From a virus, in IMG/VR virus record IMGVR_UViG_3300042691_037119, positions 1-50,240 of that record: DNA of 50,240 bases; one strand, given 5' to 3'. A program made the position numbers and the translations under genes. Below, one piece after another: positions 1 through 50,240 of the stretch (its first letter is position 1; each line of letters begins with the position of its first letter). A model generated the notes under the pieces. It had not been told where the DNA came from and made no database searches. It saw only the letters and a list, made by a program, of their open reading frames with translations.

Positions 1-31
1 GATCTGGACATCACTCAGACGGCGAGCGTCG
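1..31. repeat. Terminal direct repeat, left copy (circular closure)
   Basis: These 31 bases are identical to 50210-50240. Position 1 is the first base of a codon of the fibre-like gene, and position 50210 is the first base of a codon of the gene that starts at 49205, so merging the copies keeps the frame. This is what a circular assembly leaves when a short overlap is not trimmed. It may equally reflect a circularly permuted packaged genome; a physical 31-bp terminal repeat is less likely because it lies inside a gene. Confidence 0.93.
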
Positions 32-1707
32 GCGAATGGCTCGACGTGGGGACGAGCAATCCGGTGCTCGCCCCCGGCGATTTCGTGGCGGGCAGCGTTC
101 TAGCCAACATGCGGTTCGACGAGAGCGACGGCGACTTGACGGTGACTGACGACGTGTTCTCGGGCGGGTTGGTGTCGTCGGACCTGACCCCTACGCGCGT
201 GCCTTTCGCGACGACGGGCGGGCGGCTGACGGATTCCGCGAGCATGACCTTCGACTCGGGCACGGGCACGCTGTCTGCGACGACCTTCTCGGGCGCGCAC
301 ACGGGAACGTTCAGTGGGTCTAGCGTGACGGACTCCGGGCTGACCGCAACGCGCGTTACCTTTGCGGGGCTCGCGGGGTTGCTGACCGACGACGCGGGCC
401 TTACCTACGACGCGGCGGGCGACGATCTGACCGTCGCAGACGACGTGTTCTCCGGGGGCGTCGTCTCGAGCGACCTGACGACCGGGCACGTGGTCTATGC
501 GACAACGAGCGGGCGGCTCGCGACCGACGGTGGCACGGATGCGGGGCTCGAATACGACGACGTGAACGATCGGCTCACGGTCTCCGGGGCCACGGCTCGC
601 GTGGGCGTGCGCGACGGGACCTATCTGCGCTCTTCGATCGACGCCAGTGGCGACCTCAAGCTCTACAACTCGATCGGATCGCAGGTCGTCTCTGCGGGCT
701 CTACGGGAGAGGCGGTCTTCAACGACACTGCCGGAACGCGCGACTTCCGCGTCGAGTCCGACAACAACACCCACATGCTCTATGTGGACGGCACGAACGA
801 GCGGGTCGGGATCAACGACTCTACGCCCGACGCCGTGCTCGACATTGGCGGCTCGGAGTCGTTGCAGTTCATCCCGGCGGGCGAGACGAACATGTTCGTC
901 GTATCCGCGCCCGACGGCGGGCTCGTGCTCGACGCGGCCAGCAGCAAGGTCGAGCTGGACGGCACGTTCATCGTTTTCGAGGAGGCGGATGTAGAGGTCT
1001 CGCGATTCGACACGGCGGGTCGATTCAAGATCGGGACGACCGCCGTCGTGACGGACGCCGACTTCGGGCTGATGGGGGATGTCGGGGCCGCCGCCGCCGC
1101 GACCTACCAGTACTGGTGGAACGACACCACGACCGCCGCGACGCTCTCCGGACTTCGGGTTGGAATCGACGCGAGCGAGGCGGCGACGATCAACCACTAC
1201 GAGGACACGAGCCTCAAGGTGTCGGTCGGCTCGACGCTGGTGGACTTCGCGACCTTCGACGTGAGCACGACGCCCGACGAGCTGCGGGTCAACGAGGACG
1301 GGGCTGACATCGATACGGTGATCGAAGGGGCGAACCGCAACATCGCCGTTTTCGACGCGAGCGTGAACACGATGGAAGTCGTGGGCATTCTATCTACGGA
1401 GCCGCAAGCCCTGACCATCGCGACTGACGCGGTGGCGATCACGTCGAGCTATATCGTGGTGGATACGGAAGGAGGGGCCGCGACCGACAACCTCGCGACT
1501 ATCAGCGCGGGCGCGGGCGTGACGCTGCGAGCCGGGATGATCCTCACTGTCCGGCAGTCGAACGACGCGCGGGACGTGACGATCAAGGACGGCACGGGCA
1601 ATATCCAGTGCGGGGCGGATCGCGTGTTCACCACGAACAACGGGAACATCCACCTGATCTACGACGGCACCGAATGGCTGATGCTGTCTTTCACGCTGAC
1701 GAACTAG
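1..1707 (+). CDS. Fibre-like repeat protein, C-terminal part (continues from 49205-50240)
   Basis: The frame is open from base 1 and ends with TAG at 1705-1707, giving 568 residues. With the 335 codons at 49205-50209 the whole protein is 903 aa. It consists of degenerate repeats of about 35-50 residues built on FDAAGDDLTV, a GGLVSSDLT-like turn, and a T-x-R-V plus GRLxD motif; clear copies lie near codons 37-90, 90-140 and 140-185. Such Thr/Ser/Asp/Gly-rich beta repeats are typical of phage fibres and appendages. The last 90 residues, ending in a DGTGNI segment and IYDGTEWLML, look like the C-terminal cap seen on many phage fibres. Host-receptor binding or surface attachment is inferred. The export-type N-terminus (see the other half) is unusual. 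The lysis genes follow directly. Confidence 0.82.
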   Translation, partial: DLDITQTASVGEWLDVGTSNPVLAPGDFVAGSVLANMRFDESDGDLTVTDDVFSGGLVSSDLTPTRVPFATTGGRLTDSASMTFDSGTGTLSATTFSGAHTGTFSGSSVTDSGLTATRVTFAGLAGLLTDDAGLTYDAAGDDLTVADDVFSGGVVSSDLTTGHVVYATTSGRLATDGGTDAGLEYDDVNDRLTVSGATARVGVRDGTYLRSSIDASGDLKLYNSIGSQVVSAGSTGEAVFNDTAGTRDFRVESDNNTHMLYVDGTNERVGINDSTPDAVLDIGGSESLQFIPAGETNMFVVSAPDGGLVLDAASSKVELDGTFIVFEEADVEVSRFDTAGRFKIGTTAVVTDADFGLMGDVGAAAAATYQYWWNDTTTAATLSGLRVGIDASEAATINHYEDTSLKVSVGSTLVDFATFDVSTTPDELRVNEDGADIDTVIEGANRNIAVFDASVNTMEVVGILSTEPQALTIATDAVAITSSYIVVDTEGGAATDNLATISAGAGVTLRAGMILTVRQSNDARDVTIKDGTGNIQCGADRVFTTNNGNIHLIYDGTEWLMLSFTLTN

Positions 1708-1713
1708 GGAGAC

Positions 1714-2061
1714 ATGAACATGATCGATCAGGACCGATTCGAGAAGGCCGCGACGTGGATCGCTGCGGTGGTTTTCTTCGCGCTCCTCGCGGGCATGGCG
1801 TTCGGGCAGCCCGCGCGCAAGGCCGCGACGGTGGGCGAGCGGATGCTGGCGCTCGGGCTGGCGAGCGTGAACGACGCGGGCGACGTGGTGGCCGTGCCGC
1901 GCGAGCAGGTCGTCGCGTGGATCGCCGATCTCGACGGCAACATCGCGGAACTCGAGGCGAAGGTGGCGAAGATGAGGGCGGCGCGGAACTGGGTCGCGGG
2001 CACGGTGCTCCCCGCCTATCCGACGCCGACCGCGACGCCCAGCCCGACCGCGACGCCGTAG
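1714..2061 (+). CDS. Small membrane-anchored protein with coiled coil and Pro/Thr tail (spanin- or holin-like)
   Basis: 115 aa, starting 6 nt after the fibre stop with AGGGA upstream of the ATG. One hydrophobic segment (about residues 12-31) ends in an AFGQ-like site that could serve as a signal-peptidase site or simply as an anchor. Residues about 65-95 form a charged heptad-type helix. The tail reads PTPTATPSPTATP, the same kind of linker as in the proteins starting at 49205 and 3491. N-terminal anchor plus coiled coil is the layout of inner-membrane spanins and of some holin-associated proteins, and the gene opens the lysis cassette. No family was recognised; the function is inferred from position and topology. 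Confidence 0.7.
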   Translation: MNMIDQDRFEKAATWIAAVVFFALLAGMAFGQPARKAATVGERMLALGLASVNDAGDVVAVPREQVVAWIADLDGNIAELEAKVAKMRAARNWVAGTVLPAYPTPTATPSPTATP

Positions 2062-2131
2062 CCGCTTTTCGTTTTGCCGCTTCTGCCGATCCTGATACCT
2101 TCACAGTGTCGGTCAGCTTGGAGGAAATCGG

Positions 2132-2374
2132 ATGCCGCCGGATCGGAAGCGCGAACTGACGAACGAGATCATGAAGATCGCACTGGGCGCGGTCGCCGGG
2201 GCGATGCTGGCGGGGGCGACGCTGTATCCGACGGTGGCCCGGCACGAGATGTGCCTCCGAAACGTGGACGTGATGGCAATCTCCGTGGCGCGCATGGAGG
2301 TTCAGCTGGAAGAGATGAGCGCGAAGTTGGACGAGATGCACGCGCGCGAGATGCGCCGGATGGAAGGAAGGTAG
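2132..2374 (+). CDS. Small membrane protein with C-terminal coiled coil (i-spanin or XhlA-like candidate)
   Basis: 80 aa. Residues about 14-34 form a Gly/Ala-rich membrane helix. They are followed by a helix about 30 residues long with heptad spacing (VQLEEMSAKLDEMHA) and a basic end. GGAGG at 2120-2124, 7 nt before the ATG, supports the start. It repeats the anchor-plus-coiled-coil layout of the 1714-2061 protein, so one of the two may be the spanin and the other a holin partner. A role in membrane disruption at lysis is inferred from its place between a similar protein and a holin-like gene. The sequence alone does not settle orientation. Confidence 0.68.
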   Translation: MPPDRKRELTNEIMKIALGAVAGAMLAGATLYPTVARHEMCLRNVDVMAISVARMEVQLEEMSAKLDEMHAREMRRMEGR

Positions 2375-2379
2375 GCACC

Positions 2380-2646
2380 ATGGGACTCGGCGGACTGCGA
2401 AACGGACTCCCCCAGCACCCGGCGGACAAGCCCCTGCTCCCCGGCTCCTACCGCACCACGCTCGGCGGCGTGGGCGCGATCCTGTGCGGGCTCGGGGCGC
2501 TCGGGAAGTGCCTCAAGGACTTCCTCGACAGCGGCACGCTGAACATTGACGAGATCGGACTGGCGCTCGGGCTCGTCTCCGCCGGGTGGGTCGGTCTCAC
2601 GGCGCGGGACAACAAGGTTTCGAGCGAGGACGTGAAGGCGAAATGA
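2380..2646 (+). CDS. Putative holin (two membrane segments)
   Basis: 88 aa, starting at ATG 2380 just after the preceding stop, with GGAAGG upstream. Two hydrophobic stretches, about residues 27-45 and 57-75, are joined by a short polar turn. The end, GLTARDNKVSSEDVK, matches a motif I recognise from small phage proteins annotated as holins (a hydrophobic helix followed by ARDNxVTSE). A holin would make pores in the inner membrane and release the endolysin encoded at 2947-3417. The stop overlaps the next small gene in an AATGA arrangement, suggesting translational coupling. Confidence 0.68.
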   Translation: MGLGGLRNGLPQHPADKPLLPGSYRTTLGGVGAILCGLGALGKCLKDFLDSGTLNIDEIGLALGLVSAGWVGLTARDNKVSSEDVKAK

Positions 2647-2735
2647 GCGCGCGAGCGATCCTCTCCTTCCTCGCGGGCGCTGCGTCGCTCGCCCTCGTGG
2701 CGCTCGGCATGGCGCTGTGGGCGGTGAGCCGATGA
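2643..2735 (+). CDS. 30-aa single-helix membrane peptide
   Basis: A very short frame whose ATG overlaps the stop of the holin-like gene and whose TGA overlaps the ATG of the next gene (ATGA at both joints). The product is almost entirely one hydrophobic helix of Ala, Leu, Ser and Gly, with Arg near the start (SAR) and Arg as the last residue. Double start-stop overlap and membrane composition argue that it is translated. Antiholin, pinholin accessory or signal-anchor peptide are all possible; none can be chosen from sequence. Confidence 0.5.
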   Translation: MSARAILSFLAGAASLALVALGMALWAVSR

Positions 2736-2947
2736 TCTGCGACGAGGACATTCCGTTCCACCCGCCCGCGCGCAAGGCGTCGTCTTTGAGCGACGAGGAA
2801 TGGCTCGCGATGGGCTGGCACGAGGACGACGGCGAGGGGCTGCCGCCCAAGCCGAATCTCCCTCCCTTCGATCCCGGATTCCCCGATCGCCCCAACCCGA
2901 AACGCGAGACTCATGACGGGCGCATGCCGCTCGACGAGATGGACTAA
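2732..2947 (+). CDS. Hypothetical acidic, Pro-rich protein in lysis cassette
   Basis: 71 aa from ATG 2732, which overlaps the previous stop; an upstream GTG at 2717 in the same frame is possible but would overlap more. Rich in Asp, Glu and Pro, with no membrane segment and no recognised domain. The stop TAA overlaps the endolysin ATG (TAATG), so the two are translated together. Function unknown. Confidence 0.62.
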   Translation: MICDEDIPFHPPARKASSLSDEEWLAMGWHEDDGEGLPPKPNLPPFDPGFPDRPNPKRETHDGRMPLDEMD

Positions 2948-3417
2948 TGGCGTCTCCGCGCGTGATCCCCGACTTCCCCGTCATGCCGAACTTCAAGGCG
3001 AGCGAGTTCGCGTGCAACTGCGGCGTCTGTCGCGGGGGGCACATGACGCTGCGTCTTCTCGTCTCGCTCGACGCGATCCGCCGCCGCTGGGGCAAGCCGC
3101 TCAAGGTCAACTCGGCCTTCCGCTGCCCCTACCAGAATCGCGCGGTGGGCGGCTCGAAGGATTCGCAGCACCTGACCGGCAACGCGGTGGACATTGCGGG
3201 TGAAGGTATCCACTCGCTCGAGTTTATCAAGGCGGCGATCTGGGCGGGGTTCGGTGGGATCGGCGTCGGGGAGAACTTCATCCATCTCGACGTGCGGGAA
3301 ATTGCGGCACACGGCGAGCCCGTTGCGTGGACTCAGGTCAAGGGCAATCGGCACCCCGGAAGCGTGATGGTCGAGGTCGCGTGGGCGCAGATCGTGGCCG
3401 ACGAAGATAATCCTTGA
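2947..3417 (+). CDS. Endolysin, M15-type zinc peptidase
   Basis: 156 aa. The signature [10 protein letters not shown] (residues 73-82) followed by FIHLDVR (111-117) is that of peptidase family M15 (D-Ala-D-Ala carboxypeptidase or L-Ala-D-Glu endopeptidase type). Expected zinc ligands are H75, D82 and H113, with D115 probably catalytic. The N-terminal FKASEFAC with CNCGVC (residues 23-28) is common in phage M15 lysins. The enzyme should cut peptide links in peptidoglycan at the end of infection. There is no signal peptide, so release would depend on the holin-like genes upstream. Length is that of a single-domain lysin. Confidence 0.9.
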
Positions 3418-3435
3418 CCGTATCGCATTCTTCCT

Positions 3436-3470
3436 TGGCGAATCTCGCCACCACTTGGTAGGATTCGCCA
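3436..3470. promoter_or_regulatory. 9-bp inverted repeat overlapping a possible promoter
   Basis: TGGCGAATC (3436-3444) and GATTCGCCA (3462-3470) are perfect complements around a 17-nt loop, in the 73-nt gap between endolysin and the next gene. TTGGCG (3435-3440) and TAGGAT (3459-3464), spaced by 18 nt, could be -35 and -10 boxes for the gene at 3491. There is no T-run, so a classical terminator is less likely. Both readings are inferred. Confidence 0.4.
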
Positions 3471-3490
3471 GTGGATGCGGGAGGCTTCTC

Positions 3491-4291
3491 ATGATTCGCC
3501 GTTTTCGTCGGTTTCTCAGCTTCGCCGGGGTCTTTGCCGCGATCGCGATCCTGCCGACCGTGGCGGTGGGGCAGACGCCCACCCCGACGGAAAGCCCTTC
3601 GCCGTCTCCGAGCCCGACCGAATCTCCTTCGCCGTCTCCGTCGCCGAGCATGAGCCCGAGCCCTACGGCCAGCCCGACCGCGAGTCCGTCGCCTTCGCCT
3701 TCCCCGTCTCCGAGCCCGACGCAGTATTGGGCGCACGATCTTTCCAAGGCACCCGCCACGGGGTCGTTCGCACTCCGCTACGAGCCCGAGCAGGACAGCA
3801 TCGGGGCCGCGTTCATCACGTCGCCGGGGATCGTCGAGATGCTGACGGTCCCCTTCGGGCTCGACGGATTCGGGCGCACGATCCAGTTCTACAAGCCTAA
3901 CGCAGCCGTCAATCTCAATATCGTCGTGAGCGGGATCGGGCAGGGCGCGCGGCAAGTCGCGGATTCCGTGTCTATTCCTTCTGGTGCGACAACCGGAGAG
4001 ACGGAAATCCCGTTCATCGCCGTCAACTCCATGACCTATCAGCAGCGGGGCGGCAGCGGCTTCGACCTCGTGACATGGGGGCATGGCAACTGGGCGTATT
4101 CCGGATTCTGGGACACGAACCCGAGTATCCCCACATCGGCGAACGTCATCAGCATCTGGGCGGACGGATCGAGCGTGACGACCGAAACGCTCGTGAACCG
4201 CGCGCAGGGGACGTTCCAGTTTCCGGACTATGCGTGGCCCGTCGAGGGCGACGACGTGCCCATCATCTACCAGTGGATGATCGTGGATTGA
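3491..4291 (+). CDS. Exported Pro/Ser/Thr-linker protein, possible appendage
   Basis: 266 aa. The start at ATG 3491 is chosen because GGGAGG lies 7 nt upstream; a TTG at 3455 has no such signal. Residues 1-28 form a good Sec signal peptide: basic MIRRFRR, a hydrophobic core, then a small-residue site before Gln. Residues about 29-75 are a Pro/Ser/Thr linker of repeated SPSP and TPT units. Residues about 77-266 form a globular, beta-rich domain that I do not recognise (motifs [23 protein letters not shown]). The architecture matches the N-terminus of the fibre-like gene at 49205. It could be a secreted decoy, a surface-anchored virion part or a superinfection factor; no function can be assigned. 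Confidence 0.75.
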
Positions 4292-4295
4292 TCCC

Positions 4296-5057
4296 ATGCA
4301 GACCTACGACGGAAGCACCCAGCCTCGGCTCCCCACTCGCCCCGGAACTCCCGCTGCTTACGACAGCAGCCGGATGCCGCAGGCCCCGACTCTCTCGGGG
4401 CCGGGGCTTCCGGACTACGATCAGGCGCGCAATCGGGCGCGGGCGCTGAACACAAGTCTCTATACGAAGCAGGACATCCGGCGCGCGGGCGGACAGGCTC
4501 AGACGGCTGGGAACGCGGTCGCGCGCAACCAGATGGCCCAGTATCTCTCGCGGGGCGGGAGCATGGGAGGCGGCTCTGCGGCGCTCGTGGGCGGATCGCT
4601 CTATGGCGCGGCGGCCATGGCGGGGCTCGACGCTTCTCGCGGGATGGACCTCGAAGAGCGGCGCGGCAAGATGGAGGGCGAGTTCCGGCGCGAGGGAATC
4701 CTCAGCAGCATCGACGACGCCCAGTCGCGCGCGGCGATCGGGACGACGCAGATCAACCAGAATGCGGCGAACGCGAACCGCGACTTCGACTATCGGGCGT
4801 ATGCCGATAATCGCGACATGGACCTTCGCGAGCGGTCGTTCTCCAGCGACGAGGCCGAACGTCGGCGTCGCGCGCAGCAGGATGACTGGCGGTTCAGCAA
4901 CGAGCAGCGGTATGAGCCGTTCAACCCGGCGAACCCCTACAACCCGCAGAGCCCGATCAGTCCCTTCAACAACCGGACATTCTCGCAGCCGGACGTGAAC
5001 AACTCGAGCAGCGCCTCGTGGTCCGCTCGCTACTCGCGCAATCCGTGGATGTACTAG
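4296..5057 (+). CDS. Internal virion protein candidate, Gln/Asn/Arg-rich
   Basis: 253 aa starting 4 nt after the previous stop. The N-terminal 60 residues are Pro-rich. The middle (about 60-120) holds a Gly/Ala/Met segment, and residues 120-200 are helical and rich in Asp, Arg, Gln and Asn. The C-terminus is a Pro/Asn/Ser/Tyr-rich tail ending in NPWMY. No domain is recognised. It is the first of three consecutive large genes of a kind that, in podoviruses, encode proteins packaged in the head and ejected with DNA; the assignment rests on position and composition. Confidence 0.62.
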   Translation: MQTYDGSTQPRLPTRPGTPAAYDSSRMPQAPTLSGPGLPDYDQARNRARALNTSLYTKQDIRRAGGQAQTAGNAVARNQMAQYLSRGGSMGGGSAALVGGSLYGAAAMAGLDASRGMDLEERRGKMEGEFRREGILSSIDDAQSRAAIGTTQINQNAANANRDFDYRAYADNRDMDLRERSFSSDEAERRRRAQQDDWRFSNEQRYEPFNPANPYNPQSPISPFNNRTFSQPDVNNSSSASWSARYSRNPWMY

Positions 5058-5069
5058 GAGCCCCCGGCA

Positions 5070-7076
5070 ATGGCCTACGTGCCCGAAGCGATGCGCCAGT
5101 TCTACGACGACACGCGTGCGGCGACCACGCGGGATCGCATTGCTCGCGGCGGTATGCCCCGACAGCTTGGCGGAGTTCAGCCCGACGCCTATCTCCGGCA
5201 GCCGTGGAACGATTTCTGGAACGACCCCGAGCGCGACTACCGCATGGCGGCCACGGGCGGTGCCGGCCCCAAGGGCGGCGCGGCCATGAGCACGCGGGAT
5301 CGCATGGAGACGGTGGACGCGGCGCGCAACGTTCGGCGCGGGTATGACGCCTACCAGTCTCAGGAATACATGGCCCAGCGGCAGCGTCAGGCGGCGAATC
5401 AGGAACGCAACCGCGAGATCGCGATGATGCAGGGCGGTGGCGGCCCTCCTTCGTCCGCTGCGGGCTCCGGCGACTCCGGGCTGACCATGGGCGCGGATGG
5501 TGTGCTGTCGGGCGGTGGCGGGCCTGTGAGCCGCCGTCCCGCCGAAGGTCCGGTGAGCGGTGCGGCTCCGACCGGTGGGATCGCGAATGCCACGGGCGTC
5601 GTCGCTGGTTCGCCCATGCAGACGGCGGCCTATCAGGCGGGCCTGGCACAGGGACCGCCCAACAAGACCGCCAACTCCGGAAAGCGCATGTTCGCGGAAA
5701 AGGCGGCTGCGAACCCGACGCTCCAGAGCAAGGCGACCGCGCACGCCATGGCTCCGCCGCCGTCCCCGAATCCTCCGGTTCAGAGCGAGGCGTCCAAGCG
5801 GATGGGCGGATTCGCGTCCGATCGGATGATGCAGCCGCCGACCGGGAATGCCTACGACGACGCGGCGCGGGCTCGCGGCTACGATCCGGAGAACGACCTC
5901 GACGCGGCGATGCTTTCGGGCATGTCGCGGCAGATGGGCGATGTGCAGGGCGGAATCACGCTCAACGATGTGGACTTGCAGGAGATGCTGGCGATGGAGC
6001 GGCCCCGGCGCGAGCGTCCGCCCATGCTTGATCCGCGTGACTGGGCCGGGCCGGAGCCGATGAACGATCCGCGTGCGGAAGCCGAGTCTCTTGCGAAACT
6101 CTTCGGCGGGGCCGATCCCTACGACGCGACTGGATCGCGCGCGGAAGCCCGGCGGACGACCCCCGGCGCGATGGATCGCCAGCTGGCGGAACTCATGCGC
6201 GCGGAGCAGTCCGGCAACCCCTACCTCGAGGCGGCGGCGCGGGAGAATATCGAGCCCGTGCGTCGCGAGTCGGAAGCCGCTCAGGCCGTTCAGGCGGCGA
6301 TCCTTCGCGAGCAGACGGGCGCGCCGTCGCCCTACGAAGAGGAACAGGCGCGGATCAGGAACGAGCAGTTCGCGACCGAGCAGGGCGGCCTGAACCGGCG
6401 CGCGGCGATGAATGCCGCGTCGGATATTTATTCGCGGGCTGCGAGCCTTCGCGCGGATGGATTCGACCGGGAAGCGGACGCGCTCGAGATGAAGGCCGAT
6501 GCGATCTTGGCGTCGGACCGACCGGCTGCGGGCGATTCCGCCGGCGCGGCTCCGGGCGTGGATCAGGGAGGCGTGGGAAGTCCGGAAGAATGGGACGCAG
6601 AGGTCGAAGCTGCGGGCGGCGACCAGTTCGCAATCGAAGCGACGACGAGGCTTCTTGGCCCCCGTCCGGGTGGTTCGGCTGCGACCAATGCGCCTGTGAC
6701 TCCCGAGCGTGCGGCTTCTTCTGCGGCTCCGTCGGCTGCGTCTCCCCCTGCGACATCGCAGCCGATGCCGATGTCGGCCATCGACGAATACATGGACTAC
6801 GTAGTTCCTGGGACGCCGGAGCCTCCGCCTCCCGCGCCTACGCCTCGCAAGCGGTCTGCGGACCGGTCTCTCTCCAAGGCAGAGCGTCAGGCTGCGCTTC
6901 GCGCGGAAGCTCAGATGCGGTCCGATGAAGAGGAAGAGGCAACGCGAGGTCCGGAGCGCGCCGCAATGGCGAAGCGAATCCGAGAGCAGCGGGCGGCGAA
7001 CCTTCCCTACGATCCCGCATCTACGATTCCGTGGTATGATCGGCTGGACGAAGCCCGGTGGCGCGAGGCTAGGTAG
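5070..7076 (+). CDS. Internal virion protein candidate, Ala/Pro/Met-rich
   Basis: 668 aa with AGGAG upstream of the ATG. Low-complexity Ala, Pro, Gly, Met and Arg alternate with helical stretches such as residues about 380-480. No enzyme motif was found. The C-terminal 100 residues are strongly basic-acidic and helical (repeated KAERQAALRAEAQ-type segments). The gene lies between another probable internal protein and the giant polyvalent protein, with only a 3-nt gap to the latter, suggesting co-translation. Probable virion ejection component by context only. Confidence 0.62.
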   Translation: MAYVPEAMRQFYDDTRAATTRDRIARGGMPRQLGGVQPDAYLRQPWNDFWNDPERDYRMAATGGAGPKGGAAMSTRDRMETVDAARNVRRGYDAYQSQEYMAQRQRQAANQERNREIAMMQGGGGPPSSAAGSGDSGLTMGADGVLSGGGGPVSRRPAEGPVSGAAPTGGIANATGVVAGSPMQTAAYQAGLAQGPPNKTANSGKRMFAEKAAANPTLQSKATAHAMAPPPSPNPPVQSEASKRMGGFASDRMMQPPTGNAYDDAARARGYDPENDLDAAMLSGMSRQMGDVQGGITLNDVDLQEMLAMERPRRERPPMLDPRDWAGPEPMNDPRAEAESLAKLFGGADPYDATGSRAEARRTTPGAMDRQLAELMRAEQSGNPYLEAAARENIEPVRRESEAAQAVQAAILREQTGAPSPYEEEQARIRNEQFATEQGGLNRRAAMNAASDIYSRAASLRADGFDREADALEMKADAILASDRPAAGDSAGAAPGVDQGGVGSPEEWDAEVEAAGGDQFAIEATTRLLGPRPGGSAATNAPVTPERAASSAAPSAASPPATSQPMPMSAIDEYMDYVVPGTPEPPPPAPTPRKRSADRSLSKAERQAALRAEAQMRSDEEEEATRGPERAAMAKRIREQRAANLPYDPASTIPWYDRLDEARWREAR

Positions 7077-7079
7077 CCC

Positions 7080-10000
7080 ATGCCCATTGATCCCGCTACG
7101 CGACGGCGCATTGCAATTCAGGCGGACGCCGCCCGGATGCGATCCGCTGCGTCTTCGACCGCTACGATGGAGTCCGAAGCGCCCGAGTCGCCCCCGCTCT
7201 TCGGCGGCGGATCGGTATGGGAGCACGCGGCGGAGATTCCGGGGGGCATTCTTCGTGGGTTCACGGGCGTGGGCGCGGCGATCCCCAAGGCGGCGGCCCT
7301 TGCGACGACTCAGAACCCGAACAAGGACCCGCGCCAGTCTGCGATGTATCGGGCCGGACAGGCGGCGGAAGACTGGGCGGCTGGCGTCACGGGCGACGCC
7401 AACCCGCGCGCGCGCTTCGGTGCGGCTCTGGGCGAAGGAATCGGATCGGTCGCGGCGATCATCCCGGCGGCGATTGGGGCGGCCTATGCTGCACCGGCGG
7501 TCGGCGTAGGAGCGGGCGCTGGCGCGGCTCTCACAGCGGCGGGACTCGGGGCGGCGAGCGGAGCGGCTAGCGCCTACGATGAAGCGCGCGCGATGGGCGC
7601 GGATGATACCAAGGCCCGTTACGCGGCGTCCCTGTCGGGCGGCCTGTCGGCAATCACGGAACCCCTCGGCGTGGGCGGCGGGCGCTTCGCGAAGGTGGCG
7701 CTCGGTGGCATTCCCAGCCGGATCGCCCGCGAGGTCGTGCGCGAGGGCGGCGAGGAAGCGATTCAGGAAGCGGTGCAGAGCGCGGGCGGCAACGTCATCG
7801 CTCGCGGACTCTACGATCCCGAGCGCCCGGTGACTCAGGGCGTGGGCGAATCGGCGTTGATCGGAGGACTCGTGGGCGGGGGCTTCGGCGGTGCCGGGTC
7901 CGCGCTCGGATCGCGGCGGAACGCCCGACAGGCTCCCCCCGCGCCCGTTCCTGCTCCGCAGCCGCCTCCCGGTCCCGAGCCCATTCCGACGAAGGACGGA
8001 CAGGGACGACCGATTAGCGTCGCCGATCAGAATCGCATCCGCGAGACGCGCGAGGCCGCTCAGGCGGCTCAGCCGGACCTCGTGGGTGTCGGGCCTACCC
8101 CCGCGACTCCGGATCCCGTGTTGCCCGCGCAAGGGGCCGTCCCGACGACGAGCGCGCCTCCGGTTCCCGAGGCTCCCAAGGCCCCCGAGTCGCCGCTGGG
8201 GAAGCTGGGGCGCGTCATCCCGTTCGGCGACGAAGAACTGGCGCAGGTCAACGCCTCCCTCCGCTCGTGGGGAAAGGGCATGAAGGTGGACGTGAACCCG
8301 CGCGGGGAAGCGGTGCTGGAAACCCCGAGCGGCGTGCGGCTGCACATCGCGAAGCTCTCCGAGATTCCGCCCGAGGCGTTCCCCGGCGGCCCGGAGATGC
8401 TGGCGTCGGAGATCGCGAACAACCCCGGCCTCGGCTTTCAGGAAGGCCCCGTTCGCGGCGTGACGGCCTACCCCAAGGCGGCGAACTTCAAGTTCGTGAC
8501 CGAGGACGGGCTCGAATTCGACTCCGACGGCGTGATCGCCATGTCGCAGACCTCGGACGCGAGCACGCTGCCCTTCGAAATGTTCCGCTGGGCGCGCCAG
8601 AATCTGCTCACGGGCGCGGAGCAGCGGCGGCTGGCGAAGGACTTCCCGACCGAAGAGGCCATGGCGAGCGCCTATGCCGGGATGGTCAACTCGCGCGAGG
8701 CGCACCCCTACCTGTGGCGCGTTCGCGAGTTCTTCGCTCGACTCATGGACTGGATCAACGGGCGTCCGGGCGGCGAGTCGCGGGCGATCATGCGCGACAT
8801 TGCGAGCGGGAAGCTGTGGAACCGGCCCGGAACGGCGGTCGCAGCGGGTCCGCAGCCGCGCGTTCCGATCAGGCCGAGCGCTCCGGTTCAGGCGCCCTCG
8901 CGTCCGCAGCCTCCCCCGGTCGCTCCGCCTATCGTGGCCGAAGACCCGATCATCGCGGAAGCCGCGCGCATGTCGGAGACCGAGCGGGAAGAAGCTGACG
9001 AAGCTATTGCGGAGCTGATGCGTCAGGCGGACGAGGTCAGGAGCGCCAGCAAGCCTCCGGCGGCGACTCCCTACGAAGAGGCGGCAAGCGCGGTTCCCCC
9101 GGCTTCCCCGGTCTCCACGTCGATGACGACGAACGAGGTTCCGAAGGCCCCGCCGCGTCCGGCCAAGCGCGTGTCGAAGCTGGCCGCTCCTCCCGCGACT
9201 CCGGTTCCCCCGCCCAGCACGCCGCCCGCTTCTGTGAAGGGCGGAGAAACGTCTTGGTGGCGCGATGTCGTTGATGCGGGCGACCGAACTCTCGCGCTGC
9301 TCCAATCTGGCGACGAGGCTTCCGCCAAGCGTGCGTATGGCGAGGTCATGACCCTTCGGGAACGTCCGAAGCCTCCGGGCGTGGGAGCGGACTACGCCAG
9401 TATCGAGAAGGGACGCAAGATCTACGAAGCCATGCGTGCGATCGTCGGAGACCCTGATACTTGGGCGCTCGGTCCGGACATTACTCGCATCAACGACCGC
9501 ATAGATGAAATCTACAGGCGGCTTCGGGACCTTCCCGTCTCTCGCGACGAAATCGCACGGTTTGCTGCGCGGGGCGGCAATCCCGAAGCGGCAGCGGCAG
9601 AGGCGGATGGTCTTCACGCTGAGCTGGAAAGGCTCAAGCAGGACAAAGCCGCTGCGCGTGCGGCGCTCGACGCCCCTGCTCCGCCGGTCGCGCCCGCCGG
9701 GGGTGCCGTGCCCGCGCGCGCAACTGTTGCACCGGATGCAACGGTTCAGGCAACCGCGCCCGCGAAGGGTCGGGGCGACGAAGCAATCCTGAACACGAAG
9801 ATGCCGAAGGGGTGGGAAATCGGCACTGTCGAGATCAAGCGTAGGGAAGAAGACGGCAGTATTATCGGCAAGACCGTTAACGCCCGCGTCAACAAGGCCA
9901 CGGGGCTGGCGATCAACGCCATGCCGTCTGACGTGACCGATGCTCTGACCTATAACGTGACGGACCCTGAAAGCGGGATGAGCGTTCTTTCCGCTCCGTC

Positions 10001-13000
10001 CGTGGGGAAGGCGCACGCGGGCGCGGAACTGATCGCGCCCTATCGAGAATTCTTCCGTGCCTACAACAAGCTACTGGCGGAGTCCGACGAGCCCACCAAG
10101 AAGTATCCGTGGGTTCGCGAATTCATGAGTGGATTCGTAGAACTGCGCCGCCAGTTCTCCCACTCGAATGTCACCGATGCGAAGCGGATTCCGATTCCCG
10201 CCGAGATGATCCGTGGTTACAAGGGTGCGGTGGAGTATCTTTCCTCCGCAGAACCTGCGATGCCCGCGCCCGCGAAGGCCGCTCCGAAGGCCACGGCCCC
10301 GACGATGCCCGCGCCCGCGAAGGCCGCTCCGAAGGCCACGGCCCCGACGATGCCCGCGCCCGCGAAGGCCGCTCCGAAGGCCACGGCCCCGACGATTCTG
10401 GGCGCAAAGAAGGGATCGGGTCGCACGTATAACGTGGTCGAATCTGCGTCTGGGAAGCAGCTCATTCGAGGCGTCACCGTAGATCAGGCTCGCAAGCTCG
10501 CAAGCGCGCTTGATCCCATCGCGCCGGACCTCATTGCGTTTGCAGAAACGCGGACTGGATGGGGCGCGGGCGGACGAGACGCATCTCGGGTCATGCAGGC
10601 CATTAGGGCCTTCCGTGACGACGTAATCTCCGGCAAGAGCCCGACCACGGACGCAATCGTTCAGGCGATGCAGCCTGTCCCCGAAACGGCCCCGCAGCCG
10701 ACCAGCGCGGCTCCCTCCGCTGAATTCGCGTCCATTCAGGCCGACATCCGCAGGCGCAACGCAGCCGTCGCGGATGATGCGCGTCTCCAGTCTGCCCTTG
10801 CGGAATGGCGCTCGCGTCGCAGCAAGGCACAGGGGAGGAAACTGGACGGGCGGAAGCGCCCCCCCGCGAAGCTCGACGATTCGATTCTGCGGCCCATGGC
10901 GGAGTCCTACAACGCAGCGGCACCCGACGTGCGCCCGCTCATTCTCCGCGAGGCCGCCGATGTGGGGATCCGCACCGGAGACGTTCTCGAATTGGCGGAG
11001 ATCATCGCAGCCGAAGAGCCGAAGACCGCGCCCACGAAGGCCGCCAAGCCGAAGAAGCCGAAGGCCACGCTATCCGAGAACATCGTCGCGCATCCCAAGC
11101 CCAAGGTCGCCATCAACACGCAGGATGCGTGGAAGACGCCGTATGACGAATTCTACCAGCGTGAGGTCGCGCGAGGGGTAGATAGCCGCACCATCCACGA
11201 TGCGTGGCAGTCCGCAGTCTGGGATGCCTTCGACCGTGGCGAAACGATCTCTCCGGCGGTCGCAGCCGGCACCCACGTCAACCCCATCCGGCGGGCTGCT
11301 GGCGTCCCCGACTATGTGGGAATGAGCGATGCCGACAAGAAGGCCCTTGTCGATGCGGCGCGTAGGTCGTCGAAGCCCAACGTCACTGGTGTCTTCCAGC
11401 CCGCGAAGGAAGATGCCCGTGCGCCCGGCGGGCAGGGGAGCTTCGGGTTCCAGCCCGCGAAGGGCACGTATCAGGCCGTCACCGAAAGCCGCACCCGACG
11501 CACCGAAATCGATTCGTGGATCAAGGAGAACGTCGAGCCTCAGGGGATCGAGAACAAGCACGTCACCTTCCGCCGCGAGCAGGCGGCGTGGTCCATCGGA
11601 GAATACGAGGGGGACGATCAGAACCCCTTCAAGATCAATTCTGCGATCAACTCCATTCGCAGCTATGCGGGCGAGGTGGCAAAGACCATCGCTCCGCACG
11701 ATTCCCAGATCCGGGAAGAGACGAAAGAAAGCATCTCCTCGGATATCGCCGATGCCTTCGACGTGGACATGACCGAGGTCCCCGCTGACGTTTACCATGG
11801 GTGGGGCGACGGCTATCTGGTCGCATACGCCGACTCGGAGCGCGGGCTGATTCACCTCGAGAACAAGACGGGACAGTTCACCGTTAAGGCGGTGCGTCCC
11901 GACGACCTTGGCCCCGAGCATGTGGTGTCTGCATCCAATACGCTCGGGGGCTCGATCGATCCCGACCGGCTCTTCGACGGGGACTCGGAAGAAGGACTCG
12001 CGTCCCGCGTCGTTGGCGAGGACCTGTCGGTGGACTACTTCCGCGCCATGAGTGAGTCGCCCGCGATCTTGGGCGTCATCATGCGGGAAACTGGAGCGCA
12101 GAATGCCTACTTCCAGCCGAAGCAGCGCCCGCAGCTTCACGATCGCAAGGAAGAGGGCGGGATCGAGAACGCGGAGAAGCGGACGCCGAAGCCGGACACC
12201 GTGACCATGGCGGGCGCGGCGCGCTTCGCCGCCGATGCTCCGGCGGTAGAGAAGATGCTGCTCGACGCGGCGGATTCGGGGCGAGTTCTGACGGACGAAG
12301 AGAACGTGGCCGCCGGGCTTCTCATGTCCGAGGTCTCGCGCGATGCGGCCTACGCGCCCATCGGCCCCGAGAAGATGGAGAAGACCGCGCGGGCGGTGAC
12401 GTTGCAGCGCGCCTACGCCAAGGTCGGCTCCGAGGCCGGGCGGTCTCTCCGCTCGCGCAAGCTCGTCTATGCGAGCGAGGAAGACGCGCTGCGGGCGACG
12501 ATCCTCGAATCGCTCTACGACATGACGAAGGCACAGGCCGCGCGCTTCGACAAGGCGGACGCCGCCGGGAAGAAGGAGATCATCGCGGAGGTCGCGACGA
12601 ATGCGGACGCGATCCTCGCCGCCGCCGCGAAGAGCGGAATCGACGTGCTCGACGCGATGACGGGCAACGCCGCGAGCACGGAAGTGGACGCGTCTATCGA
12701 CGGTCTGATCGAAGCGGGCGACGCTGCTATCCGCCGGTTCAACACGTCGTCGCGCGAGCATTTCAGCGCCCGGTCGGAATGGGGCAAGACCAAGGATCGG
12801 CTCAAGAAGCTGCGGGCGGAGATGAAGTCGCGCGCGGGCGAGAAGAAGCTGCCCAAGTCGTCGTGGTGGCGCTCCGAGCTGTCGTGGATCAAGGGCCAGC
12901 TCGCGAAGTTCCAGCCCGCGCTCGCGGAAGGGCTCGACGCGCGCTTCGTTCCCGCGCTCAAGGCGCTCGCCGATCCGAGCGGGCTCAACCCCGTCACGGT

Positions 13001-14831
13001 CAAGCGCGTGCAGAGGATCGCGGAAGCGGAGCGCGCGACGCCCGGCGACATGGCCCGCGAGTGGTGGGTCAACTCCATCCTCTCCGGCCCGCAGACGCAG
13101 ATCGTGAACGTCGCGGGCAATGTGGGCGAACAGCTTTTCTCGGGCCTGACGCGCATCCCGGAGACGGTGCTGGCGGAGACGGCGCGGCTGCTCGGTATCA
13201 AGTCGGACGGCCCTGCCATCGGAGAGACCCGCGAGTTCTACCGCGCGATGCTGCCCGGCATTCAGATGGGGCTTCGCAATGGGCTGCGCTCGTGGCGGAT
13301 CGAGGATGCGGTCCTCGCGAACGAATACAGCGTGGGGCGCGAGTCGCATCGTGCGCACGCGATCCCCGGTCGGCTCGGGACGGTCGTGCGGATGCCGGGG
13401 CGCGCAATGCTCGTGGCGGACGAGTTCTTCAAGGGCTTGGCGTTCCGCATGGCGATGGGCGCGGAAGCGTGGAAGATCGGGAAGAAGCAGGGGCTCAAGG
13501 GCGCGGCTCTCCGGTCGTTCGTCGAGAAGCAGTCGGTCAACCCGAGCGACGCCGTGGCCGACGCCGCGATGAAGTATGCGGAGCGCGTGACGTTCACGCA
13601 GGACCCCGGCAAGATCGCGCGCGCGGTGATGGATTTCCGCGAGAAGGTGCCGGGCGCTACCTACGTCATCCCCTTCGTGGGAACGCCGATGAACCTGCTT
13701 CGGACGGCGGTTCGGCGCACGCCCGCCGGGACGGCCAACCTCGCGGTCGGGCTCGCGCGCGAGATGGTCGCCCGCGCATCCAAGACGCCCGGCGGATACC
13801 GTTACGAGACCAAGTATCGCGACGCCGTGGAACAGTTCATCGCGTGGTCGGCGCTCGTGCTCGTGGCGGGCGCGATGGGCGACGAGGACGATCCGATCAT
13901 CACGGGCTCCAAGCAGTTCGGCGTGGACAAGAAGGGCGAAATCGACCTCGCCTATCGGTCCGCCCCGCCGCAGAGCATCAAGATCGGCGGGAAGTGGTAT
14001 TCCTACGCGCGGGCCGATCCCTTCGCGACGGCGCTCACGCTCATGGTGGACGGGCTCCGGGCTCAGGGGAAGACGAAGGACGCGAGCGAGGCCATGTCGC
14101 GGCTCATGCGCTCGACGCTGGGGATCGTGTCCAATGCCACGTTCTTGCAGGGCCTGTCCGACGTGCTCGAGATGGTCACTCAGGGCGGCGACGTGAAGCG
14201 GTGGGCGGAGAACTTCGCGGTCTCGTGGGTGCCGAACATCGTGCGCCAGCCCGCGCGCGCATTCGAGCCCAACATCCTCGAGAAGCGCGATCAGCCCTTC
14301 CGCGAGGTCGTGAAGCAGGGCGCGTTCCCGGCGGTTCGCGGCGCGCTCGTGCCCAAGGTGGACCTGTGGGGCCGCGATGTGGAATCGTCCTCGCTCGGTA
14401 TGAACCCGGCGACCGACATTCCGTTCCGCATCCTGTCGCCCGTTCGGGTGCAGCCGGAGGCGAGCGGCGCGGCGCGCGAACTCGACCGCACGATCGTCCG
14501 CTACAACATGATGAACCCCGCATCGGCGTGGTATCCGACCGCGCCGCCGTCCAAGTTCTCCGACGGGCGCGGGGGCGAAATCGCGCTGTCTCCCACGGAA
14601 TACCACGACTTCCTTCGCGACGCGGGCAAGGAGGCACTGCGGCGGCTGTCGAATCTCAAGCCGCTGCCGGACGACGCGCCCCCGCGCGCGTGGGAATCGC
14701 GCATCGCCGGGATCAAGCGAGCGCTGGATGATTCGCGGGCGGACGCGCGGAAGCGGATCGTGGCGAAGAAGCGGCGGGACGCTATTCCTTCGTCTCCCGA
14801 GAGAATGCGCGTTCCGCAGCCTTCACCATGA
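7080..14831 (+). CDS. Giant polyvalent internal/ejection protein (2583 aa)
   Basis: The largest gene. Residues about 40-250 are Gly/Ala-rich with amphipathic and membrane-like segments and an AYDEARAMGA motif, common at the start of large phage polyvalent proteins. Residues about 490-585 have the shape of the zincin module of this family (a metal-site helix, LLTGAEQRRLAKDF, then RVREFFARLMDWINGR and SGKLWNRPG), but the expected HExxH is FEMFR at 499-503, so it is probably not a protease. Pro/Ala linkers follow; residues 1061-1105 are three identical 15-residue repeats. From about residue 1990, WWVNSILSGPQTQIVNVAGN marks a conserved C-terminal domain of such proteins. Likely carried in the capsid and ejected into the host; individual domain activities are unknown. 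The gene end overlaps, tail to tail, a 27-aa gene on the other strand. Confidence 0.8.
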   Translation: MPIDPATRRRIAIQADAARMRSAASSTATMESEAPESPPLFGGGSVWEHAAEIPGGILRGFTGVGAAIPKAAALATTQNPNKDPRQSAMYRAGQAAEDWAAGVTGDANPRARFGAALGEGIGSVAAIIPAAIGAAYAAPAVGVGAGAGAALTAAGLGAASGAASAYDEARAMGADDTKARYAASLSGGLSAITEPLGVGGGRFAKVALGGIPSRIAREVVREGGEEAIQEAVQSAGGNVIARGLYDPERPVTQGVGESALIGGLVGGGFGGAGSALGSRRNARQAPPAPVPAPQPPPGPEPIPTKDGQGRPISVADQNRIRETREAAQAAQPDLVGVGPTPATPDPVLPAQGAVPTTSAPPVPEAPKAPESPLGKLGRVIPFGDEELAQVNASLRSWGKGMKVDVNPRGEAVLETPSGVRLHIAKLSEIPPEAFPGGPEMLASEIANNPGLGFQEGPVRGVTAYPKAANFKFVTEDGLEFDSDGVIAMSQTSDASTLPFEMFRWARQNLLTGAEQRRLAKDFPTEEAMASAYAGMVNSREAHPYLWRVREFFARLMDWINGRPGGESRAIMRDIASGKLWNRPGTAVAAGPQPRVPIRPSAPVQAPSRPQPPPVAPPIVAEDPIIAEAARMSETEREEADEAIAELMRQADEVRSASKPPAATPYEEAASAVPPASPVSTSMTTNEVPKAPPRPAKRVSKLAAPPATPVPPPSTPPASVKGGETSWWRDVVDAGDRTLALLQSGDEASAKRAYGEVMTLRERPKPPGVGADYASIEKGRKIYEAMRAIVGDPDTWALGPDITRINDRIDEIYRRLRDLPVSRDEIARFAARGGNPEAAAAEADGLHAELERLKQDKAAARAALDAPAPPVAPAGGAVPARATVAPDATVQATAPAKGRGDEAILNTKMPKGWEIGTVEIKRREEDGSIIGKTVNARVNKATGLAINAMPSDVTDALTYNVTDPESGMSVLSAPSVGKAHAGAELIAPYREFFRAYNKLLAESDEPTKKYPWVREFMSGFVELRRQFSHSNVTDAKRIPIPAEMIRGYKGAVEYLSSAEPAMPAPAKAAPKATAPTMPAPAKAAPKATAPTMPAPAKAAPKATAPTILGAKKGSGRTYNVVESASGKQLIRGVTVDQARKLASALDPIAPDLIAFAETRTGWGAGGRDASRVMQAIRAFRDDVISGKSPTTDAIVQAMQPVPETAPQPTSAAPSAEFASIQADIRRRNAAVADDARLQSALAEWRSRRSKAQGRKLDGRKRPPAKLDDSILRPMAESYNAAAPDVRPLILREAADVGIRTGDVLELAEIIAAEEPKTAPTKAAKPKKPKATLSENIVAHPKPKVAINTQDAWKTPYDEFYQREVARGVDSRTIHDAWQSAVWDAFDRGETISPAVAAGTHVNPIRRAAGVPDYVGMSDADKKALVDAARRSSKPNVTGVFQPAKEDARAPGGQGSFGFQPAKGTYQAVTESRTRRTEIDSWIKENVEPQGIENKHVTFRREQAAWSIGEYEGDDQNPFKINSAINSIRSYAGEVAKTIAPHDSQIREETKESISSDIADAFDVDMTEVPADVYHGWGDGYLVAYADSERGLIHLENKTGQFTVKAVRPDDLGPEHVVSASNTLGGSIDPDRLFDGDSEEGLASRVVGEDLSVDYFRAMSESPAILGVIMRETGAQNAYFQPKQRPQLHDRKEEGGIENAEKRTPKPDTVTMAGAARFAADAPAVEKMLLDAADSGRVLTDEENVAAGLLMSEVSRDAAYAPIGPEKMEKTARAVTLQRAYAKVGSEAGRSLRSRKLVYASEEDALRATILESLYDMTKAQAARFDKADAAGKKEIIAEVATNADAILAAAAKSGIDVLDAMTGNAASTEVDASIDGLIEAGDAAIRRFNTSSREHFSARSEWGKTKDRLKKLRAEMKSRAGEKKLPKSSWWRSELSWIKGQLAKFQPALAEGLDARFVPALKALADPSGLNPVTVKRVQRIAEAERATPGDMAREWWVNSILSGPQTQIVNVAGNVGEQLFSGLTRIPETVLAETARLLGIKSDGPAIGETREFYRAMLPGIQMGLRNGLRSWRIEDAVLANEYSVGRESHRAHAIPGRLGTVVRMPGRAMLVADEFFKGLAFRMAMGAEAWKIGKKQGLKGAALRSFVEKQSVNPSDAVADAAMKYAERVTFTQDPGKIARAVMDFREKVPGATYVIPFVGTPMNLLRTAVRRTPAGTANLAVGLAREMVARASKTPGGYRYETKYRDAVEQFIAWSALVLVAGAMGDEDDPIITGSKQFGVDKKGEIDLAYRSAPPQSIKIGGKWYSYARADPFATALTLMVDGLRAQGKTKDASEAMSRLMRSTLGIVSNATFLQGLSDVLEMVTQGGDVKRWAENFAVSWVPNIVRQPARAFEPNILEKRDQPFREVVKQGAFPAVRGALVPKVDLWGRDVESSSLGMNPATDIPFRILSPVRVQPEASGAARELDRTIVRYNMMNPASAWYPTAPPSKFSDGRGGEIALSPTEYHDFLRDAGKEALRRLSNLKPLPDDAPPRAWESRIAGIKRALDDSRADARKRIVAKKRRDAIPSSPERMRVPQPSP
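10260..10394 (+). repeat. Three perfect 45-bp tandem repeats in the giant gene
   Basis: Each unit encodes MPAPAKAAPKATAPT. The three copies are identical at the DNA level as far as I can read, which points to recent expansion. The Ala/Lys/Pro composition resembles a flexible, positively charged linker. Copy number may vary between strains. Confidence 0.95.
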
Positions 14832-14865
14832 CGGTCGCCCATCGGTCGGTCGTCAGGTTCTTCAT
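14782..14865 (-). CDS. 27-aa small protein at end of early operon
   Basis: The ATG at 14865 overlaps the preceding stop (TGATG) and GGGAGGG lies 8 nt upstream, a strong translation signal. The peptide begins MKNLTTDRWATVMV and ends in charged residues. It overlaps the last 50 nt of the giant plus-strand gene, tail to tail. No family is recognised. It is the last gene of the minus-strand operon. Confidence 0.5.
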   Translation of the reverse strand: MKNLTTDRWATVMVKAAERAFSRETKE

Positions 14866-15080
14866 CACATGTCCCTCCCGTCGGTGTCCATGAACCGCTT
14901 GGCGGACGCCTCGGCGAGTTCGCGGGATGCGTGGCCTTCGGAGCTGCCGGCGGTGACGCCCATAAGGACGCCCTCGGGAAGCGTGCGGCGGACGTGCCAC
15001 TTCCAGCACGTCTGGCCGAATGCGTTCGAGTGCGACTCGACTTCCTGCGTCCATTCGCCCATGCGGGTCTCGATCCTCAT
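14865..15080 (-). CDS. Hypothetical protein, 71 aa
   Basis: ATG 15080 overlaps the upstream stop in a GTGATG context (a GTG at 15083 is the alternative). The N-terminal half has MGEWTQEVESHSNAF and a Cys-Trp-Lys-Trp strand; the C-terminal half is a helix with a GxTAGSSEGHAS turn. It may be a small alpha-beta fold. Function unknown. Confidence 0.6.
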   Translation of the reverse strand: MRIETRMGEWTQEVESHSNAFGQTCWKWHVRRTLPEGVLMGVTAGSSEGHASRELAEASAKRFMDTDGRDM

Positions 15081-15307
15081 CACTCTCGCTCCGTATGCCG
15101 GACTTCCAGCACTTCGATCTTGTAGGTGATCTCGAATTCGTGAACGCGCCCGTCGTGGCGAACCCGCAGAGTGCGGCCCATGTCCGGGCTGTCCCGCGCG
15201 TACTTCTCGGCGGCCTCGCAGAGATGATCCTTAAAGGGCACATCCCAGCCGTCGGACTCCTTCTTGCCCACGAACCAGCAGCGCGCGGTCTTGGTCTTGT
15301 CCTTCAT
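15080..15307 (-). CDS. Hypothetical protein, 75 aa
   Basis: The start at ATG 15307 is preferred because GGAGG lies 7 nt upstream and the codon overlaps the stop of the preceding frame (TGATG). The same frame stays open to 15436, but the codons between are better explained by a different, shifted gene. The protein has MKDKTKTARCWFVGKKESDGWDV and ends in strand-like segments (EFEITYKIEVLEV). No family is recognised. Confidence 0.6.
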   Translation of the reverse strand: MKDKTKTARCWFVGKKESDGWDVPFKDHLCEAAEKYARDSPDMGRTLRVRHDGRVHEFEITYKIEVLEVRHTERE

Positions 15308-15436
15308 CAGTCGCCTCCGTTCAGGCATTCGCGCTCGGCCTTCTCCCACCCCTGAATCCACGCATGACAGCGCGGCGAGCTTCTCGAGGGCGGCGTCGCG
15401 CTCGGCTTCGGCCTGTCGGATCAGGATGCTGCTCAT
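15307..15436 (-). CDS. Short gene with apparent +1 frameshift
   Basis: The ATG at 15436 overlaps the methyltransferase stop. The frame reads a sensible helix (MSSILIRQAEAERDAALEKL) up to about 15370, then becomes Arg/Gly-rich and unnatural. One frame over, with no start codon of its own, the sequence reads CHAWIQGWEKAERECLNGGD and stops exactly at the next gene's ATG. The simplest reading is one protein of about 43 aa interrupted by an indel near 15364-15372; programmed shifting is possible. Confidence 0.45.
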
Positions 15437-16413
15437 TCTTCGATTCTCGTTTCTGTCGTCATGTCTTCGACGCGGCGGCGGGCCATGGCGGCGTATTCGG
15501 GGTTGATCTCGATCCCCACGGCGTCGCGGTCGAGATTGCGGGCGGCGAGCAGGGTGGTCCCGGCCCCGGCGAAGGGGTCGAGCACGGTGTCTCCGGCGGC
15601 GGAACCGGCGCGGATGCAGCGGTCGGGCAGCTCGATAGGGAAGGTGGCGAAGTGCGCGTCGGGGAACGGGCGAGGGGTGATAGACCAGACGGATCGGGCG
15701 TTCTTCGTCTCGCGTCCTGACTGCGGGGCGTCCAGACCCTTCCTCGTCCGGTGTCCGTCGAAGCCGCCTTCGGGGTGCGTGCTATGCCGGGGCGACTTCC
15801 CTCGGATCGTCTCGGGGTCCGTAGCGGGCTCCGCGATTGCATCCGCGTCGTAGAAGTAGCGCGGCCGCTTGGAGAGAAGGAAGACGTGCTCGTGTGCCTT
15901 GGTGCAGCGGTCGCGAACCGACTCCGGCATCGGGTTCGGCTTGTGCCAGATGATCTCCTGCCGCAGATACCAGCCGTCGGAACGGAGAGCGAAGGCCACC
16001 ATCCACGGGATTCCCATGAGGTCCTTGTGCTTGAGCCCGATTCCCTTGGCGTTGCGCGTCGGGTTGAACCCATCATGCCGGTCGCGGTTGACGCGCTCGC
16101 CTCCCGCAGTCCGTCCGTTCTTCCCCCCGGCGAGCGTTTCGGCGGGTTGGTGCGTGCCGCCCCTTTCCGCCGCGTAGCTGTCCCCGAGGTTCAACCACAG
16201 CGTCCCGTCGTCCGCCAGCACGCGCCGAACCTCGCCGAAGACCGCGACGATCCGCGCCACGTATTCCTCCGGCGACGCCTCGAGCCCGATCTGCCCGCCC
16301 ATCCCGTAGTCACGCAGCCCGTAGTAGGGCGGGGACGTGACGCACGTTCGCGCCAGCCCGTCGGGCAGCGTGCGGAGCCGGTCGAGAGCGTCGCCGACGA
16401 GGATGCGGATCAT
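15433..16413 (-). CDS. DNA methyltransferase (N4-cytosine/N6-adenine, beta order)
   Basis: 326 aa from ATG 16413, which overlaps the upstream stop. TSPPYYGLRDYG (residues 26-37) is catalytic motif IV of amino-methyltransferases. DPFAGAGTT near residue 288, followed by GIEINPEYAAMA, is the SAM-binding motif I region. Catalytic motif first and SAM motif last is the beta arrangement. The middle (IPWMVAFALRSDGWYLRQEIIWHKPNPMPES and a ...HVFLLSK segment) is typical of phage orphan methyltransferases. No restriction gene is nearby, so it probably protects phage DNA or regulates it. Target sequence not predictable. Confidence 0.9.
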   Translation of the reverse strand: MIRILVGDALDRLRTLPDGLARTCVTSPPYYGLRDYGMGGQIGLEASPEEYVARIVAVFGEVRRVLADDGTLWLNLGDSYAAERGGTHQPAETLAGGKNGRTAGGERVNRDRHDGFNPTRNAKGIGLKHKDLMGIPWMVAFALRSDGWYLRQEIIWHKPNPMPESVRDRCTKAHEHVFLLSKRPRYFYDADAIAEPATDPETIRGKSPRHSTHPEGGFDGHRTRKGLDAPQSGRETKNARSVWSITPRPFPDAHFATFPIELPDRCIRAGSAAGDTVLDPFAGAGTTLLAARNLDRDAVGIEINPEYAAMARRRVEDMTTETRIEE

Positions 16414-16931
16414 TCTTTCTCCTTTTCGTCCATCGTCATGGCCGCCGCGAACGCGAGACGGCAGATCGCATGGATCAGGTGCGGCTCCGAGCGGTCGCCG
16501 TCGAGCCACAGGTAGATGTGGGCGCGCGCGTGATCGACGTGCTCGGCGGCGCTGATCTTCCGCCAGTTCTGCTCGCCGGGGGTCGCGTCGTACTTCGCCG
16601 CGCCCTGCTCGAGGACCGCGAGGATCGCGAGCCAGACGGCGTGCGGGAACCGGCTGGGGTGGAAGGGGAGGCGCGACTGCTTGCCGCCGAGGGTGTTCGT
16701 CACGGTCTCGGATGCGGGTTCTTCTCCGCATGAAGCACGGCGGGAGTCACACCACGCGACGGCTTCTTCGCGGGTCGGGAACGGAAGCCCGGCCCCGCAA
16801 TACCATCCGTCCGGGTCGTGCCCGTACCACACTTCGTCGCCCATGCGATACAGAGTCGAGCCGTCACGGCCCAACCACCATCCTTCCGGAACGCCCGGTC
16901 GGGGCTCGCCGGGCTTGGGTTCGTAGCTCAT
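16410..16931 (-). CDS. dATP/dGTP diphosphohydrolase-like protein with extra N-terminal domain
   Basis: 173 aa. Residues about 81-173 match a phage dNTP diphosphohydrolase (MazG-like) domain: GGKQSRLPF, then VLEQGAAKY, QNWRKI, a helix with HARAHIYLWLDGD and finally HLIHAICRL. The spacing of GAxKY, NWRK and HLxHA is characteristic. Such enzymes hydrolyse purine dNTPs; in phages with Z-DNA this removes dATP, but no PurZ-like gene is seen here. Residues 1-75 form an added Trp/Gly-rich domain (EGWWLGRDGSTLYRMGDEVWY) resembling small phage proteins that display page-like beta hairpins. It could be a fusion. Overlaps at both ends indicate an operon. Confidence 0.72.
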   Translation of the reverse strand: MSYEPKPGEPRPGVPEGWWLGRDGSTLYRMGDEVWYGHDPDGWYCGAGLPFPTREEAVAWCDSRRASCGEEPASETVTNTLGGKQSRLPFHPSRFPHAVWLAILAVLEQGAAKYDATPGEQNWRKISAAEHVDHARAHIYLWLDGDRSEPHLIHAICRLAFAAAMTMDEKEKE

Positions 16932-17107
16932 GCTCGGTCCTCGATTTCCTGCATCATGCGGGCCACGATCTGCGCGATGACTTCCTCTCTGGTCTTGATC
17001 GTGTTGCCGATTTCCTCCGGCGATACGGCGTAGTCCATCCTGACACCGTGCTTCTCACCGATCCGAACCTTCTCGAGCCGAATCTTCCAGACGTGGGTTG
17101 CGCTCAC
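16928..17107 (-). CDS. Hypothetical protein, 59 aa
   Basis: GTG start at 17107 overlaps the upstream stop (GTGA), with GGAGG about 10 nt before. The N-terminal half looks like a beta hairpin (HVWKIRLEKVRIG); the rest is helical (TREEVIAQIVARMMQEIED). The long Arg-rich stretch upstream in the same frame is discarded as non-coding. Function unknown. Confidence 0.6.
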   Translation of the reverse strand: MSATHVWKIRLEKVRIGEKHGVRMDYAVSPEEIGNTIKTREEVIAQIVARMMQEIEDRA

Positions 17108-17481
17108 TTGCCGCCCTCCTTCCGGGCCTCGACGTGAGCGGCGGCGAGCGCGACCAGCGCCGCGATGGGGGTCGGGCCGAACACGCTGGCGCTGCCGTCG
17201 GTCGGCGTCGCGCACCAGCTGTCGGTCGGCATGATCGTGACGCCGAAGAGCACGCCAGCGCGCGCGAGCCCCCGCATCAGGATCGACTCCTGAATGGCCT
17301 CCCGCACGTCGGCCACTGGGCGGAATCGGCTATCGAGCCAGCTATCCTTGTAGATGGACAGGTAGCCTCCGCACTCGCGCTCGAATTTCCAGTAGTCGCC
17401 AGAGCTACCGCAGGGCACGCCCCCGCAGAGGCGTGCGATCGCTGCGCGGACTTCGGGCGTCGGGTCGGGAAGGTCGGTCAT
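17104..17481 (-). CDS. Hypothetical protein, possible phage ABA-sandwich type
   Basis: 125 aa from ATG 17481, overlapping the previous stop (ATGA). The order is an N-terminal helix, a strand region with Trp and Cys, then MPTDSWCATPTDGSASVFGPTPIAALVALAAAHVEA. A polar loop followed by a TPIAALVALAA helix resembles the C-terminal part of the small alpha-beta proteins called phage ABA sandwich. The match is weak and no activity is known for that family. Confidence 0.55.
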   Translation of the reverse strand: MTDLPDPTPEVRAAIARLCGGVPCGSSGDYWKFERECGGYLSIYKDSWLDSRFRPVADVREAIQESILMRGLARAGVLFGVTIMPTDSWCATPTDGSASVFGPTPIAALVALAAAHVEARKEGGK

Positions 17482-17726
17482 CGGGTATCTCCGTAGGGGA
17501 TGAAGCGCGCGGCGGTCTCGGATGCGAGGTCTTCCCGGCGCACCATGTGGAGCATCCCGTCGCCGAATACGACCTCGATTCTGGCGAGGTAGGTCTGTGC
17601 GTCCGAGGGAATCCACACCACGGTCCCGCGCCCGAGGGAGGAGTGGACGACGCGCTCGCCGGGGAAGAACCGCGGATCGGGGGACTCGGCGACGGCGCGG
17701 CGTTCGGCGGGGGTCGGGGTTGTCAT
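17478..17726 (-). CDS. Small protein with Tudor/KOW-like strand motif
   Basis: 82 aa from ATG 17726, overlapping the previous stop. FFPGERVVHSSLGRGTVVWI followed by ARIEVVFGDG is the pattern of a small beta-barrel (VxHxxxGxGxVV, then a strand and FxDG) found in CarD/UvrD-tail and KOW-type nucleic-acid or polymerase-binding modules. The ending is helical. A role in transcription or DNA binding is a guess from fold only. Confidence 0.58.
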   Translation of the reverse strand: MTTPTPAERRAVAESPDPRFFPGERVVHSSLGRGTVVWIPSDAQTYLARIEVVFGDGMLHMVRREDLASETAARFIPYGDTR

Positions 17727-18019
17727 CGGCTGGCCTCCAGCGCACGCTCGGACCAGTCGTAGCGAGCCTCGGCCTTCCAGTCTCGCTCGGGCTCCTCCAG
17801 CGCGCGCTCGGCCTCGGCGAGTGCGGCGTCCCATTCCTTCATGCTCAGAAGGTCTTCCCTCATCGACATGGGCGCGCGGCCCTTGCGGTAGTGCGCTTCT
17901 ACCAGCCGGGCGAGCGCCGCGCGCGCGGGGTCCTCGGGCGCTTCGGTGCCCGCCTTCGCCCGACCGATCATCCGTTCGGCGTCCGAGATCACGGTGGCAT
18001 AGTCGTGGTCAGCGTCCAT
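17723..18019 (-). CDS. Hypothetical helical protein, 98 aa
   Basis: ATG 18019 lies 4 nt after the upstream stop with GAAGGG ahead of it. Almost wholly helical and rich in Ala, Glu, Asp and Arg; three helices with a conserved-looking HYRKGRAPMSMREDLLSM loop. No family is recognised. The stop overlaps the next gene (ATGA). Confidence 0.58.
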   Translation of the reverse strand: MDADHDYATVISDAERMIGRAKAGTEAPEDPARAALARLVEAHYRKGRAPMSMREDLLSMKEWDAALAEAERALEEPERDWKAEARYDWSERALEASR

Positions 18020-18022
18020 GTT

Positions 18023-18439
18023 TCAGCCCTTCCTCGGTCGTCCGCCAGCCCGAGAAGGCTTGCGGCGATAGATGTTGCGGACGTTGCCGTCGGCGTCAAT
18101 CTCCTGCCGGATGTCGGCGCGCGACATGATTTCGCTGGCGTGCGTCGCCTCGCGAAGCCCGGACTCGAACGCCCGGTATTCCGGAGACTCGCGAAGGTGG
18201 GGGTTCAGCGGCTCGCGGCCCTCGGCCTTCGCCTCCCAGAATTCCCTAGCGCCGCTCTGGAAGTCGGTCGCGTCGGAATATGCGCACTGGCGCGCGCGGT
18301 CTGCGTCGAGGCACTTGGCGCAAGAGACGGAATTAGCGACGCGCGGGGCGCTGCGACACCGGCGGCAGAGCCCGGCCTCGTCGGCCCACTGGCGCGCCAC
18401 GGCGGCCTTCTCGCGGCGAACTTCGAGGGATGACGGCAT
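18023..18439 (-). CDS. Hypothetical protein with CxxC zinc-ribbon motif
   Basis: 138 aa with a strong GGAGGAGAAG signal before the ATG. Residues 24-43 hold two Cys pairs, CRRC and CAKC, about 15 residues apart, suggesting a zinc-binding knuckle of the HNH/ribosomal type but with no HNH histidines. The C-terminal part is helical and basic, ending in GGRPRKG. It may bind nucleic acid. The function is not known. Confidence 0.6.
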   Translation of the reverse strand: MPSSLEVRREKAAVARQWADEAGLCRRCRSAPRVANSVSCAKCLDADRARQCAYSDATDFQSGAREFWEAKAEGREPLNPHLRESPEYRAFESGLREATHASEIMSRADIRQEIDADGNVRNIYRRKPSRAGGRPRKG

Positions 18440-18631
18440 CTACTTCTCCTCCTTTGCGATTGCGGCGTCGAGCGCATCGCGAATCTCGATCATGCGGGCG
18501 ACCATAGCCGCCTTGGCTTCCTTGCGCGTGCGGAATCCGCCCTTATGGGTGAAGACGCGACCTTCGCTCGAAATGGTTCCCCACCACCAGCCGGTAGAAT
18601 GCTGCTTCTCGGTTTCCATCTTGACGATCAT
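18440..18631 (-). CDS. Hypothetical protein, 63 aa
   Basis: ATG 18631 overlaps the nuclease stop (AATGA). The protein has a Trp-rich hairpin (TGWWWGTISSEG) and a FRTRKEAKAAMVARMI helix. This is the pattern of small phage proteins with a WWGxxxxxGxxFxxxxGFxTRxEA motif, also echoed in the 16410-16931 N-terminus. Its stop abuts the next ATG directly. Function unknown. Confidence 0.6.
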   Translation of the reverse strand: MIVKMETEKQHSTGWWWGTISSEGRVFTHKGGFRTRKEAKAAMVARMIEIRDALDAAIAKEEK

Positions 18632-19359
18632 TCGCTCGCTCCTTCCTGAGGGCCGAACACGGCCCGGATGATTTGCTTGGTGGTCTCGGGTCCGACCCCG
18701 GCGACCTTGTGCCCCGCCGCGAGGGACTGGGCGACTTCCAGTAGCGAACCGAACCCCTCGGCGACGATGGACCGTGCGCGGTCCTCGCCCACGCCGGGAA
18801 TCTGGCAGAGCACGCGCACGAGAACGCGCTGATGCGGCGTCAGGCCCGCGTCGAGGTCGGGGTGGAGGATCAGCGGCTGGCGGATCGCGAGCTGCGACTT
18901 GTGGGACGCCCACGGGCGCGTCCACCAGCGGATCATCGCCTCGAGGCGTGCGAGAAGGTCGTCGTGGTCGGGGTAGTAGCGGGCCTCGTGGCCGGTGACG
19001 GCGTGGAAGGAGAGACAGGCGGATTCCAGAGACTGGCGCGTCCACCCGCTGCGGGGATCGGGCTCTCCCGCGATCAGGAGCCCGAGCACGTCGTATTCGC
19101 GGAGCATCCGCGAAAGCTGGCCGCCGTCTCCCCAGAATCGCCCGCTGGCGACCGAAGAAGCCCAGTCCGAAATCGTGCGCTTGAGCTCGACGCCGCAGCG
19201 GAGCGGGCCGTCGGGGCCGTTGCCGGTCCATGCCACGTCGGCGGAGTCGATCCGCGCCAGCCGCACGTCGGCCAGAGGGAAGCGCGCAATCAGGATCGGG
19301 AGCAGGTCCGCAGATCCCTCGCGGTCGTCGATCAGGATCGTGGTGGTGGGCGTCTTCAT
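18628..19359 (-). CDS. ERCC4/XPF-type nuclease with helix-hairpin-helix
   Basis: 243 aa from ATG 19359, with GGGAGA about 11 nt upstream. ILIDDREGS (residues 8-16) and VELKRTISD (57-65) correspond to the ERCC4 nuclease motifs (D/DRE and E-x-K with a downstream D), giving likely metal-binding D12, E14, E58 and K60. SGRFWGDGGQLSRM after it matches the conserved gR...Q..RL region. A C-terminal IPGVGEDRARSIV plus VAGVGPETTKQII pair is a tandem HhH DNA-binding unit. It probably cuts branched or flap DNA during recombination or repair with the RecE/RecT-like genes upstream. Confidence 0.85.
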   Translation of the reverse strand: MKTPTTTILIDDREGSADLLPILIARFPLADVRLARIDSADVAWTGNGPDGPLRCGVELKRTISDWASSVASGRFWGDGGQLSRMLREYDVLGLLIAGEPDPRSGWTRQSLESACLSFHAVTGHEARYYPDHDDLLARLEAMIRWWTRPWASHKSQLAIRQPLILHPDLDAGLTPHQRVLVRVLCQIPGVGEDRARSIVAEGFGSLLEVAQSLAAGHKVAGVGPETTKQIIRAVFGPQEGASE

Positions 19360-19517
19360 ATTGTGTGAATCTCCCCCTCCGAGCGGACCGGGAAAGGAGC
19401 GCGCCGCAGACCCGACCAAGGGCGACGCACGCTCGGACTTTCCCGGCCCACCCCGAGGGGGAGCCTCGGGGTCTGACGCGCGAGTCGCGGCACTGGCAAC
19501 AACTCGCGGTCGGAAAT
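19360..19517. promoter_or_regulatory. 158-nt gap with two inverted repeats
   Basis: Between the ERCC4 gene and a 15-aa frame. CCGGGAAAG (19388-19396) pairs with CTTTCCCGG (19438-19446), and CCCCGAGG (19451-19458) with CCTCGGGG (19464-19471). AGACCCGACCAA at 19409-19420 is a copy of the leader motif found before minus-strand starts, but here on the plus strand and inside the first repeat's loop. There is no T-run. Possible attenuator or processing site in the early transcript. Confidence 0.45.
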
Positions 19518-19565
19518 CTACACGGCGCATCCGCCGCCCTTGCCGCCCTTCTTCTTCGCCTTCAC
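19518..19565 (-). CDS. 15-aa Lys/Gly-rich peptide
   Basis: A GTG at 19565 overlaps the exonuclease stop (GTGA), the same joint used by real genes in this operon. The codons read KAKKKGGKGGGCAV and stop with TAG. Tiny Lys/Gly-rich peptides of this sort recur in phage genomes. With only 15 codons chance cannot be excluded. Confidence 0.35.
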   Translation of the reverse strand: MKAKKKGGKGGGCAV

Positions 19566-20455
19566 GGTGCATCACCCCCTTCTTCGTCGGTCTTGAGCGC
19601 CCACTTGGGGACGCTGATCGTCTGCATCTCGAGCGACCCGGCGGACCGGGCGACGCCATCGGCGCGGCACCGCGCGATTTCCGCCAGACCCTTGCGCACC
19701 AGCCGCGCGCCAGCCGCCACGCTCGCCTCGTCATGCTCGTAAACGAACGTCTCGTAGCCGCTCGCCTCGGAGTTGCCGACGACGATATACACCGTGCGGA
19801 TCGGCACCGGCTCCGTCTCGCCCTGCCCGCGAAGGAACGCGGCGATCGCGTCGTGGTAGTGGGCGTCCTGCACGTGGTAGCCGTAGGAGGCGATGGACCG
19901 GGCAAACCCGGCGGGGTGCGGCTCCCGAGACGTCTTGAGGCTGACGTTGATCGGGTAGCCGTCCTCGGTCGATCCGAGCCCGTCGAGCATCGCCTTGCAC
20001 GCCAGCCCGGTCGCGGCGTCCGTCCACCGGATCGGGAACTGCGTGCGCCCCTCGCAGGAGAGCAGGATGCGCGCGGCGACGGGATGGGAGAGAACGCTGG
20101 CGCGCATCCGCATCGCGGCCTCGTATTCGTCCGGCCTGAGCACGGTCTCCAGCGGGTGGTTCGCCATGAACTCGTCGCGGATCGCCTTTCCGGCCTTGGT
20201 CCGCGCGTCCCACTCGGGCGCCACGACGAAGCGCCGGTCGAACTCGTTCGGCGACAGGATCGCCACGTCCGCCGCGCTACCGAGCCGGAGCGAAGCGGAG
20301 TCCGCCGTCGCGCGCCCGCTCGCCCAGTATCCCGGCGATCCCCACGGGGGGAGGATGGACTTGATCTCGCCGCTGCGGACGTGGTTGCGGTCGGCGTGGT
20401 ATTCGGCTTCGGTGATCGGCCAGTGCGCGCCGATTCCGGGGGGGAGGTTGGTCAC
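19562..20455 (-). CDS. RecE-like exonuclease (PD-(D/E)XK, DUF3799 type)
   Basis: 297 aa from GTG 20455, overlapping the upstream stop. The N-terminal HADRNHVRSGEIKSILPPW, then LRLGSAADVAIL, CKAMLDGL (D158) and SLKTS (172-176), followed by FARSIASYGYHVQDAHYHDA, is the layout of the RecE-type exonuclease partner of RecT. The family normally has D-L-K where this protein has S172-L-K, so one catalytic acid appears replaced; the usual GxAxH helix has D instead of H. It may be an altered or inactive nuclease. It would normally resect double-stranded ends for the RecT-like protein at 20676-21836. Confidence 0.78.
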   Translation of the reverse strand: MTNLPPGIGAHWPITEAEYHADRNHVRSGEIKSILPPWGSPGYWASGRATADSASLRLGSAADVAILSPNEFDRRFVVAPEWDARTKAGKAIRDEFMANHPLETVLRPDEYEAAMRMRASVLSHPVAARILLSCEGRTQFPIRWTDAATGLACKAMLDGLGSTEDGYPINVSLKTSREPHPAGFARSIASYGYHVQDAHYHDAIAAFLRGQGETEPVPIRTVYIVVGNSEASGYETFVYEHDEASVAAGARLVRKGLAEIARCRADGVARSAGSLEMQTISVPKWALKTDEEGGDAP

Positions 20456-20679
20456 TTGCTCGCCTCCTTCCTGATGCGCCGGATCGCGCGCTCCGCAGCG
20501 CGCTTCGAGGTGTAGGCGTGGGCGCATCCTCGGCGCGAGCTCTCGTGGATGCGGTTACCGTCGCGCCAGACAGCCCACTCCCAGTTGCACCCGCTCCCGC
20601 TGACCATCGCGCCCAGATCGTCATCCTGCGCGCGGTAGTAGCGTTCCGCCGTCAGCCGCCAGTTCAGGGCGAGGCTCAT
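20452..20679 (-). CDS. Small protein between RecT- and RecE-like genes
   Basis: 75 aa from ATG 20679, which overlaps the RecT stop; an upstream ATG at 20703 is less likely. The protein has a strand-turn pattern (WEWAVWRDGNRIHESS), one SSRRGCAHAYTSK segment and a basic helix at the end (RAAERAIRRIRKEASK), like small phage proteins that show a DGxxxxxGxxxSxxxA pattern. Function unknown. Confidence 0.6.
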   Translation of the reverse strand: MSLALNWRLTAERYYRAQDDDLGAMVSGSGCNWEWAVWRDGNRIHESSRRGCAHAYTSKRAAERAIRRIRKEASK

Positions 20680-21836
20680 GCGGCACCTCCCCGCATGGCA
20701 CATTCGACGACCGGTCCGAAGTCCACCTTGGTCTCGGGGTGGCGGACCCAGCCGTCAGCGTTCATCCCGTAGAAGGCGTTCGCCAGAGCTTCGCGCCCTT
20801 CGAGGTTGTCGCTCGCCATGCCGAACCGGCGCGCCTGCGCATCCGACCACGGCTCGAAGACGGGCGAAAACTCCATGTCGCCAGCCTTCTGGCCGTCGTG
20901 CCACTCGCCCCACACGGCATCGAGCGCCGCCTTGACCGCGCCCGGCTCGAGGTCCGTGTGTTCGCCCTCCGCGTTGATGAAGACGGCGGCGACCATCCAC
21001 CGCGTCCACGGCTCCCACTGGTCGGGGTGCGGGCACGGATCGCAGAGGCGCACGCGGAGCCGCGCCATGATCTCGGCGCGAGTCGGAAGGTTCGGGTCCA
21101 CGGTCGGGGGCGGAGCGGGGTCCGCGTAGTCCGCCTCGTGGTCGGCCACGCCCGGCGGAAGCGGCGCGATCCCGGCGGCGGGGATCGTCGGCGCGGCGGT
21201 CGGGCGGATTCGCGCCATGGGTCCGGGGCCAGCGGGCGCGGGCTTCGCCACGACCTCCGCTTCCACGTCGAGAGGAGTGTCCATCTCCTCCCGAGCGTAG
21301 AAGCCCGCGAGGATGTCCGCGAAGCAGTCGCGAAGGGCGAACGCACGGGCGCGCGCCTTCAGCATCCGCTTCGGGAACTGCTTCCACGGCCCGGACTTGC
21401 CCCAGATCCCGGCGAGCTTGGCGTCCTCGACGGAGAACTCTCCCTGCACGATCGGGCAGCCGACGCGGGCGACCTCGCAGATCGCCGTCATCGCGTCGCC
21501 GGCACCTTCGACATACTCGCGGAATCGGGTCCCATCCCACTGCGGCGAGCGCTGGCAAAGCGCCAGCATCGTGTCGCCCCACAGCGTCGGGCGACCGTTC
21601 ACGACATAGATCGCCTGAATCGCGCTCATGATGTCGAGCCCGAGCTTCGCGCCGTGCCACGCGGCCACGGTCAGCTTTTCGGGCGTGTTGAGCGTGCTCG
21701 GGGCCATGCCGCTCTTGTGGATCGTCGCGAGCATCCGGCCCATGTCGGTCAGGATCAGCTCGTTCCCCTGCCGCATCAGCGCGGGGGGGTCGGTGTAGAT
21801 GGTCGCGATCTCGCGCGACTCGTTCGGGGTGGTCAT
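20676..21836 (-). CDS. recT: RecT-family single-strand annealing protein
   Basis: 386 aa. AAWHGAKLGLDIMSAIQAIYVVNGRPTLWGD, the conserved basic-acidic EFSVEDAKLAGIWGKSGPWKQF and PKRMLKARARAFALRDCFADILAGFY are hallmarks of RecT-like annealases; the core spans about residues 20-215. The C-terminal 170 residues are Pro-rich and then form a Trp-rich domain that I do not recognise. The protein should coat and anneal single-stranded DNA with the exonuclease downstream and the SSB upstream. The start carries the leader motif: AAAGGACCCGACCAA directly precedes ATG. Confidence 0.9.
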   Translation of the reverse strand: MTTPNESREIATIYTDPPALMRQGNELILTDMGRMLATIHKSGMAPSTLNTPEKLTVAAWHGAKLGLDIMSAIQAIYVVNGRPTLWGDTMLALCQRSPQWDGTRFREYVEGAGDAMTAICEVARVGCPIVQGEFSVEDAKLAGIWGKSGPWKQFPKRMLKARARAFALRDCFADILAGFYAREEMDTPLDVEAEVVAKPAPAGPGPMARIRPTAAPTIPAAGIAPLPPGVADHEADYADPAPPPTVDPNLPTRAEIMARLRVRLCDPCPHPDQWEPWTRWMVAAVFINAEGEHTDLEPGAVKAALDAVWGEWHDGQKAGDMEFSPVFEPWSDAQARRFGMASDNLEGREALANAFYGMNADGWVRHPETKVDFGPVVECAMRGGAA

Positions 21837-21868
21837 TTGGTCGGGTCCTTTGCTTGTGTGTTGCTACA
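21837..21868 (-). promoter_or_regulatory. Leader motif before recT
   Basis: On the minus strand AAAGGACCCGACCAA runs into the recT ATG. AAAGG supplies the ribosome-binding site and ACCCGACC (21839-21846) the constant spacer. This leader lacks an obvious hairpin and is only 32 nt long. Confidence 0.72.
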
Positions 21869-22255
21869 TCAGAACGGGAGCGAGTCGTCCATCTTCTTCG
21901 TCGCGGCGGCGGTCGGCGCGGTCGTCGAGGCCGGCATCGGGGGCTCCTTATGCGGCGGCACGATGCCGTTGATGTTCACGGCCTCGAGGTCGGTGTAGGA
22001 CTTCCCGTTGTACTCCCGCCCCTTGAAGCGCACGTTCACGATGACAGCGCTGCCGACGAGGTTCGCGCAGCTCCCACGCTTTCCTTCCTTGCCGAGATAG
22101 TGCGTCGCCTGAACGAGCGCGCTCCCCTCGACGTTCTTCCCCTGCTCGGGGTCCCACGTGCCCTGCGGGATGCGAATATTGAGCTTCTGAATCTGCCCCT
22201 GCTGGCCGACGGTCTCGATGCTCTCGAGCACGCCCGTAAACGCTCCGAAGTTCAT
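21869..22255 (-). CDS. ssb: Single-stranded DNA-binding protein
   Basis: 128 aa from ATG 22255, overlapping the previous stop. An N-terminal beta-rich region (MNFGAFTGVLESIETVG, then strands with NLVGSAVIVNVRFKGREYNGKSY) fits an OB fold. It ends in a disordered Pro/Thr/Ala linker and the acidic tip KKMDDSLPF, the classic SSB C-terminal tail (acidic residues then P-F) that recruits host partners. The neighbours are RecT- and RecE-like genes. Confidence 0.8.
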   Translation of the reverse strand: MNFGAFTGVLESIETVGQQGQIQKLNIRIPQGTWDPEQGKNVEGSALVQATHYLGKEGKRGSCANLVGSAVIVNVRFKGREYNGKSYTDLEAVNINGIVPPHKEPPMPASTTAPTAAATKKMDDSLPF

Positions 22256-22659
22256 CCCTTGTTCTCCTTGTTCGTCTTCATGATCGTGGCTCCCCGCCCG
22301 CTGCCCAAAAGGACGGCGTGTCCGGCGTAGGAGATGTTGCGAATCGCGTCGTGGGCGTAGGTGGTCTTACAGCCGGTCTCGTCCATGATCCGCTGCGCGA
22401 GGTATTCGACCGTAACGGGCTCGTCGGTCTCGCCGATGATGCGCCGCGCCGCCTCGAATGCTGCGGTGTACTTCGTGCCGCGAGGAGCGGGGGAGGTGCT
22501 CGGCGGCTTCATGAGATCGTAGATGGTCATCCGCGCCAGCTCGATGTCTTCTTGGTATCCGGCGATGTCGCGCCGGGCAGACTCGATGCGCTTCATACTG
22601 CGATCGATGTGCTGCTCCATGGCTTGGATGATGTATTCGGGGCTGGACGTGGTTTCCAT
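22252..22659 (-). CDS. Coiled-coil protein with possible winged-helix C-terminus
   Basis: 135 aa. Residues 10-50 form a heptad helix containing ESARRDIAGYQEDIELAR. Residues about 65-130 (AAFEAARRIIGETDEPVTVEYLAQRIMDETG...YAHDAIRNIS) resemble a winged-helix DNA-binding fold. The helix is clearly related to the 53-aa protein encoded just upstream (22662-22823). Possibly a small regulator. No named family. Confidence 0.6.
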   Translation of the reverse strand: METTSSPEYIIQAMEQHIDRSMKRIESARRDIAGYQEDIELARMTIYDLMKPPSTSPAPRGTKYTAAFEAARRIIGETDEPVTVEYLAQRIMDETGCKTTYAHDAIRNISYAGHAVLLGSGRGATIMKTNKENKG

Positions 22660-22661
22660 GC

Positions 22662-22823
22662 TCAGGCGGTCTCCATCCGCTTCTCGATTTCGTCGATCTG
22701 CTGCTGCGCTCGCGCGATGTCGTCCTTGTACTGCGCCACGTCGCGCCGGGCAGCCGCGAGCCGCATCTTGTCGTGTTCGAGTCGCTTCTTGAAGTAGCGA
22801 AGGCGTTCCTCGTCGCTGTCCAT
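22662..22823 (-). CDS. 53-aa coiled-coil protein, paralogue of neighbour
   Basis: ATG 22823 has GGAGGG 5 nt upstream; the stop is 2 nt before the next ATG. The product is a single long helix, including AAARRDVAQYKDDIARAQ, which aligns with the N-terminal helix of the next protein (ESARRDIAGYQEDIELAR). The pair suggests a partial tandem duplication. It may heterodimerise with its neighbour. Confidence 0.6.
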   Translation of the reverse strand: MDSDEERLRYFKKRLEHDKMRLAAARRDVAQYKDDIARAQQQIDEIEKRMETA

Positions 22824-22825
22824 GG

Positions 22826-23011
22826 CTACCCTCCCCAGACCGCGAGCGCGGCCAGCATCGCGAGGAAGACGGCGATCCCGGCCAGCGTGCGCCAGTCGGC
22901 GCGGTCGCGGGGAACCATGTAGCTCTCGTACTGCCCGCGAGCGTTGATGCGCTCGACGAGGATCCAGCGCGGCGCGGCGTGGAACTTGGTCGTCGGGATC
23001 ATGCGTCCCAT
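22826..23011 (-). CDS. Small C-terminally anchored membrane protein
   Basis: 61 aa from ATG 23011, with AAGGAG upstream. The first 40 residues are polar, with a PRWILVERINARGQYESY strand region. Residues about 43-59 form one hydrophobic helix (LAGIAVFLAMLAALAVW). It would be a tail-anchored inner-membrane protein with its N-terminus in the cytoplasm. Superinfection or membrane roles are possible but unsupported. Confidence 0.6.
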   Translation of the reverse strand: MGRMIPTTKFHAAPRWILVERINARGQYESYMVPRDRADWRTLAGIAVFLAMLAALAVWGG

Positions 23012-23026
23012 GGTCGTGTCTCCTTG
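23012..23026 (-). promoter_or_regulatory. Variant leader motif before 23011 gene
   Basis: GGAGACACGACC directly precedes ATG on the minus strand: the same element as elsewhere with one change (ACACGACC for ACCCGACC). It keeps the ribosome-binding purines immediately 5-prime of the constant spacer. Confidence 0.5.
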
Positions 23027-23362
23027 TTTCGATCTAGTGGACGAGGCCAGCGGCATCCGCGCCCCCGAGTGGACGGACCGATTTCCCGATCCGCCCGCCC
23101 GGAGGGACGGGCCAGCCCGCCCGTCGGTCTCCGGTGCCGCCACAGTTCCCAGCCGTGGCGGCGCGCAAACCCGCAATTTCGCCCCTTCGAGCATTCGATA
23201 GATGCGTCGGGCTCTATGGCCCTCGGCTTGGGGTGAACAACCCCACCGCGATCCATGGTGACAGGGGCCAGCGTCGCCCGAGTAACCCGAGGACACGCGC
23301 TGTCACGCGCGCCAGCCTCACCATGGATCGCGGAAGGGGCCGGGACTCGCGCCCCGGCATTG
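23027..23362. promoter_or_regulatory. Non-coding gap with three perfect inverted repeats
   Basis: No convincing gene lies in these 336 nt between the repressor gene and the small membrane protein. GCCGCCAC (23136-23143) pairs with GTGGCGGC (23155-23162). TGGGGT (23229-23234) pairs with ACCCCA (23240-23245). CCGCGATCCATGGTGA (23246-23261) pairs over all 16 bases with its complement at 23318-23333 across a 56-nt loop. The last two sit side by side. Candidate structured RNA, attenuator, operator or recombination site. Confidence 0.6.
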
Positions 23363-23617
23363 TCAGCCCTTCAGAATATCCTCGATCTTCACTCCCAGAG
23401 CCTCGGCCAGCCGCGCCGCCGTGTCCGGGTTTACCCTATACCCATCCCGAATCCGGTTCAGCGTGCGCGACAGGGAGGTTTCGTCCGAGCCTAGTGCGCC
23501 AGTGTGCTTGTTCCGCATGCGCTTCGCGAGCGCCCGGTTGGTCAGCCCGAGCCGCGTGATGATCGCGTCCACGCGCCGGGCCGATACCGCGACGATCCCG
23601 CGAGTCTTGTTCGGCAT
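23363..23617 (-). CDS. XRE-family transcriptional regulator
   Basis: 84 aa from ATG 23617, with AAAGGAAG 3 nt upstream. The helix-turn-helix covers about residues 14-70: AIITRLGLTNRALAKRMR, a loop, then SLSRTLNRIRDGYRVNPDT and AARLAEALGVKIEDIL. This is the Cro/C1-type fold with an unusually long insertion (NKHTGALGSDE) before the recognition helix. It has no cleavable C-terminal domain, so it is more like Cro or a small early repressor. It may bind the boxes at 24535-24654 or the hairpins at 23246-23333. Confidence 0.82.
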   Translation of the reverse strand: MPNKTRGIVAVSARRVDAIITRLGLTNRALAKRMRNKHTGALGSDETSLSRTLNRIRDGYRVNPDTAARLAEALGVKIEDILKG

Positions 23618-23661
23618 CTGCTTCCTTTCGCGCGTTTCCCGCCGCGCCCCGGCTTCCGTTC

Positions 23662-23892
23662 CTACGCGGTCGCGAGCGAGCGATAAGCCGCCTGACTGGT
23701 GTGATTGCGCTCCGGATCGGTTGCGAGGTCGTAGGCGGCTTCGTCTGCGAGCGCTGCGTTGCACGCCTGATTGTAGGCGATCAGCGCGGAGTCGTAGGCG
23801 TCGCGCGCTGCCTTCGTGGCCAGCCACGCATCGTGGCGAACGTTGGCCGACTGAGCCTTGTTCGCGGCGAGAGTCGAAAGAAGATCGTTCAT
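23662..23892 (-). CDS. Small helical protein, 76 aa
   Basis: Ala/Asp/Asn-rich helical protein whose ATG is preceded by GAAAGACCCGACCA. It contains MNDLLSTLAANKAQSANVRH and two further helices. It is probably the first gene transcribed from the TTGACA/TACAAA promoter at 23940-23969. Function unknown. Confidence 0.6.
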   Translation of the reverse strand: MNDLLSTLAANKAQSANVRHDAWLATKAARDAYDSALIAYNQACNAALADEAAYDLATDPERNHTSQAAYRSLATA

Positions 23893-23933
23893 TGGTCGGG
23901 TCTTTCCGGGCGGCCTTGGCTCGCCCTGTCATG
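23893..23933 (-). promoter_or_regulatory. Leader with hairpin and ACCCGACC motif
   Basis: On the minus strand a GGGCG...CGCCC hairpin with inner GCC/GGC pairing and one bulge (23908-23926) begins about 7 nt after the predicted transcript start. GAAAGACCCGACCA then leads straight into ATG. The motif itself lies at 23894-23901. Confidence 0.65.
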
Positions 23934-23939
23934 CTGTTA

Positions 23940-23969
23940 TTTGTAGTGCATTCTTCTGGCGCGTGTCAA
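23940..23969 (-). promoter_or_regulatory. Minus-strand sigma70-type promoter
   Basis: TTGACA (23969-23964) and TACAAA (23945-23940) with an 18-nt spacer, inside the most AT-rich stretch of the neighbourhood. The predicted start near 23933 would transcribe the 76-aa gene, the XRE regulator and possibly the recombination genes downstream. Confidence 0.62.
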
Positions 23970-24007
23970 CCGGTTTTTTTTGCCCGGTCGTCGATTGTTT
24001 CGCTTGC

Positions 24008-24193
24008 TCAGACGGCGAGAAGCGCCAGCGCGGCGTGGTGCTTGTCGCGGCGGGCCGCTTCGAGCGAAGCGCGGGCCGCGAGATACTCCCGCGAGTAGTT
24101 CCCATCTTCGTCGTGCATCTTCCCCTCGCGCCGAATCCGGGCGATCTCGAACGCCCAGAAATCGACTTCGCGCGCGGCGTCATAGTAGCTCAT
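24008..24193 (-). CDS. Small hypothetical protein, 61 aa
   Basis: ATG 24193 follows AAGGACCCGACCA. The protein begins MSYYDAAREVDFWAFEIARI and is helical, with basic and Ala-rich helices separated by HDEDGNYSREY. No family is recognised. Confidence 0.6.
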   Translation of the reverse strand: MSYYDAAREVDFWAFEIARIRREGKMHDEDGNYSREYLAARASLEAARRDKHHAALALLAV

Positions 24194-24275
24194 TGGTCGG
24201 GTCCTTGTGGTCTGGTCTCGTCGTCGGGCGACGGCGAAGGGGCCGGGTCGCGGCCCTATCGTCGGCGTCAGGCGG
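24194..24275 (-). promoter_or_regulatory. Leader hairpin (type 3) and ACCCGACC motif
   Basis: GGGCCG (24240-24245) pairs with CGGCCC (24251-24256) and GACG (24230-24233) with CGTC (24260-24263). The motif follows at 24195-24202, touching the start codon region. The stretch beginning GCCTGACGCCGACG is closely shared with the leader at 30712-30814, about 6.5 kb away. Confidence 0.68.
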
Positions 24276-24464
24276 TCAGACCGCGAATCCGGCGCGGTGC
24301 CAACGGCGGGTGCGGTCGTCCTCGTCGTCGCGTCCGTCCGCATCCGCGAGCGCGAGAAGGGAGCGATACTCGTTGAGCACGTCGTCCGGGGGCAGCGTGT
24401 CGCGATACTGGCGATTCTGGCGCTCAAGTTCGATCAGGCGGCGGCGGGCGGCGGAAGGCGTCAT
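24276..24464 (-). CDS. Small hypothetical protein, 62 aa
   Basis: First gene of the minus-strand operon at this end. ATG 24464 is preceded by GAGACCCGACCA. Helical and highly charged (SAARRRLIELERQNRQYRDT, then DADGRDDEDDRTRR). No family is recognised; the spread of charge suggests nucleic-acid or protein binding. Confidence 0.58.
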   Translation of the reverse strand: MTPSAARRRLIELERQNRQYRDTLPPDDVLNEYRSLLALADADGRDDEDDRTRRWHRAGFAV

Positions 24465-24520
24465 TGGTCGGGTCTCGTTTCCTTGGTCGGGTCTCGGGGT
24501 CGTCGCCCCGTGCCAAAGTA
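24465..24520 (-). promoter_or_regulatory. Operon-head leader: -10 box, 5-prime hairpin, double motif
   Basis: On the minus strand TACTTT (24520-24515), preceded by TGCA, may be a -10 box. The predicted start then falls at a CGGGG/CCCCG hairpin (24495-24510). ACCCGACC follows twice (24485-24492 and 24466-24473). The -35 region is poor. The same order (promoter, end hairpin, two motifs) is seen at 31178-31260. Confidence 0.55.
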
Positions 24521-24534
24521 TGCAGCACGCACCA

Positions 24535-24654
24535 TGCCAACACTTGCCAACACTTGTTGCCATGATCGGCGATATTCGTGCCAGGCCAACGGCGTTAAAA
24601 AATGGGTAACGGGTAGCCGCTTGCACGTCGCCAGTGGGTAGCGGATTACCCATT
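24535..24654. promoter_or_regulatory. Divergent control region with direct and inverted boxes
   Basis: TGCCAACACT occurs twice in tandem (24535-24554) near the minus-strand start. AATGGGTAA (24601-24609) and TTACCCATT (24646-24654) form a 9-bp inverted repeat, with two more GGGTA boxes between at 24611-24615 and 24636-24640. Placed between divergent operons, these look like operators for one or two of the phage HTH proteins (23363-23617 and 24720-24938). Binding is inferred. Confidence 0.58.
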
Positions 24655-24683
24655 GGGCCGGATTCGCATCCAAAAATCGTGGC

Positions 24684-24711
24684 TTGACTTTCGGAAAAGA
24701 ACCCTTATGCT
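24684..24711 (+). promoter_or_regulatory. Plus-strand promoter, probably leaderless transcript
   Basis: TTGACT (24684-24689), a 16-nt spacer and TATGCT (24706-24711). The expected start at about 24718 is only two bases before the ATG at 24720, and there is no Shine-Dalgarno sequence, so the message would be essentially leaderless. It drives the replication operon. Confidence 0.65.
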
Positions 24712-24719
24712 GTCCACCC

Positions 24720-24938
24720 ATGGAAACGAACCCGAACCCCAAATACCTCACCACGTCCGAAGTCGCGCGCCTCCTGCGCGTCACCCCAACCATGGTCCGC
24801 ATCTGGGTCAGGTGCGGCATGCTCAACAAGATCGTGCGCGGCGCGTTCTTGGAGTCCGACGTGCTCGCCTTCATCGCCAAGCACCGCGCCGATTCCGAGT
24901 CCAAGGCCAAGCCCGGCCCCAAGCCGAGGGACGCATGA
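24720..24938 (+). CDS. Helix-turn-helix protein (MerR/excisionase-like)
   Basis: 72 aa. KYLTTSEVARLLRVTPTMVRIWVRCGML is a helix_turn_helix_17/MerR-type unit (TxxEVAxLLxVxxxxVRxWVxxG), followed by a DVLAFIAKH segment that closes the winged fold. The C-terminus is a Lys/Pro/Ala tail. In temperate phages this fold serves as excisionase or regulator; no integrase is seen, so a regulator of the divergent region upstream is more likely. The stop overlaps the methyltransferase ATG. Confidence 0.82.
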   Translation: METNPNPKYLTTSEVARLLRVTPTMVRIWVRCGMLNKIVRGAFLESDVLAFIAKHRADSESKAKPGPKPRDA

Positions 24939-26050
24939 TCCACCACGGCGAATGCCTCGAGACCATGCGGGGGATGGCGGACGCGAGCGTGGATGCGGTC
25001 GTGACGGACCCCCCGTTCTTCAACGTGGTCTCCGCCGATTGGGATCGCCAGTGGGCGTCGCGCGCGAAGTTCCTCGCGTGGTTCGGCGAACTGGTGACGG
25101 AATGGCATCGGCTGATCCGACCGAACGGGAGCCTCTACGTCTTCGCCTACCCGCGCATGGCGGCGGCGGTCGAGACCGTCATCGGCGAGAAGTTCAACGT
25201 GCTCAATCAGATCGTCTGGCGCAAGACCGGGCATGCAGGCAAGCGAAACAAGACGACGAACCAGCGTGCATTCTGGCCGGCGACCGAGCGCATCGTGTTC
25301 GCGGAACACTTCGGCGGCGACAACATGGCGCGCGGGCTCTCGACCTACGCCGCGAAGTGCGACGAGGCTCGCGCGTTCGTTTTCGAGCCGTTGCGCGCCT
25401 ACCTCGTCGGGGAGATGGAGCGGGCCGGATGGGACAAGGGCAAGGTCAACGCCGCTTGGCGAGCGGAGCGCGGGGGCAACGGCGGCATGGCCGGCCACTG
25501 GTTCAGCCGCTCGCAGTGGGAACTGCCGACGGCGAAGAATTACGAATGGCTTCGCGGGCTCTTCAACGGTGACGGGGCCGACCACCTTCGGCGGGAGTAC
25601 GAGGACCTTCGGCGGGAGTACGAGGACCTTCGGCGGGAGTACGAGGACCTTCGGCGGGAGTACGAATCGCTCCGCAGGCCGTTCGCCGTCTCTCGCGCGG
25701 TTCAGTGGGAAGACGTTTGGGAATTCGCGCCGGTCCAACGCTATCCCGGCAAGCACACCTGCGAGAAGCCCGACGCGCTCATGCGGCACATCGTCGCGTC
25801 GTCCACTCGACCGGGCGCGCTGATACTCGACCCCTTCGCCGGATCGGGCGCGACCGGAGTCGCCGCGCTGTCCCTCGGGCGCCGCTTCGTCGGAATCGAG
25901 AAGGACGCACACTGGCACGGCGTCGCGTCCGAACGATGCGCCGCCGTCGAGCCCGAACCGGCGAACCATTCGGAACCGCCGAAGAGTTCGCGCCGCCCCC
26001 GAGCGCGCATCGCCGCGCCCGACATGTTCGCGACCGGAGGACTGGAATGA
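24935..26050 (+). CDS. DNA adenine methyltransferase with heptad repeat insert
   Basis: 371 aa. TDPPFF (24-29) is the catalytic motif and DPFAGSGATG near residue 299 the SAM site, in beta order like the 15433-16413 enzyme. Residues 218-245 are four copies of LRREYED (last one LRREYES), encoded by 21-bp repeats, forming a charged helix between the methylase core halves; I recall similar variable repeats in other phage methyltransferases. The last 40 residues are Pro/Arg-rich. Likely protects phage DNA against host restriction; target unknown. Coupled by ATGA overlap to the genes on both sides. Confidence 0.87.
   Translation: MIHHGECLETMRGMADASVDAVVTDPPFFNVVSADWDRQWASRAKFLAWFGELVTEWHRLIRPNGSLYVFAYPRMAAAVETVIGEKFNVLNQIVWRKTGHAGKRNKTTNQRAFWPATERIVFAEHFGGDNMARGLSTYAAKCDEARAFVFEPLRAYLVGEMERAGWDKGKVNAAWRAERGGNGGMAGHWFSRSQWELPTAKNYEWLRGLFNGDGADHLRREYEDLRREYEDLRREYEDLRREYESLRRPFAVSRAVQWEDVWEFAPVQRYPGKHTCEKPDALMRHIVASSTRPGALILDPFAGSGATGVAALSLGRRFVGIEKDAHWHGVASERCAAVEPEPANHSEPPKSSRRPRARIAAPDMFATGGLE
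25586..25669 (+). repeat. Four 21-bp tandem repeats in methyltransferase gene
   Basis: Three identical copies and a fourth with changes in the last two codons. Being a multiple of three, loss or gain of units keeps the frame. It encodes heptads of a charged helix. Confidence 0.95.
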
Positions 26051-27504
26051 GCGTCAAAGACGTGCTCGACGCGGCGCATACGGTGAACGCGCCGACCAAG
26101 CCGCCCACGACCACCAATCTGGAAGTCGAGCGCGGAACCATCGGCGGACTCCTCGCCGCGCCCGAATACTGGCACGCGGTCCGCCGCGCCCTCGGCCCCG
26201 CCGTGTCCGACAACCATTCCCACGCGATGGTTGACGGTCGCCCGCGCAAGCCTGCAACGCGAACCCCGATCTTCTCCTCCCCCGCCAATCAGACGATCTT
26301 CGAGGCGCTGCGCGACCTCGCCGACGCGGGCCATTCGCCCGACGAGCTGACCCTTTCCGCCGAACTCGAACGGCTCGGACGCCTCGAAGCTGCCGGCGGA
26401 TCGCTCTACATCCTGTCCCTGCCCGAGGAAATCCTCGTTCCGCGCTACGTCGTCGAATACGCGGCGATCCTCGCGCGGCTCTGGCACAAGCGCGAAACCG
26501 CGCGGCTCATGACTGCCGCCGTCCAGGCCGTATTCGCATCCGACGATCCCTCGCGCGCGCTGCGCGTCCATCTCGACGGGCTTTCCTCCCTGACCATCGG
26601 CGACGAGCCGCCCCAAACGATCGGGCTGGCCGTCGCCGCTCGCCGCGAGGAGCTGCGCGCCGGTCCCGCCCCCGCGATCCAGACCGGCTGGCCTAGCATC
26701 GACAAGGCGACGGGGGGAATCCGCCCCGGCCAGATTTGGACGTTCGGCGCGCGCTCCGGCGTCGGCAAGTCCATCGCCCTCCTTCACGTCGCGTTGCGGC
26801 TCGCGACCTCGGGCTATCGCGGGCTCTACATGTCGCTGGAAATGTCGCCCGGAGAGCTGGCCGACCGCGCAATCGCGAACGTGGCTGGAGCACCCCTCGA
26901 CCGGCTGCGCGATCCTCGCGGCGACGTGGACACGCTCGAACGCATCGACCGCGCGGCGAACATCCTCGCCCGAACCCCGCTCGCCCTCATGAGCGCCGAA
27001 TCCTCCATCGAAGCCCTCGTTGCGCGCGTTCGCGACGAGCATCGCCGCGCCCCCCTCGCTTTCGTCGTCGTCGATTACGTTCAGCTTCTGACCTGCGAGG
27101 CTCGCACCGCGAACCGCGTTGATGCGCTGTCCAACGTCACGCGCGGCCTGAAGATTCTGGCGATGACGACCGGGCTGCCGATCCTCACTGCCGCGCAGCT
27201 CAACCGCGAGGGAGTCAAGGCTGGCGCACCCCCCGACCTCACCAATTTCCGCGAGTCCGGCTCTATCGAGCAGGATACGGACGTGGCGATCTTCCTCCAC
27301 GAACCCCCCCTGGAAGGTGCCGCTCCGGCCGATCCCGCGACCATCGGAATGCGCGTCGCCAAGAGCCGCAGCGGCCACGCTACGGGCTGGCTTTCCTACT
27401 GGCGGCATGGCTCCCTCTCGCGCCTCAATGAAGCGGTCAACCCGACCGACGGCGGGCCTGTCCCGTTCGTCGCCGATCCCCCCAAGGCCACCAAGGCGCG
27501 CTAA
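26047..27504 (+). CDS. Replicative DNA helicase, DnaB type
   Basis: 485 aa. The N-terminal domain (about 20-160) with LEVERGTIGGLLAAPEYW matches the DnaB N-terminal fold. The RecA-like core has GARSGVGKS (234-242, Walker A with K241), YMSLEMS (E265), VVVDYVQLL (Walker B, D343), AAQLNREG and FRESGSIEQDTDVAIFL. It should unwind DNA at the phage fork, loaded by the initiator encoded next. A non-standard insert, about residues 52-78 (SDNHSHAMVDGRPRKPATR), sits in the N-terminal domain. The start overlaps the methyltransferase stop. Confidence 0.92.
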   Translation: MSVKDVLDAAHTVNAPTKPPTTTNLEVERGTIGGLLAAPEYWHAVRRALGPAVSDNHSHAMVDGRPRKPATRTPIFSSPANQTIFEALRDLADAGHSPDELTLSAELERLGRLEAAGGSLYILSLPEEILVPRYVVEYAAILARLWHKRETARLMTAAVQAVFASDDPSRALRVHLDGLSSLTIGDEPPQTIGLAVAARREELRAGPAPAIQTGWPSIDKATGGIRPGQIWTFGARSGVGKSIALLHVALRLATSGYRGLYMSLEMSPGELADRAIANVAGAPLDRLRDPRGDVDTLERIDRAANILARTPLALMSAESSIEALVARVRDEHRRAPLAFVVVDYVQLLTCEARTANRVDALSNVTRGLKILAMTTGLPILTAAQLNREGVKAGAPPDLTNFRESGSIEQDTDVAIFLHEPPLEGAAPADPATIGMRVAKSRSGHATGWLSYWRHGSLSRLNEAVNPTDGGPVPFVADPPKATKAR

Positions 27505-27605
27505 AAGCATTGCCGAATCTGTGTCCTTGGCGCATACAGTGTTCCGCACACTATCCGACACGGTGTCACACACCGTGCGGCAAAATCAGCCCCGGAGAGA
27601 AGAAC
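27505..27605. promoter_or_regulatory. Gap with palindromic CACGGTG repeats before initiator
   Basis: CACGGTGT (27559-27566) and ACACCGTG (27570-27577) form a near-perfect palindrome; AGTGT and ACACT flank a second small hairpin just upstream. CACGGTG recurs twice inside the initiator gene (about 28090-28135). A weak TTGCCG/CATACA promoter with a 17-nt spacer (27510-27538) may precede the gene. Candidate binding sites for the initiator. Confidence 0.42.
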
Positions 27606-28424
27606 ATGGCCGCCAAGTACCGCAAGGTTGACCCCCGCATCTGGTCCGACGAGCGCTTCGCGGCCTTGTCCACCAACGGAAAGCTCGCCGTGCTCTACGT
27701 CCTCACCTGCCCCGAGATGAACCGGATCGGGCTCTTCCGTCTGTCCGTCGCGACGGTCGCCGAAGCCATCTCCTCGGGCGATTCCAACTCGAAAAATTCT
27801 CTTTCTAGCGCAAAGCTGCGCAAGATTCGCGTCGAAATCGAACGCGCTTTTTTCGAGTTGGGCTGGGAGCTTGACACCAAGCTCCGCCTGATCTATCTGC
27901 CCAACTGGTGGCGCTACAACCTTCCCGATAACCCCGACGCCATGAAGGGAGCGCTTCGCGACCTCGAAGACATCCCCCGCTGCGCGCTGCGGACCGCCTT
28001 CGAGACCAATACCAAGCACCTCGGGAAGGGGTCCAAGGCCGTTCTTCTCGCGGTAACCGGACGCTGCGAATCGGACTGTCATGCTCCGGAACACGGTGTG
28101 GGCAGTGGTGGGGGAGGAAGTGTCTCGCACGGTGAGGCACACAAGGGGGGACATCAGAAGCAGGAGCAGAAGCAGGAGCAGGATGGGGCACTAGCCCCAT
28201 ACTGCGAAGAGGCGCGCGCGGGGGGTCAGCCCCGCTTCGCCGAAGTCAAAGAGGAATGCAAAGTCAAAGAGGATGACAAGGCGGCCAAGGCCTGGCCGCC
28301 GGTTCCGCCCCCCGTCGAGGAATTCGTCCCTCGCCTCGACCCGAACTCGCCCATCGCGAAAGCAATGCGAAATCCCGAATCCAGCGAAGCTATCGCGCTT
28401 CGGGCCGCTGGCGTCATCCCCTAG
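27606..28424 (+). CDS. Phage replication initiator / helicase loader
   Basis: 272 aa with GGAGAG 8 nt before the ATG. YRKVDPRIWSDERFAALSTNGKLAVLYVLTCPEMNRIGLFRLS is the conserved N-terminal winged-helix start of phage replication proteins of the replisome-organiser type. LIYLPNWWRYNLPDNPDAMKG closes that domain at about residue 115. Residues about 155-195 are a His/Gly/Gln low-complexity linker and the C-terminal 60 residues are acidic, then Pro-rich. It probably binds the origin and loads the upstream DnaB-like helicase. As in lambda O, the linker-coding DNA might itself hold origin repeats. Confidence 0.8.
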   Translation: MAAKYRKVDPRIWSDERFAALSTNGKLAVLYVLTCPEMNRIGLFRLSVATVAEAISSGDSNSKNSLSSAKLRKIRVEIERAFFELGWELDTKLRLIYLPNWWRYNLPDNPDAMKGALRDLEDIPRCALRTAFETNTKHLGKGSKAVLLAVTGRCESDCHAPEHGVGSGGGGSVSHGEAHKGGHQKQEQKQEQDGALAPYCEEARAGGQPRFAEVKEECKVKEDDKAAKAWPPVPPPVEEFVPRLDPNSPIAKAMRNPESSEAIALRAAGVIP

Positions 28425-28556
28425 CAGCCCCGGGAAGGGGCCATATCCTCGCGCTGCGGGACTTTCGCCCCCATACTCGCGTCAATAGGCACCCCCCTAC
28501 TAAAAAACGCCGCTACGGTCAAATGCCGCCCAAGGACTTGACATGGCGGAAAAGAG
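28425..28556 (+). terminator. GC hairpin after the replication operon
   Basis: GCCCC-GGGAA-GGGGC begins 2 nt after the initiator stop. There is no T-run directly after it, so it may be an attenuator or a 3-prime stabiliser. The rest of this stretch holds no gene that I can support; it includes TAAAAAA near 28500 and an isolated TTGACA at 28538-28543. Confidence 0.4.
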
Positions 28557-28593
28557 AACGCCCCGGACAGCCGTTTCAGGCCGCCGGGGCGTT
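28557..28593 (-). terminator. Terminator between convergent operons
   Basis: AACGCCCCGG (28557-28566) pairs perfectly with CCGGGGCGTT (28584-28593). On the minus strand it lies 23 nt after the last stop and is followed by CTCTTTTCC, a usable T-rich tract; on the plus strand the tract is weaker. It would end the minus-strand small-gene operon. Confidence 0.7.
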
Positions 28594-28615
28594 GTTCAGT
28601 CCGTCGTGAGGCGGT

Positions 28616-28897
28616 TCAGACTCCCAGCCGCGAGCGAATCGCGGTCTCGTGGCCGGGAAGCGCCAGCCGCCAGCCGTTCGGACTCGTCTCGAACGCACGG
28701 CCATCGCCGTCGATTCCGACGCATCGCGTGTAGCCGCGAAGGCCGGGGACGACTCCCAGCCTCGCGTAGCGGACGAGATACACATCTTCGCGGGTGTGCG
28801 AAGGGACGCCGGGGAAGGAGGCGGCGACCTTGCGGGTTCCGTTCTCGAAGAGCGTGCCGTCTTCGGCGACGCCGATGCAGTTTGCGGGGGAAGTCAT
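28616..28897 (-). CDS. Hypothetical protein, repeated beta-unit type, 93 aa
   Basis: ATG 28897 has CGGAG 9 nt upstream and the ACCCGACC motif further up. Two similar halves can be read: CIGVAEDGTLFENGTRKVAASFPGVP and CVGIDGDGRAFETSPNGWRLALPGH, each C-x-G-x-x-x-D-G-x-x-F-E. That implies an internal duplication of a small beta unit. No family is recognised. Last gene of the operon. Confidence 0.6.
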   Translation of the reverse strand: MTSPANCIGVAEDGTLFENGTRKVAASFPGVPSHTREDVYLVRYARLGVVPGLRGYTRCVGIDGDGRAFETSPNGWRLALPGHETAIRSRLGV

Positions 28898-28971
28898 GGC
28901 TTTGCTCCGTTGGTCGGGTCGGGGGTGATCCGGAAGCCTCTGGGCCGCCGGGGCGCTTCGGTCGGGTTGTC
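28898..28971 (-). promoter_or_regulatory. Leader with two ACCCGACC motifs and a hairpin
   Basis: Motifs at 28960-28967 and 28912-28919. GAAGC (28933-28937) can pair with GCTTC (28955-28959). Unlike most copies, a separate CGGAG ribosome-binding site lies between the last motif and ATG. Confidence 0.58.
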
Positions 28972-29211
28972 CTACGCCATGAGTAGGACGGCGTAGCTGA
29001 TCGTCTTCAATGCATCGCGCATTTCGGCCTCGCTCATCGTGTCGATGGTGGCGCTGATGCGGATGCGCGTCTCACGGCGGCGCTTCACACGATCCGCCGG
29101 GGTGTCATCGTCGAGGCACATCGCGCGACATTCCGCGAGCTGCTCGATGATCTCGTCGGCGGTGGTGAACTCGGGGAGCTGTTCGGCGCTGCTGGTGATC
29201 GTGGCGTTCAT
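28972..29211 (-). CDS. Small hypothetical helical protein, 79 aa
   Basis: ATG 29211 with ACGGAG about 10 nt upstream and the motif above it. Helical: FTTADEIIEQLAECRAMCLD and a basic RVKRRRETRIRISATIDT segment. No family is recognised. Confidence 0.58.
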   Translation of the reverse strand: MNATITSSAEQLPEFTTADEIIEQLAECRAMCLDDDTPADRVKRRRETRIRISATIDTMSEAEMRDALKTISYAVLLMA

Positions 29212-29304
29212 GGTTCGTTCTCCGTCGGTCGGGTCTCATTCGGCGGCGGGGCCGCTCCGAAGGCCCCTCACTCTCGCGAGGGGCTATCGGAGGGGTCTCG
29301 CACC
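29212..29304 (-). promoter_or_regulatory. Leader hairpin (type 2), nested stems
   Basis: Inner stem GCCCCTC (29263-29269) with GAGGGGC (29278-29284); outer stem CTCCGA (29255-29260) with TCGGAG (29287-29292), 13 bp in all. The motif is at 29227-29234. The CCGATAGCC and GGCCTTCGG blocks are shared with the 30345-30441 leader. Confidence 0.66.
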
Positions 29305-29532
29305 CTACGCGCGGGGGAACGGGTTGAACGTGCCGGTTTCGGCCCTACGAAGGACCGCACGGAGCACGCCGGATTCGGCCACTCCGCCGCGCGCCGATTC
29401 GATCTTGCCCGTGATGCGTCCGTTGACGACGTGCGCGAGCTCAAGGCTCTGGTAGCGAGTCGGCCCCGCGTTGAGATAGCGGGCGTGCTGGATGTACCGG
29501 GCGCTTGCGAGGAGGATGCGGAACTTGCTCAT
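29305..29532 (-). CDS. Small hypothetical protein, 75 aa
   Basis: ATG 29532 preceded by GGAGACCCGACCA. Begins MSKFRILLASARYIQHARYL, followed by strand-like LELAHVVNGRITGKI and a basic helix. No family is recognised. Confidence 0.58.
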   Translation of the reverse strand: MSKFRILLASARYIQHARYLNAGPTRYQSLELAHVVNGRITGKIESARGGVAESGVLRAVLRRAETGTFNPFPRA

Positions 29533-29614
29533 TGGTCGGGTCTCCGGTCGGTTTGGATTTGGTCTCGTCAGCGGGCGCCTTACGCCCGGACGCCCCGAAG
29601 GGCGTTTCGACCTG
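29533..29614 (-). promoter_or_regulatory. Leader hairpin pair (type 1, copy A)
   Basis: Stem 1 ACGCCC-TTCG-GGGCGT on the minus strand (29590-29605) carries the very stable UUCG tetraloop. Stem 2 CGGGCG/CGCCCG lies at 29572-29588. Then come CTGACGAGACCAAA and the motif (29534-29541), ending at ATG. Compare copy B at 29897-29978. Confidence 0.75.
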
Positions 29615-29896
29615 CTACGCCTCGCGACGGACGCTCGCCCCGGCGATGAGCACGTCGTTGCAGTCGGCGATGTCCCGCTCGGCTTCCGCGATGTCGGCCC
29701 GAAGCCCCTCAATCGCGGTGTAGCACGCATCCTGCTCGGCGTTGTCGTCCTGGTCGATTCCTGCGGCGACGCGCTGATTCGCGCGCTCAAGGCGCGCCGT
29801 CCACTTCGCGAGCAGGTCGCTCGCGTCGCAGTGGCGCTCCATCGCGTCGGCCTTGAGCCCGTAGGCATCATCGCGAGTCATCTGGAAAGACATCAT
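29615..29896 (-). CDS. Hypothetical coiled-coil protein, 93 aa
   Basis: Two ATG codons in a row (29896 and 29893) follow AAAGAGACCCGACC. Long helices: MERHCDASDLLAKWTARLER and IEGLRADIAEAERDIADCND. The second resembles in style the ARRDIAGYQEDI helices of the 22.3-22.8 kb pair. Function unknown. Confidence 0.58.
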   Translation of the reverse strand: MMSFQMTRDDAYGLKADAMERHCDASDLLAKWTARLERANQRVAAGIDQDDNAEQDACYTAIEGLRADIAEAERDIADCNDVLIAGASVRREA

Positions 29897-29978
29897 GGGT
29901 CGGGTCTCTTTCGCGTTGGTTTGGTCTCGTCAGGCGGCGCTTGACGCCGCGACGCCCCGAAGGGCGTTTCGACCTGGG
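29897..29978 (-). promoter_or_regulatory. Leader hairpin pair (type 1, copy B)
   Basis: The UUCG hairpin (29952-29967) is identical to copy A. Stem 2 is GCGGCG/CGCCGC (29934-29950): relative to copy A the two outer pairs have swapped C-G to G-C and G-C to C-G, so pairing is kept while sequence changes. The motif is at 29898-29905. Confidence 0.75.
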
Positions 29979-30344
29979 CTAGCCCTCGAAGTAGCCATTC
30001 TCGCGGATGGCCGCCATGCTGTTCTCGCCCTCGGGGTGCGGGGTGGGGCGGCAGTCCGCACACTTGCAGGGCTTGGGCGCGACGCACGTACGCCCGTGGT
30101 GATACCCGAGGAGGATCGCCTCCTCGTGCTCCATCGTCAGCGTCGCGGGGAGCATCGGGGGAGCGGGACGACCGGCGGCGCGAGCGAGGCCGGGCAGATA
30201 CGCGCGGGGATGCGCAAGCACCTTGGCCACGTCGTAGCCATGGACGCGGCTCGCGTGTCCGGCGATGTCGCCGATGATCGCTCCGGCCATGTAGGCGTCG
30301 GCGGTCTCGGGGGCAGTCATGATTTCGAGGGCGGGGGTCGGCAT
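29979..30344 (-). CDS. Hypothetical protein with Cys motif, 121 aa
   Basis: ATG 30344 directly follows AAAGAGACCCGACC. It contains EHEEAILLGYHHGRTC and then CKCADC, a possible metal-binding knuckle. The N-terminal half is Ala-rich and helical. No family is recognised. Confidence 0.58.
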   Translation of the reverse strand: MPTPALEIMTAPETADAYMAGAIIGDIAGHASRVHGYDVAKVLAHPRAYLPGLARAAGRPAPPMLPATLTMEHEEAILLGYHHGRTCVAPKPCKCADCRPTPHPEGENSMAAIRENGYFEG

Positions 30345-30441
30345 GGTCGGGTCTCTTTCGCGTTGGATTCGGTCGTTGAGCGGCTAGGCCGCCCCGAAGG
30401 CCCCCCCGACCCGTGAAGGCCGGAGAGGCTATCGGGGGGGT
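30345..30441 (-). promoter_or_regulatory. Leader hairpin (type 2, second copy)
   Basis: CCCCCCCGA (30401-30409) pairs with TCGGGGGGG (30432-30440), 9 bp. The motif is at 30345-30352, touching the ATG. Flanking GATAGCC and CCTTCGGGGCGGCC blocks are shared with the leader at 29212-29304. Confidence 0.68.
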
Positions 30442-30711
30442 CTAGCGGGCGTTGATCGAGGAATTCCAGCCGTCCACCTCCGCGAACCAGTGATCCCGTT
30501 CGGCGGGAGTGGACGCGGCGAGCGAGCGGCGCAGGCTGTCTTCCATGTCCGAAGGGACCGCCATCTTGTGCGGGGGAACGATTCCGGGAGGCGTCCGGCG
30601 AATCGCCTCCAGCGTTGCGAGCCAGCGACGATGGTAGCTCGCCATGTAGTGCGCGATGGTCGCTTCCTCAGCGGGCGTGAACTTGATCGCGGCGAGATAG
30701 GTGGAGATCAT
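30442..30711 (-). CDS. Hypothetical protein, 89 aa
   Basis: ATG 30711 follows GAAAGACCCGACCA. Helical: FTPAEEATIAHYMASYHRRW, then a PPGIVPPHKMAVP loop and two more helices. No family is recognised. Confidence 0.58.
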   Translation of the reverse strand: MISTYLAAIKFTPAEEATIAHYMASYHRRWLATLEAIRRTPPGIVPPHKMAVPSDMEDSLRRSLAASTPAERDHWFAEVDGWNSSINAR

Positions 30712-30814
30712 TGGTCGGGTCTTTCGTTCGGTTGATTTCGAGCCGGATTCGGCCCGATTGCGTCGCCAGGCGACGGCGGAGAGGCCGGATTCGCACCCGG
30801 CCCTACCGTCGGCG
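30712..30814 (-). promoter_or_regulatory. Leader hairpin (type 3, second copy)
   Basis: GGCCGG (30783-30788) pairs with CCGGCC (30797-30802), inside GACGG (30772-30776) and CCGTC (30806-30810). The motif is at 30713-30720. The sequence and fold match the leader at 24194-24275, with different loop sequences. Confidence 0.7.
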
Positions 30815-31177
30815 TCAGGCGTTGACGTTGCGCGCGCCGTGCTTGTTCTCGATTTCCTGCATCGTGAGACTCCGGCGGCCGCGAGGGCGGAACGTCTGCG
30901 GGGCGGTCTCGGGCCGCCAGTACCAGACGCTTTCGGCCCCGCGCTCGCGATCCTTGCTCCTCTGGCTCGCGAAGCGGAACCCGAGCGCCTTGAGGGCGGT
31001 CCGGGCCGCTTCGCCCGGCTTGGTCGCGAAGTAGGTATAGATCCAGTACCCGACCAGCCTCGTTTCGGAAGCTCCGCAGGCCGCGAGAGTCGGGGCGGAA
31101 TCGGCGGCGAAGCGCTCCGCGTCCTCGTACAGCGACAGGGACGGATCGGCGATGGAGACGGGATGGGTCGCGTTCAT
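30815..31177 (-). CDS. Hypothetical protein, first gene of small-gene operon, 120 aa
   Basis: ATG 31177 follows AAAAGGAACCCGACC. Central LVGYWIYTYFATKPGEAARTALKALGFRFAS, a Gly/Trp strand (ESVWYWRPE) and a basic tail. The GFRF...W.WRP pattern resembles small phage proteins with a WxPxG-type strand, but no family is recognised. Confidence 0.62.
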   Translation of the reverse strand: MNATHPVSIADPSLSLYEDAERFAADSAPTLAACGASETRLVGYWIYTYFATKPGEAARTALKALGFRFASQRSKDRERGAESVWYWRPETAPQTFRPRGRRSLTMQEIENKHGARNVNA

Positions 31178-31225
31178 GGTCGGGTTCCTTTTGGTCGGGT
31201 CTTGATTCGGGCCTTTCCCGGCCCA
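31178..31225 (-). promoter_or_regulatory. Operon-head leader: 5-prime hairpin and double motif
   Basis: GGGCC (31209-31213) pairs with GGCCC (31220-31224); the predicted transcript starts right at this hairpin. ACCCGACC then occurs at 31193-31200 and 31178-31185, the last touching ATG. Same layout as 24465-24520. Confidence 0.7.
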
Positions 31226-31231
31226 ATGCAA

Positions 31232-31260
31232 AGAATATCGCATCCGAAAGCGGGCGTCAA
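31232..31260 (-). promoter_or_regulatory. Minus-strand promoter of small-gene operon
   Basis: TTGACG (31260-31255), a 17-nt spacer, and TATTCT (31237-31232): a near-consensus sigma70 promoter. The predicted start at about 31225 drives the seven genes down to the terminator at 28557. Confidence 0.72.
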
Positions 31261-31517
31261 TGGGTTATTTTCGATTGCGACACTTTTTTTTTTGGGGGGG
31301 ACTGGTGGGACTGGTGGGACTGGTGGGACTATTCCCCCGCTCCCTTACGCGCACACACACGCGCACACCCGCAGGAGAACCCCCAAGCGCGGGGAAAAGG
31401 TCCAACCAGTCCAACCACTCCAACCATGGAGCGAAAACAATGCGAATGTAGCATAGGCTACACTTTGTGCATCGTGCTACGGACCCCCCTAGAACCCCCA
31501 TTCGGAAACGCGGGGGG
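31261..31517. promoter_or_regulatory. Non-coding region with iteron-like repeats
   Basis: T10G7 (31284-31300) is followed by three copies of ACTGGTGGG (31301-31327). TCCAACCAG, TCCAACCAC and TCCAACCAT run in tandem at 31401-31427. The two sets are imperfect complements of each other. TGTAGC-ATAG-GCTACA (31447-31462) is a palindrome and AACCCCC/GGGGGTT brackets the next promoter. Placed between divergent operons, it could be an origin or a control region. No gene is supported here. Confidence 0.55.
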
Positions 31518-31546
31518 TTGATCCCGTGCGCGTGCTCGGGTTACAT
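31518..31546 (+). promoter_or_regulatory. Late/structural promoter, probably leaderless
   Basis: TTGATC (31518-31523), a 17-nt spacer and TTACAT (31541-31546). The expected start is at about 31553, one base before the ATG at 31554, again without a Shine-Dalgarno sequence. Confidence 0.55.
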
Positions 31547-31553
31547 TGCCCCC

Positions 31554-32057
31554 ATGGACGCGCCCGCAATCGACTACCACGCGATCGCAACGGCCCGCCG
31601 CAAGGTGGACCCGGATATCCGATTCGCCCATGAATCGCGCCTGAAGAAGGCGCAAATCAAGGCCGAGGTGTCCAAGCTTCGAGCCGCGAATGAGGCGATC
31701 AAGCTCGAACTCGAATCCGCGCGCCTCGAACTCGCGACTCGGCCGGCGCGGTCGGATGCGGATATGGCCGGCCTGCCCGAACTCGCGGGGCTCTGGTCGG
31801 CTCTGGTGCGCGACGACGGGGCCAAGGTCAGCGAACGCCTCGAGGCCTCGCGCCTGCTCGCGGATGCGCTCGGCCTGACAAAGGGGGGCGCGAGGTCCGC
31901 CGGCGGCGACGCTGAAACGCGCGAGGTAGTCTCCGCGGTCGTCCTGGAGTCGGCCCTCGCGGTGGCGCTTGCGCGCGAGCGGGAGGCTACGCGGGCGCGG
32001 ATGCGGGCGGGGGGCATGGGAGAGGATGCGATCAACGCGATTCTGGGGGAGGAGTAG
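31554..32057 (+). CDS. Putative terminase small subunit / head of packaging operon
   Basis: 167 aa. Charged helical protein: DPDIRFAHESRLKKAQIKAE, a Leu/Arg/Glu coiled coil at about 35-65, then SERLEASRLLADALGLTKGG and a final helix ending GEDAINAILGEE. The SERLEAS...LGL pattern and the place at the head of the operon, four genes before the large terminase, fit a small terminase. There is no clear N-terminal HTH, so this is a positional guess. Confidence 0.5.
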   Translation: MDAPAIDYHAIATARRKVDPDIRFAHESRLKKAQIKAEVSKLRAANEAIKLELESARLELATRPARSDADMAGLPELAGLWSALVRDDGAKVSERLEASRLLADALGLTKGGARSAGGDAETREVVSAVVLESALAVALAREREATRARMRAGGMGEDAINAILGEE

Positions 32058-32061
32058 GGCC

Positions 32062-32442
32062 ATGGATGCGGTAAATGAAGATTTCACGCACAACGCGGGG
32101 GTGGACCATCGCGAGCCTATCCCGCCCGTCGGGAGCCGGTGGATGTTCCCGATGGTGCGATGCGATCGCGGGGATCATGACTGGCGGCCCCTGCGGATGG
32201 TCGTTACGCGGGGCGGCCATATGGAGGATTTCCCGGCGTATCGCGTGATCGGAGAGAAATGCACAGGGTGCGGGATGCAACGGGGGATGATGCCGGACCG
32301 CGAGCGCGCCCTGCATGACGCGGCGAAGCGTTGCCGCGAGACGCCGGGCGACGTCATGCCGGAGCCGGGGGCGCGCTATCGGTCGCCATGGTCGCGCGAA
32401 CTGATGGATCGCAACGCCGAGCGGGCGAGGGACGGGCGATGA
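32062..32442 (+). CDS. Hypothetical zinc-knuckle protein, 126 aa
   Basis: GGAGGAG precedes the ATG. RCDRGDHDWRPL and EKCTGCGMQRGM supply one Cys, one His and then CxxC, the pattern of a small zinc-binding domain seen in many phage hypothetical proteins. The ending is basic and helical. Overlaps the next gene (ATGA). Function unknown. Confidence 0.65.
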   Translation: MDAVNEDFTHNAGVDHREPIPPVGSRWMFPMVRCDRGDHDWRPLRMVVTRGGHMEDFPAYRVIGEKCTGCGMQRGMMPDRERALHDAAKRCRETPGDVMPEPGARYRSPWSRELMDRNAERARDGR

Positions 32443-32684
32443 AGCGATCAAGCAGGGAGCATAAGCGCCGGAATCGCGCGAGGAAGCAGGACCGCAAGGC
32501 GTTCTCGGCGCAGGTGGATGCGTTCGCCGCCGAGCTTCGTTCGGGCGTGAAGCCGAACATGTTCGGTTGGGGCCTGTGGGGCTGCGCGGCGCTGTGGGCG
32601 GCTCAGGACCGCGTGTTCGGTCCGCCGTCGCCGCTGACGTTCGAGGATGTGATGGCGTGGGGCCGAGGGGAGGGCGTGCGATGA
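32439..32684 (+). CDS. Hypothetical basic protein, 81 aa
   Basis: Very basic N-terminus (KRSSREHKRRNRARKQDRK), then a helix and a Trp/Gly-rich segment (MFGWGLWGCAALWAA) that could be a short membrane or buried helix. ATGA overlaps at both ends show tight coupling. Function unknown. Confidence 0.6.
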   Translation: MKRSSREHKRRNRARKQDRKAFSAQVDAFAAELRSGVKPNMFGWGLWGCAALWAAQDRVFGPPSPLTFEDVMAWGRGEGVR

Positions 32685-32962
32685 CGGCAATGAGCCGGGC
32701 GGAATATGTCGCGCTGTGCGAGGAGTTCGGCAACCCCGGCGCGAAGCATGAGCATGTCTGGCGGCTGGCGCGGGTGTATTACACGCCGGGCGCGGGGCAT
32801 ATGGCGGGACGCGAAACCTACTACGTGGCGGAGGCGTGCCTGTGCGGGGCGCTGCTTCGCGAGGGGCGGGTGTGCGAGCCGAATCTGGCGTCGCGCATGG
32901 ATCGCGATGTGCGGGTGGCGATCGGGGATGACCCGGTCGTTGCCGTGGAGGTCGGGCGATGA
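32681..32962 (+). CDS. Hypothetical protein, 93 aa
   Basis: ATG 32681 overlaps the previous stop. It has MSRAEYVALCEEFGNP, a strand-rich centre (HVWRLARVYYTP, ETYYVAEACLCGALL) and an acidic-hydrophobic end. Cys pair CLC only. No family is recognised; it lies just before the large terminase. Confidence 0.6.
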   Translation: MTAMSRAEYVALCEEFGNPGAKHEHVWRLARVYYTPGAGHMAGRETYYVAEACLCGALLREGRVCEPNLASRMDRDVRVAIGDDPVVAVEVGR

Positions 32963-35367
32963 CGCCGAACGTGCGGACCGTGGTTCCGGCACGCTCGGAA
33001 TCTGGTAATCGCATGACGCCTCCGACCCTCGAGAGCGTGCTGTCCGACGAGTTCACGCGGGAGACGTTCCGGGCGCACATCGAGCACGATCCGGCGGCTG
33101 CGGCGCGGCTGCTGTTCGGCGTGGAGGTATGGCCCGGGCAGGAGAGGATCCTCCGGTCGCTGTTCTGCCCTTACGGCGCGGGGGGGAATGCGGTTACGGT
33201 CGTCGGCTCGGGGCACGCGACGGGCAAGAGCTACACGGTGGCGCTCGCTACGCAGTTGTGGCTTGTGCGGGGCTGGCCCGAGGTCAACGTGGTCATCTTC
33301 GCGGCGTCCGAGGATGCGTTGAAGACGCGCATCTTCCGGACGATCGAGACGCACGTGGGCGCGCCGGGGGCGATGCGGTGGGGGACGAAGCCGCTGGCGC
33401 GATCGTGGGCTCCGACGGCGACGGCGCAGGTCGTCGGTCAGGTGATCCGGGGGGACGGCGAAGGGCAGCAGGGTTATCACGCGACGGGTGGCGTGCTGAC
33501 GCAGGTTGACGAGGCGTCGGCGTTGGACGCTGCGAAGTATGAGACGATCATCTCGGGCCTTACGACGGGACACCGCGATCGCGTGCTGATGGTAGGGAAC
33601 CCGCTGCATACGGACGGGCCTTTCGCGGATGCTCTTGGGGATGGGCGCGACGGGACGGTGCATCTCGCGAGTTTGGAGAGCCCGAATATCGTGTGGGCGC
33701 GGATGGCGAGCTACCTCGCGGAGGGGCGGAGCTACGATCCTGCGGCGATTGCGAGCGCGATTTGGGAGTGGTTTCCGGCGGAAGGGCGCGCGGCGGTTCC
33801 GGAATCGCGGCTGGTGCGGACGGTGGAATGGGTGTGGGCGCGGGTTCGCGAGTGGGGGCCGGACTGGATGCGGGCGTGGGAGGATCGGGCGGAGATCGTG
33901 CCGGGTCTCGCGGGTCCGGGGTGGCTTGCGCGGCAGGTGGACCGGTTCGGGACGGGGAGCGACGAGTTCCGGACGCGCGTGTTGGGGCTGGTGCCGGCGG
34001 TGGGCGAGGACGAGTTGTTCTCGCGAACGGCGTTCACGGAGGCGAGTGGGCGGGATTATGGGCGTCGCAGCGGGCGCGTGATCCTCGGCGGCGACATCGG
34101 CGCGGTGGGCGACCCGACGGTCCTTTACGTGCGGGACGACGCGAGCGTAATCGACCGCGTGGAGGTGCGGTCGGGTGATGATCGGCTGTATCGGGCGCGG
34201 GTGCGTGCGGCGGTCGTGGCGCTGTGGGAGAAGCATGGGTGCGACGAGGGGTATTTGGACGACACGGGGATCGGGCTGGCGATCGCGGACGAGATTCGGA
34301 GCGAGAGCGGGATTCGGACCTTGTGGGGGCTGATGCCGGGGGGCGCGGCGAGCGACGCGGAGCGGTTCGAGAATGCGCGGGCGGAATGCGCGTTTCGGGC
34401 GCGGGAGTGGCTGCGGACGGGGGCTGTCCCTCGTGAGTATGCGGACCGGCTGCGGCGGGAGAGCGGCATCCGGTGGGAGACGAGCAAGACGACGCATCGG
34501 AAGAAGCTGGAGAGCAAGCCGGAGTTCAAGAAGCGGCTGGGGCATTCTCCGGACGACATGGACGCTTTCTGCTACACGTTCGGGGCTCTTCCGGGGCCTG
34601 TGGCGTTCGAGGCGGCGAGGGGGTTGCGCGCGCCGGTGGGGGATGCGCGGATCGTGGACGGGGGCGTTCTGATGGGCGATGTGCTCGTCGTTGCGCGTCC
34701 GTGGCGGGCGACGTGGTTCAACCCGGCGGGCGGCTCGGCGTGCGTGGTGGGGGCGACGGACAAGCTCGGCGCGATGATGGTCATTCGGGCGTGTGATTCA
34801 CCCGAAAGCCTCGACCTTCGCGAATGGACGGACCGGATGGGCGAGATTTCGCGCGAGGGCGGGCGCGAGCTGGTGTTTTCCGCAGACGTGGTGGGATACC
34901 CCGAAGACGTGGCGCGAATGGAAGAGGGGCATGCGTTCCGGCGCGAAATGGTGGACGCGATCCGTCGCGGGGGGTGGAAGGGCGGGATTCCTCGCCTCGC
35001 GGATCGGCGGTGGCTTGCCGGACCGGGGGGCGTGGAAGTGCTGAACCGGCTGATTCTGGGCGGGCTGGCGCGGATTCCGGGCGATCCCTACTGGGAGGGG
35101 CGAATGCTGGAGTGTCTTCGGTATGCGACGATGCCCGATCTTCGGGTGTGGCCGCGCGCGGTGCGGGACGCGCTGAATCACGCGCGATTCGAGGGGAAGA
35201 AGCGCGGGGAAGACCCGATGGAAGACGCGAATTCGGAGTTCGTGGCGGGCGGCGGCCCGTATCTGCGGTGTCTGCGGATGATCGCGGGGATGGGCGGCGT
35301 TGCTGCGGTGCGAGACATGCCGCGACCGCCGAAGATGAAGGACCCGAACCGCTACGAGTCCTATTGA
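32959..35367 (+). CDS. terL: Terminase large subunit with long C-terminal extension
   Basis: 802 aa. Walker A is GSGHATGKS (83-91), Walker B ends in VDEAS (183-187, with D184/E185), and MVGNP (211-215) is the coupling motif. The RNase-H-like nuclease has GGDIGAVGDPT (D379), YLDDTGIG (D434/D435) and HSPDDMDA (D532-D535). The enzyme drives DNA into the prohead and cuts it. After the nuclease ends (about 555) a further 245 residues follow, longer than usual (400-600 aa total is typical). They contain FSADVVGYPEDVARM and end with GGPYLRCLRM. A start at ATG 33013 would remove 18 residues. Confidence 0.92.
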   Translation: MTPNVRTVVPARSESGNRMTPPTLESVLSDEFTRETFRAHIEHDPAAAARLLFGVEVWPGQERILRSLFCPYGAGGNAVTVVGSGHATGKSYTVALATQLWLVRGWPEVNVVIFAASEDALKTRIFRTIETHVGAPGAMRWGTKPLARSWAPTATAQVVGQVIRGDGEGQQGYHATGGVLTQVDEASALDAAKYETIISGLTTGHRDRVLMVGNPLHTDGPFADALGDGRDGTVHLASLESPNIVWARMASYLAEGRSYDPAAIASAIWEWFPAEGRAAVPESRLVRTVEWVWARVREWGPDWMRAWEDRAEIVPGLAGPGWLARQVDRFGTGSDEFRTRVLGLVPAVGEDELFSRTAFTEASGRDYGRRSGRVILGGDIGAVGDPTVLYVRDDASVIDRVEVRSGDDRLYRARVRAAVVALWEKHGCDEGYLDDTGIGLAIADEIRSESGIRTLWGLMPGGAASDAERFENARAECAFRAREWLRTGAVPREYADRLRRESGIRWETSKTTHRKKLESKPEFKKRLGHSPDDMDAFCYTFGALPGPVAFEAARGLRAPVGDARIVDGGVLMGDVLVVARPWRATWFNPAGGSACVVGATDKLGAMMVIRACDSPESLDLREWTDRMGEISREGGRELVFSADVVGYPEDVARMEEGHAFRREMVDAIRRGGWKGGIPRLADRRWLAGPGGVEVLNRLILGGLARIPGDPYWEGRMLECLRYATMPDLRVWPRAVRDALNHARFEGKKRGEDPMEDANSEFVAGGGPYLRCLRMIAGMGGVAAVRDMPRPPKMKDPNRYESY

Positions 35368-35381
35368 GAGTGAATTCTCAA
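35364..35381. promoter_or_regulatory. Palindrome at end of terminase gene
   Basis: TTGAGA and TCTCAA flank six bases and overlap the terminase stop, within an AT-rich patch unlike its surroundings; TTGACG follows at 35393-35398. It could be an operator or part of a promoter for the head genes. No good -10 box is seen. Confidence 0.3.
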
Positions 35382-35397
35382 TATCAAAAGGCTTGAC

Positions 35398-36504
35398 GTG
35401 CGAGCATTTTCGGGAGAGATTCGCCTCGAGGAGAACGAAGAGCCTATGCCGCCCGAATTCGCCGAAGTTCAGGAAGCCGAGATTCCGCAGTCCGCCGAAG
35501 TGGTGGACGCTGTGGCGCCCGAAGATGTTGCGCCCGAGGAAGCGGTTCAGGACTCCGATGCTCCGGTCTTCGAGCTTGCGTCTCGCGGGGCGAAGCTGTC
35601 GCGCGCGGCGTGGGAGGCGATTCCGGATGGCGTGCGTGGCGAGCTGGAGCCGTTTCTTCGCGCGGGTGTGGACGTGGATTCTGCGCTCCGGGCGGTGACG
35701 GGCAAGCTGGACAAGGAGCGCGAGGAGCGCCGACAGCTTGAAATCAAGCATATCGAGGCGGAGACGCGGGCGAAGACGCTGGCCGAGATGCAGGCCGCCG
35801 CGCCGAAGGAGCCCGCGTGGGTCCCGAAGTATTCGGTGGACCAGATCGCGGAAGGGATGGCGCGCGCGTCTCGCGAGGCGGCGGAACTGGCGGAGCGGAT
35901 CGCCGAGGCTGCGGCTGCCGGGTATGACGTGAGCTCCGAGCGTGCGGCCCTCGCAGAGAAGAAGAAGATTCACGCGAATCTGGATGGGATGCTGCGCCAG
36001 ACGCGGGAATACCATGCGACGGCGGAGCGGACGGCGACGGAGAAGCAGCGGGCGGAGAAGGATTCGTTCGTCAATCCGATCGCCTACCATCGCGACATGA
36101 TGGCGCTGCGTGAGTTCAACGACGATTACGCGGGATGGGCGGCCCAGCAGGTCGGCATTCCGAAGCCGGTGATTCTCGACGCGATGACGAAGGCGGATGC
36201 GCATCTCGGGCGGACCCTCGGGGTGACGCCCTTGCAGATCGCGCAGGACCCTGACCTTCTGCGTCGTCGCGAAGAGCTGATTTCCTACACGGTGGAGATG
36301 ACGAAGGCGAACGGGATCGCGGAGCCGACGACCGGGGAGACGAAGGGTCCGGGTGGCGCTCGCGCCGCCGATCCGCCGCGTCTTCCGTCGTCAGGGCGGT
36401 CTGCCGGGCGCGCTCCGACGACCACTCGCGAGGGATACGGGGCAATGACCGGGACGAGCAGGCGCATCACGAGCCTTGAGACCGGACTTTCGCCCCTGCG
36501 CTGA
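35398..36504 (+). CDS. Scaffolding-like head protein
   Basis: 368 aa from GTG 35398; ATG 35446, with GAGGAG 12 nt upstream, is an alternative giving 352 aa. Acidic N-terminus (about 1-60), long coiled coils at about 95-130 and 150-225 (LDKEREERRQLEIKHIEAET), and a disordered Pro/Gly/Arg-rich C-terminus. Composition and position just before the capsid gene fit a scaffolding or capsid-assembly protein. No conserved domain can be named. Confidence 0.65.
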   Translation: MRAFSGEIRLEENEEPMPPEFAEVQEAEIPQSAEVVDAVAPEDVAPEEAVQDSDAPVFELASRGAKLSRAAWEAIPDGVRGELEPFLRAGVDVDSALRAVTGKLDKEREERRQLEIKHIEAETRAKTLAEMQAAAPKEPAWVPKYSVDQIAEGMARASREAAELAERIAEAAAAGYDVSSERAALAEKKKIHANLDGMLRQTREYHATAERTATEKQRAEKDSFVNPIAYHRDMMALREFNDDYAGWAAQQVGIPKPVILDAMTKADAHLGRTLGVTPLQIAQDPDLLRRREELISYTVEMTKANGIAEPTTGETKGPGGARAADPPRLPSSGRSAGRAPTTTREGYGAMTGTSRRITSLETGLSPLR

Positions 36505-36551
36505 CGACGGATTCTCGTCGCAGCCAGAACTCATGAATCGAGGGCTTTCCA

Positions 36552-37793
36552 ATGGCCCAGACTCTGAGCGGGACGCCGGGGACTTACACGACCATCGGAA
36601 CGTTGGCGGAAATGGCGACCGCCGACTTCTTGAAGCCGGACCTCCTCGACGGAATCGCGTACATCGAGCCGTCCCAGAACACGATGCTTGCGCTGACGCG
36701 CAAGGCGATGAAGGGCGGCAGCATCGCCGCGAAGGCGAGCGCCTACCAGCAGATCGTGGATTACCCGTTCCCCCGGCAGGTCACTTGCGCATCGGTGGCG
36801 GCGGCGAACACCACGACGATCGTTCTCCAGCAGACCGGGGCCTATCTGCGCTACAAGCGCGGGCAGACCTTCCGGTTCCCTAGCACCGGTGAAATCATCC
36901 GGCTGACGGAAGACCCGACGAGCAACACGCTGGCGAACGTGCAGCGTGGTCTGGGTGGGAACGCGGCTCCCTACGCTGCGGGAACCGCCCTGCATGCGCT
37001 GGCTACGGTGGTGGAGGAAGGCGGACTCCTCGCGAGCCCGGTCAACTCCTACCCCGGATACCGCACGCGCTACGTCGAGCATGTGCAGACGGCGGTTCAG
37101 ATCACGGACCTTGGGAAGTCCAACCAGACGTGGGCGAACCAGCCGGAGCTCGTGCGCATCGAGGGGACGGCGGCGAAGAAGTTCGCTCGCGACCAGAACA
37201 CGATGCTGATGTGGGGCGTTCCGTCGCAGACGGCCATGGCGATCACGAATCCCACGGCCACGGGTCAGCTCTTCATCGCGGGCGGGGCCTACTACTTCGC
37301 CCGGCGCAACCACTTCAACCGTGGTCCGATCATCGGATACGACGATCTGCAGGCCTTCGGGCAGGCGATCATGTATGTCGGCGATCCGACGCAGAAGCGG
37401 ATTCACACGGATTCCGTGATGATTTCGCAGATCGACAAGCTCGCGGTGAGCATGAACCTCGCGCGTCAGCCGTCGAGTCAGGAGGCGCTGGACCTGAAGA
37501 TTCGGACCATCGCTATCTCCGGGTTCGGCGGGACGATCGAGTTCGTGCTGGACCTCGAACTCGAGGAAGAGCGCAAGCGGACCGGCTTCTCGACGCTGCT
37601 CGCGCTGGACTACGGCGAGATGCAGATGGTCACCCTCGCGAAGGCGAAGGGCGGGCGCATCACGCAGCTTCCGGAGAACACCGGGGCCTACAACGAGAAG
37701 CACGTCTGGCACGAGTACATCGGCCTGAACGTGAAGCGCGAGGAGGCCCTTGGCCGCTTCGTGGGAATCAAGGCGATCAGGGAGGCCGCGTAA
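36552..37793 (+). CDS. Major capsid protein, HK97 fold (SU10/DUF5309-like)
   Basis: 413 aa. The N-terminal MATADFLKPDLLDGIAYIEPSQNTMLALTRK and the beta region with YLRYKRGQTFRFPSTGEIIRL and NVQRGLGGNAAPYAAGTAL resemble the SU10-type capsid family (entry strand, G-x-x-F, then a v-x-R-G-x-x-G motif). YVGDPTQKRIHTDSV lies in the second half. It should form the icosahedral or prolate shell. The start is supported by its position 47 nt after the scaffold gene. No protease gene was found near it. Confidence 0.75.
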   Translation: MAQTLSGTPGTYTTIGTLAEMATADFLKPDLLDGIAYIEPSQNTMLALTRKAMKGGSIAAKASAYQQIVDYPFPRQVTCASVAAANTTTIVLQQTGAYLRYKRGQTFRFPSTGEIIRLTEDPTSNTLANVQRGLGGNAAPYAAGTALHALATVVEEGGLLASPVNSYPGYRTRYVEHVQTAVQITDLGKSNQTWANQPELVRIEGTAAKKFARDQNTMLMWGVPSQTAMAITNPTATGQLFIAGGAYYFARRNHFNRGPIIGYDDLQAFGQAIMYVGDPTQKRIHTDSVMISQIDKLAVSMNLARQPSSQEALDLKIRTIAISGFGGTIEFVLDLELEEERKRTGFSTLLALDYGEMQMVTLAKAKGGRITQLPENTGAYNEKHVWHEYIGLNVKREEALGRFVGIKAIREAA

Positions 37794-37794
37794 C

Positions 37795-38682
37795 ATGGCT
37801 CTCGAGTTCAACGTCAACATCCGGGAGATCGGCGGCCTTCCGACCTCCTTCGCGGTCTCCGGGCCGACGGACGACAAGGGCATCCCGTTCATCATCGGGT
37901 TCCGTGGCGATCCCTCGCTCGCGCCCACGACCACCATCACCGACACCTACGATGTCAACTTCGAGCTGAACGGCTCGCTCGACACCACGGTCAACTCGAA
38001 TGGCATCATCGCAATCGACGCAGCCGCGAGCGATACGGTGGGCGAGTTCGCCGACAAGGTGAACGCGAGCACGACCGGGTGGTACTGCATCATCGTGGAT
38101 GCGGCCCGCGATTCGGTCCTGTGCAGCGGCGTGGGCGGAACGGCCTACGTCTCCCTGACCAACCTCGACTCCGACGTGACCTATCCGCCCGGAACCGTTC
38201 GCGGCCCCGTGTGGGACCTCAGCGACACCGAGAAGGTCATCTTCTCGTTCGGCGGCGAGTCGGCGACGGCTTTTTCGGGCGACGCCCGGATGTCGGCGCG
38301 GACGATGCCTCCGATCGAGCGCGACTGGAGCGGCGAGGACCTGTTCCCGATCTACAACGGCGGGGACATGCAGGGAATCCTCGAATCCATCACGGCGCAG
38401 GTCGGCGATGGTCCGGGCACGGGCTCGGCGACGCTCACCGTGTATAGCGCGAAGCAGTCGGACACCTTCGCCACGGCGACCGTGATCCCGCTGTCGGTGT
38501 CGCCCTCGTTCACGAACGACACCGAGCGCACGATCAGCGACAAGCTGTTCTCGCAGATCGGCGAGCGCCTGCTCGTGGTCTTCGACGGCAGCGGTTCGGG
38601 TGCGGCTGTGGACGTGCTCGCGGTTTCCGCGACCGGCTACGTCGCCACGCGCCCGCAGATCGCCACGACCGCGACTCAGTAG
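37795..38682 (+). CDS. Structural protein, beta-rich, possible head decoration
   Basis: 295 aa starting 1 nt after the capsid stop. Rich in Thr, Ser, Gly, Val and Asp with alternating strands, for example TYDVNFELNGSLDTTVNSNGIIAID and a C-terminal domain ending YVATRPQIATT. The central residues about 130-200 carry WDLSDTEKVIFSFGGES. Fits a capsid-decoration or head-fibre protein by position. No family is recognised. Confidence 0.6.
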   Translation: MALEFNVNIREIGGLPTSFAVSGPTDDKGIPFIIGFRGDPSLAPTTTITDTYDVNFELNGSLDTTVNSNGIIAIDAAASDTVGEFADKVNASTTGWYCIIVDAARDSVLCSGVGGTAYVSLTNLDSDVTYPPGTVRGPVWDLSDTEKVIFSFGGESATAFSGDARMSARTMPPIERDWSGEDLFPIYNGGDMQGILESITAQVGDGPGTGSATLTVYSAKQSDTFATATVIPLSVSPSFTNDTERTISDKLFSQIGERLLVVFDGSGSGAAVDVLAVSATGYVATRPQIATTATQ

Positions 38683-38746
38683 TCGCGACAACCGGGGGCG
38701 GGGGATTCGTCTCCCGCCCCTTCCTTCAAGCATGAAAGGTTTTCTC

Positions 38747-39580
38747 ATGGCCGGTTCTTCCTCGAAGTCTCAGGACACCACGCCGCCCGTTCCGATGGAG
38801 GCGATGACGGACGCTTTCGTCAAGATGTGGGCGGATCACCACGGAATGCCGCGCGAGGCGGCACTCGAGGCTCTTCGTTCCGCGCGCGCTCCCAAGCCGT
38901 CCGACGAGACGGGCGACCGTCCCATGTCCATTGGCGAGTTTCTGGAGAAGCCGGAGCCCGACACGGTGTTCTACATGCTCCGTGAGGCGAAGAACGACGC
39001 GACTTCGGACACGTCTCGGGACTTCGGGTATGGGATGCGCCTCTACGAGAACGACCCCGGCATGGGGCGGCGCATGGTGCGCGACAAGGCGATTTCCAAG
39101 CCGAAGGAATACGAGGGGCCGGGGGCCATGCTCTCGCCGCATCCCGTGTTCCGCATCGACCTCGCGGAATCGGACGGGATCGCGATCACCGAGGCCGACG
39201 TGGCCGTCTATCCGCACGCGAAGACCAATCACTTCGCGGAGATCAAGCAGTACTTCACGCTTCGCGACCTCGTGAAGATGCTGCGCGACGATCCGGATTC
39301 GTGGCTGAACGCCGGTCTGACTTCGGGCGAAATCATCGAGGCGAGCGAATTCGCGGCGCGCGTGGGCGAGGTCTATCAGCACTGGCTTCTGGACATCGAG
39401 ATCTGGAAGAAGAAGGGTTCGGTCGGTCCGAAGCCGCCGATGCGTCAGTGGACGCTCGCGGAGATCGGGATGAATCTGGGGATGCTGGATGCCCCGACCA
39501 ACGTGCGGACTGCGGGCCTGATTCTTCGCAACGCGAAGGGCGAGACGGGCGAGATCGAGGCGATGGGAACGGGGCGGTAG
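38747..39580 (+). CDS. Structural protein of head-tail region, 277 aa
   Basis: The start at ATG 38747 is preferred over 38732 because AAAGG lies 7 nt upstream. The first half is charged and helical, with EFLEKPEPDTVFYMLREAKNDA; the second half has DDPDSWLNAGLTSGEIIEA and WTLAEIGMNLGMLDAP. No domain is recognised. Between capsid and adaptor genes, so probably virion-associated. Confidence 0.58.
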   Translation: MAGSSSKSQDTTPPVPMEAMTDAFVKMWADHHGMPREAALEALRSARAPKPSDETGDRPMSIGEFLEKPEPDTVFYMLREAKNDATSDTSRDFGYGMRLYENDPGMGRRMVRDKAISKPKEYEGPGAMLSPHPVFRIDLAESDGIAITEADVAVYPHAKTNHFAEIKQYFTLRDLVKMLRDDPDSWLNAGLTSGEIIEASEFAARVGEVYQHWLLDIEIWKKKGSVGPKPPMRQWTLAEIGMNLGMLDAPTNVRTAGLILRNAKGETGEIEAMGTGR

Positions 39581-39583
39581 TCA

Positions 39584-40603
39584 GTGCCGAATCTCTTCCA
39601 GCATCTGGGCCGAATGAAGCGGATCATGGCGAGCGTCTATCAGGCGTCGAGCATTCCCGCGTTTCAGGATTCGGACCTGCTCGACGGCCTGTCCATGGCG
39701 TATGCCGACATTCAGGCCAAGATGCGGCTGGGACAGACTCGGATCACGGGCGACCTCGTGAGCGGAACGGACTACTACACGATCCCCGTGGCGAATTCGT
39801 CGGGGAACCGGTCGCCGCGATTCGGGCGGCAGCTTCGGGTCTATGTGCGGCCCGAGTCGGGCGACGGGGTTCCGGTCCTCCTCCAGTGGAAGGACCCGGC
39901 GTGGATGATGGCGAATTTCGACATGACCTCCACGACGAACAACACGGGGTTCCCGTTGTTCTGGATGGAGACGGATGTTCCGCCGCTGGGGCGTATTCAG
40001 GTGCGGCCCGTCCCGAACTTTTCCCGCACGGGCGGGATCGAGTTCATGTTCATCGCGTCTCCGAACGAGACCTTCGCGATCTACAACCAGACGGCGATCA
40101 CGGCGACGTTCACCTACGGCAGCACGGCGGTGACGTTCAGTTCCGATCCGAGCCCGAACGTGGTTCAGGGCTACGAAATCGGCGTTCCACCGCTGGTGCA
40201 GCTCGACGGGACGCCGCAGTATGACGCGATGCCTACGAACTGGGTTCCCATCGCGAGCATTTCCGGCGTGAACGCGACGCTCGCATGGGAGTGGCCGAAC
40301 CTGTCGGGCGCGGGCCAGACCTTCATCGCGGCGAACGTTCAGAATCTCGACCAGATTCTTCCGGGCGGGCTGGAGCGGCTTCCGTCCATGCTGGGCGCAC
40401 AGTATCTGCTCGAGACCTACGATCCCGAGAAGGCGATCGGACTCGCGGCGCAGACGGACCGGATGCTGGCGAAGCTCAATCTCGACCAGTCGGCCATGAA
40501 CATGGGGCGGTTCCGTCGCCCCGAGCTGTGGGCTCCGAGCGCGCTTACGGGCGGTGACGGTGGATACACCGGGAATCGGTATGGACAGGGTGGATGGTAC
40601 TGA
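39584..40603 (+). CDS. Head-tail adaptor / tail tube-A-like protein
   Basis: 339 aa from GTG 39584, 3 nt after the preceding stop. The N-terminal LLDGLSMAYADIQAKMRLGQTRI is helical and is followed by a long beta region with DYYTIPVANSSGNRSPRFGRQLRVYV. This two-part layout (helical bundle then beta sandwich) is like podoviral adaptor or tail tubular A proteins. The stop overlaps the portal ATG (TGATG). Assignment by layout and neighbours. Confidence 0.6.
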   Translation: MPNLFQHLGRMKRIMASVYQASSIPAFQDSDLLDGLSMAYADIQAKMRLGQTRITGDLVSGTDYYTIPVANSSGNRSPRFGRQLRVYVRPESGDGVPVLLQWKDPAWMMANFDMTSTTNNTGFPLFWMETDVPPLGRIQVRPVPNFSRTGGIEFMFIASPNETFAIYNQTAITATFTYGSTAVTFSSDPSPNVVQGYEIGVPPLVQLDGTPQYDAMPTNWVPIASISGVNATLAWEWPNLSGAGQTFIAANVQNLDQILPGGLERLPSMLGAQYLLETYDPEKAIGLAAQTDRMLAKLNLDQSAMNMGRFRRPELWAPSALTGGDGGYTGNRYGQGGWY

Positions 40604-43101
40604 TGCCCGGATACGACGAGAAGACATTCCAGCCTCAGGCCCTCGCGGGCGAAGTCGAAGGTCCGACGGACGCTCTCGCGAGTGATTCCACGGGCGACGT
40701 GGATACTGGGACGGGCGGTGCGGAGACCGTAGCTCTTCCGTCGTGGGGGGCGCGTTCCCGCGAAATGGCTCCGCAGCTTCGCGCGTTCGAGAGCGCAATC
40801 GCGGATCAGCTTTCCCGGAAGTTTCAGGCGTGCGTCTGGCAGCGGCGCAACATGGGGTTCGAGCGCGAGATTGCGTTCGCCCGGCGCATGGCGCAGGCCA
40901 ACATGCGGATGTGTTTCAACGCCGCCGGCGAGCCCCAGATTCAGGTGGACGAGAGCGCCGCCGTGCAGGGGATTCAGGTCGGGTTCAGCGCCGAGGGAAT
41001 CGACACGGCGCGCGCGCGGCTTCTCGACGCGCTCTATGAGTCGGGTCCGCGATTCTTCGTCTTCACGCCGCGCTCGGACAAGCAGGAGAACGAGGCTGTC
41101 GTCGCGGTCTTGACGGATGCGACCGACTACCTGCTGCGACAGGCGGCCTACAAGCGGACGGCGAGCGAGGCGTGCGGGGAGTCTCCGACCACTGGGACGG
41201 CGGCGATTCGCTGCCAGTGCATTTCGCCCGTGGTAAGCCAGCGGGACCCGCAGACGGGGCGGCATACGGACAAGACGCTCGACCCGATGTTCCGATTCGA
41301 GTCGTGGCCGATCGAGGACGTGCTCGTCACGGACTACGATTGCTCGCGCCCCGAGTTGCAGGAGGGCGTCTTCTGGATCAAGCGCGGGACGACGGTGGGC
41401 GACCTGATGACGGACGAGGCGGTCTATGAGACCGTCCCGCTCGACGAGTCGGGGATGGTGACCTACCAGCGCACGGCGGGCGAGTTCTTCAATCTGCGGT
41501 GGATGTGGAAGAACCAGCCCGTCGCGGTCTATGGCGAATACGACGTGACGTGGGGCGAGCCTCAGGCAGTCTCCGACGATCAGCTTCTCGACATGGCGAC
41601 CTACGAGGGGCGGCTGAATCTCAGGAATCTGGTCGAGTCCCGCATCCTCACGCCCGAACTCTTGGACTTCTTCGGAATCGACATCGGGCTCGACGCTCCG
41701 ACGATGCTCGAAGAGGGCAAGACGGCGATGGACGACGATGCGTTCCGGTGCGAGTTCGCGCTCCGGGCGTCGCGACTGAATTGGACCGTCTCCCTCGCGT
41801 GGCGTGCGGAGACGAACGCGCCCTTCGACTACGACAACCTCGGGATGATGGCAAGCGCCGACCTCGTGGCCTTCGACGACGGGCGCAATCGCAAGGGGCC
41901 GAACACGCTGTATCGGTTCCCGTGGCTCGACGCGAAGGGCAAGTTCCTAGCTGACGGTATTCCCAAGCGCGGGATGGGGATCGAGCGCAACGCGATCGCG
42001 CTGGCGAACAATCTCGTCGCGGGCGCGCAGATGGGGGCCGACCCCGCCGTCTTCGTGGACGTGAGCGCAATCGACGACGAGGACGTGCGAGCCGACCTCG
42101 CGAGCGTGGGCTGCCGACCGGGCAAGACCTACCCGACGAACGCCGACCCCGAGAAGGTGTTCAAGCCGTTCGCGCTCACCTTCGATCCGAACGGATTCGA
42201 GGTCATGGCGCAGCTCAAGAGCTGGTTCGAGCGCGTGACGGGGATCGGGCCGGAACTCAAGGGACAGGACAAGCCGGGATCGGGGACGCTGGGCGAGTTG
42301 CAGATGGACGCCGCCGCAGCGGGAGTCTTCATCCGGCGCATCGTGCTCGACCACGCGAACGAGGCGTTCCGGATGATCCGGGACATGCTCGAAACCTACG
42401 AGATGATCCTCGGTCGCGAGGGGATCATCGACCTCGCCTATCGCACGTCGCCGCACTACGCAGAGGAATTCGAGAAGCACTACAAGAGCATGGAGGCGTT
42501 GCTCGACGAGGTTCATATCGAGCATCCGTCCATCATCGGTGCGAACCGGATCATGATGGTCGAGCAGGCGCTCAAGATTTACGCGGGGCCGGGCGCGCTC
42601 GTCATGGATCAGAAGGGGACGACCGAGGCCCTTCTCATGTTCTCCGGGTTCAAGGAATTCGAGAGCATGATGATCCCGGAGCAGCGGATCGTTCCGGTCC
42701 CCGCGCAGCATCGCGCGATGCAGATGGGCAACTACACGTCGCCGGGAGTGATGGACCCGCACGAGGTCGAGATTCCGATGCACATTCAGGAACACGACGA
42801 CGTGGCGATGGGGCTCAAGACGCTGGGCGACGAGCAGTCCGACGAAGACTACATGGACACGCTCATCATGCACATCGCAGAGCACAACCAGAAGATGGCC
42901 GAGCGCGACATGCAGATGCAGATGCAGTCCATGGGCATGGGCGATCCCGCGATGGGTGGAATGCCCGGCCCCGGCGGCGGGACGGGTCTTCCGGGCGGTC
43001 CGACGACGGCCCCTCAGGACGAGACGAAGGTGACGAACAACGCCGCGCGCAATGCGACCCGAGGGGTTCCCGGAGGTGCCGCCCGTGCCGTTTCGGCCTA
43101 A
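40603..43101 (+). CDS. Portal protein
   Basis: 832 aa. Size and sequence fit podovirus-type portals: an N-terminal helical region (MAPQLRAFESAIADQLSRKF), a stem and wing with RFESWPIEDVLVTDYDCSRPE, LVAGAQMGADPAVFVDVSAID, an RVTGIGPELKGQ...SGTLGELQMD segment and a long C-terminal helix with QALKIYAGPGALVMDQ. The end is Met/Gln/Gly-rich (MQMQMQSMGMG), as in other portals of this size. It forms the dodecameric DNA gate. Here it lies after the capsid gene rather than before it. Confidence 0.8.
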   Translation: MPGYDEKTFQPQALAGEVEGPTDALASDSTGDVDTGTGGAETVALPSWGARSREMAPQLRAFESAIADQLSRKFQACVWQRRNMGFEREIAFARRMAQANMRMCFNAAGEPQIQVDESAAVQGIQVGFSAEGIDTARARLLDALYESGPRFFVFTPRSDKQENEAVVAVLTDATDYLLRQAAYKRTASEACGESPTTGTAAIRCQCISPVVSQRDPQTGRHTDKTLDPMFRFESWPIEDVLVTDYDCSRPELQEGVFWIKRGTTVGDLMTDEAVYETVPLDESGMVTYQRTAGEFFNLRWMWKNQPVAVYGEYDVTWGEPQAVSDDQLLDMATYEGRLNLRNLVESRILTPELLDFFGIDIGLDAPTMLEEGKTAMDDDAFRCEFALRASRLNWTVSLAWRAETNAPFDYDNLGMMASADLVAFDDGRNRKGPNTLYRFPWLDAKGKFLADGIPKRGMGIERNAIALANNLVAGAQMGADPAVFVDVSAIDDEDVRADLASVGCRPGKTYPTNADPEKVFKPFALTFDPNGFEVMAQLKSWFERVTGIGPELKGQDKPGSGTLGELQMDAAAAGVFIRRIVLDHANEAFRMIRDMLETYEMILGREGIIDLAYRTSPHYAEEFEKHYKSMEALLDEVHIEHPSIIGANRIMMVEQALKIYAGPGALVMDQKGTTEALLMFSGFKEFESMMIPEQRIVPVPAQHRAMQMGNYTSPGVMDPHEVEIPMHIQEHDDVAMGLKTLGDEQSDEDYMDTLIMHIAEHNQKMAERDMQMQMQSMGMGDPAMGGMPGPGGGTGLPGGPTTAPQDETKVTNNAARNATRGVPGGAARAVSA

Positions 43102-43366
43102 CATCTCGACCGCGAAGGTGTCGCCTATCGAGCGGCTTACGCTGATCGCGCAGGCGACCGGATTTCGCGAAAGCATGGCGGGGCGGATGCTGGAGGAATC
43201 GCTCGAGAAGGAGCGAGACCGTGCGTTCGCCGCAGTGCGTCGCGCCGATTCGACAAAGGAGCAGGTGGAGCGCGCGAACGGGGCGCTCGACGTGCTCGAG
43301 TTCATGCTGGAAGTCGGTATGCATATCGACGCTCTGGTCGAGGCGGACATGAAGGCGAAGACCTGA
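43085..43366 (+). CDS. Small helical protein overlapping portal, 93 aa
   Basis: The GTG start at 43085 has GGAGG 8 nt upstream, inside the portal end; the ATG at 43052 has no signal. Helical, with SPIERLTLIAQATGFRES and a central coiled coil ending DVLEFMLEVGMHIDALVEA. Possibly a connector or chaperone. Its stop touches the next ATG. Confidence 0.6.
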   Translation: MPFRPNISTAKVSPIERLTLIAQATGFRESMAGRMLEESLEKERDRAFAAVRRADSTKEQVERANGALDVLEFMLEVGMHIDALVEADMKAKT

Positions 43367-46300
43367 TGCTGCGCTACCCCTACCAGATCGGCCCCATCGG
43401 GGATTCGCGGAAGATGGCGACGGCCCCCGGCGGGATGTTGGGAATCGACCGCGCGCGGATTCTGGGCGACGCGATGACGGCGTGGCCGGGCTACAAGCGG
43501 CAGACGCCGACGCTGGCGCGCGAGAGCGTGATGGGGAATCCGGACTCGCCCAACCAGTTGCAGGTCGTGCGGTTCCCGCAGGACTGGACGCTGCGACCGT
43601 CTGGGCACGGGATCGCGGTGGTGGATCGGGAGTCGGACTCGGGCTCGCGCGTCATGGCGTTCGGGCACATGAGCGCCGGGCGCAACGGGAACGCGCTCTT
43701 CTCCGCCGCGTGCCGGACGGACGAATACGAGCCGCTGGGCGCGATCACCACGTCGGGGGCCTACGACGGCGGCGACTACGCCGTGTGGGACGTGGAGACG
43801 ACTTCCAGCACGCATTTCAAGTGGCGCAAGGACGGCGGGGCCTACACGACGGGCGTGGCGATTTCGACGACTGCCGCGCAGCTCGGGGCGGACGGACCGT
43901 TTATCGCATGGGCGACGACGGCGGGGCATGCTGCGGGCGAGGTCTATGCGATCACGGCGGGCGATGGATCGGCGCATCTGGCGGCGGAGATGATCCGCGT
44001 GGGCGCGTCGGACTTCCCGTGGATCGTGGTCGGCGACAAGGCGACTCTGATCGGGAACCAGTTCAACGTGCCGCTGGCGGACGACGGGAACAACGTGCGG
44101 AAGGCGGGGATTCCGGTTCCGTTCCTGCCGCCGACGGTGCGCACGGTGGACGTGGCGGGGGCCACGGCGCTCTTCGAGAACGTGTGCGATGTGGACACCG
44201 ATTGGACGCCCGCCGCAAGTTGCAGCATCGCGGAGACTTCGGGCGATCTGGCGAACGTCCATGCGGAAGGGACGGGATCGCTCCGGCTTACGATCAACGA
44301 AGCGGCGAGCGATGCATCTGCGGTCTTCTCCTACGCGCTTGCAGCGCCCGTGAATCTCGCCGTGGGAACGCGCGATCGGTTCCGTGTGTGGCTTCGCGGA
44401 CTGTGGGCTCCCGAGCGCGTCATCCTTGGGGAAGGCATCTTCTTCAAGATCACGGGCGGCACCGGCGCGGACGTGGAAGTCAGCATCCCTCCCGGCTACG
44501 CGATCAACGGCCAGCAGTGGCAGTACATCGACTGCGCCGTGGACGTGACGGAAGCCAAGACGGGCGCGACGACGTTCGAGGTCTGGATCAGCAAGCAGCA
44601 TATCGACGCCGACCTCTTCAACCTCAACGGCGTGGGCGATTTCGTCTTCAATATCGACGCCTTCGAGTATATGGAAGGCGCGAACGTCGAGACCGCCGAC
44701 ACGCTCGAGTCCAATCAGGTGTGGTGGTTCAAGTCCTCGTGGGTGGAGGACACGAAGAGCGGCGCGCCCGGCCCGTCGTCCCAGCCGATCGAGCTTGCGA
44801 ATCACGCCGTTCAAATCGACGTGGCGGGCGCGCCGTTCTACTACGACGTGGCGAGCGCGCTCGACGACGAGCAGCGGTCGGTGCTGAACACGGCCCCGCC
44901 CGAGGCGACGGGGTTCATGATCTGGGTGAGCAACGAGGGATACGCGCGCTCGGAGCGGTTCACGATCGGGCCGGTGCAGGTGCCGGAGTTCTACCGCTTC
45001 TCGCGCAACCCGGAGTTCGACCTCGACTTCCTCACGGCGGGATCGAACGGGCAGCTCACGTTCGACGTGTCGTCGCAGCAGATCGCGGCGGCGCTCGGGA
45101 CGGTGGACAACGCCTCCAACAACCCGACCTTCCCGTTCTACAACTACCCGCCGCCCCCTGCGAAGTGCGCGGCTGCGGACGGGAACGTGATCGTCTTCGG
45201 CGGCGGCACGGACTACAGCGTCGGAGAATGGCTTTTCACGGACCTCTATCAGGTCATCTTCCCCGTCGCGGCTGCGCCCGAGGACACGCCCATCGTGAGC
45301 GAGGCGCTGGTGGGCCGCACGGTGCGGATCGAGGGCGAAGAGAAGACCTACACCGTCGGCAAGGCGCTCGACACGGACGGCGACGGGGTGCTGGATGCGC
45401 TGTGGGTGTTCACCCAGCGGACCGACTCCATGACGCAGATTCCCATCGGGGCCTACTCCGGGACGACCGAGGGGAAGAAGGCCACGTTCGTCGCGGAAAA
45501 GCGCACGCTGCGGTGGACGAATGTGACGCAGGATTCCGGGATCGACATGACGACCGCGAGCCCGCTCAACGAGCTGGTGAACGTGTTCCCGGAGAACGAC
45601 GAGATCAAGGCGCTCTTCAAGGTGGGCGAGTTCCTGTATGCCCTCGGCGCGAACACGATGATGGTGATGCGCGCGAACGACGGGGCGTTCTCGGACAGCG
45701 TCATCACGACCGGGCTCCGCTACTCGAATCCGACTGTGACGGCGGGCGTGGGGATCGCGGGTCCGCGCGCGTGGGCGAGCATGACGGACGGGCGCATCGT
45801 GTGGGTGGGGCCGCGCGGGGAAATCTTCATCGCGAGCCCGTCGGGCGGCTACGAGCGGCATCCGGCGAGCGCGAACCTCGCGGGGATCATGGGCGGCGAC
45901 GGCGAACTGCTCTACACCGAGATGATGGAGTTCGTCTTCGCGGCGGTCTATCGCGAGGGGGGCGAGGACTACCTCTACATCGGGCTGCCTTCGCAGCTCG
46001 ACGACCCGAGCGCTGCGGAGCAGATCGCGGATACGACCTACGGGGGCGTGGGGCTGGGCGTTCAGAATTACGCGATTCAGAACGAAGCCTACAACACGCT
46101 CGACGTGGACATCATCCCCTACAACTGGCCTCCGACCGACGATCAGTTGGCGGACGGTGAGCCCGAGAACGCATTCTGGGGGCCGATCCTCGACGACGAC
46201 CTGACTGGCATCACGCTGCCGATGCACATGATCCACGGGCTGGCATTCTGCGCGCTCGACCCTGTGGCGACCATCTGGGACTGGCCGGGCGGGATTACGG

Positions 46301-48666
46301 CGGTTCAGCGCGAGTTCGTCGAGTGGGTCCCGCAGGTAGGCGGTCCGTTCGAGAGCGAGACCGCCGTGATCGCGATGAACGCCGCGAGCATGATCGGCAA
46401 CGTCTCCGGAGTCAGCCTCCCCGGATTCTTGCAGCCCGACTCGACCATCTTCTCGCCCGGTGCTCCCTACTATGCTTGGGCGAATAGCTGGTCTTCTTCG
46501 GTTCCCGAGCTTCTGTCCATTCCGTCTCCGCCTCGCGTCCATATGTGGCCTAGGTCGGGAGACCCGTCCACCTATGCGGAGAACGATGCCCTTACGTATG
46601 ACGCAAAGGGGCTTCAGTGCCGACGGACTGGGAGTAGCCCGTCGGGTTCGTGCTTCGTAAACGCGCCCAACAATTCCGCCGGGCAGCAGTACTCCTATCG
46701 AGTCCGAGTGGACCCGGTGGACGATACCAAGTTCCTCGTTTATCGCGGGACGACTCCGTGGAGTGCGACGGAGCTGCTGTCGAGCGACAATCCGATGAGC
46801 GATCTCACGCCCATCGAAATCGACGATGGCGTGTGGATCGCATTCGACTACCTCGGGAATCCGTCCATCAATGCGGGGACCAACTTCTGGTTTCGTGCGA
46901 ATGCTCGTAACCTGCCCACGACGCGCCCCGAAGCCTATACCGACCTCGAGTCCTTCTGGGATAGCAAGACGCCCGTGCTCTTGCAGGATGGGACGCTCGA
47001 CGCGGCTATCGTGGCGGTGGACCCGGACCATTCCCCTCTCGACAACTACAACGGCGTGAACGTGATCGACTCGTGGGGCGCGAACGATGGGGCTCCGCCC
47101 GTCGCCGAGACGATTGTGGATGCGGACGTGGTGTCCCCGGCGAACGTGGCGATTGGGTTCACCATCCAGCTCACGGTGGACGACGATGACGTTCTCGTGG
47201 CGGACCCGACTATGTATCGCGCCTACTGGGCCGCCGCTCCGCCCGCAGACACCTTCCTCACGCGTGCAACGTTCACCGAAGGACAGAACGACGGAATCCG
47301 CGTGATCGACGAGAACGCGTCGGCGATCCGCTTCCGGTGCTGGGTCGAAGGACAGGTGGGACAGGCTATTCCCGCTGGCACGTTCTCCCTGATCTTCCGC
47401 AACGGGCCGCAGGATGTGAATGAAATCGAGCCCGCATCCGACGCTTCGGATCGCGAGGTCGAAATCCCCGAGCTGATCTGCGGCGAATGGAATAGCGTGG
47501 TGATGGACCCTCCCGCTACGAACGGGACGTGGACCGACCGCGATGATGTGTCCCGTGGTGGATGTCTCTTCAACCGGCTCCTGATCCGCCGCAATCTCCC
47601 CATTTCGGAAGAGGCTTGGTTCGAGCGCGGCGGAGCGTTCGTGGGAGAGGTGGCCCCGTATCTCCTCGGGGTTCCTCTTACGGCGGACGCGGGCGGATAC
47701 TCGCTCTCGCTCTTCTTCGCGAACGGGCATCAGGTGATCGCAAACGAGACGGTGTATCGCCCGATCCCCCTCGTCATCCCTTCCTGCATCCCCTACGGCA
47801 GCGTGCAGGTGCAGACGCCGACGGACGCGCCCTATCGCTTCGGCGTCCTCGTCAACCTCACGACGGGCATGGCGTTCACGGGCGCGGAATGCCAGTTCAC
47901 ATGCGCGGAATCGACGAGCGCAGTCGGCTGCGCGATCCCCGGCATGGCCCCTATCCCGCTCATGATGGGCGACGAGAACGGCTACCTGTCCATCATGGAT
48001 CAGGCGGTGCTCTCGTGGGGCTCGCCGTCGTCGGCCTTCGTCTTCCTCGCGACCTCGGGGACGGACGACACCGCGACGCTCGACGTGTCGGCCTACTCGC
48101 CCAACCCGCTGACGGTGGACGAGGACGGGAACCCGACGCTGAATGGGCTCATCGCGTGCAAGATCGGCGTCACGCCCGCCGTCGGTCCGCCCACGCGCGA
48201 GCAACGCCGGATCACCGCCAACACCACGAACGGGATCACCGTCGCGGTCGATTGGACCTACCCCGTCGTCGCGGGCGACACGATCATCATCGGCCCGCTC
48301 TTCGCCCTCATGAAGTTCGAGGAGACCCGCTGCACGTCGCGCTCGGGCGTCGCGATGCTCGGCTTCACGTGCGACGTGGAGCAGAAGCCGGGCGAGTTCG
48401 AGGCGGAGTTCGCCACCTTCGATCCGAACTTCCAGATCTTCACCTTCCGGCCCGACGGGCGTTCCATGCAGTGCGCGCCCGAGCCCTACCGGACGCAGAG
48501 GTTCACGCTCGCGAACCTCGAGGCTGCGGAGTTCGCGTGGTTCCCCCGGACGCAGGGCGTGTCCTTCGCGTGGCAGATCATGATGCTGGGCGACGCGCGC
48601 GGGCGGCTGCTTCTCCGGAACCCGACGCTGGGCGGAATCGAAATGAGCGGAGCGCAGAGGCGATGA
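43366..48666 (+). CDS. Giant tail nozzle / tubular B-like protein (1766 aa)
   Basis: Long beta-rich protein. Residues about 700-880 (ALFKVGEFLYALGANTMMVM, then WASMTDGRIVWVGPRGEIFIAS) resemble the propeller core of podoviral tail nozzle or tubular B proteins, where a repeated dGrivwvgprGeif strand pattern builds the platform. Residues about 260-450 look like an inserted jelly-roll or carbohydrate-binding module (GSLRLTINEAASD...RFRVWLRGLW). Another insert of different style lies at about 990-1450. The protein should close the tail tube and hold fibres; its length is about twice that of usual nozzle proteins. Followed by a 180-aa gene and then the fibre gene. Confidence 0.68.
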   Translation: MLRYPYQIGPIGDSRKMATAPGGMLGIDRARILGDAMTAWPGYKRQTPTLARESVMGNPDSPNQLQVVRFPQDWTLRPSGHGIAVVDRESDSGSRVMAFGHMSAGRNGNALFSAACRTDEYEPLGAITTSGAYDGGDYAVWDVETTSSTHFKWRKDGGAYTTGVAISTTAAQLGADGPFIAWATTAGHAAGEVYAITAGDGSAHLAAEMIRVGASDFPWIVVGDKATLIGNQFNVPLADDGNNVRKAGIPVPFLPPTVRTVDVAGATALFENVCDVDTDWTPAASCSIAETSGDLANVHAEGTGSLRLTINEAASDASAVFSYALAAPVNLAVGTRDRFRVWLRGLWAPERVILGEGIFFKITGGTGADVEVSIPPGYAINGQQWQYIDCAVDVTEAKTGATTFEVWISKQHIDADLFNLNGVGDFVFNIDAFEYMEGANVETADTLESNQVWWFKSSWVEDTKSGAPGPSSQPIELANHAVQIDVAGAPFYYDVASALDDEQRSVLNTAPPEATGFMIWVSNEGYARSERFTIGPVQVPEFYRFSRNPEFDLDFLTAGSNGQLTFDVSSQQIAAALGTVDNASNNPTFPFYNYPPPPAKCAAADGNVIVFGGGTDYSVGEWLFTDLYQVIFPVAAAPEDTPIVSEALVGRTVRIEGEEKTYTVGKALDTDGDGVLDALWVFTQRTDSMTQIPIGAYSGTTEGKKATFVAEKRTLRWTNVTQDSGIDMTTASPLNELVNVFPENDEIKALFKVGEFLYALGANTMMVMRANDGAFSDSVITTGLRYSNPTVTAGVGIAGPRAWASMTDGRIVWVGPRGEIFIASPSGGYERHPASANLAGIMGGDGELLYTEMMEFVFAAVYREGGEDYLYIGLPSQLDDPSAAEQIADTTYGGVGLGVQNYAIQNEAYNTLDVDIIPYNWPPTDDQLADGEPENAFWGPILDDDLTGITLPMHMIHGLAFCALDPVATIWDWPGGITAVQREFVEWVPQVGGPFESETAVIAMNAASMIGNVSGVSLPGFLQPDSTIFSPGAPYYAWANSWSSSVPELLSIPSPPRVHMWPRSGDPSTYAENDALTYDAKGLQCRRTGSSPSGSCFVNAPNNSAGQQYSYRVRVDPVDDTKFLVYRGTTPWSATELLSSDNPMSDLTPIEIDDGVWIAFDYLGNPSINAGTNFWFRANARNLPTTRPEAYTDLESFWDSKTPVLLQDGTLDAAIVAVDPDHSPLDNYNGVNVIDSWGANDGAPPVAETIVDADVVSPANVAIGFTIQLTVDDDDVLVADPTMYRAYWAAAPPADTFLTRATFTEGQNDGIRVIDENASAIRFRCWVEGQVGQAIPAGTFSLIFRNGPQDVNEIEPASDASDREVEIPELICGEWNSVVMDPPATNGTWTDRDDVSRGGCLFNRLLIRRNLPISEEAWFERGGAFVGEVAPYLLGVPLTADAGGYSLSLFFANGHQVIANETVYRPIPLVIPSCIPYGSVQVQTPTDAPYRFGVLVNLTTGMAFTGAECQFTCAESTSAVGCAIPGMAPIPLMMGDENGYLSIMDQAVLSWGSPSSAFVFLATSGTDDTATLDVSAYSPNPLTVDEDGNPTLNGLIACKIGVTPAVGPPTREQRRITANTTNGITVAVDWTYPVVAGDTIIIGPLFALMKFEETRCTSRSGVAMLGFTCDVEQKPGEFEAEFATFDPNFQIFTFRPDGRSMQCAPEPYRTQRFTLANLEAAEFAWFPRTQGVSFAWQIMMLGDARGRLLLRNPTLGGIEMSGAQRR

Positions 48667-49205
48667 CGGCGACCCCCCAGATTCGGATGCACCCCGGTCG
48701 GCGCGGGCGCAAGTTCGGCGAGCAGCAGCTCGACCGGATCGTGGATGCGCTCGAATTCCTCAACCCGCAGGCGCTCGCTCTGATTCAGCAGACGGTGCTC
48801 GCGACCGACGGCCCTGCTGGCGCGATCCCATTCCTCAACCCCGGACCGGGCACGCTCTCGCGCGGCTACTGGTATGGGCTCGACGCGGCGGGCGATTACG
48901 TGCTCGCGACCGGCGAAACGGCGAGCGTCATCCAGCCGCTCTTCGTCGCGGCGACCGAGATTCCGCCCGGCGTTACGGGTTGGGTCTGGGCTCCCGCGAT
49001 CCTGTCCGAAGTCATCCCCGACGGCGGCTCGTTCACCACGGGCGCGGCGATCTGGCTTTCCGCGACCGCCGGATGGGAGGGAACCGTCACCACGACGCGC
49101 CCCATCAGCGAAACGCAGTTCATGGTGGGATGGGTTCAGAGCCCGATTCCCACGGCCTACGGAACGCTCAAGGCTTGGCTGCTCATGCAGCCGAAGAGGA
49201 CCTGA
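48663..49205 (+). CDS. Tail-associated protein, 180 aa
   Basis: ATG 48663 overlaps the previous stop. The first 45 residues are helical (FGEQQLDRIVDALEFLNPQA); the rest is beta-rich with GPGTLSRGYWYGLDAAGDYV, EIPPGVTGWVWAPAIL and a final strand YGTLKAWLLM. This fits a small tail or fibre-connector protein. TGATG overlap with the fibre gene suggests joint translation. No family name. Confidence 0.6.
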   Translation: MTATPQIRMHPGRRGRKFGEQQLDRIVDALEFLNPQALALIQQTVLATDGPAGAIPFLNPGPGTLSRGYWYGLDAAGDYVLATGETASVIQPLFVAATEIPPGVTGWVWAPAILSEVIPDGGSFTTGAAIWLSATAGWEGTVTTTRPISETQFMVGWVQSPIPTAYGTLKAWLLMQPKRT

Positions 49206-50240
49206 TGAATGTCTTCCTTCGATTCTCTCTTCTCGCGGCTCTGTGCGCGTGTTCGGCGCGCGGGGCTTTCGCACAAACCGCCACCCCTTCCCCCACCGTC
49301 TCTCCCACGCGATCCCCTACTGCGAGCCCGTCTCCTTCTCCGTCCCCGACGCCCGATTCGTATCCCGTCATGGCGTCGGACATGTCCGGCGAGGGATTCG
49401 TAGAGCTTCGCGAATCGCCGCCTTCGGTAGCCGACGGCGCGTTCCTCGTCGCGGAAGTGGGGGATACGACCACCACGTTCCGCATGGGTTCCGACGCATT
49501 CCTTTTCCTCGGGAACGGGACGACCGGGTCCATGATCGCCGGAACTAGCGCGGCGTCACCCGGCGACTTCCGCATCTTCGCGTGGGGCGACGTGCTGGCC
49601 GTGGGCGACGACGCCAATCTCGTCGCGTTCGGCAACGGAGCAAACATCTGGCGGGCAGACAGCACGCCCGGACGTGTGGCGTTCTGGGACGGCCCCTCGT
49701 TCTTCGGCGCGAAGATCGTAGATAACGCTTGTTTCCTCTTCGACAAAGACACGTGCACGCTCACGGTGGACAACATCTCGGGATCCACGTCGTTCTCTCT
49801 GGTTCCGGGCGAGGTCCTTTACGGCGGAGCGGCGGGCGAGATCGACCAAGCCGCGAACTTCACCTTCGACGGGACGACGTTGACGGCGACCAACGTGCAG
49901 GGAAGCTCGGTCGCGGCCCTGCTTGGGGCGTTCTACGACGCGCCCGAAGCCGCGAACGTGGGCGCGATGATCTTCATCGGGGCCGCATTGGGCGAATATG
50001 TGACGGACCCTGCCGGTATTTCCTTCGACGCCGCCGGGAACGACCTCACGGTGGGCGACGACGTATCGGCGGGCGGGCTGGTGTCGTCCGATCTGACGGC
50101 GGGTCGCGTTGCGATCGTCGGCACGTCCGGGCGGCTGGCGGATGACGCTGGACTGACCTTCGACGCGGCGGGCGACGACCTTACCGTCGTGAGCACGGTG
50201 GTGGCGAACGATCTGGACATCACTCAGACGGCGAGCGTCG
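49205..50240 (+). CDS. Fibre-like repeat protein, N-terminal part with signal peptide (continues at 1)
   Basis: Runs off the window and resumes in frame at base 1 after the 31-base overlap. Residues 1-24 form a Sec-type signal peptide: hydrophobic core, Cys pair and AFA before Gln (signal peptidase I-like; LCAC might be read as a poor lipobox). Residues about 25-50 are a TPSPTVSPTRSPT-type linker. Then come about 200 residues of unknown fold and the first beta repeats (from codon 270 on, with FDAAGNDLTV and FDAAGDDLTV). An export signal on a protein of the tail module is unexpected. It may be a secreted surface protein rather than a virion part. Confidence 0.78.
   Translation, partial: MNVFLRFSLLAALCACSARGAFAQTATPSPTVSPTRSPTASPSPSPSPTPDSYPVMASDMSGEGFVELRESPPSVADGAFLVAEVGDTTTTFRMGSDAFLFLGNGTTGSMIAGTSAASPGDFRIFAWGDVLAVGDDANLVAFGNGANIWRADSTPGRVAFWDGPSFFGAKIVDNACFLFDKDTCTLTVDNISGSTSFSLVPGEVLYGGAAGEIDQAANFTFDGTTLTATNVQGSSVAALLGAFYDAPEAANVGAMIFIGAALGEYVTDPAGISFDAAGNDLTVGDDVSAGGLVSSDLTAGRVAIVGTSGRLADDAGLTFDAAGDDLTVVSTVVANDLDITQTASV
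50210..50240. repeat. Terminal direct repeat, right copy
   Basis: Identical to bases 1-31. The joined frame (…VVANDLDITQ…) is continuous, which supports a circular molecule. Remove one copy before computing genome length. Confidence 0.93.

Follow-up and report, generated by a model that had tools for sequence, protein, structure and literature searches.

A candidate start-associated sequence before twelve minus-strand genes of a 50 kb phage genome, with predicted ribozymes and a second structured RNA in the gene leaders

The short motif ACCCGACC, in one case as a variant, was found at or close before the starts of twelve minus-strand genes in a viral sequence record (50,240 bases, 66.6% GC), which was analysed at full length and is referred to as the window. 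We give an even chance to the reading that this motif is a phage-specific mRNA start-associated sequence (SAS) on early messages that are cleaved at gene junctions. In this reading, a minus-strand set of RecT and small ORFs would be transcribed early and as operons, and the translation-initiation region of each of its genes would end in ACCCGACC as a constant 3' part. The message would be cut by type II hammerhead ribozymes at two operon-internal junctions and, through a hairpin element termed R1, at four others. Each piece would carry a GC-rich hairpin and then an unstructured A/C-rich leader with Shine-Dalgarno (SD) sequence, motif and AUG, and the motif would be recognised by the initiating ribosome and a phage or host RNA-binding factor. 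The parts of this proposal read directly from the sequence are the motif, its position and strand restriction, the hammerhead cores and stems, the covariation of R1, and the mutual exclusivity of hammerheads and R1.

Both contig ends carry the same 31 bp direct repeat (1-31 and 50210-50240), and a tail-type ORF from 49370 runs across the end join into 46-1707; the genome is thus very probably complete and circularly mapping. A single ORF of 2583 aa occupies 7080-14831 in the late gene block. Since the genome is very probably whole, the genome-wide count on both strands that had been proposed in the initial annotation can be regarded as done, and it bore out the suspected enrichment at starts. 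ACCCGACC occurs 20 times, compared to 3.2 ± 1.7 times in dinucleotide shuffles (shuffle maximum 8), with 16 copies on the minus strand. Thirteen of the 20 copies are followed within 35 nt by a minus-strand start (binomial P ~1e-17, the 35-nt upstream zones of the 58 called starts making up 2.1% of strand-positions). The plus-strand starts, which had been described as lacking the motif from those inspected, lack it throughout (0 of 29). Starts were called with a codon model blind to the motif; for genes 24464 and 31177 the ATG nearest the motif was then chosen manually, and 9 of 20 copies remain near starts when these two leaders are left out. ACCCGACC was also the most frequent 8-mer upstream of starts.

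All twelve gene starts to which the motif had been assigned were verified, one of them (gene 23011) through the variant ACACGACC, and the second copies reported for three leaders were located as well (Table 1), the one at 28960-28967 about 60 nt upstream. In total, the leaders contain 14 exact copies and one variant, all on the minus strand. The motif genes, RecT and small ORFs, all start with ATG (12/12), and no structural-family match was found among them. ACCCGACC ends 0-2 nt before the ATG at 21836, 23892, 24193, 24464, 29532, 29896, 30344, 30711 and 31177. Four copies are located 14-20 nt from the start and do not adjoin it. SD-like purines precede the motif except at 28897 and 29211, where ACCCGACC and the ATG are 14-15 nt apart and a distinct GGAG lies between them. 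The earlier description of a motif filling the space between ribosome-binding site and start therefore applies to ten leaders and not to these two.

Table 1. Positions of motif copies, promoters and RNA elements in the window and of one hammerhead array in another phage contig
Feature	Position	Strand	Remarks
Two ACCCGACC copies, 31193-31200 and 31178-31185	31178..31200	-	before gene 31177-30815
Sigma-70-like promoter, TTGACG-17-TATTCT	31260-31232		upstream of gene 31177-30815 motifs
ACCCGACC	30713..30720	-	1 nt before ATG, gene 30711
ACCCGACC	30345..30352	-	abuts ATG, gene 30344
ACCCGACC	29898..29905	-	1 nt before ATG, gene 29896
ACCCGACC	29534..29541	-	1 nt before ATG, gene 29532
ACCCGACC	29227..29234	-	15 nt before ATG, gene 29211; separate GGAG downstream of motif
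Two ACCCGACC copies, 28960-28967 and 28912-28919	28912..28967	-	leader of gene 28897
Tandem GAGACCCGACCAA, motifs 24485-24492 and 24466-24473	24466..24492	-	before gene 24464
ACCCGACC	24195..24202	-	1 nt before ATG, gene 24193
ACCCGACC	23894..23901	-	1 nt before ATG, gene 23892
Promoter-like TTGACA...TACAAA upstream of gene 23892 motif		-	read by eye
Variant ACACGACC	23012..23019	-	abuts ATG, gene 23011
ACCCGACC	21839..21846	-	2 nt before ATG, RecT-like annealing-protein gene 20676-21836
Predicted type II hammerhead ribozyme	29923..29974	-	leader 29896; predicted cut between 29951 and 29950
Predicted type II hammerhead ribozyme	29561..29612	-	leader 29532; predicted cut between 29589 and 29588
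R1 copy A	24227..24269	-	leader 24193
R1 copy B	30769..30816	-	leader 30711; starts within stop codon of gene 30815-31177
R1 copy C	30387..30442	-	leader 30344
R1 copy D	29250..29297	-	leader 29211
G002 hammerhead array (L197)	G002:29500-49450	-	many leaders end in constant sequence

Across 13 aligned leader copies all eight motif positions are invariant and most flanking positions vary. A G precedes the motif in 12/13 copies and an A is found in 11/13 at each of the next two positions; the extended form is RGACCCGACCAA. This flanking pattern is also present at distal copies without a nearby ATG. The leaders are about 66-85% alike where alignable (29896/29532, 85%; 24193/30711, 78%; 30344/29211, 70%). 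Since leaders are homologous in pairs and the proteins encoded downstream are without clear homology, the alignments indicate that intergenic cassettes were copied between genes. The motif could then be nothing but the shared 3' end of neutrally duplicated cassettes between small genes. We hold this to be distinctly unlikely: at 15-30% leader divergence, chance survival of the same eight letters in all copies is not expected, the 8-mer shows no change in 13 leader copies whose remainder has diverged to that degree or is unalignable, and it is also found in leaders that are otherwise unlike (21836, 23892, 28897).

A further possibility is an ordinary spacer: an A/C-rich segment without U, placed between SD and AUG, would hold open an otherwise GC-rich leader. 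Replacing the motif by random GC-rich 8-mers made the start region less accessible on average in the predictions, and motif composition, as distinct from order, may thus serve openness. Permutation of the motif's own letters left predicted accessibility about unchanged. Lack of structure can therefore not account for the exact letter order, which, in these folding models, must serve something else. The position of the motif upstream of a separate GGAG in leaders 28897 and 29211 also argues against a mere spacer, and the plus-strand genes manage without the motif in the same GC-rich genome. We consider the spacer very unlikely as a full explanation.

Two leaders, those of genes 29896 and 29532, are predicted to carry self-cutting type II hammerheads. 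In an Rfam scan, Hammerhead_II was assigned to two minus-strand stretches, 29557-29612 and 29915-29974, both full-length matches to RF02276 (E = 1e-4 each, for this genome). The scores of 25.9 and 25.8 bits are below the Rfam gathering score of 37, as are those of many relatives found by pattern search. Both copies have the core CUGANGA, GAAA and a UH cleavage site, closed stems I and III, an open stem II, and perfect stems II/III/I of 4/6/7 pairs. By eye, the layout is GGUC-GAA-ACGCCC(UUCG)GGGCGU-C, the cut, stem I, CUGACGA and GACC, and the two copies show compensatory changes in stem I (GCGGCG/CGCCGC and CGGGCG/CGCCCG). No clear pairing of loop I with the 3' tail (AAACC/AAAUCC) was seen by eye; this pseudoknot is present in most, not all, type II hammerheads. 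A compound DNA pattern of the hammerhead matched 111 viral contigs. In nearly all of 80 inspected pattern contigs the hammerhead closely precedes a start codon, usually with a Shine-Dalgarno sequence between. Of the 50 records searched with RF02276, 43 gave a match; 14 control genomes gave none at this threshold.

In both hammerhead leaders, pairing of CGACC of the motif with GGUCG of the ribozyme yields a competing RNAfold structure favoured over the ribozyme fold by 1.6-2.5 kcal/mol. Regulation might accordingly run through the hammerhead, with ribozyme folding and exposure of the start being mutually exclusive. This would concern 2 of the 12 leaders, and the energies omit ribozyme tertiary contacts; we regard it as extremely unlikely. 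As most motif leaders are without a hammerhead, motif and ribozyme are separable.

The second element, R1, is a conserved structured RNA present in four other leaders, as supported by covariation. It follows the pattern GACNCC...CGRUAG-hairpin-CUYCG...GCC and folds into an outer stem with two fixed mismatches, a UA/CU 2x2 loop and an inner stem. Among the four copies, 95% of cells pair vs 74% in shuffles, 7 of 16 pairs are changed on both sides vs 4.7 in shuffles, and slid versions of the alignment score worse. The whole leader 29211 folds with z = -5.5. An R1 covariance model recovered the four copies at E below 1e-10 and gave no other credible match in 917 kb; a feature-based descriptor found exactly the same four in the window. 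R1 was absent from 84 other loci searched, and its C/D-type pattern matched no other viral contig. No Rfam family gave a credible match to this conserved element in the leaders of either region. HDV-like and twister ribozymes were compared with R1 by hand, and neither fitted.

Hammerheads and R1 are never present in the same leader. One or the other is found in 6 of 7 presumed operon-internal leaders (the set being 30711, 30344, 29896, 29532, 29211, 28897 and 24193) and in 0 of 5 others (Fisher P = 0.015), and these operon assignments and the test are partly by-eye, because a promoter scan returned only two sigma-70-like promoters in the region and backs one promoter used for the division. In phage T7, the early genes are separated by RNase III sites, intergenic hairpins with an internal loop. 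By analogy, R1 could work like these; R1 differs from them in its conserved 2x2 UA/CU loop and fixed mismatches.

Both functions suggested in the initial annotation, a special initiation signal and a binding site for a regulator, are possible. RNA elements (two hammerheads, four R1), which had escaped the initial annotation, form the framework of the leaders. Most likely, then, the motif acts in the mRNA and is the constant 3' end that the leaders share after processing. Binding by a phage regulator of transcription at the DNA level, with the motif as a stoperator-like or activating site near starts by happenstance, would fit the tandem copies in three leaders and the variable distance to the start (0-20 nt, in one case ~60 nt). 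An XRE-type HTH gene (23363-23617), a possible regulator, is located among the motif genes, its own leader being without the motif. Such a site is nevertheless unlikely, as the eight letters are non-palindromic, always on the coding strand and mostly 0-2 nt from the ATG, and occur in operon-internal leaders downstream of RNA elements, while the divergent plus-strand operon is without them. For the start-associated sequence that we prefer, the twelve motif starts and six structured leaders suggest that one long message is divided into single-gene pieces with a common start signal.

Relatives of the window were searched with capsid-type, terminase and portal proteins, and no close one was found in viral contigs; RecT and DnaB searches yielded distant matches only. 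Annotated phages gave no match, either by megablast with 20 kb or by blastn with the leaders. The exact sequence GAGACCCGACCAATG had 30 matches in viral contigs, mostly SD plus start in unrelated phages, and was discounted as being at about chance level. Tandem motifs in viral contigs were mostly coding repeats, with no leader resembling those of this phage. The combination of hammerhead, CCCGACC and ATG gave one true case in viral contigs, an unrelated GC-rich 26.5 kb phage fragment with GAAAGGAACCCCGACCATG (L181, G001:395-475, minus strand), in which a type II hammerhead is followed by GAAAGGAACCCCGACCATGAACGCC, resembling the 31177 leader of the window. The same search in cellular genomes gave 67 matches, none with a hammerhead.

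In G002, a phage contig of 49.5 kb unrelated to the window, a stem-and-core descriptor located 14 type II hammerheads situated between successive genes; Rfam matched 11 of these (E up to 0.001). Its private sequence AAGGAGCGA occurs in nine copies, all at starts within the hammerhead array (9/9) and none elsewhere in the genome. In L152 (AGGAGATAGTA) and L091 (CATTGGGGAGAGATACCA), own leader ends are likewise repeated behind hammerheads. Ribozymes placed gene by gene and followed by a constant start sequence that is specific to the phage are thus seen more than once. Several hammerhead leaders with own recurring leader ends were noted in phage contigs L152, L091, L151 and L099. In L094, L100, L109, L114, L122, L128, L134, L142, L143 and L148, a hammerhead precedes a long conserved leader (TTTGGCGAGTGTCCGACAAC...), and the gene downstream varies from contig to contig. 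A far-reaching combined claim would be that R1 is a new self-cleaving or processing RNA replacing hammerheads at operon-internal junctions and that private start sequences with gene-by-gene RNA cutting form one expression system recurring in unrelated phages; we take it as a speculative and quite improbable one.

Start-associated sequences were reported in 2011 (PMC3203893), and their function was still called unclear in 2020 in the available text of PMC7302621. Their occurrence downstream of ribozymes provides a testable idea, namely that SAS may mark translation starts on single-gene message pieces, and G002, with 14 hammerheads and one constant start sequence, is a compact phage for testing it. 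A link between SAS and ribozymes is not stated in the accessible parts of PMC3203893, PMC7302621, PMC4351075 and PMC3088659 or in further literature, a body from which most subscription papers fell outside the scope.

Cluster K mycobacteriophages (PMC3203893) and cluster EF Microbacterium phages (PMC7302621) are described, in the text available, as having a private start sequence at about 10-19 starts. Near-uniform orientation, ATG starts, non-structural genes, position at the ribosome-binding site and further conserved elements upstream of many copies are shared with the motif described here. The analogy with cluster K drawn in the initial annotation thus holds for architecture and does not extend to sequence, as matches to the cluster K and EF consensus sequences in the window are at chance level only. 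By its sequence features, the motif is a start-associated sequence in kind, outside the cluster K/EF family by sequence. The SAS of these clusters contains the Shine-Dalgarno sequence (GGGATAGGAGCCC, GGGAAAGGACCCC; PMC3203893, PMC7302621), whereas here the motif adjoins it. For the ESAS of cluster K, little support for RNA pairing was found by the authors, according to the available text (PMC3203893); the upstream elements here, in contrast, are covarying RNA structures and predicted hammerheads. Cluster A stoperators (asymmetric) and cluster O 17 bp repeats (palindromic) resemble the motif in the many copies of a short sequence per phage and, as far as described in the accessible text, differ from it in not being tied to start codons (PMC4351075). 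Clustered hammerheads between prophage genes, including type II, were described in PMC3088659, where cutting of phage transcripts into single-gene or operon-length mRNAs was proposed and tandem arrangements were shown to cleave. The present genome is like those prophages, in the parts of that paper available, in having type II hammerheads between consecutive genes. It differs from them in its constant start sequence downstream of the ribozymes, of which the same parts make no mention, and in that most of its leaders use R1 or no element.
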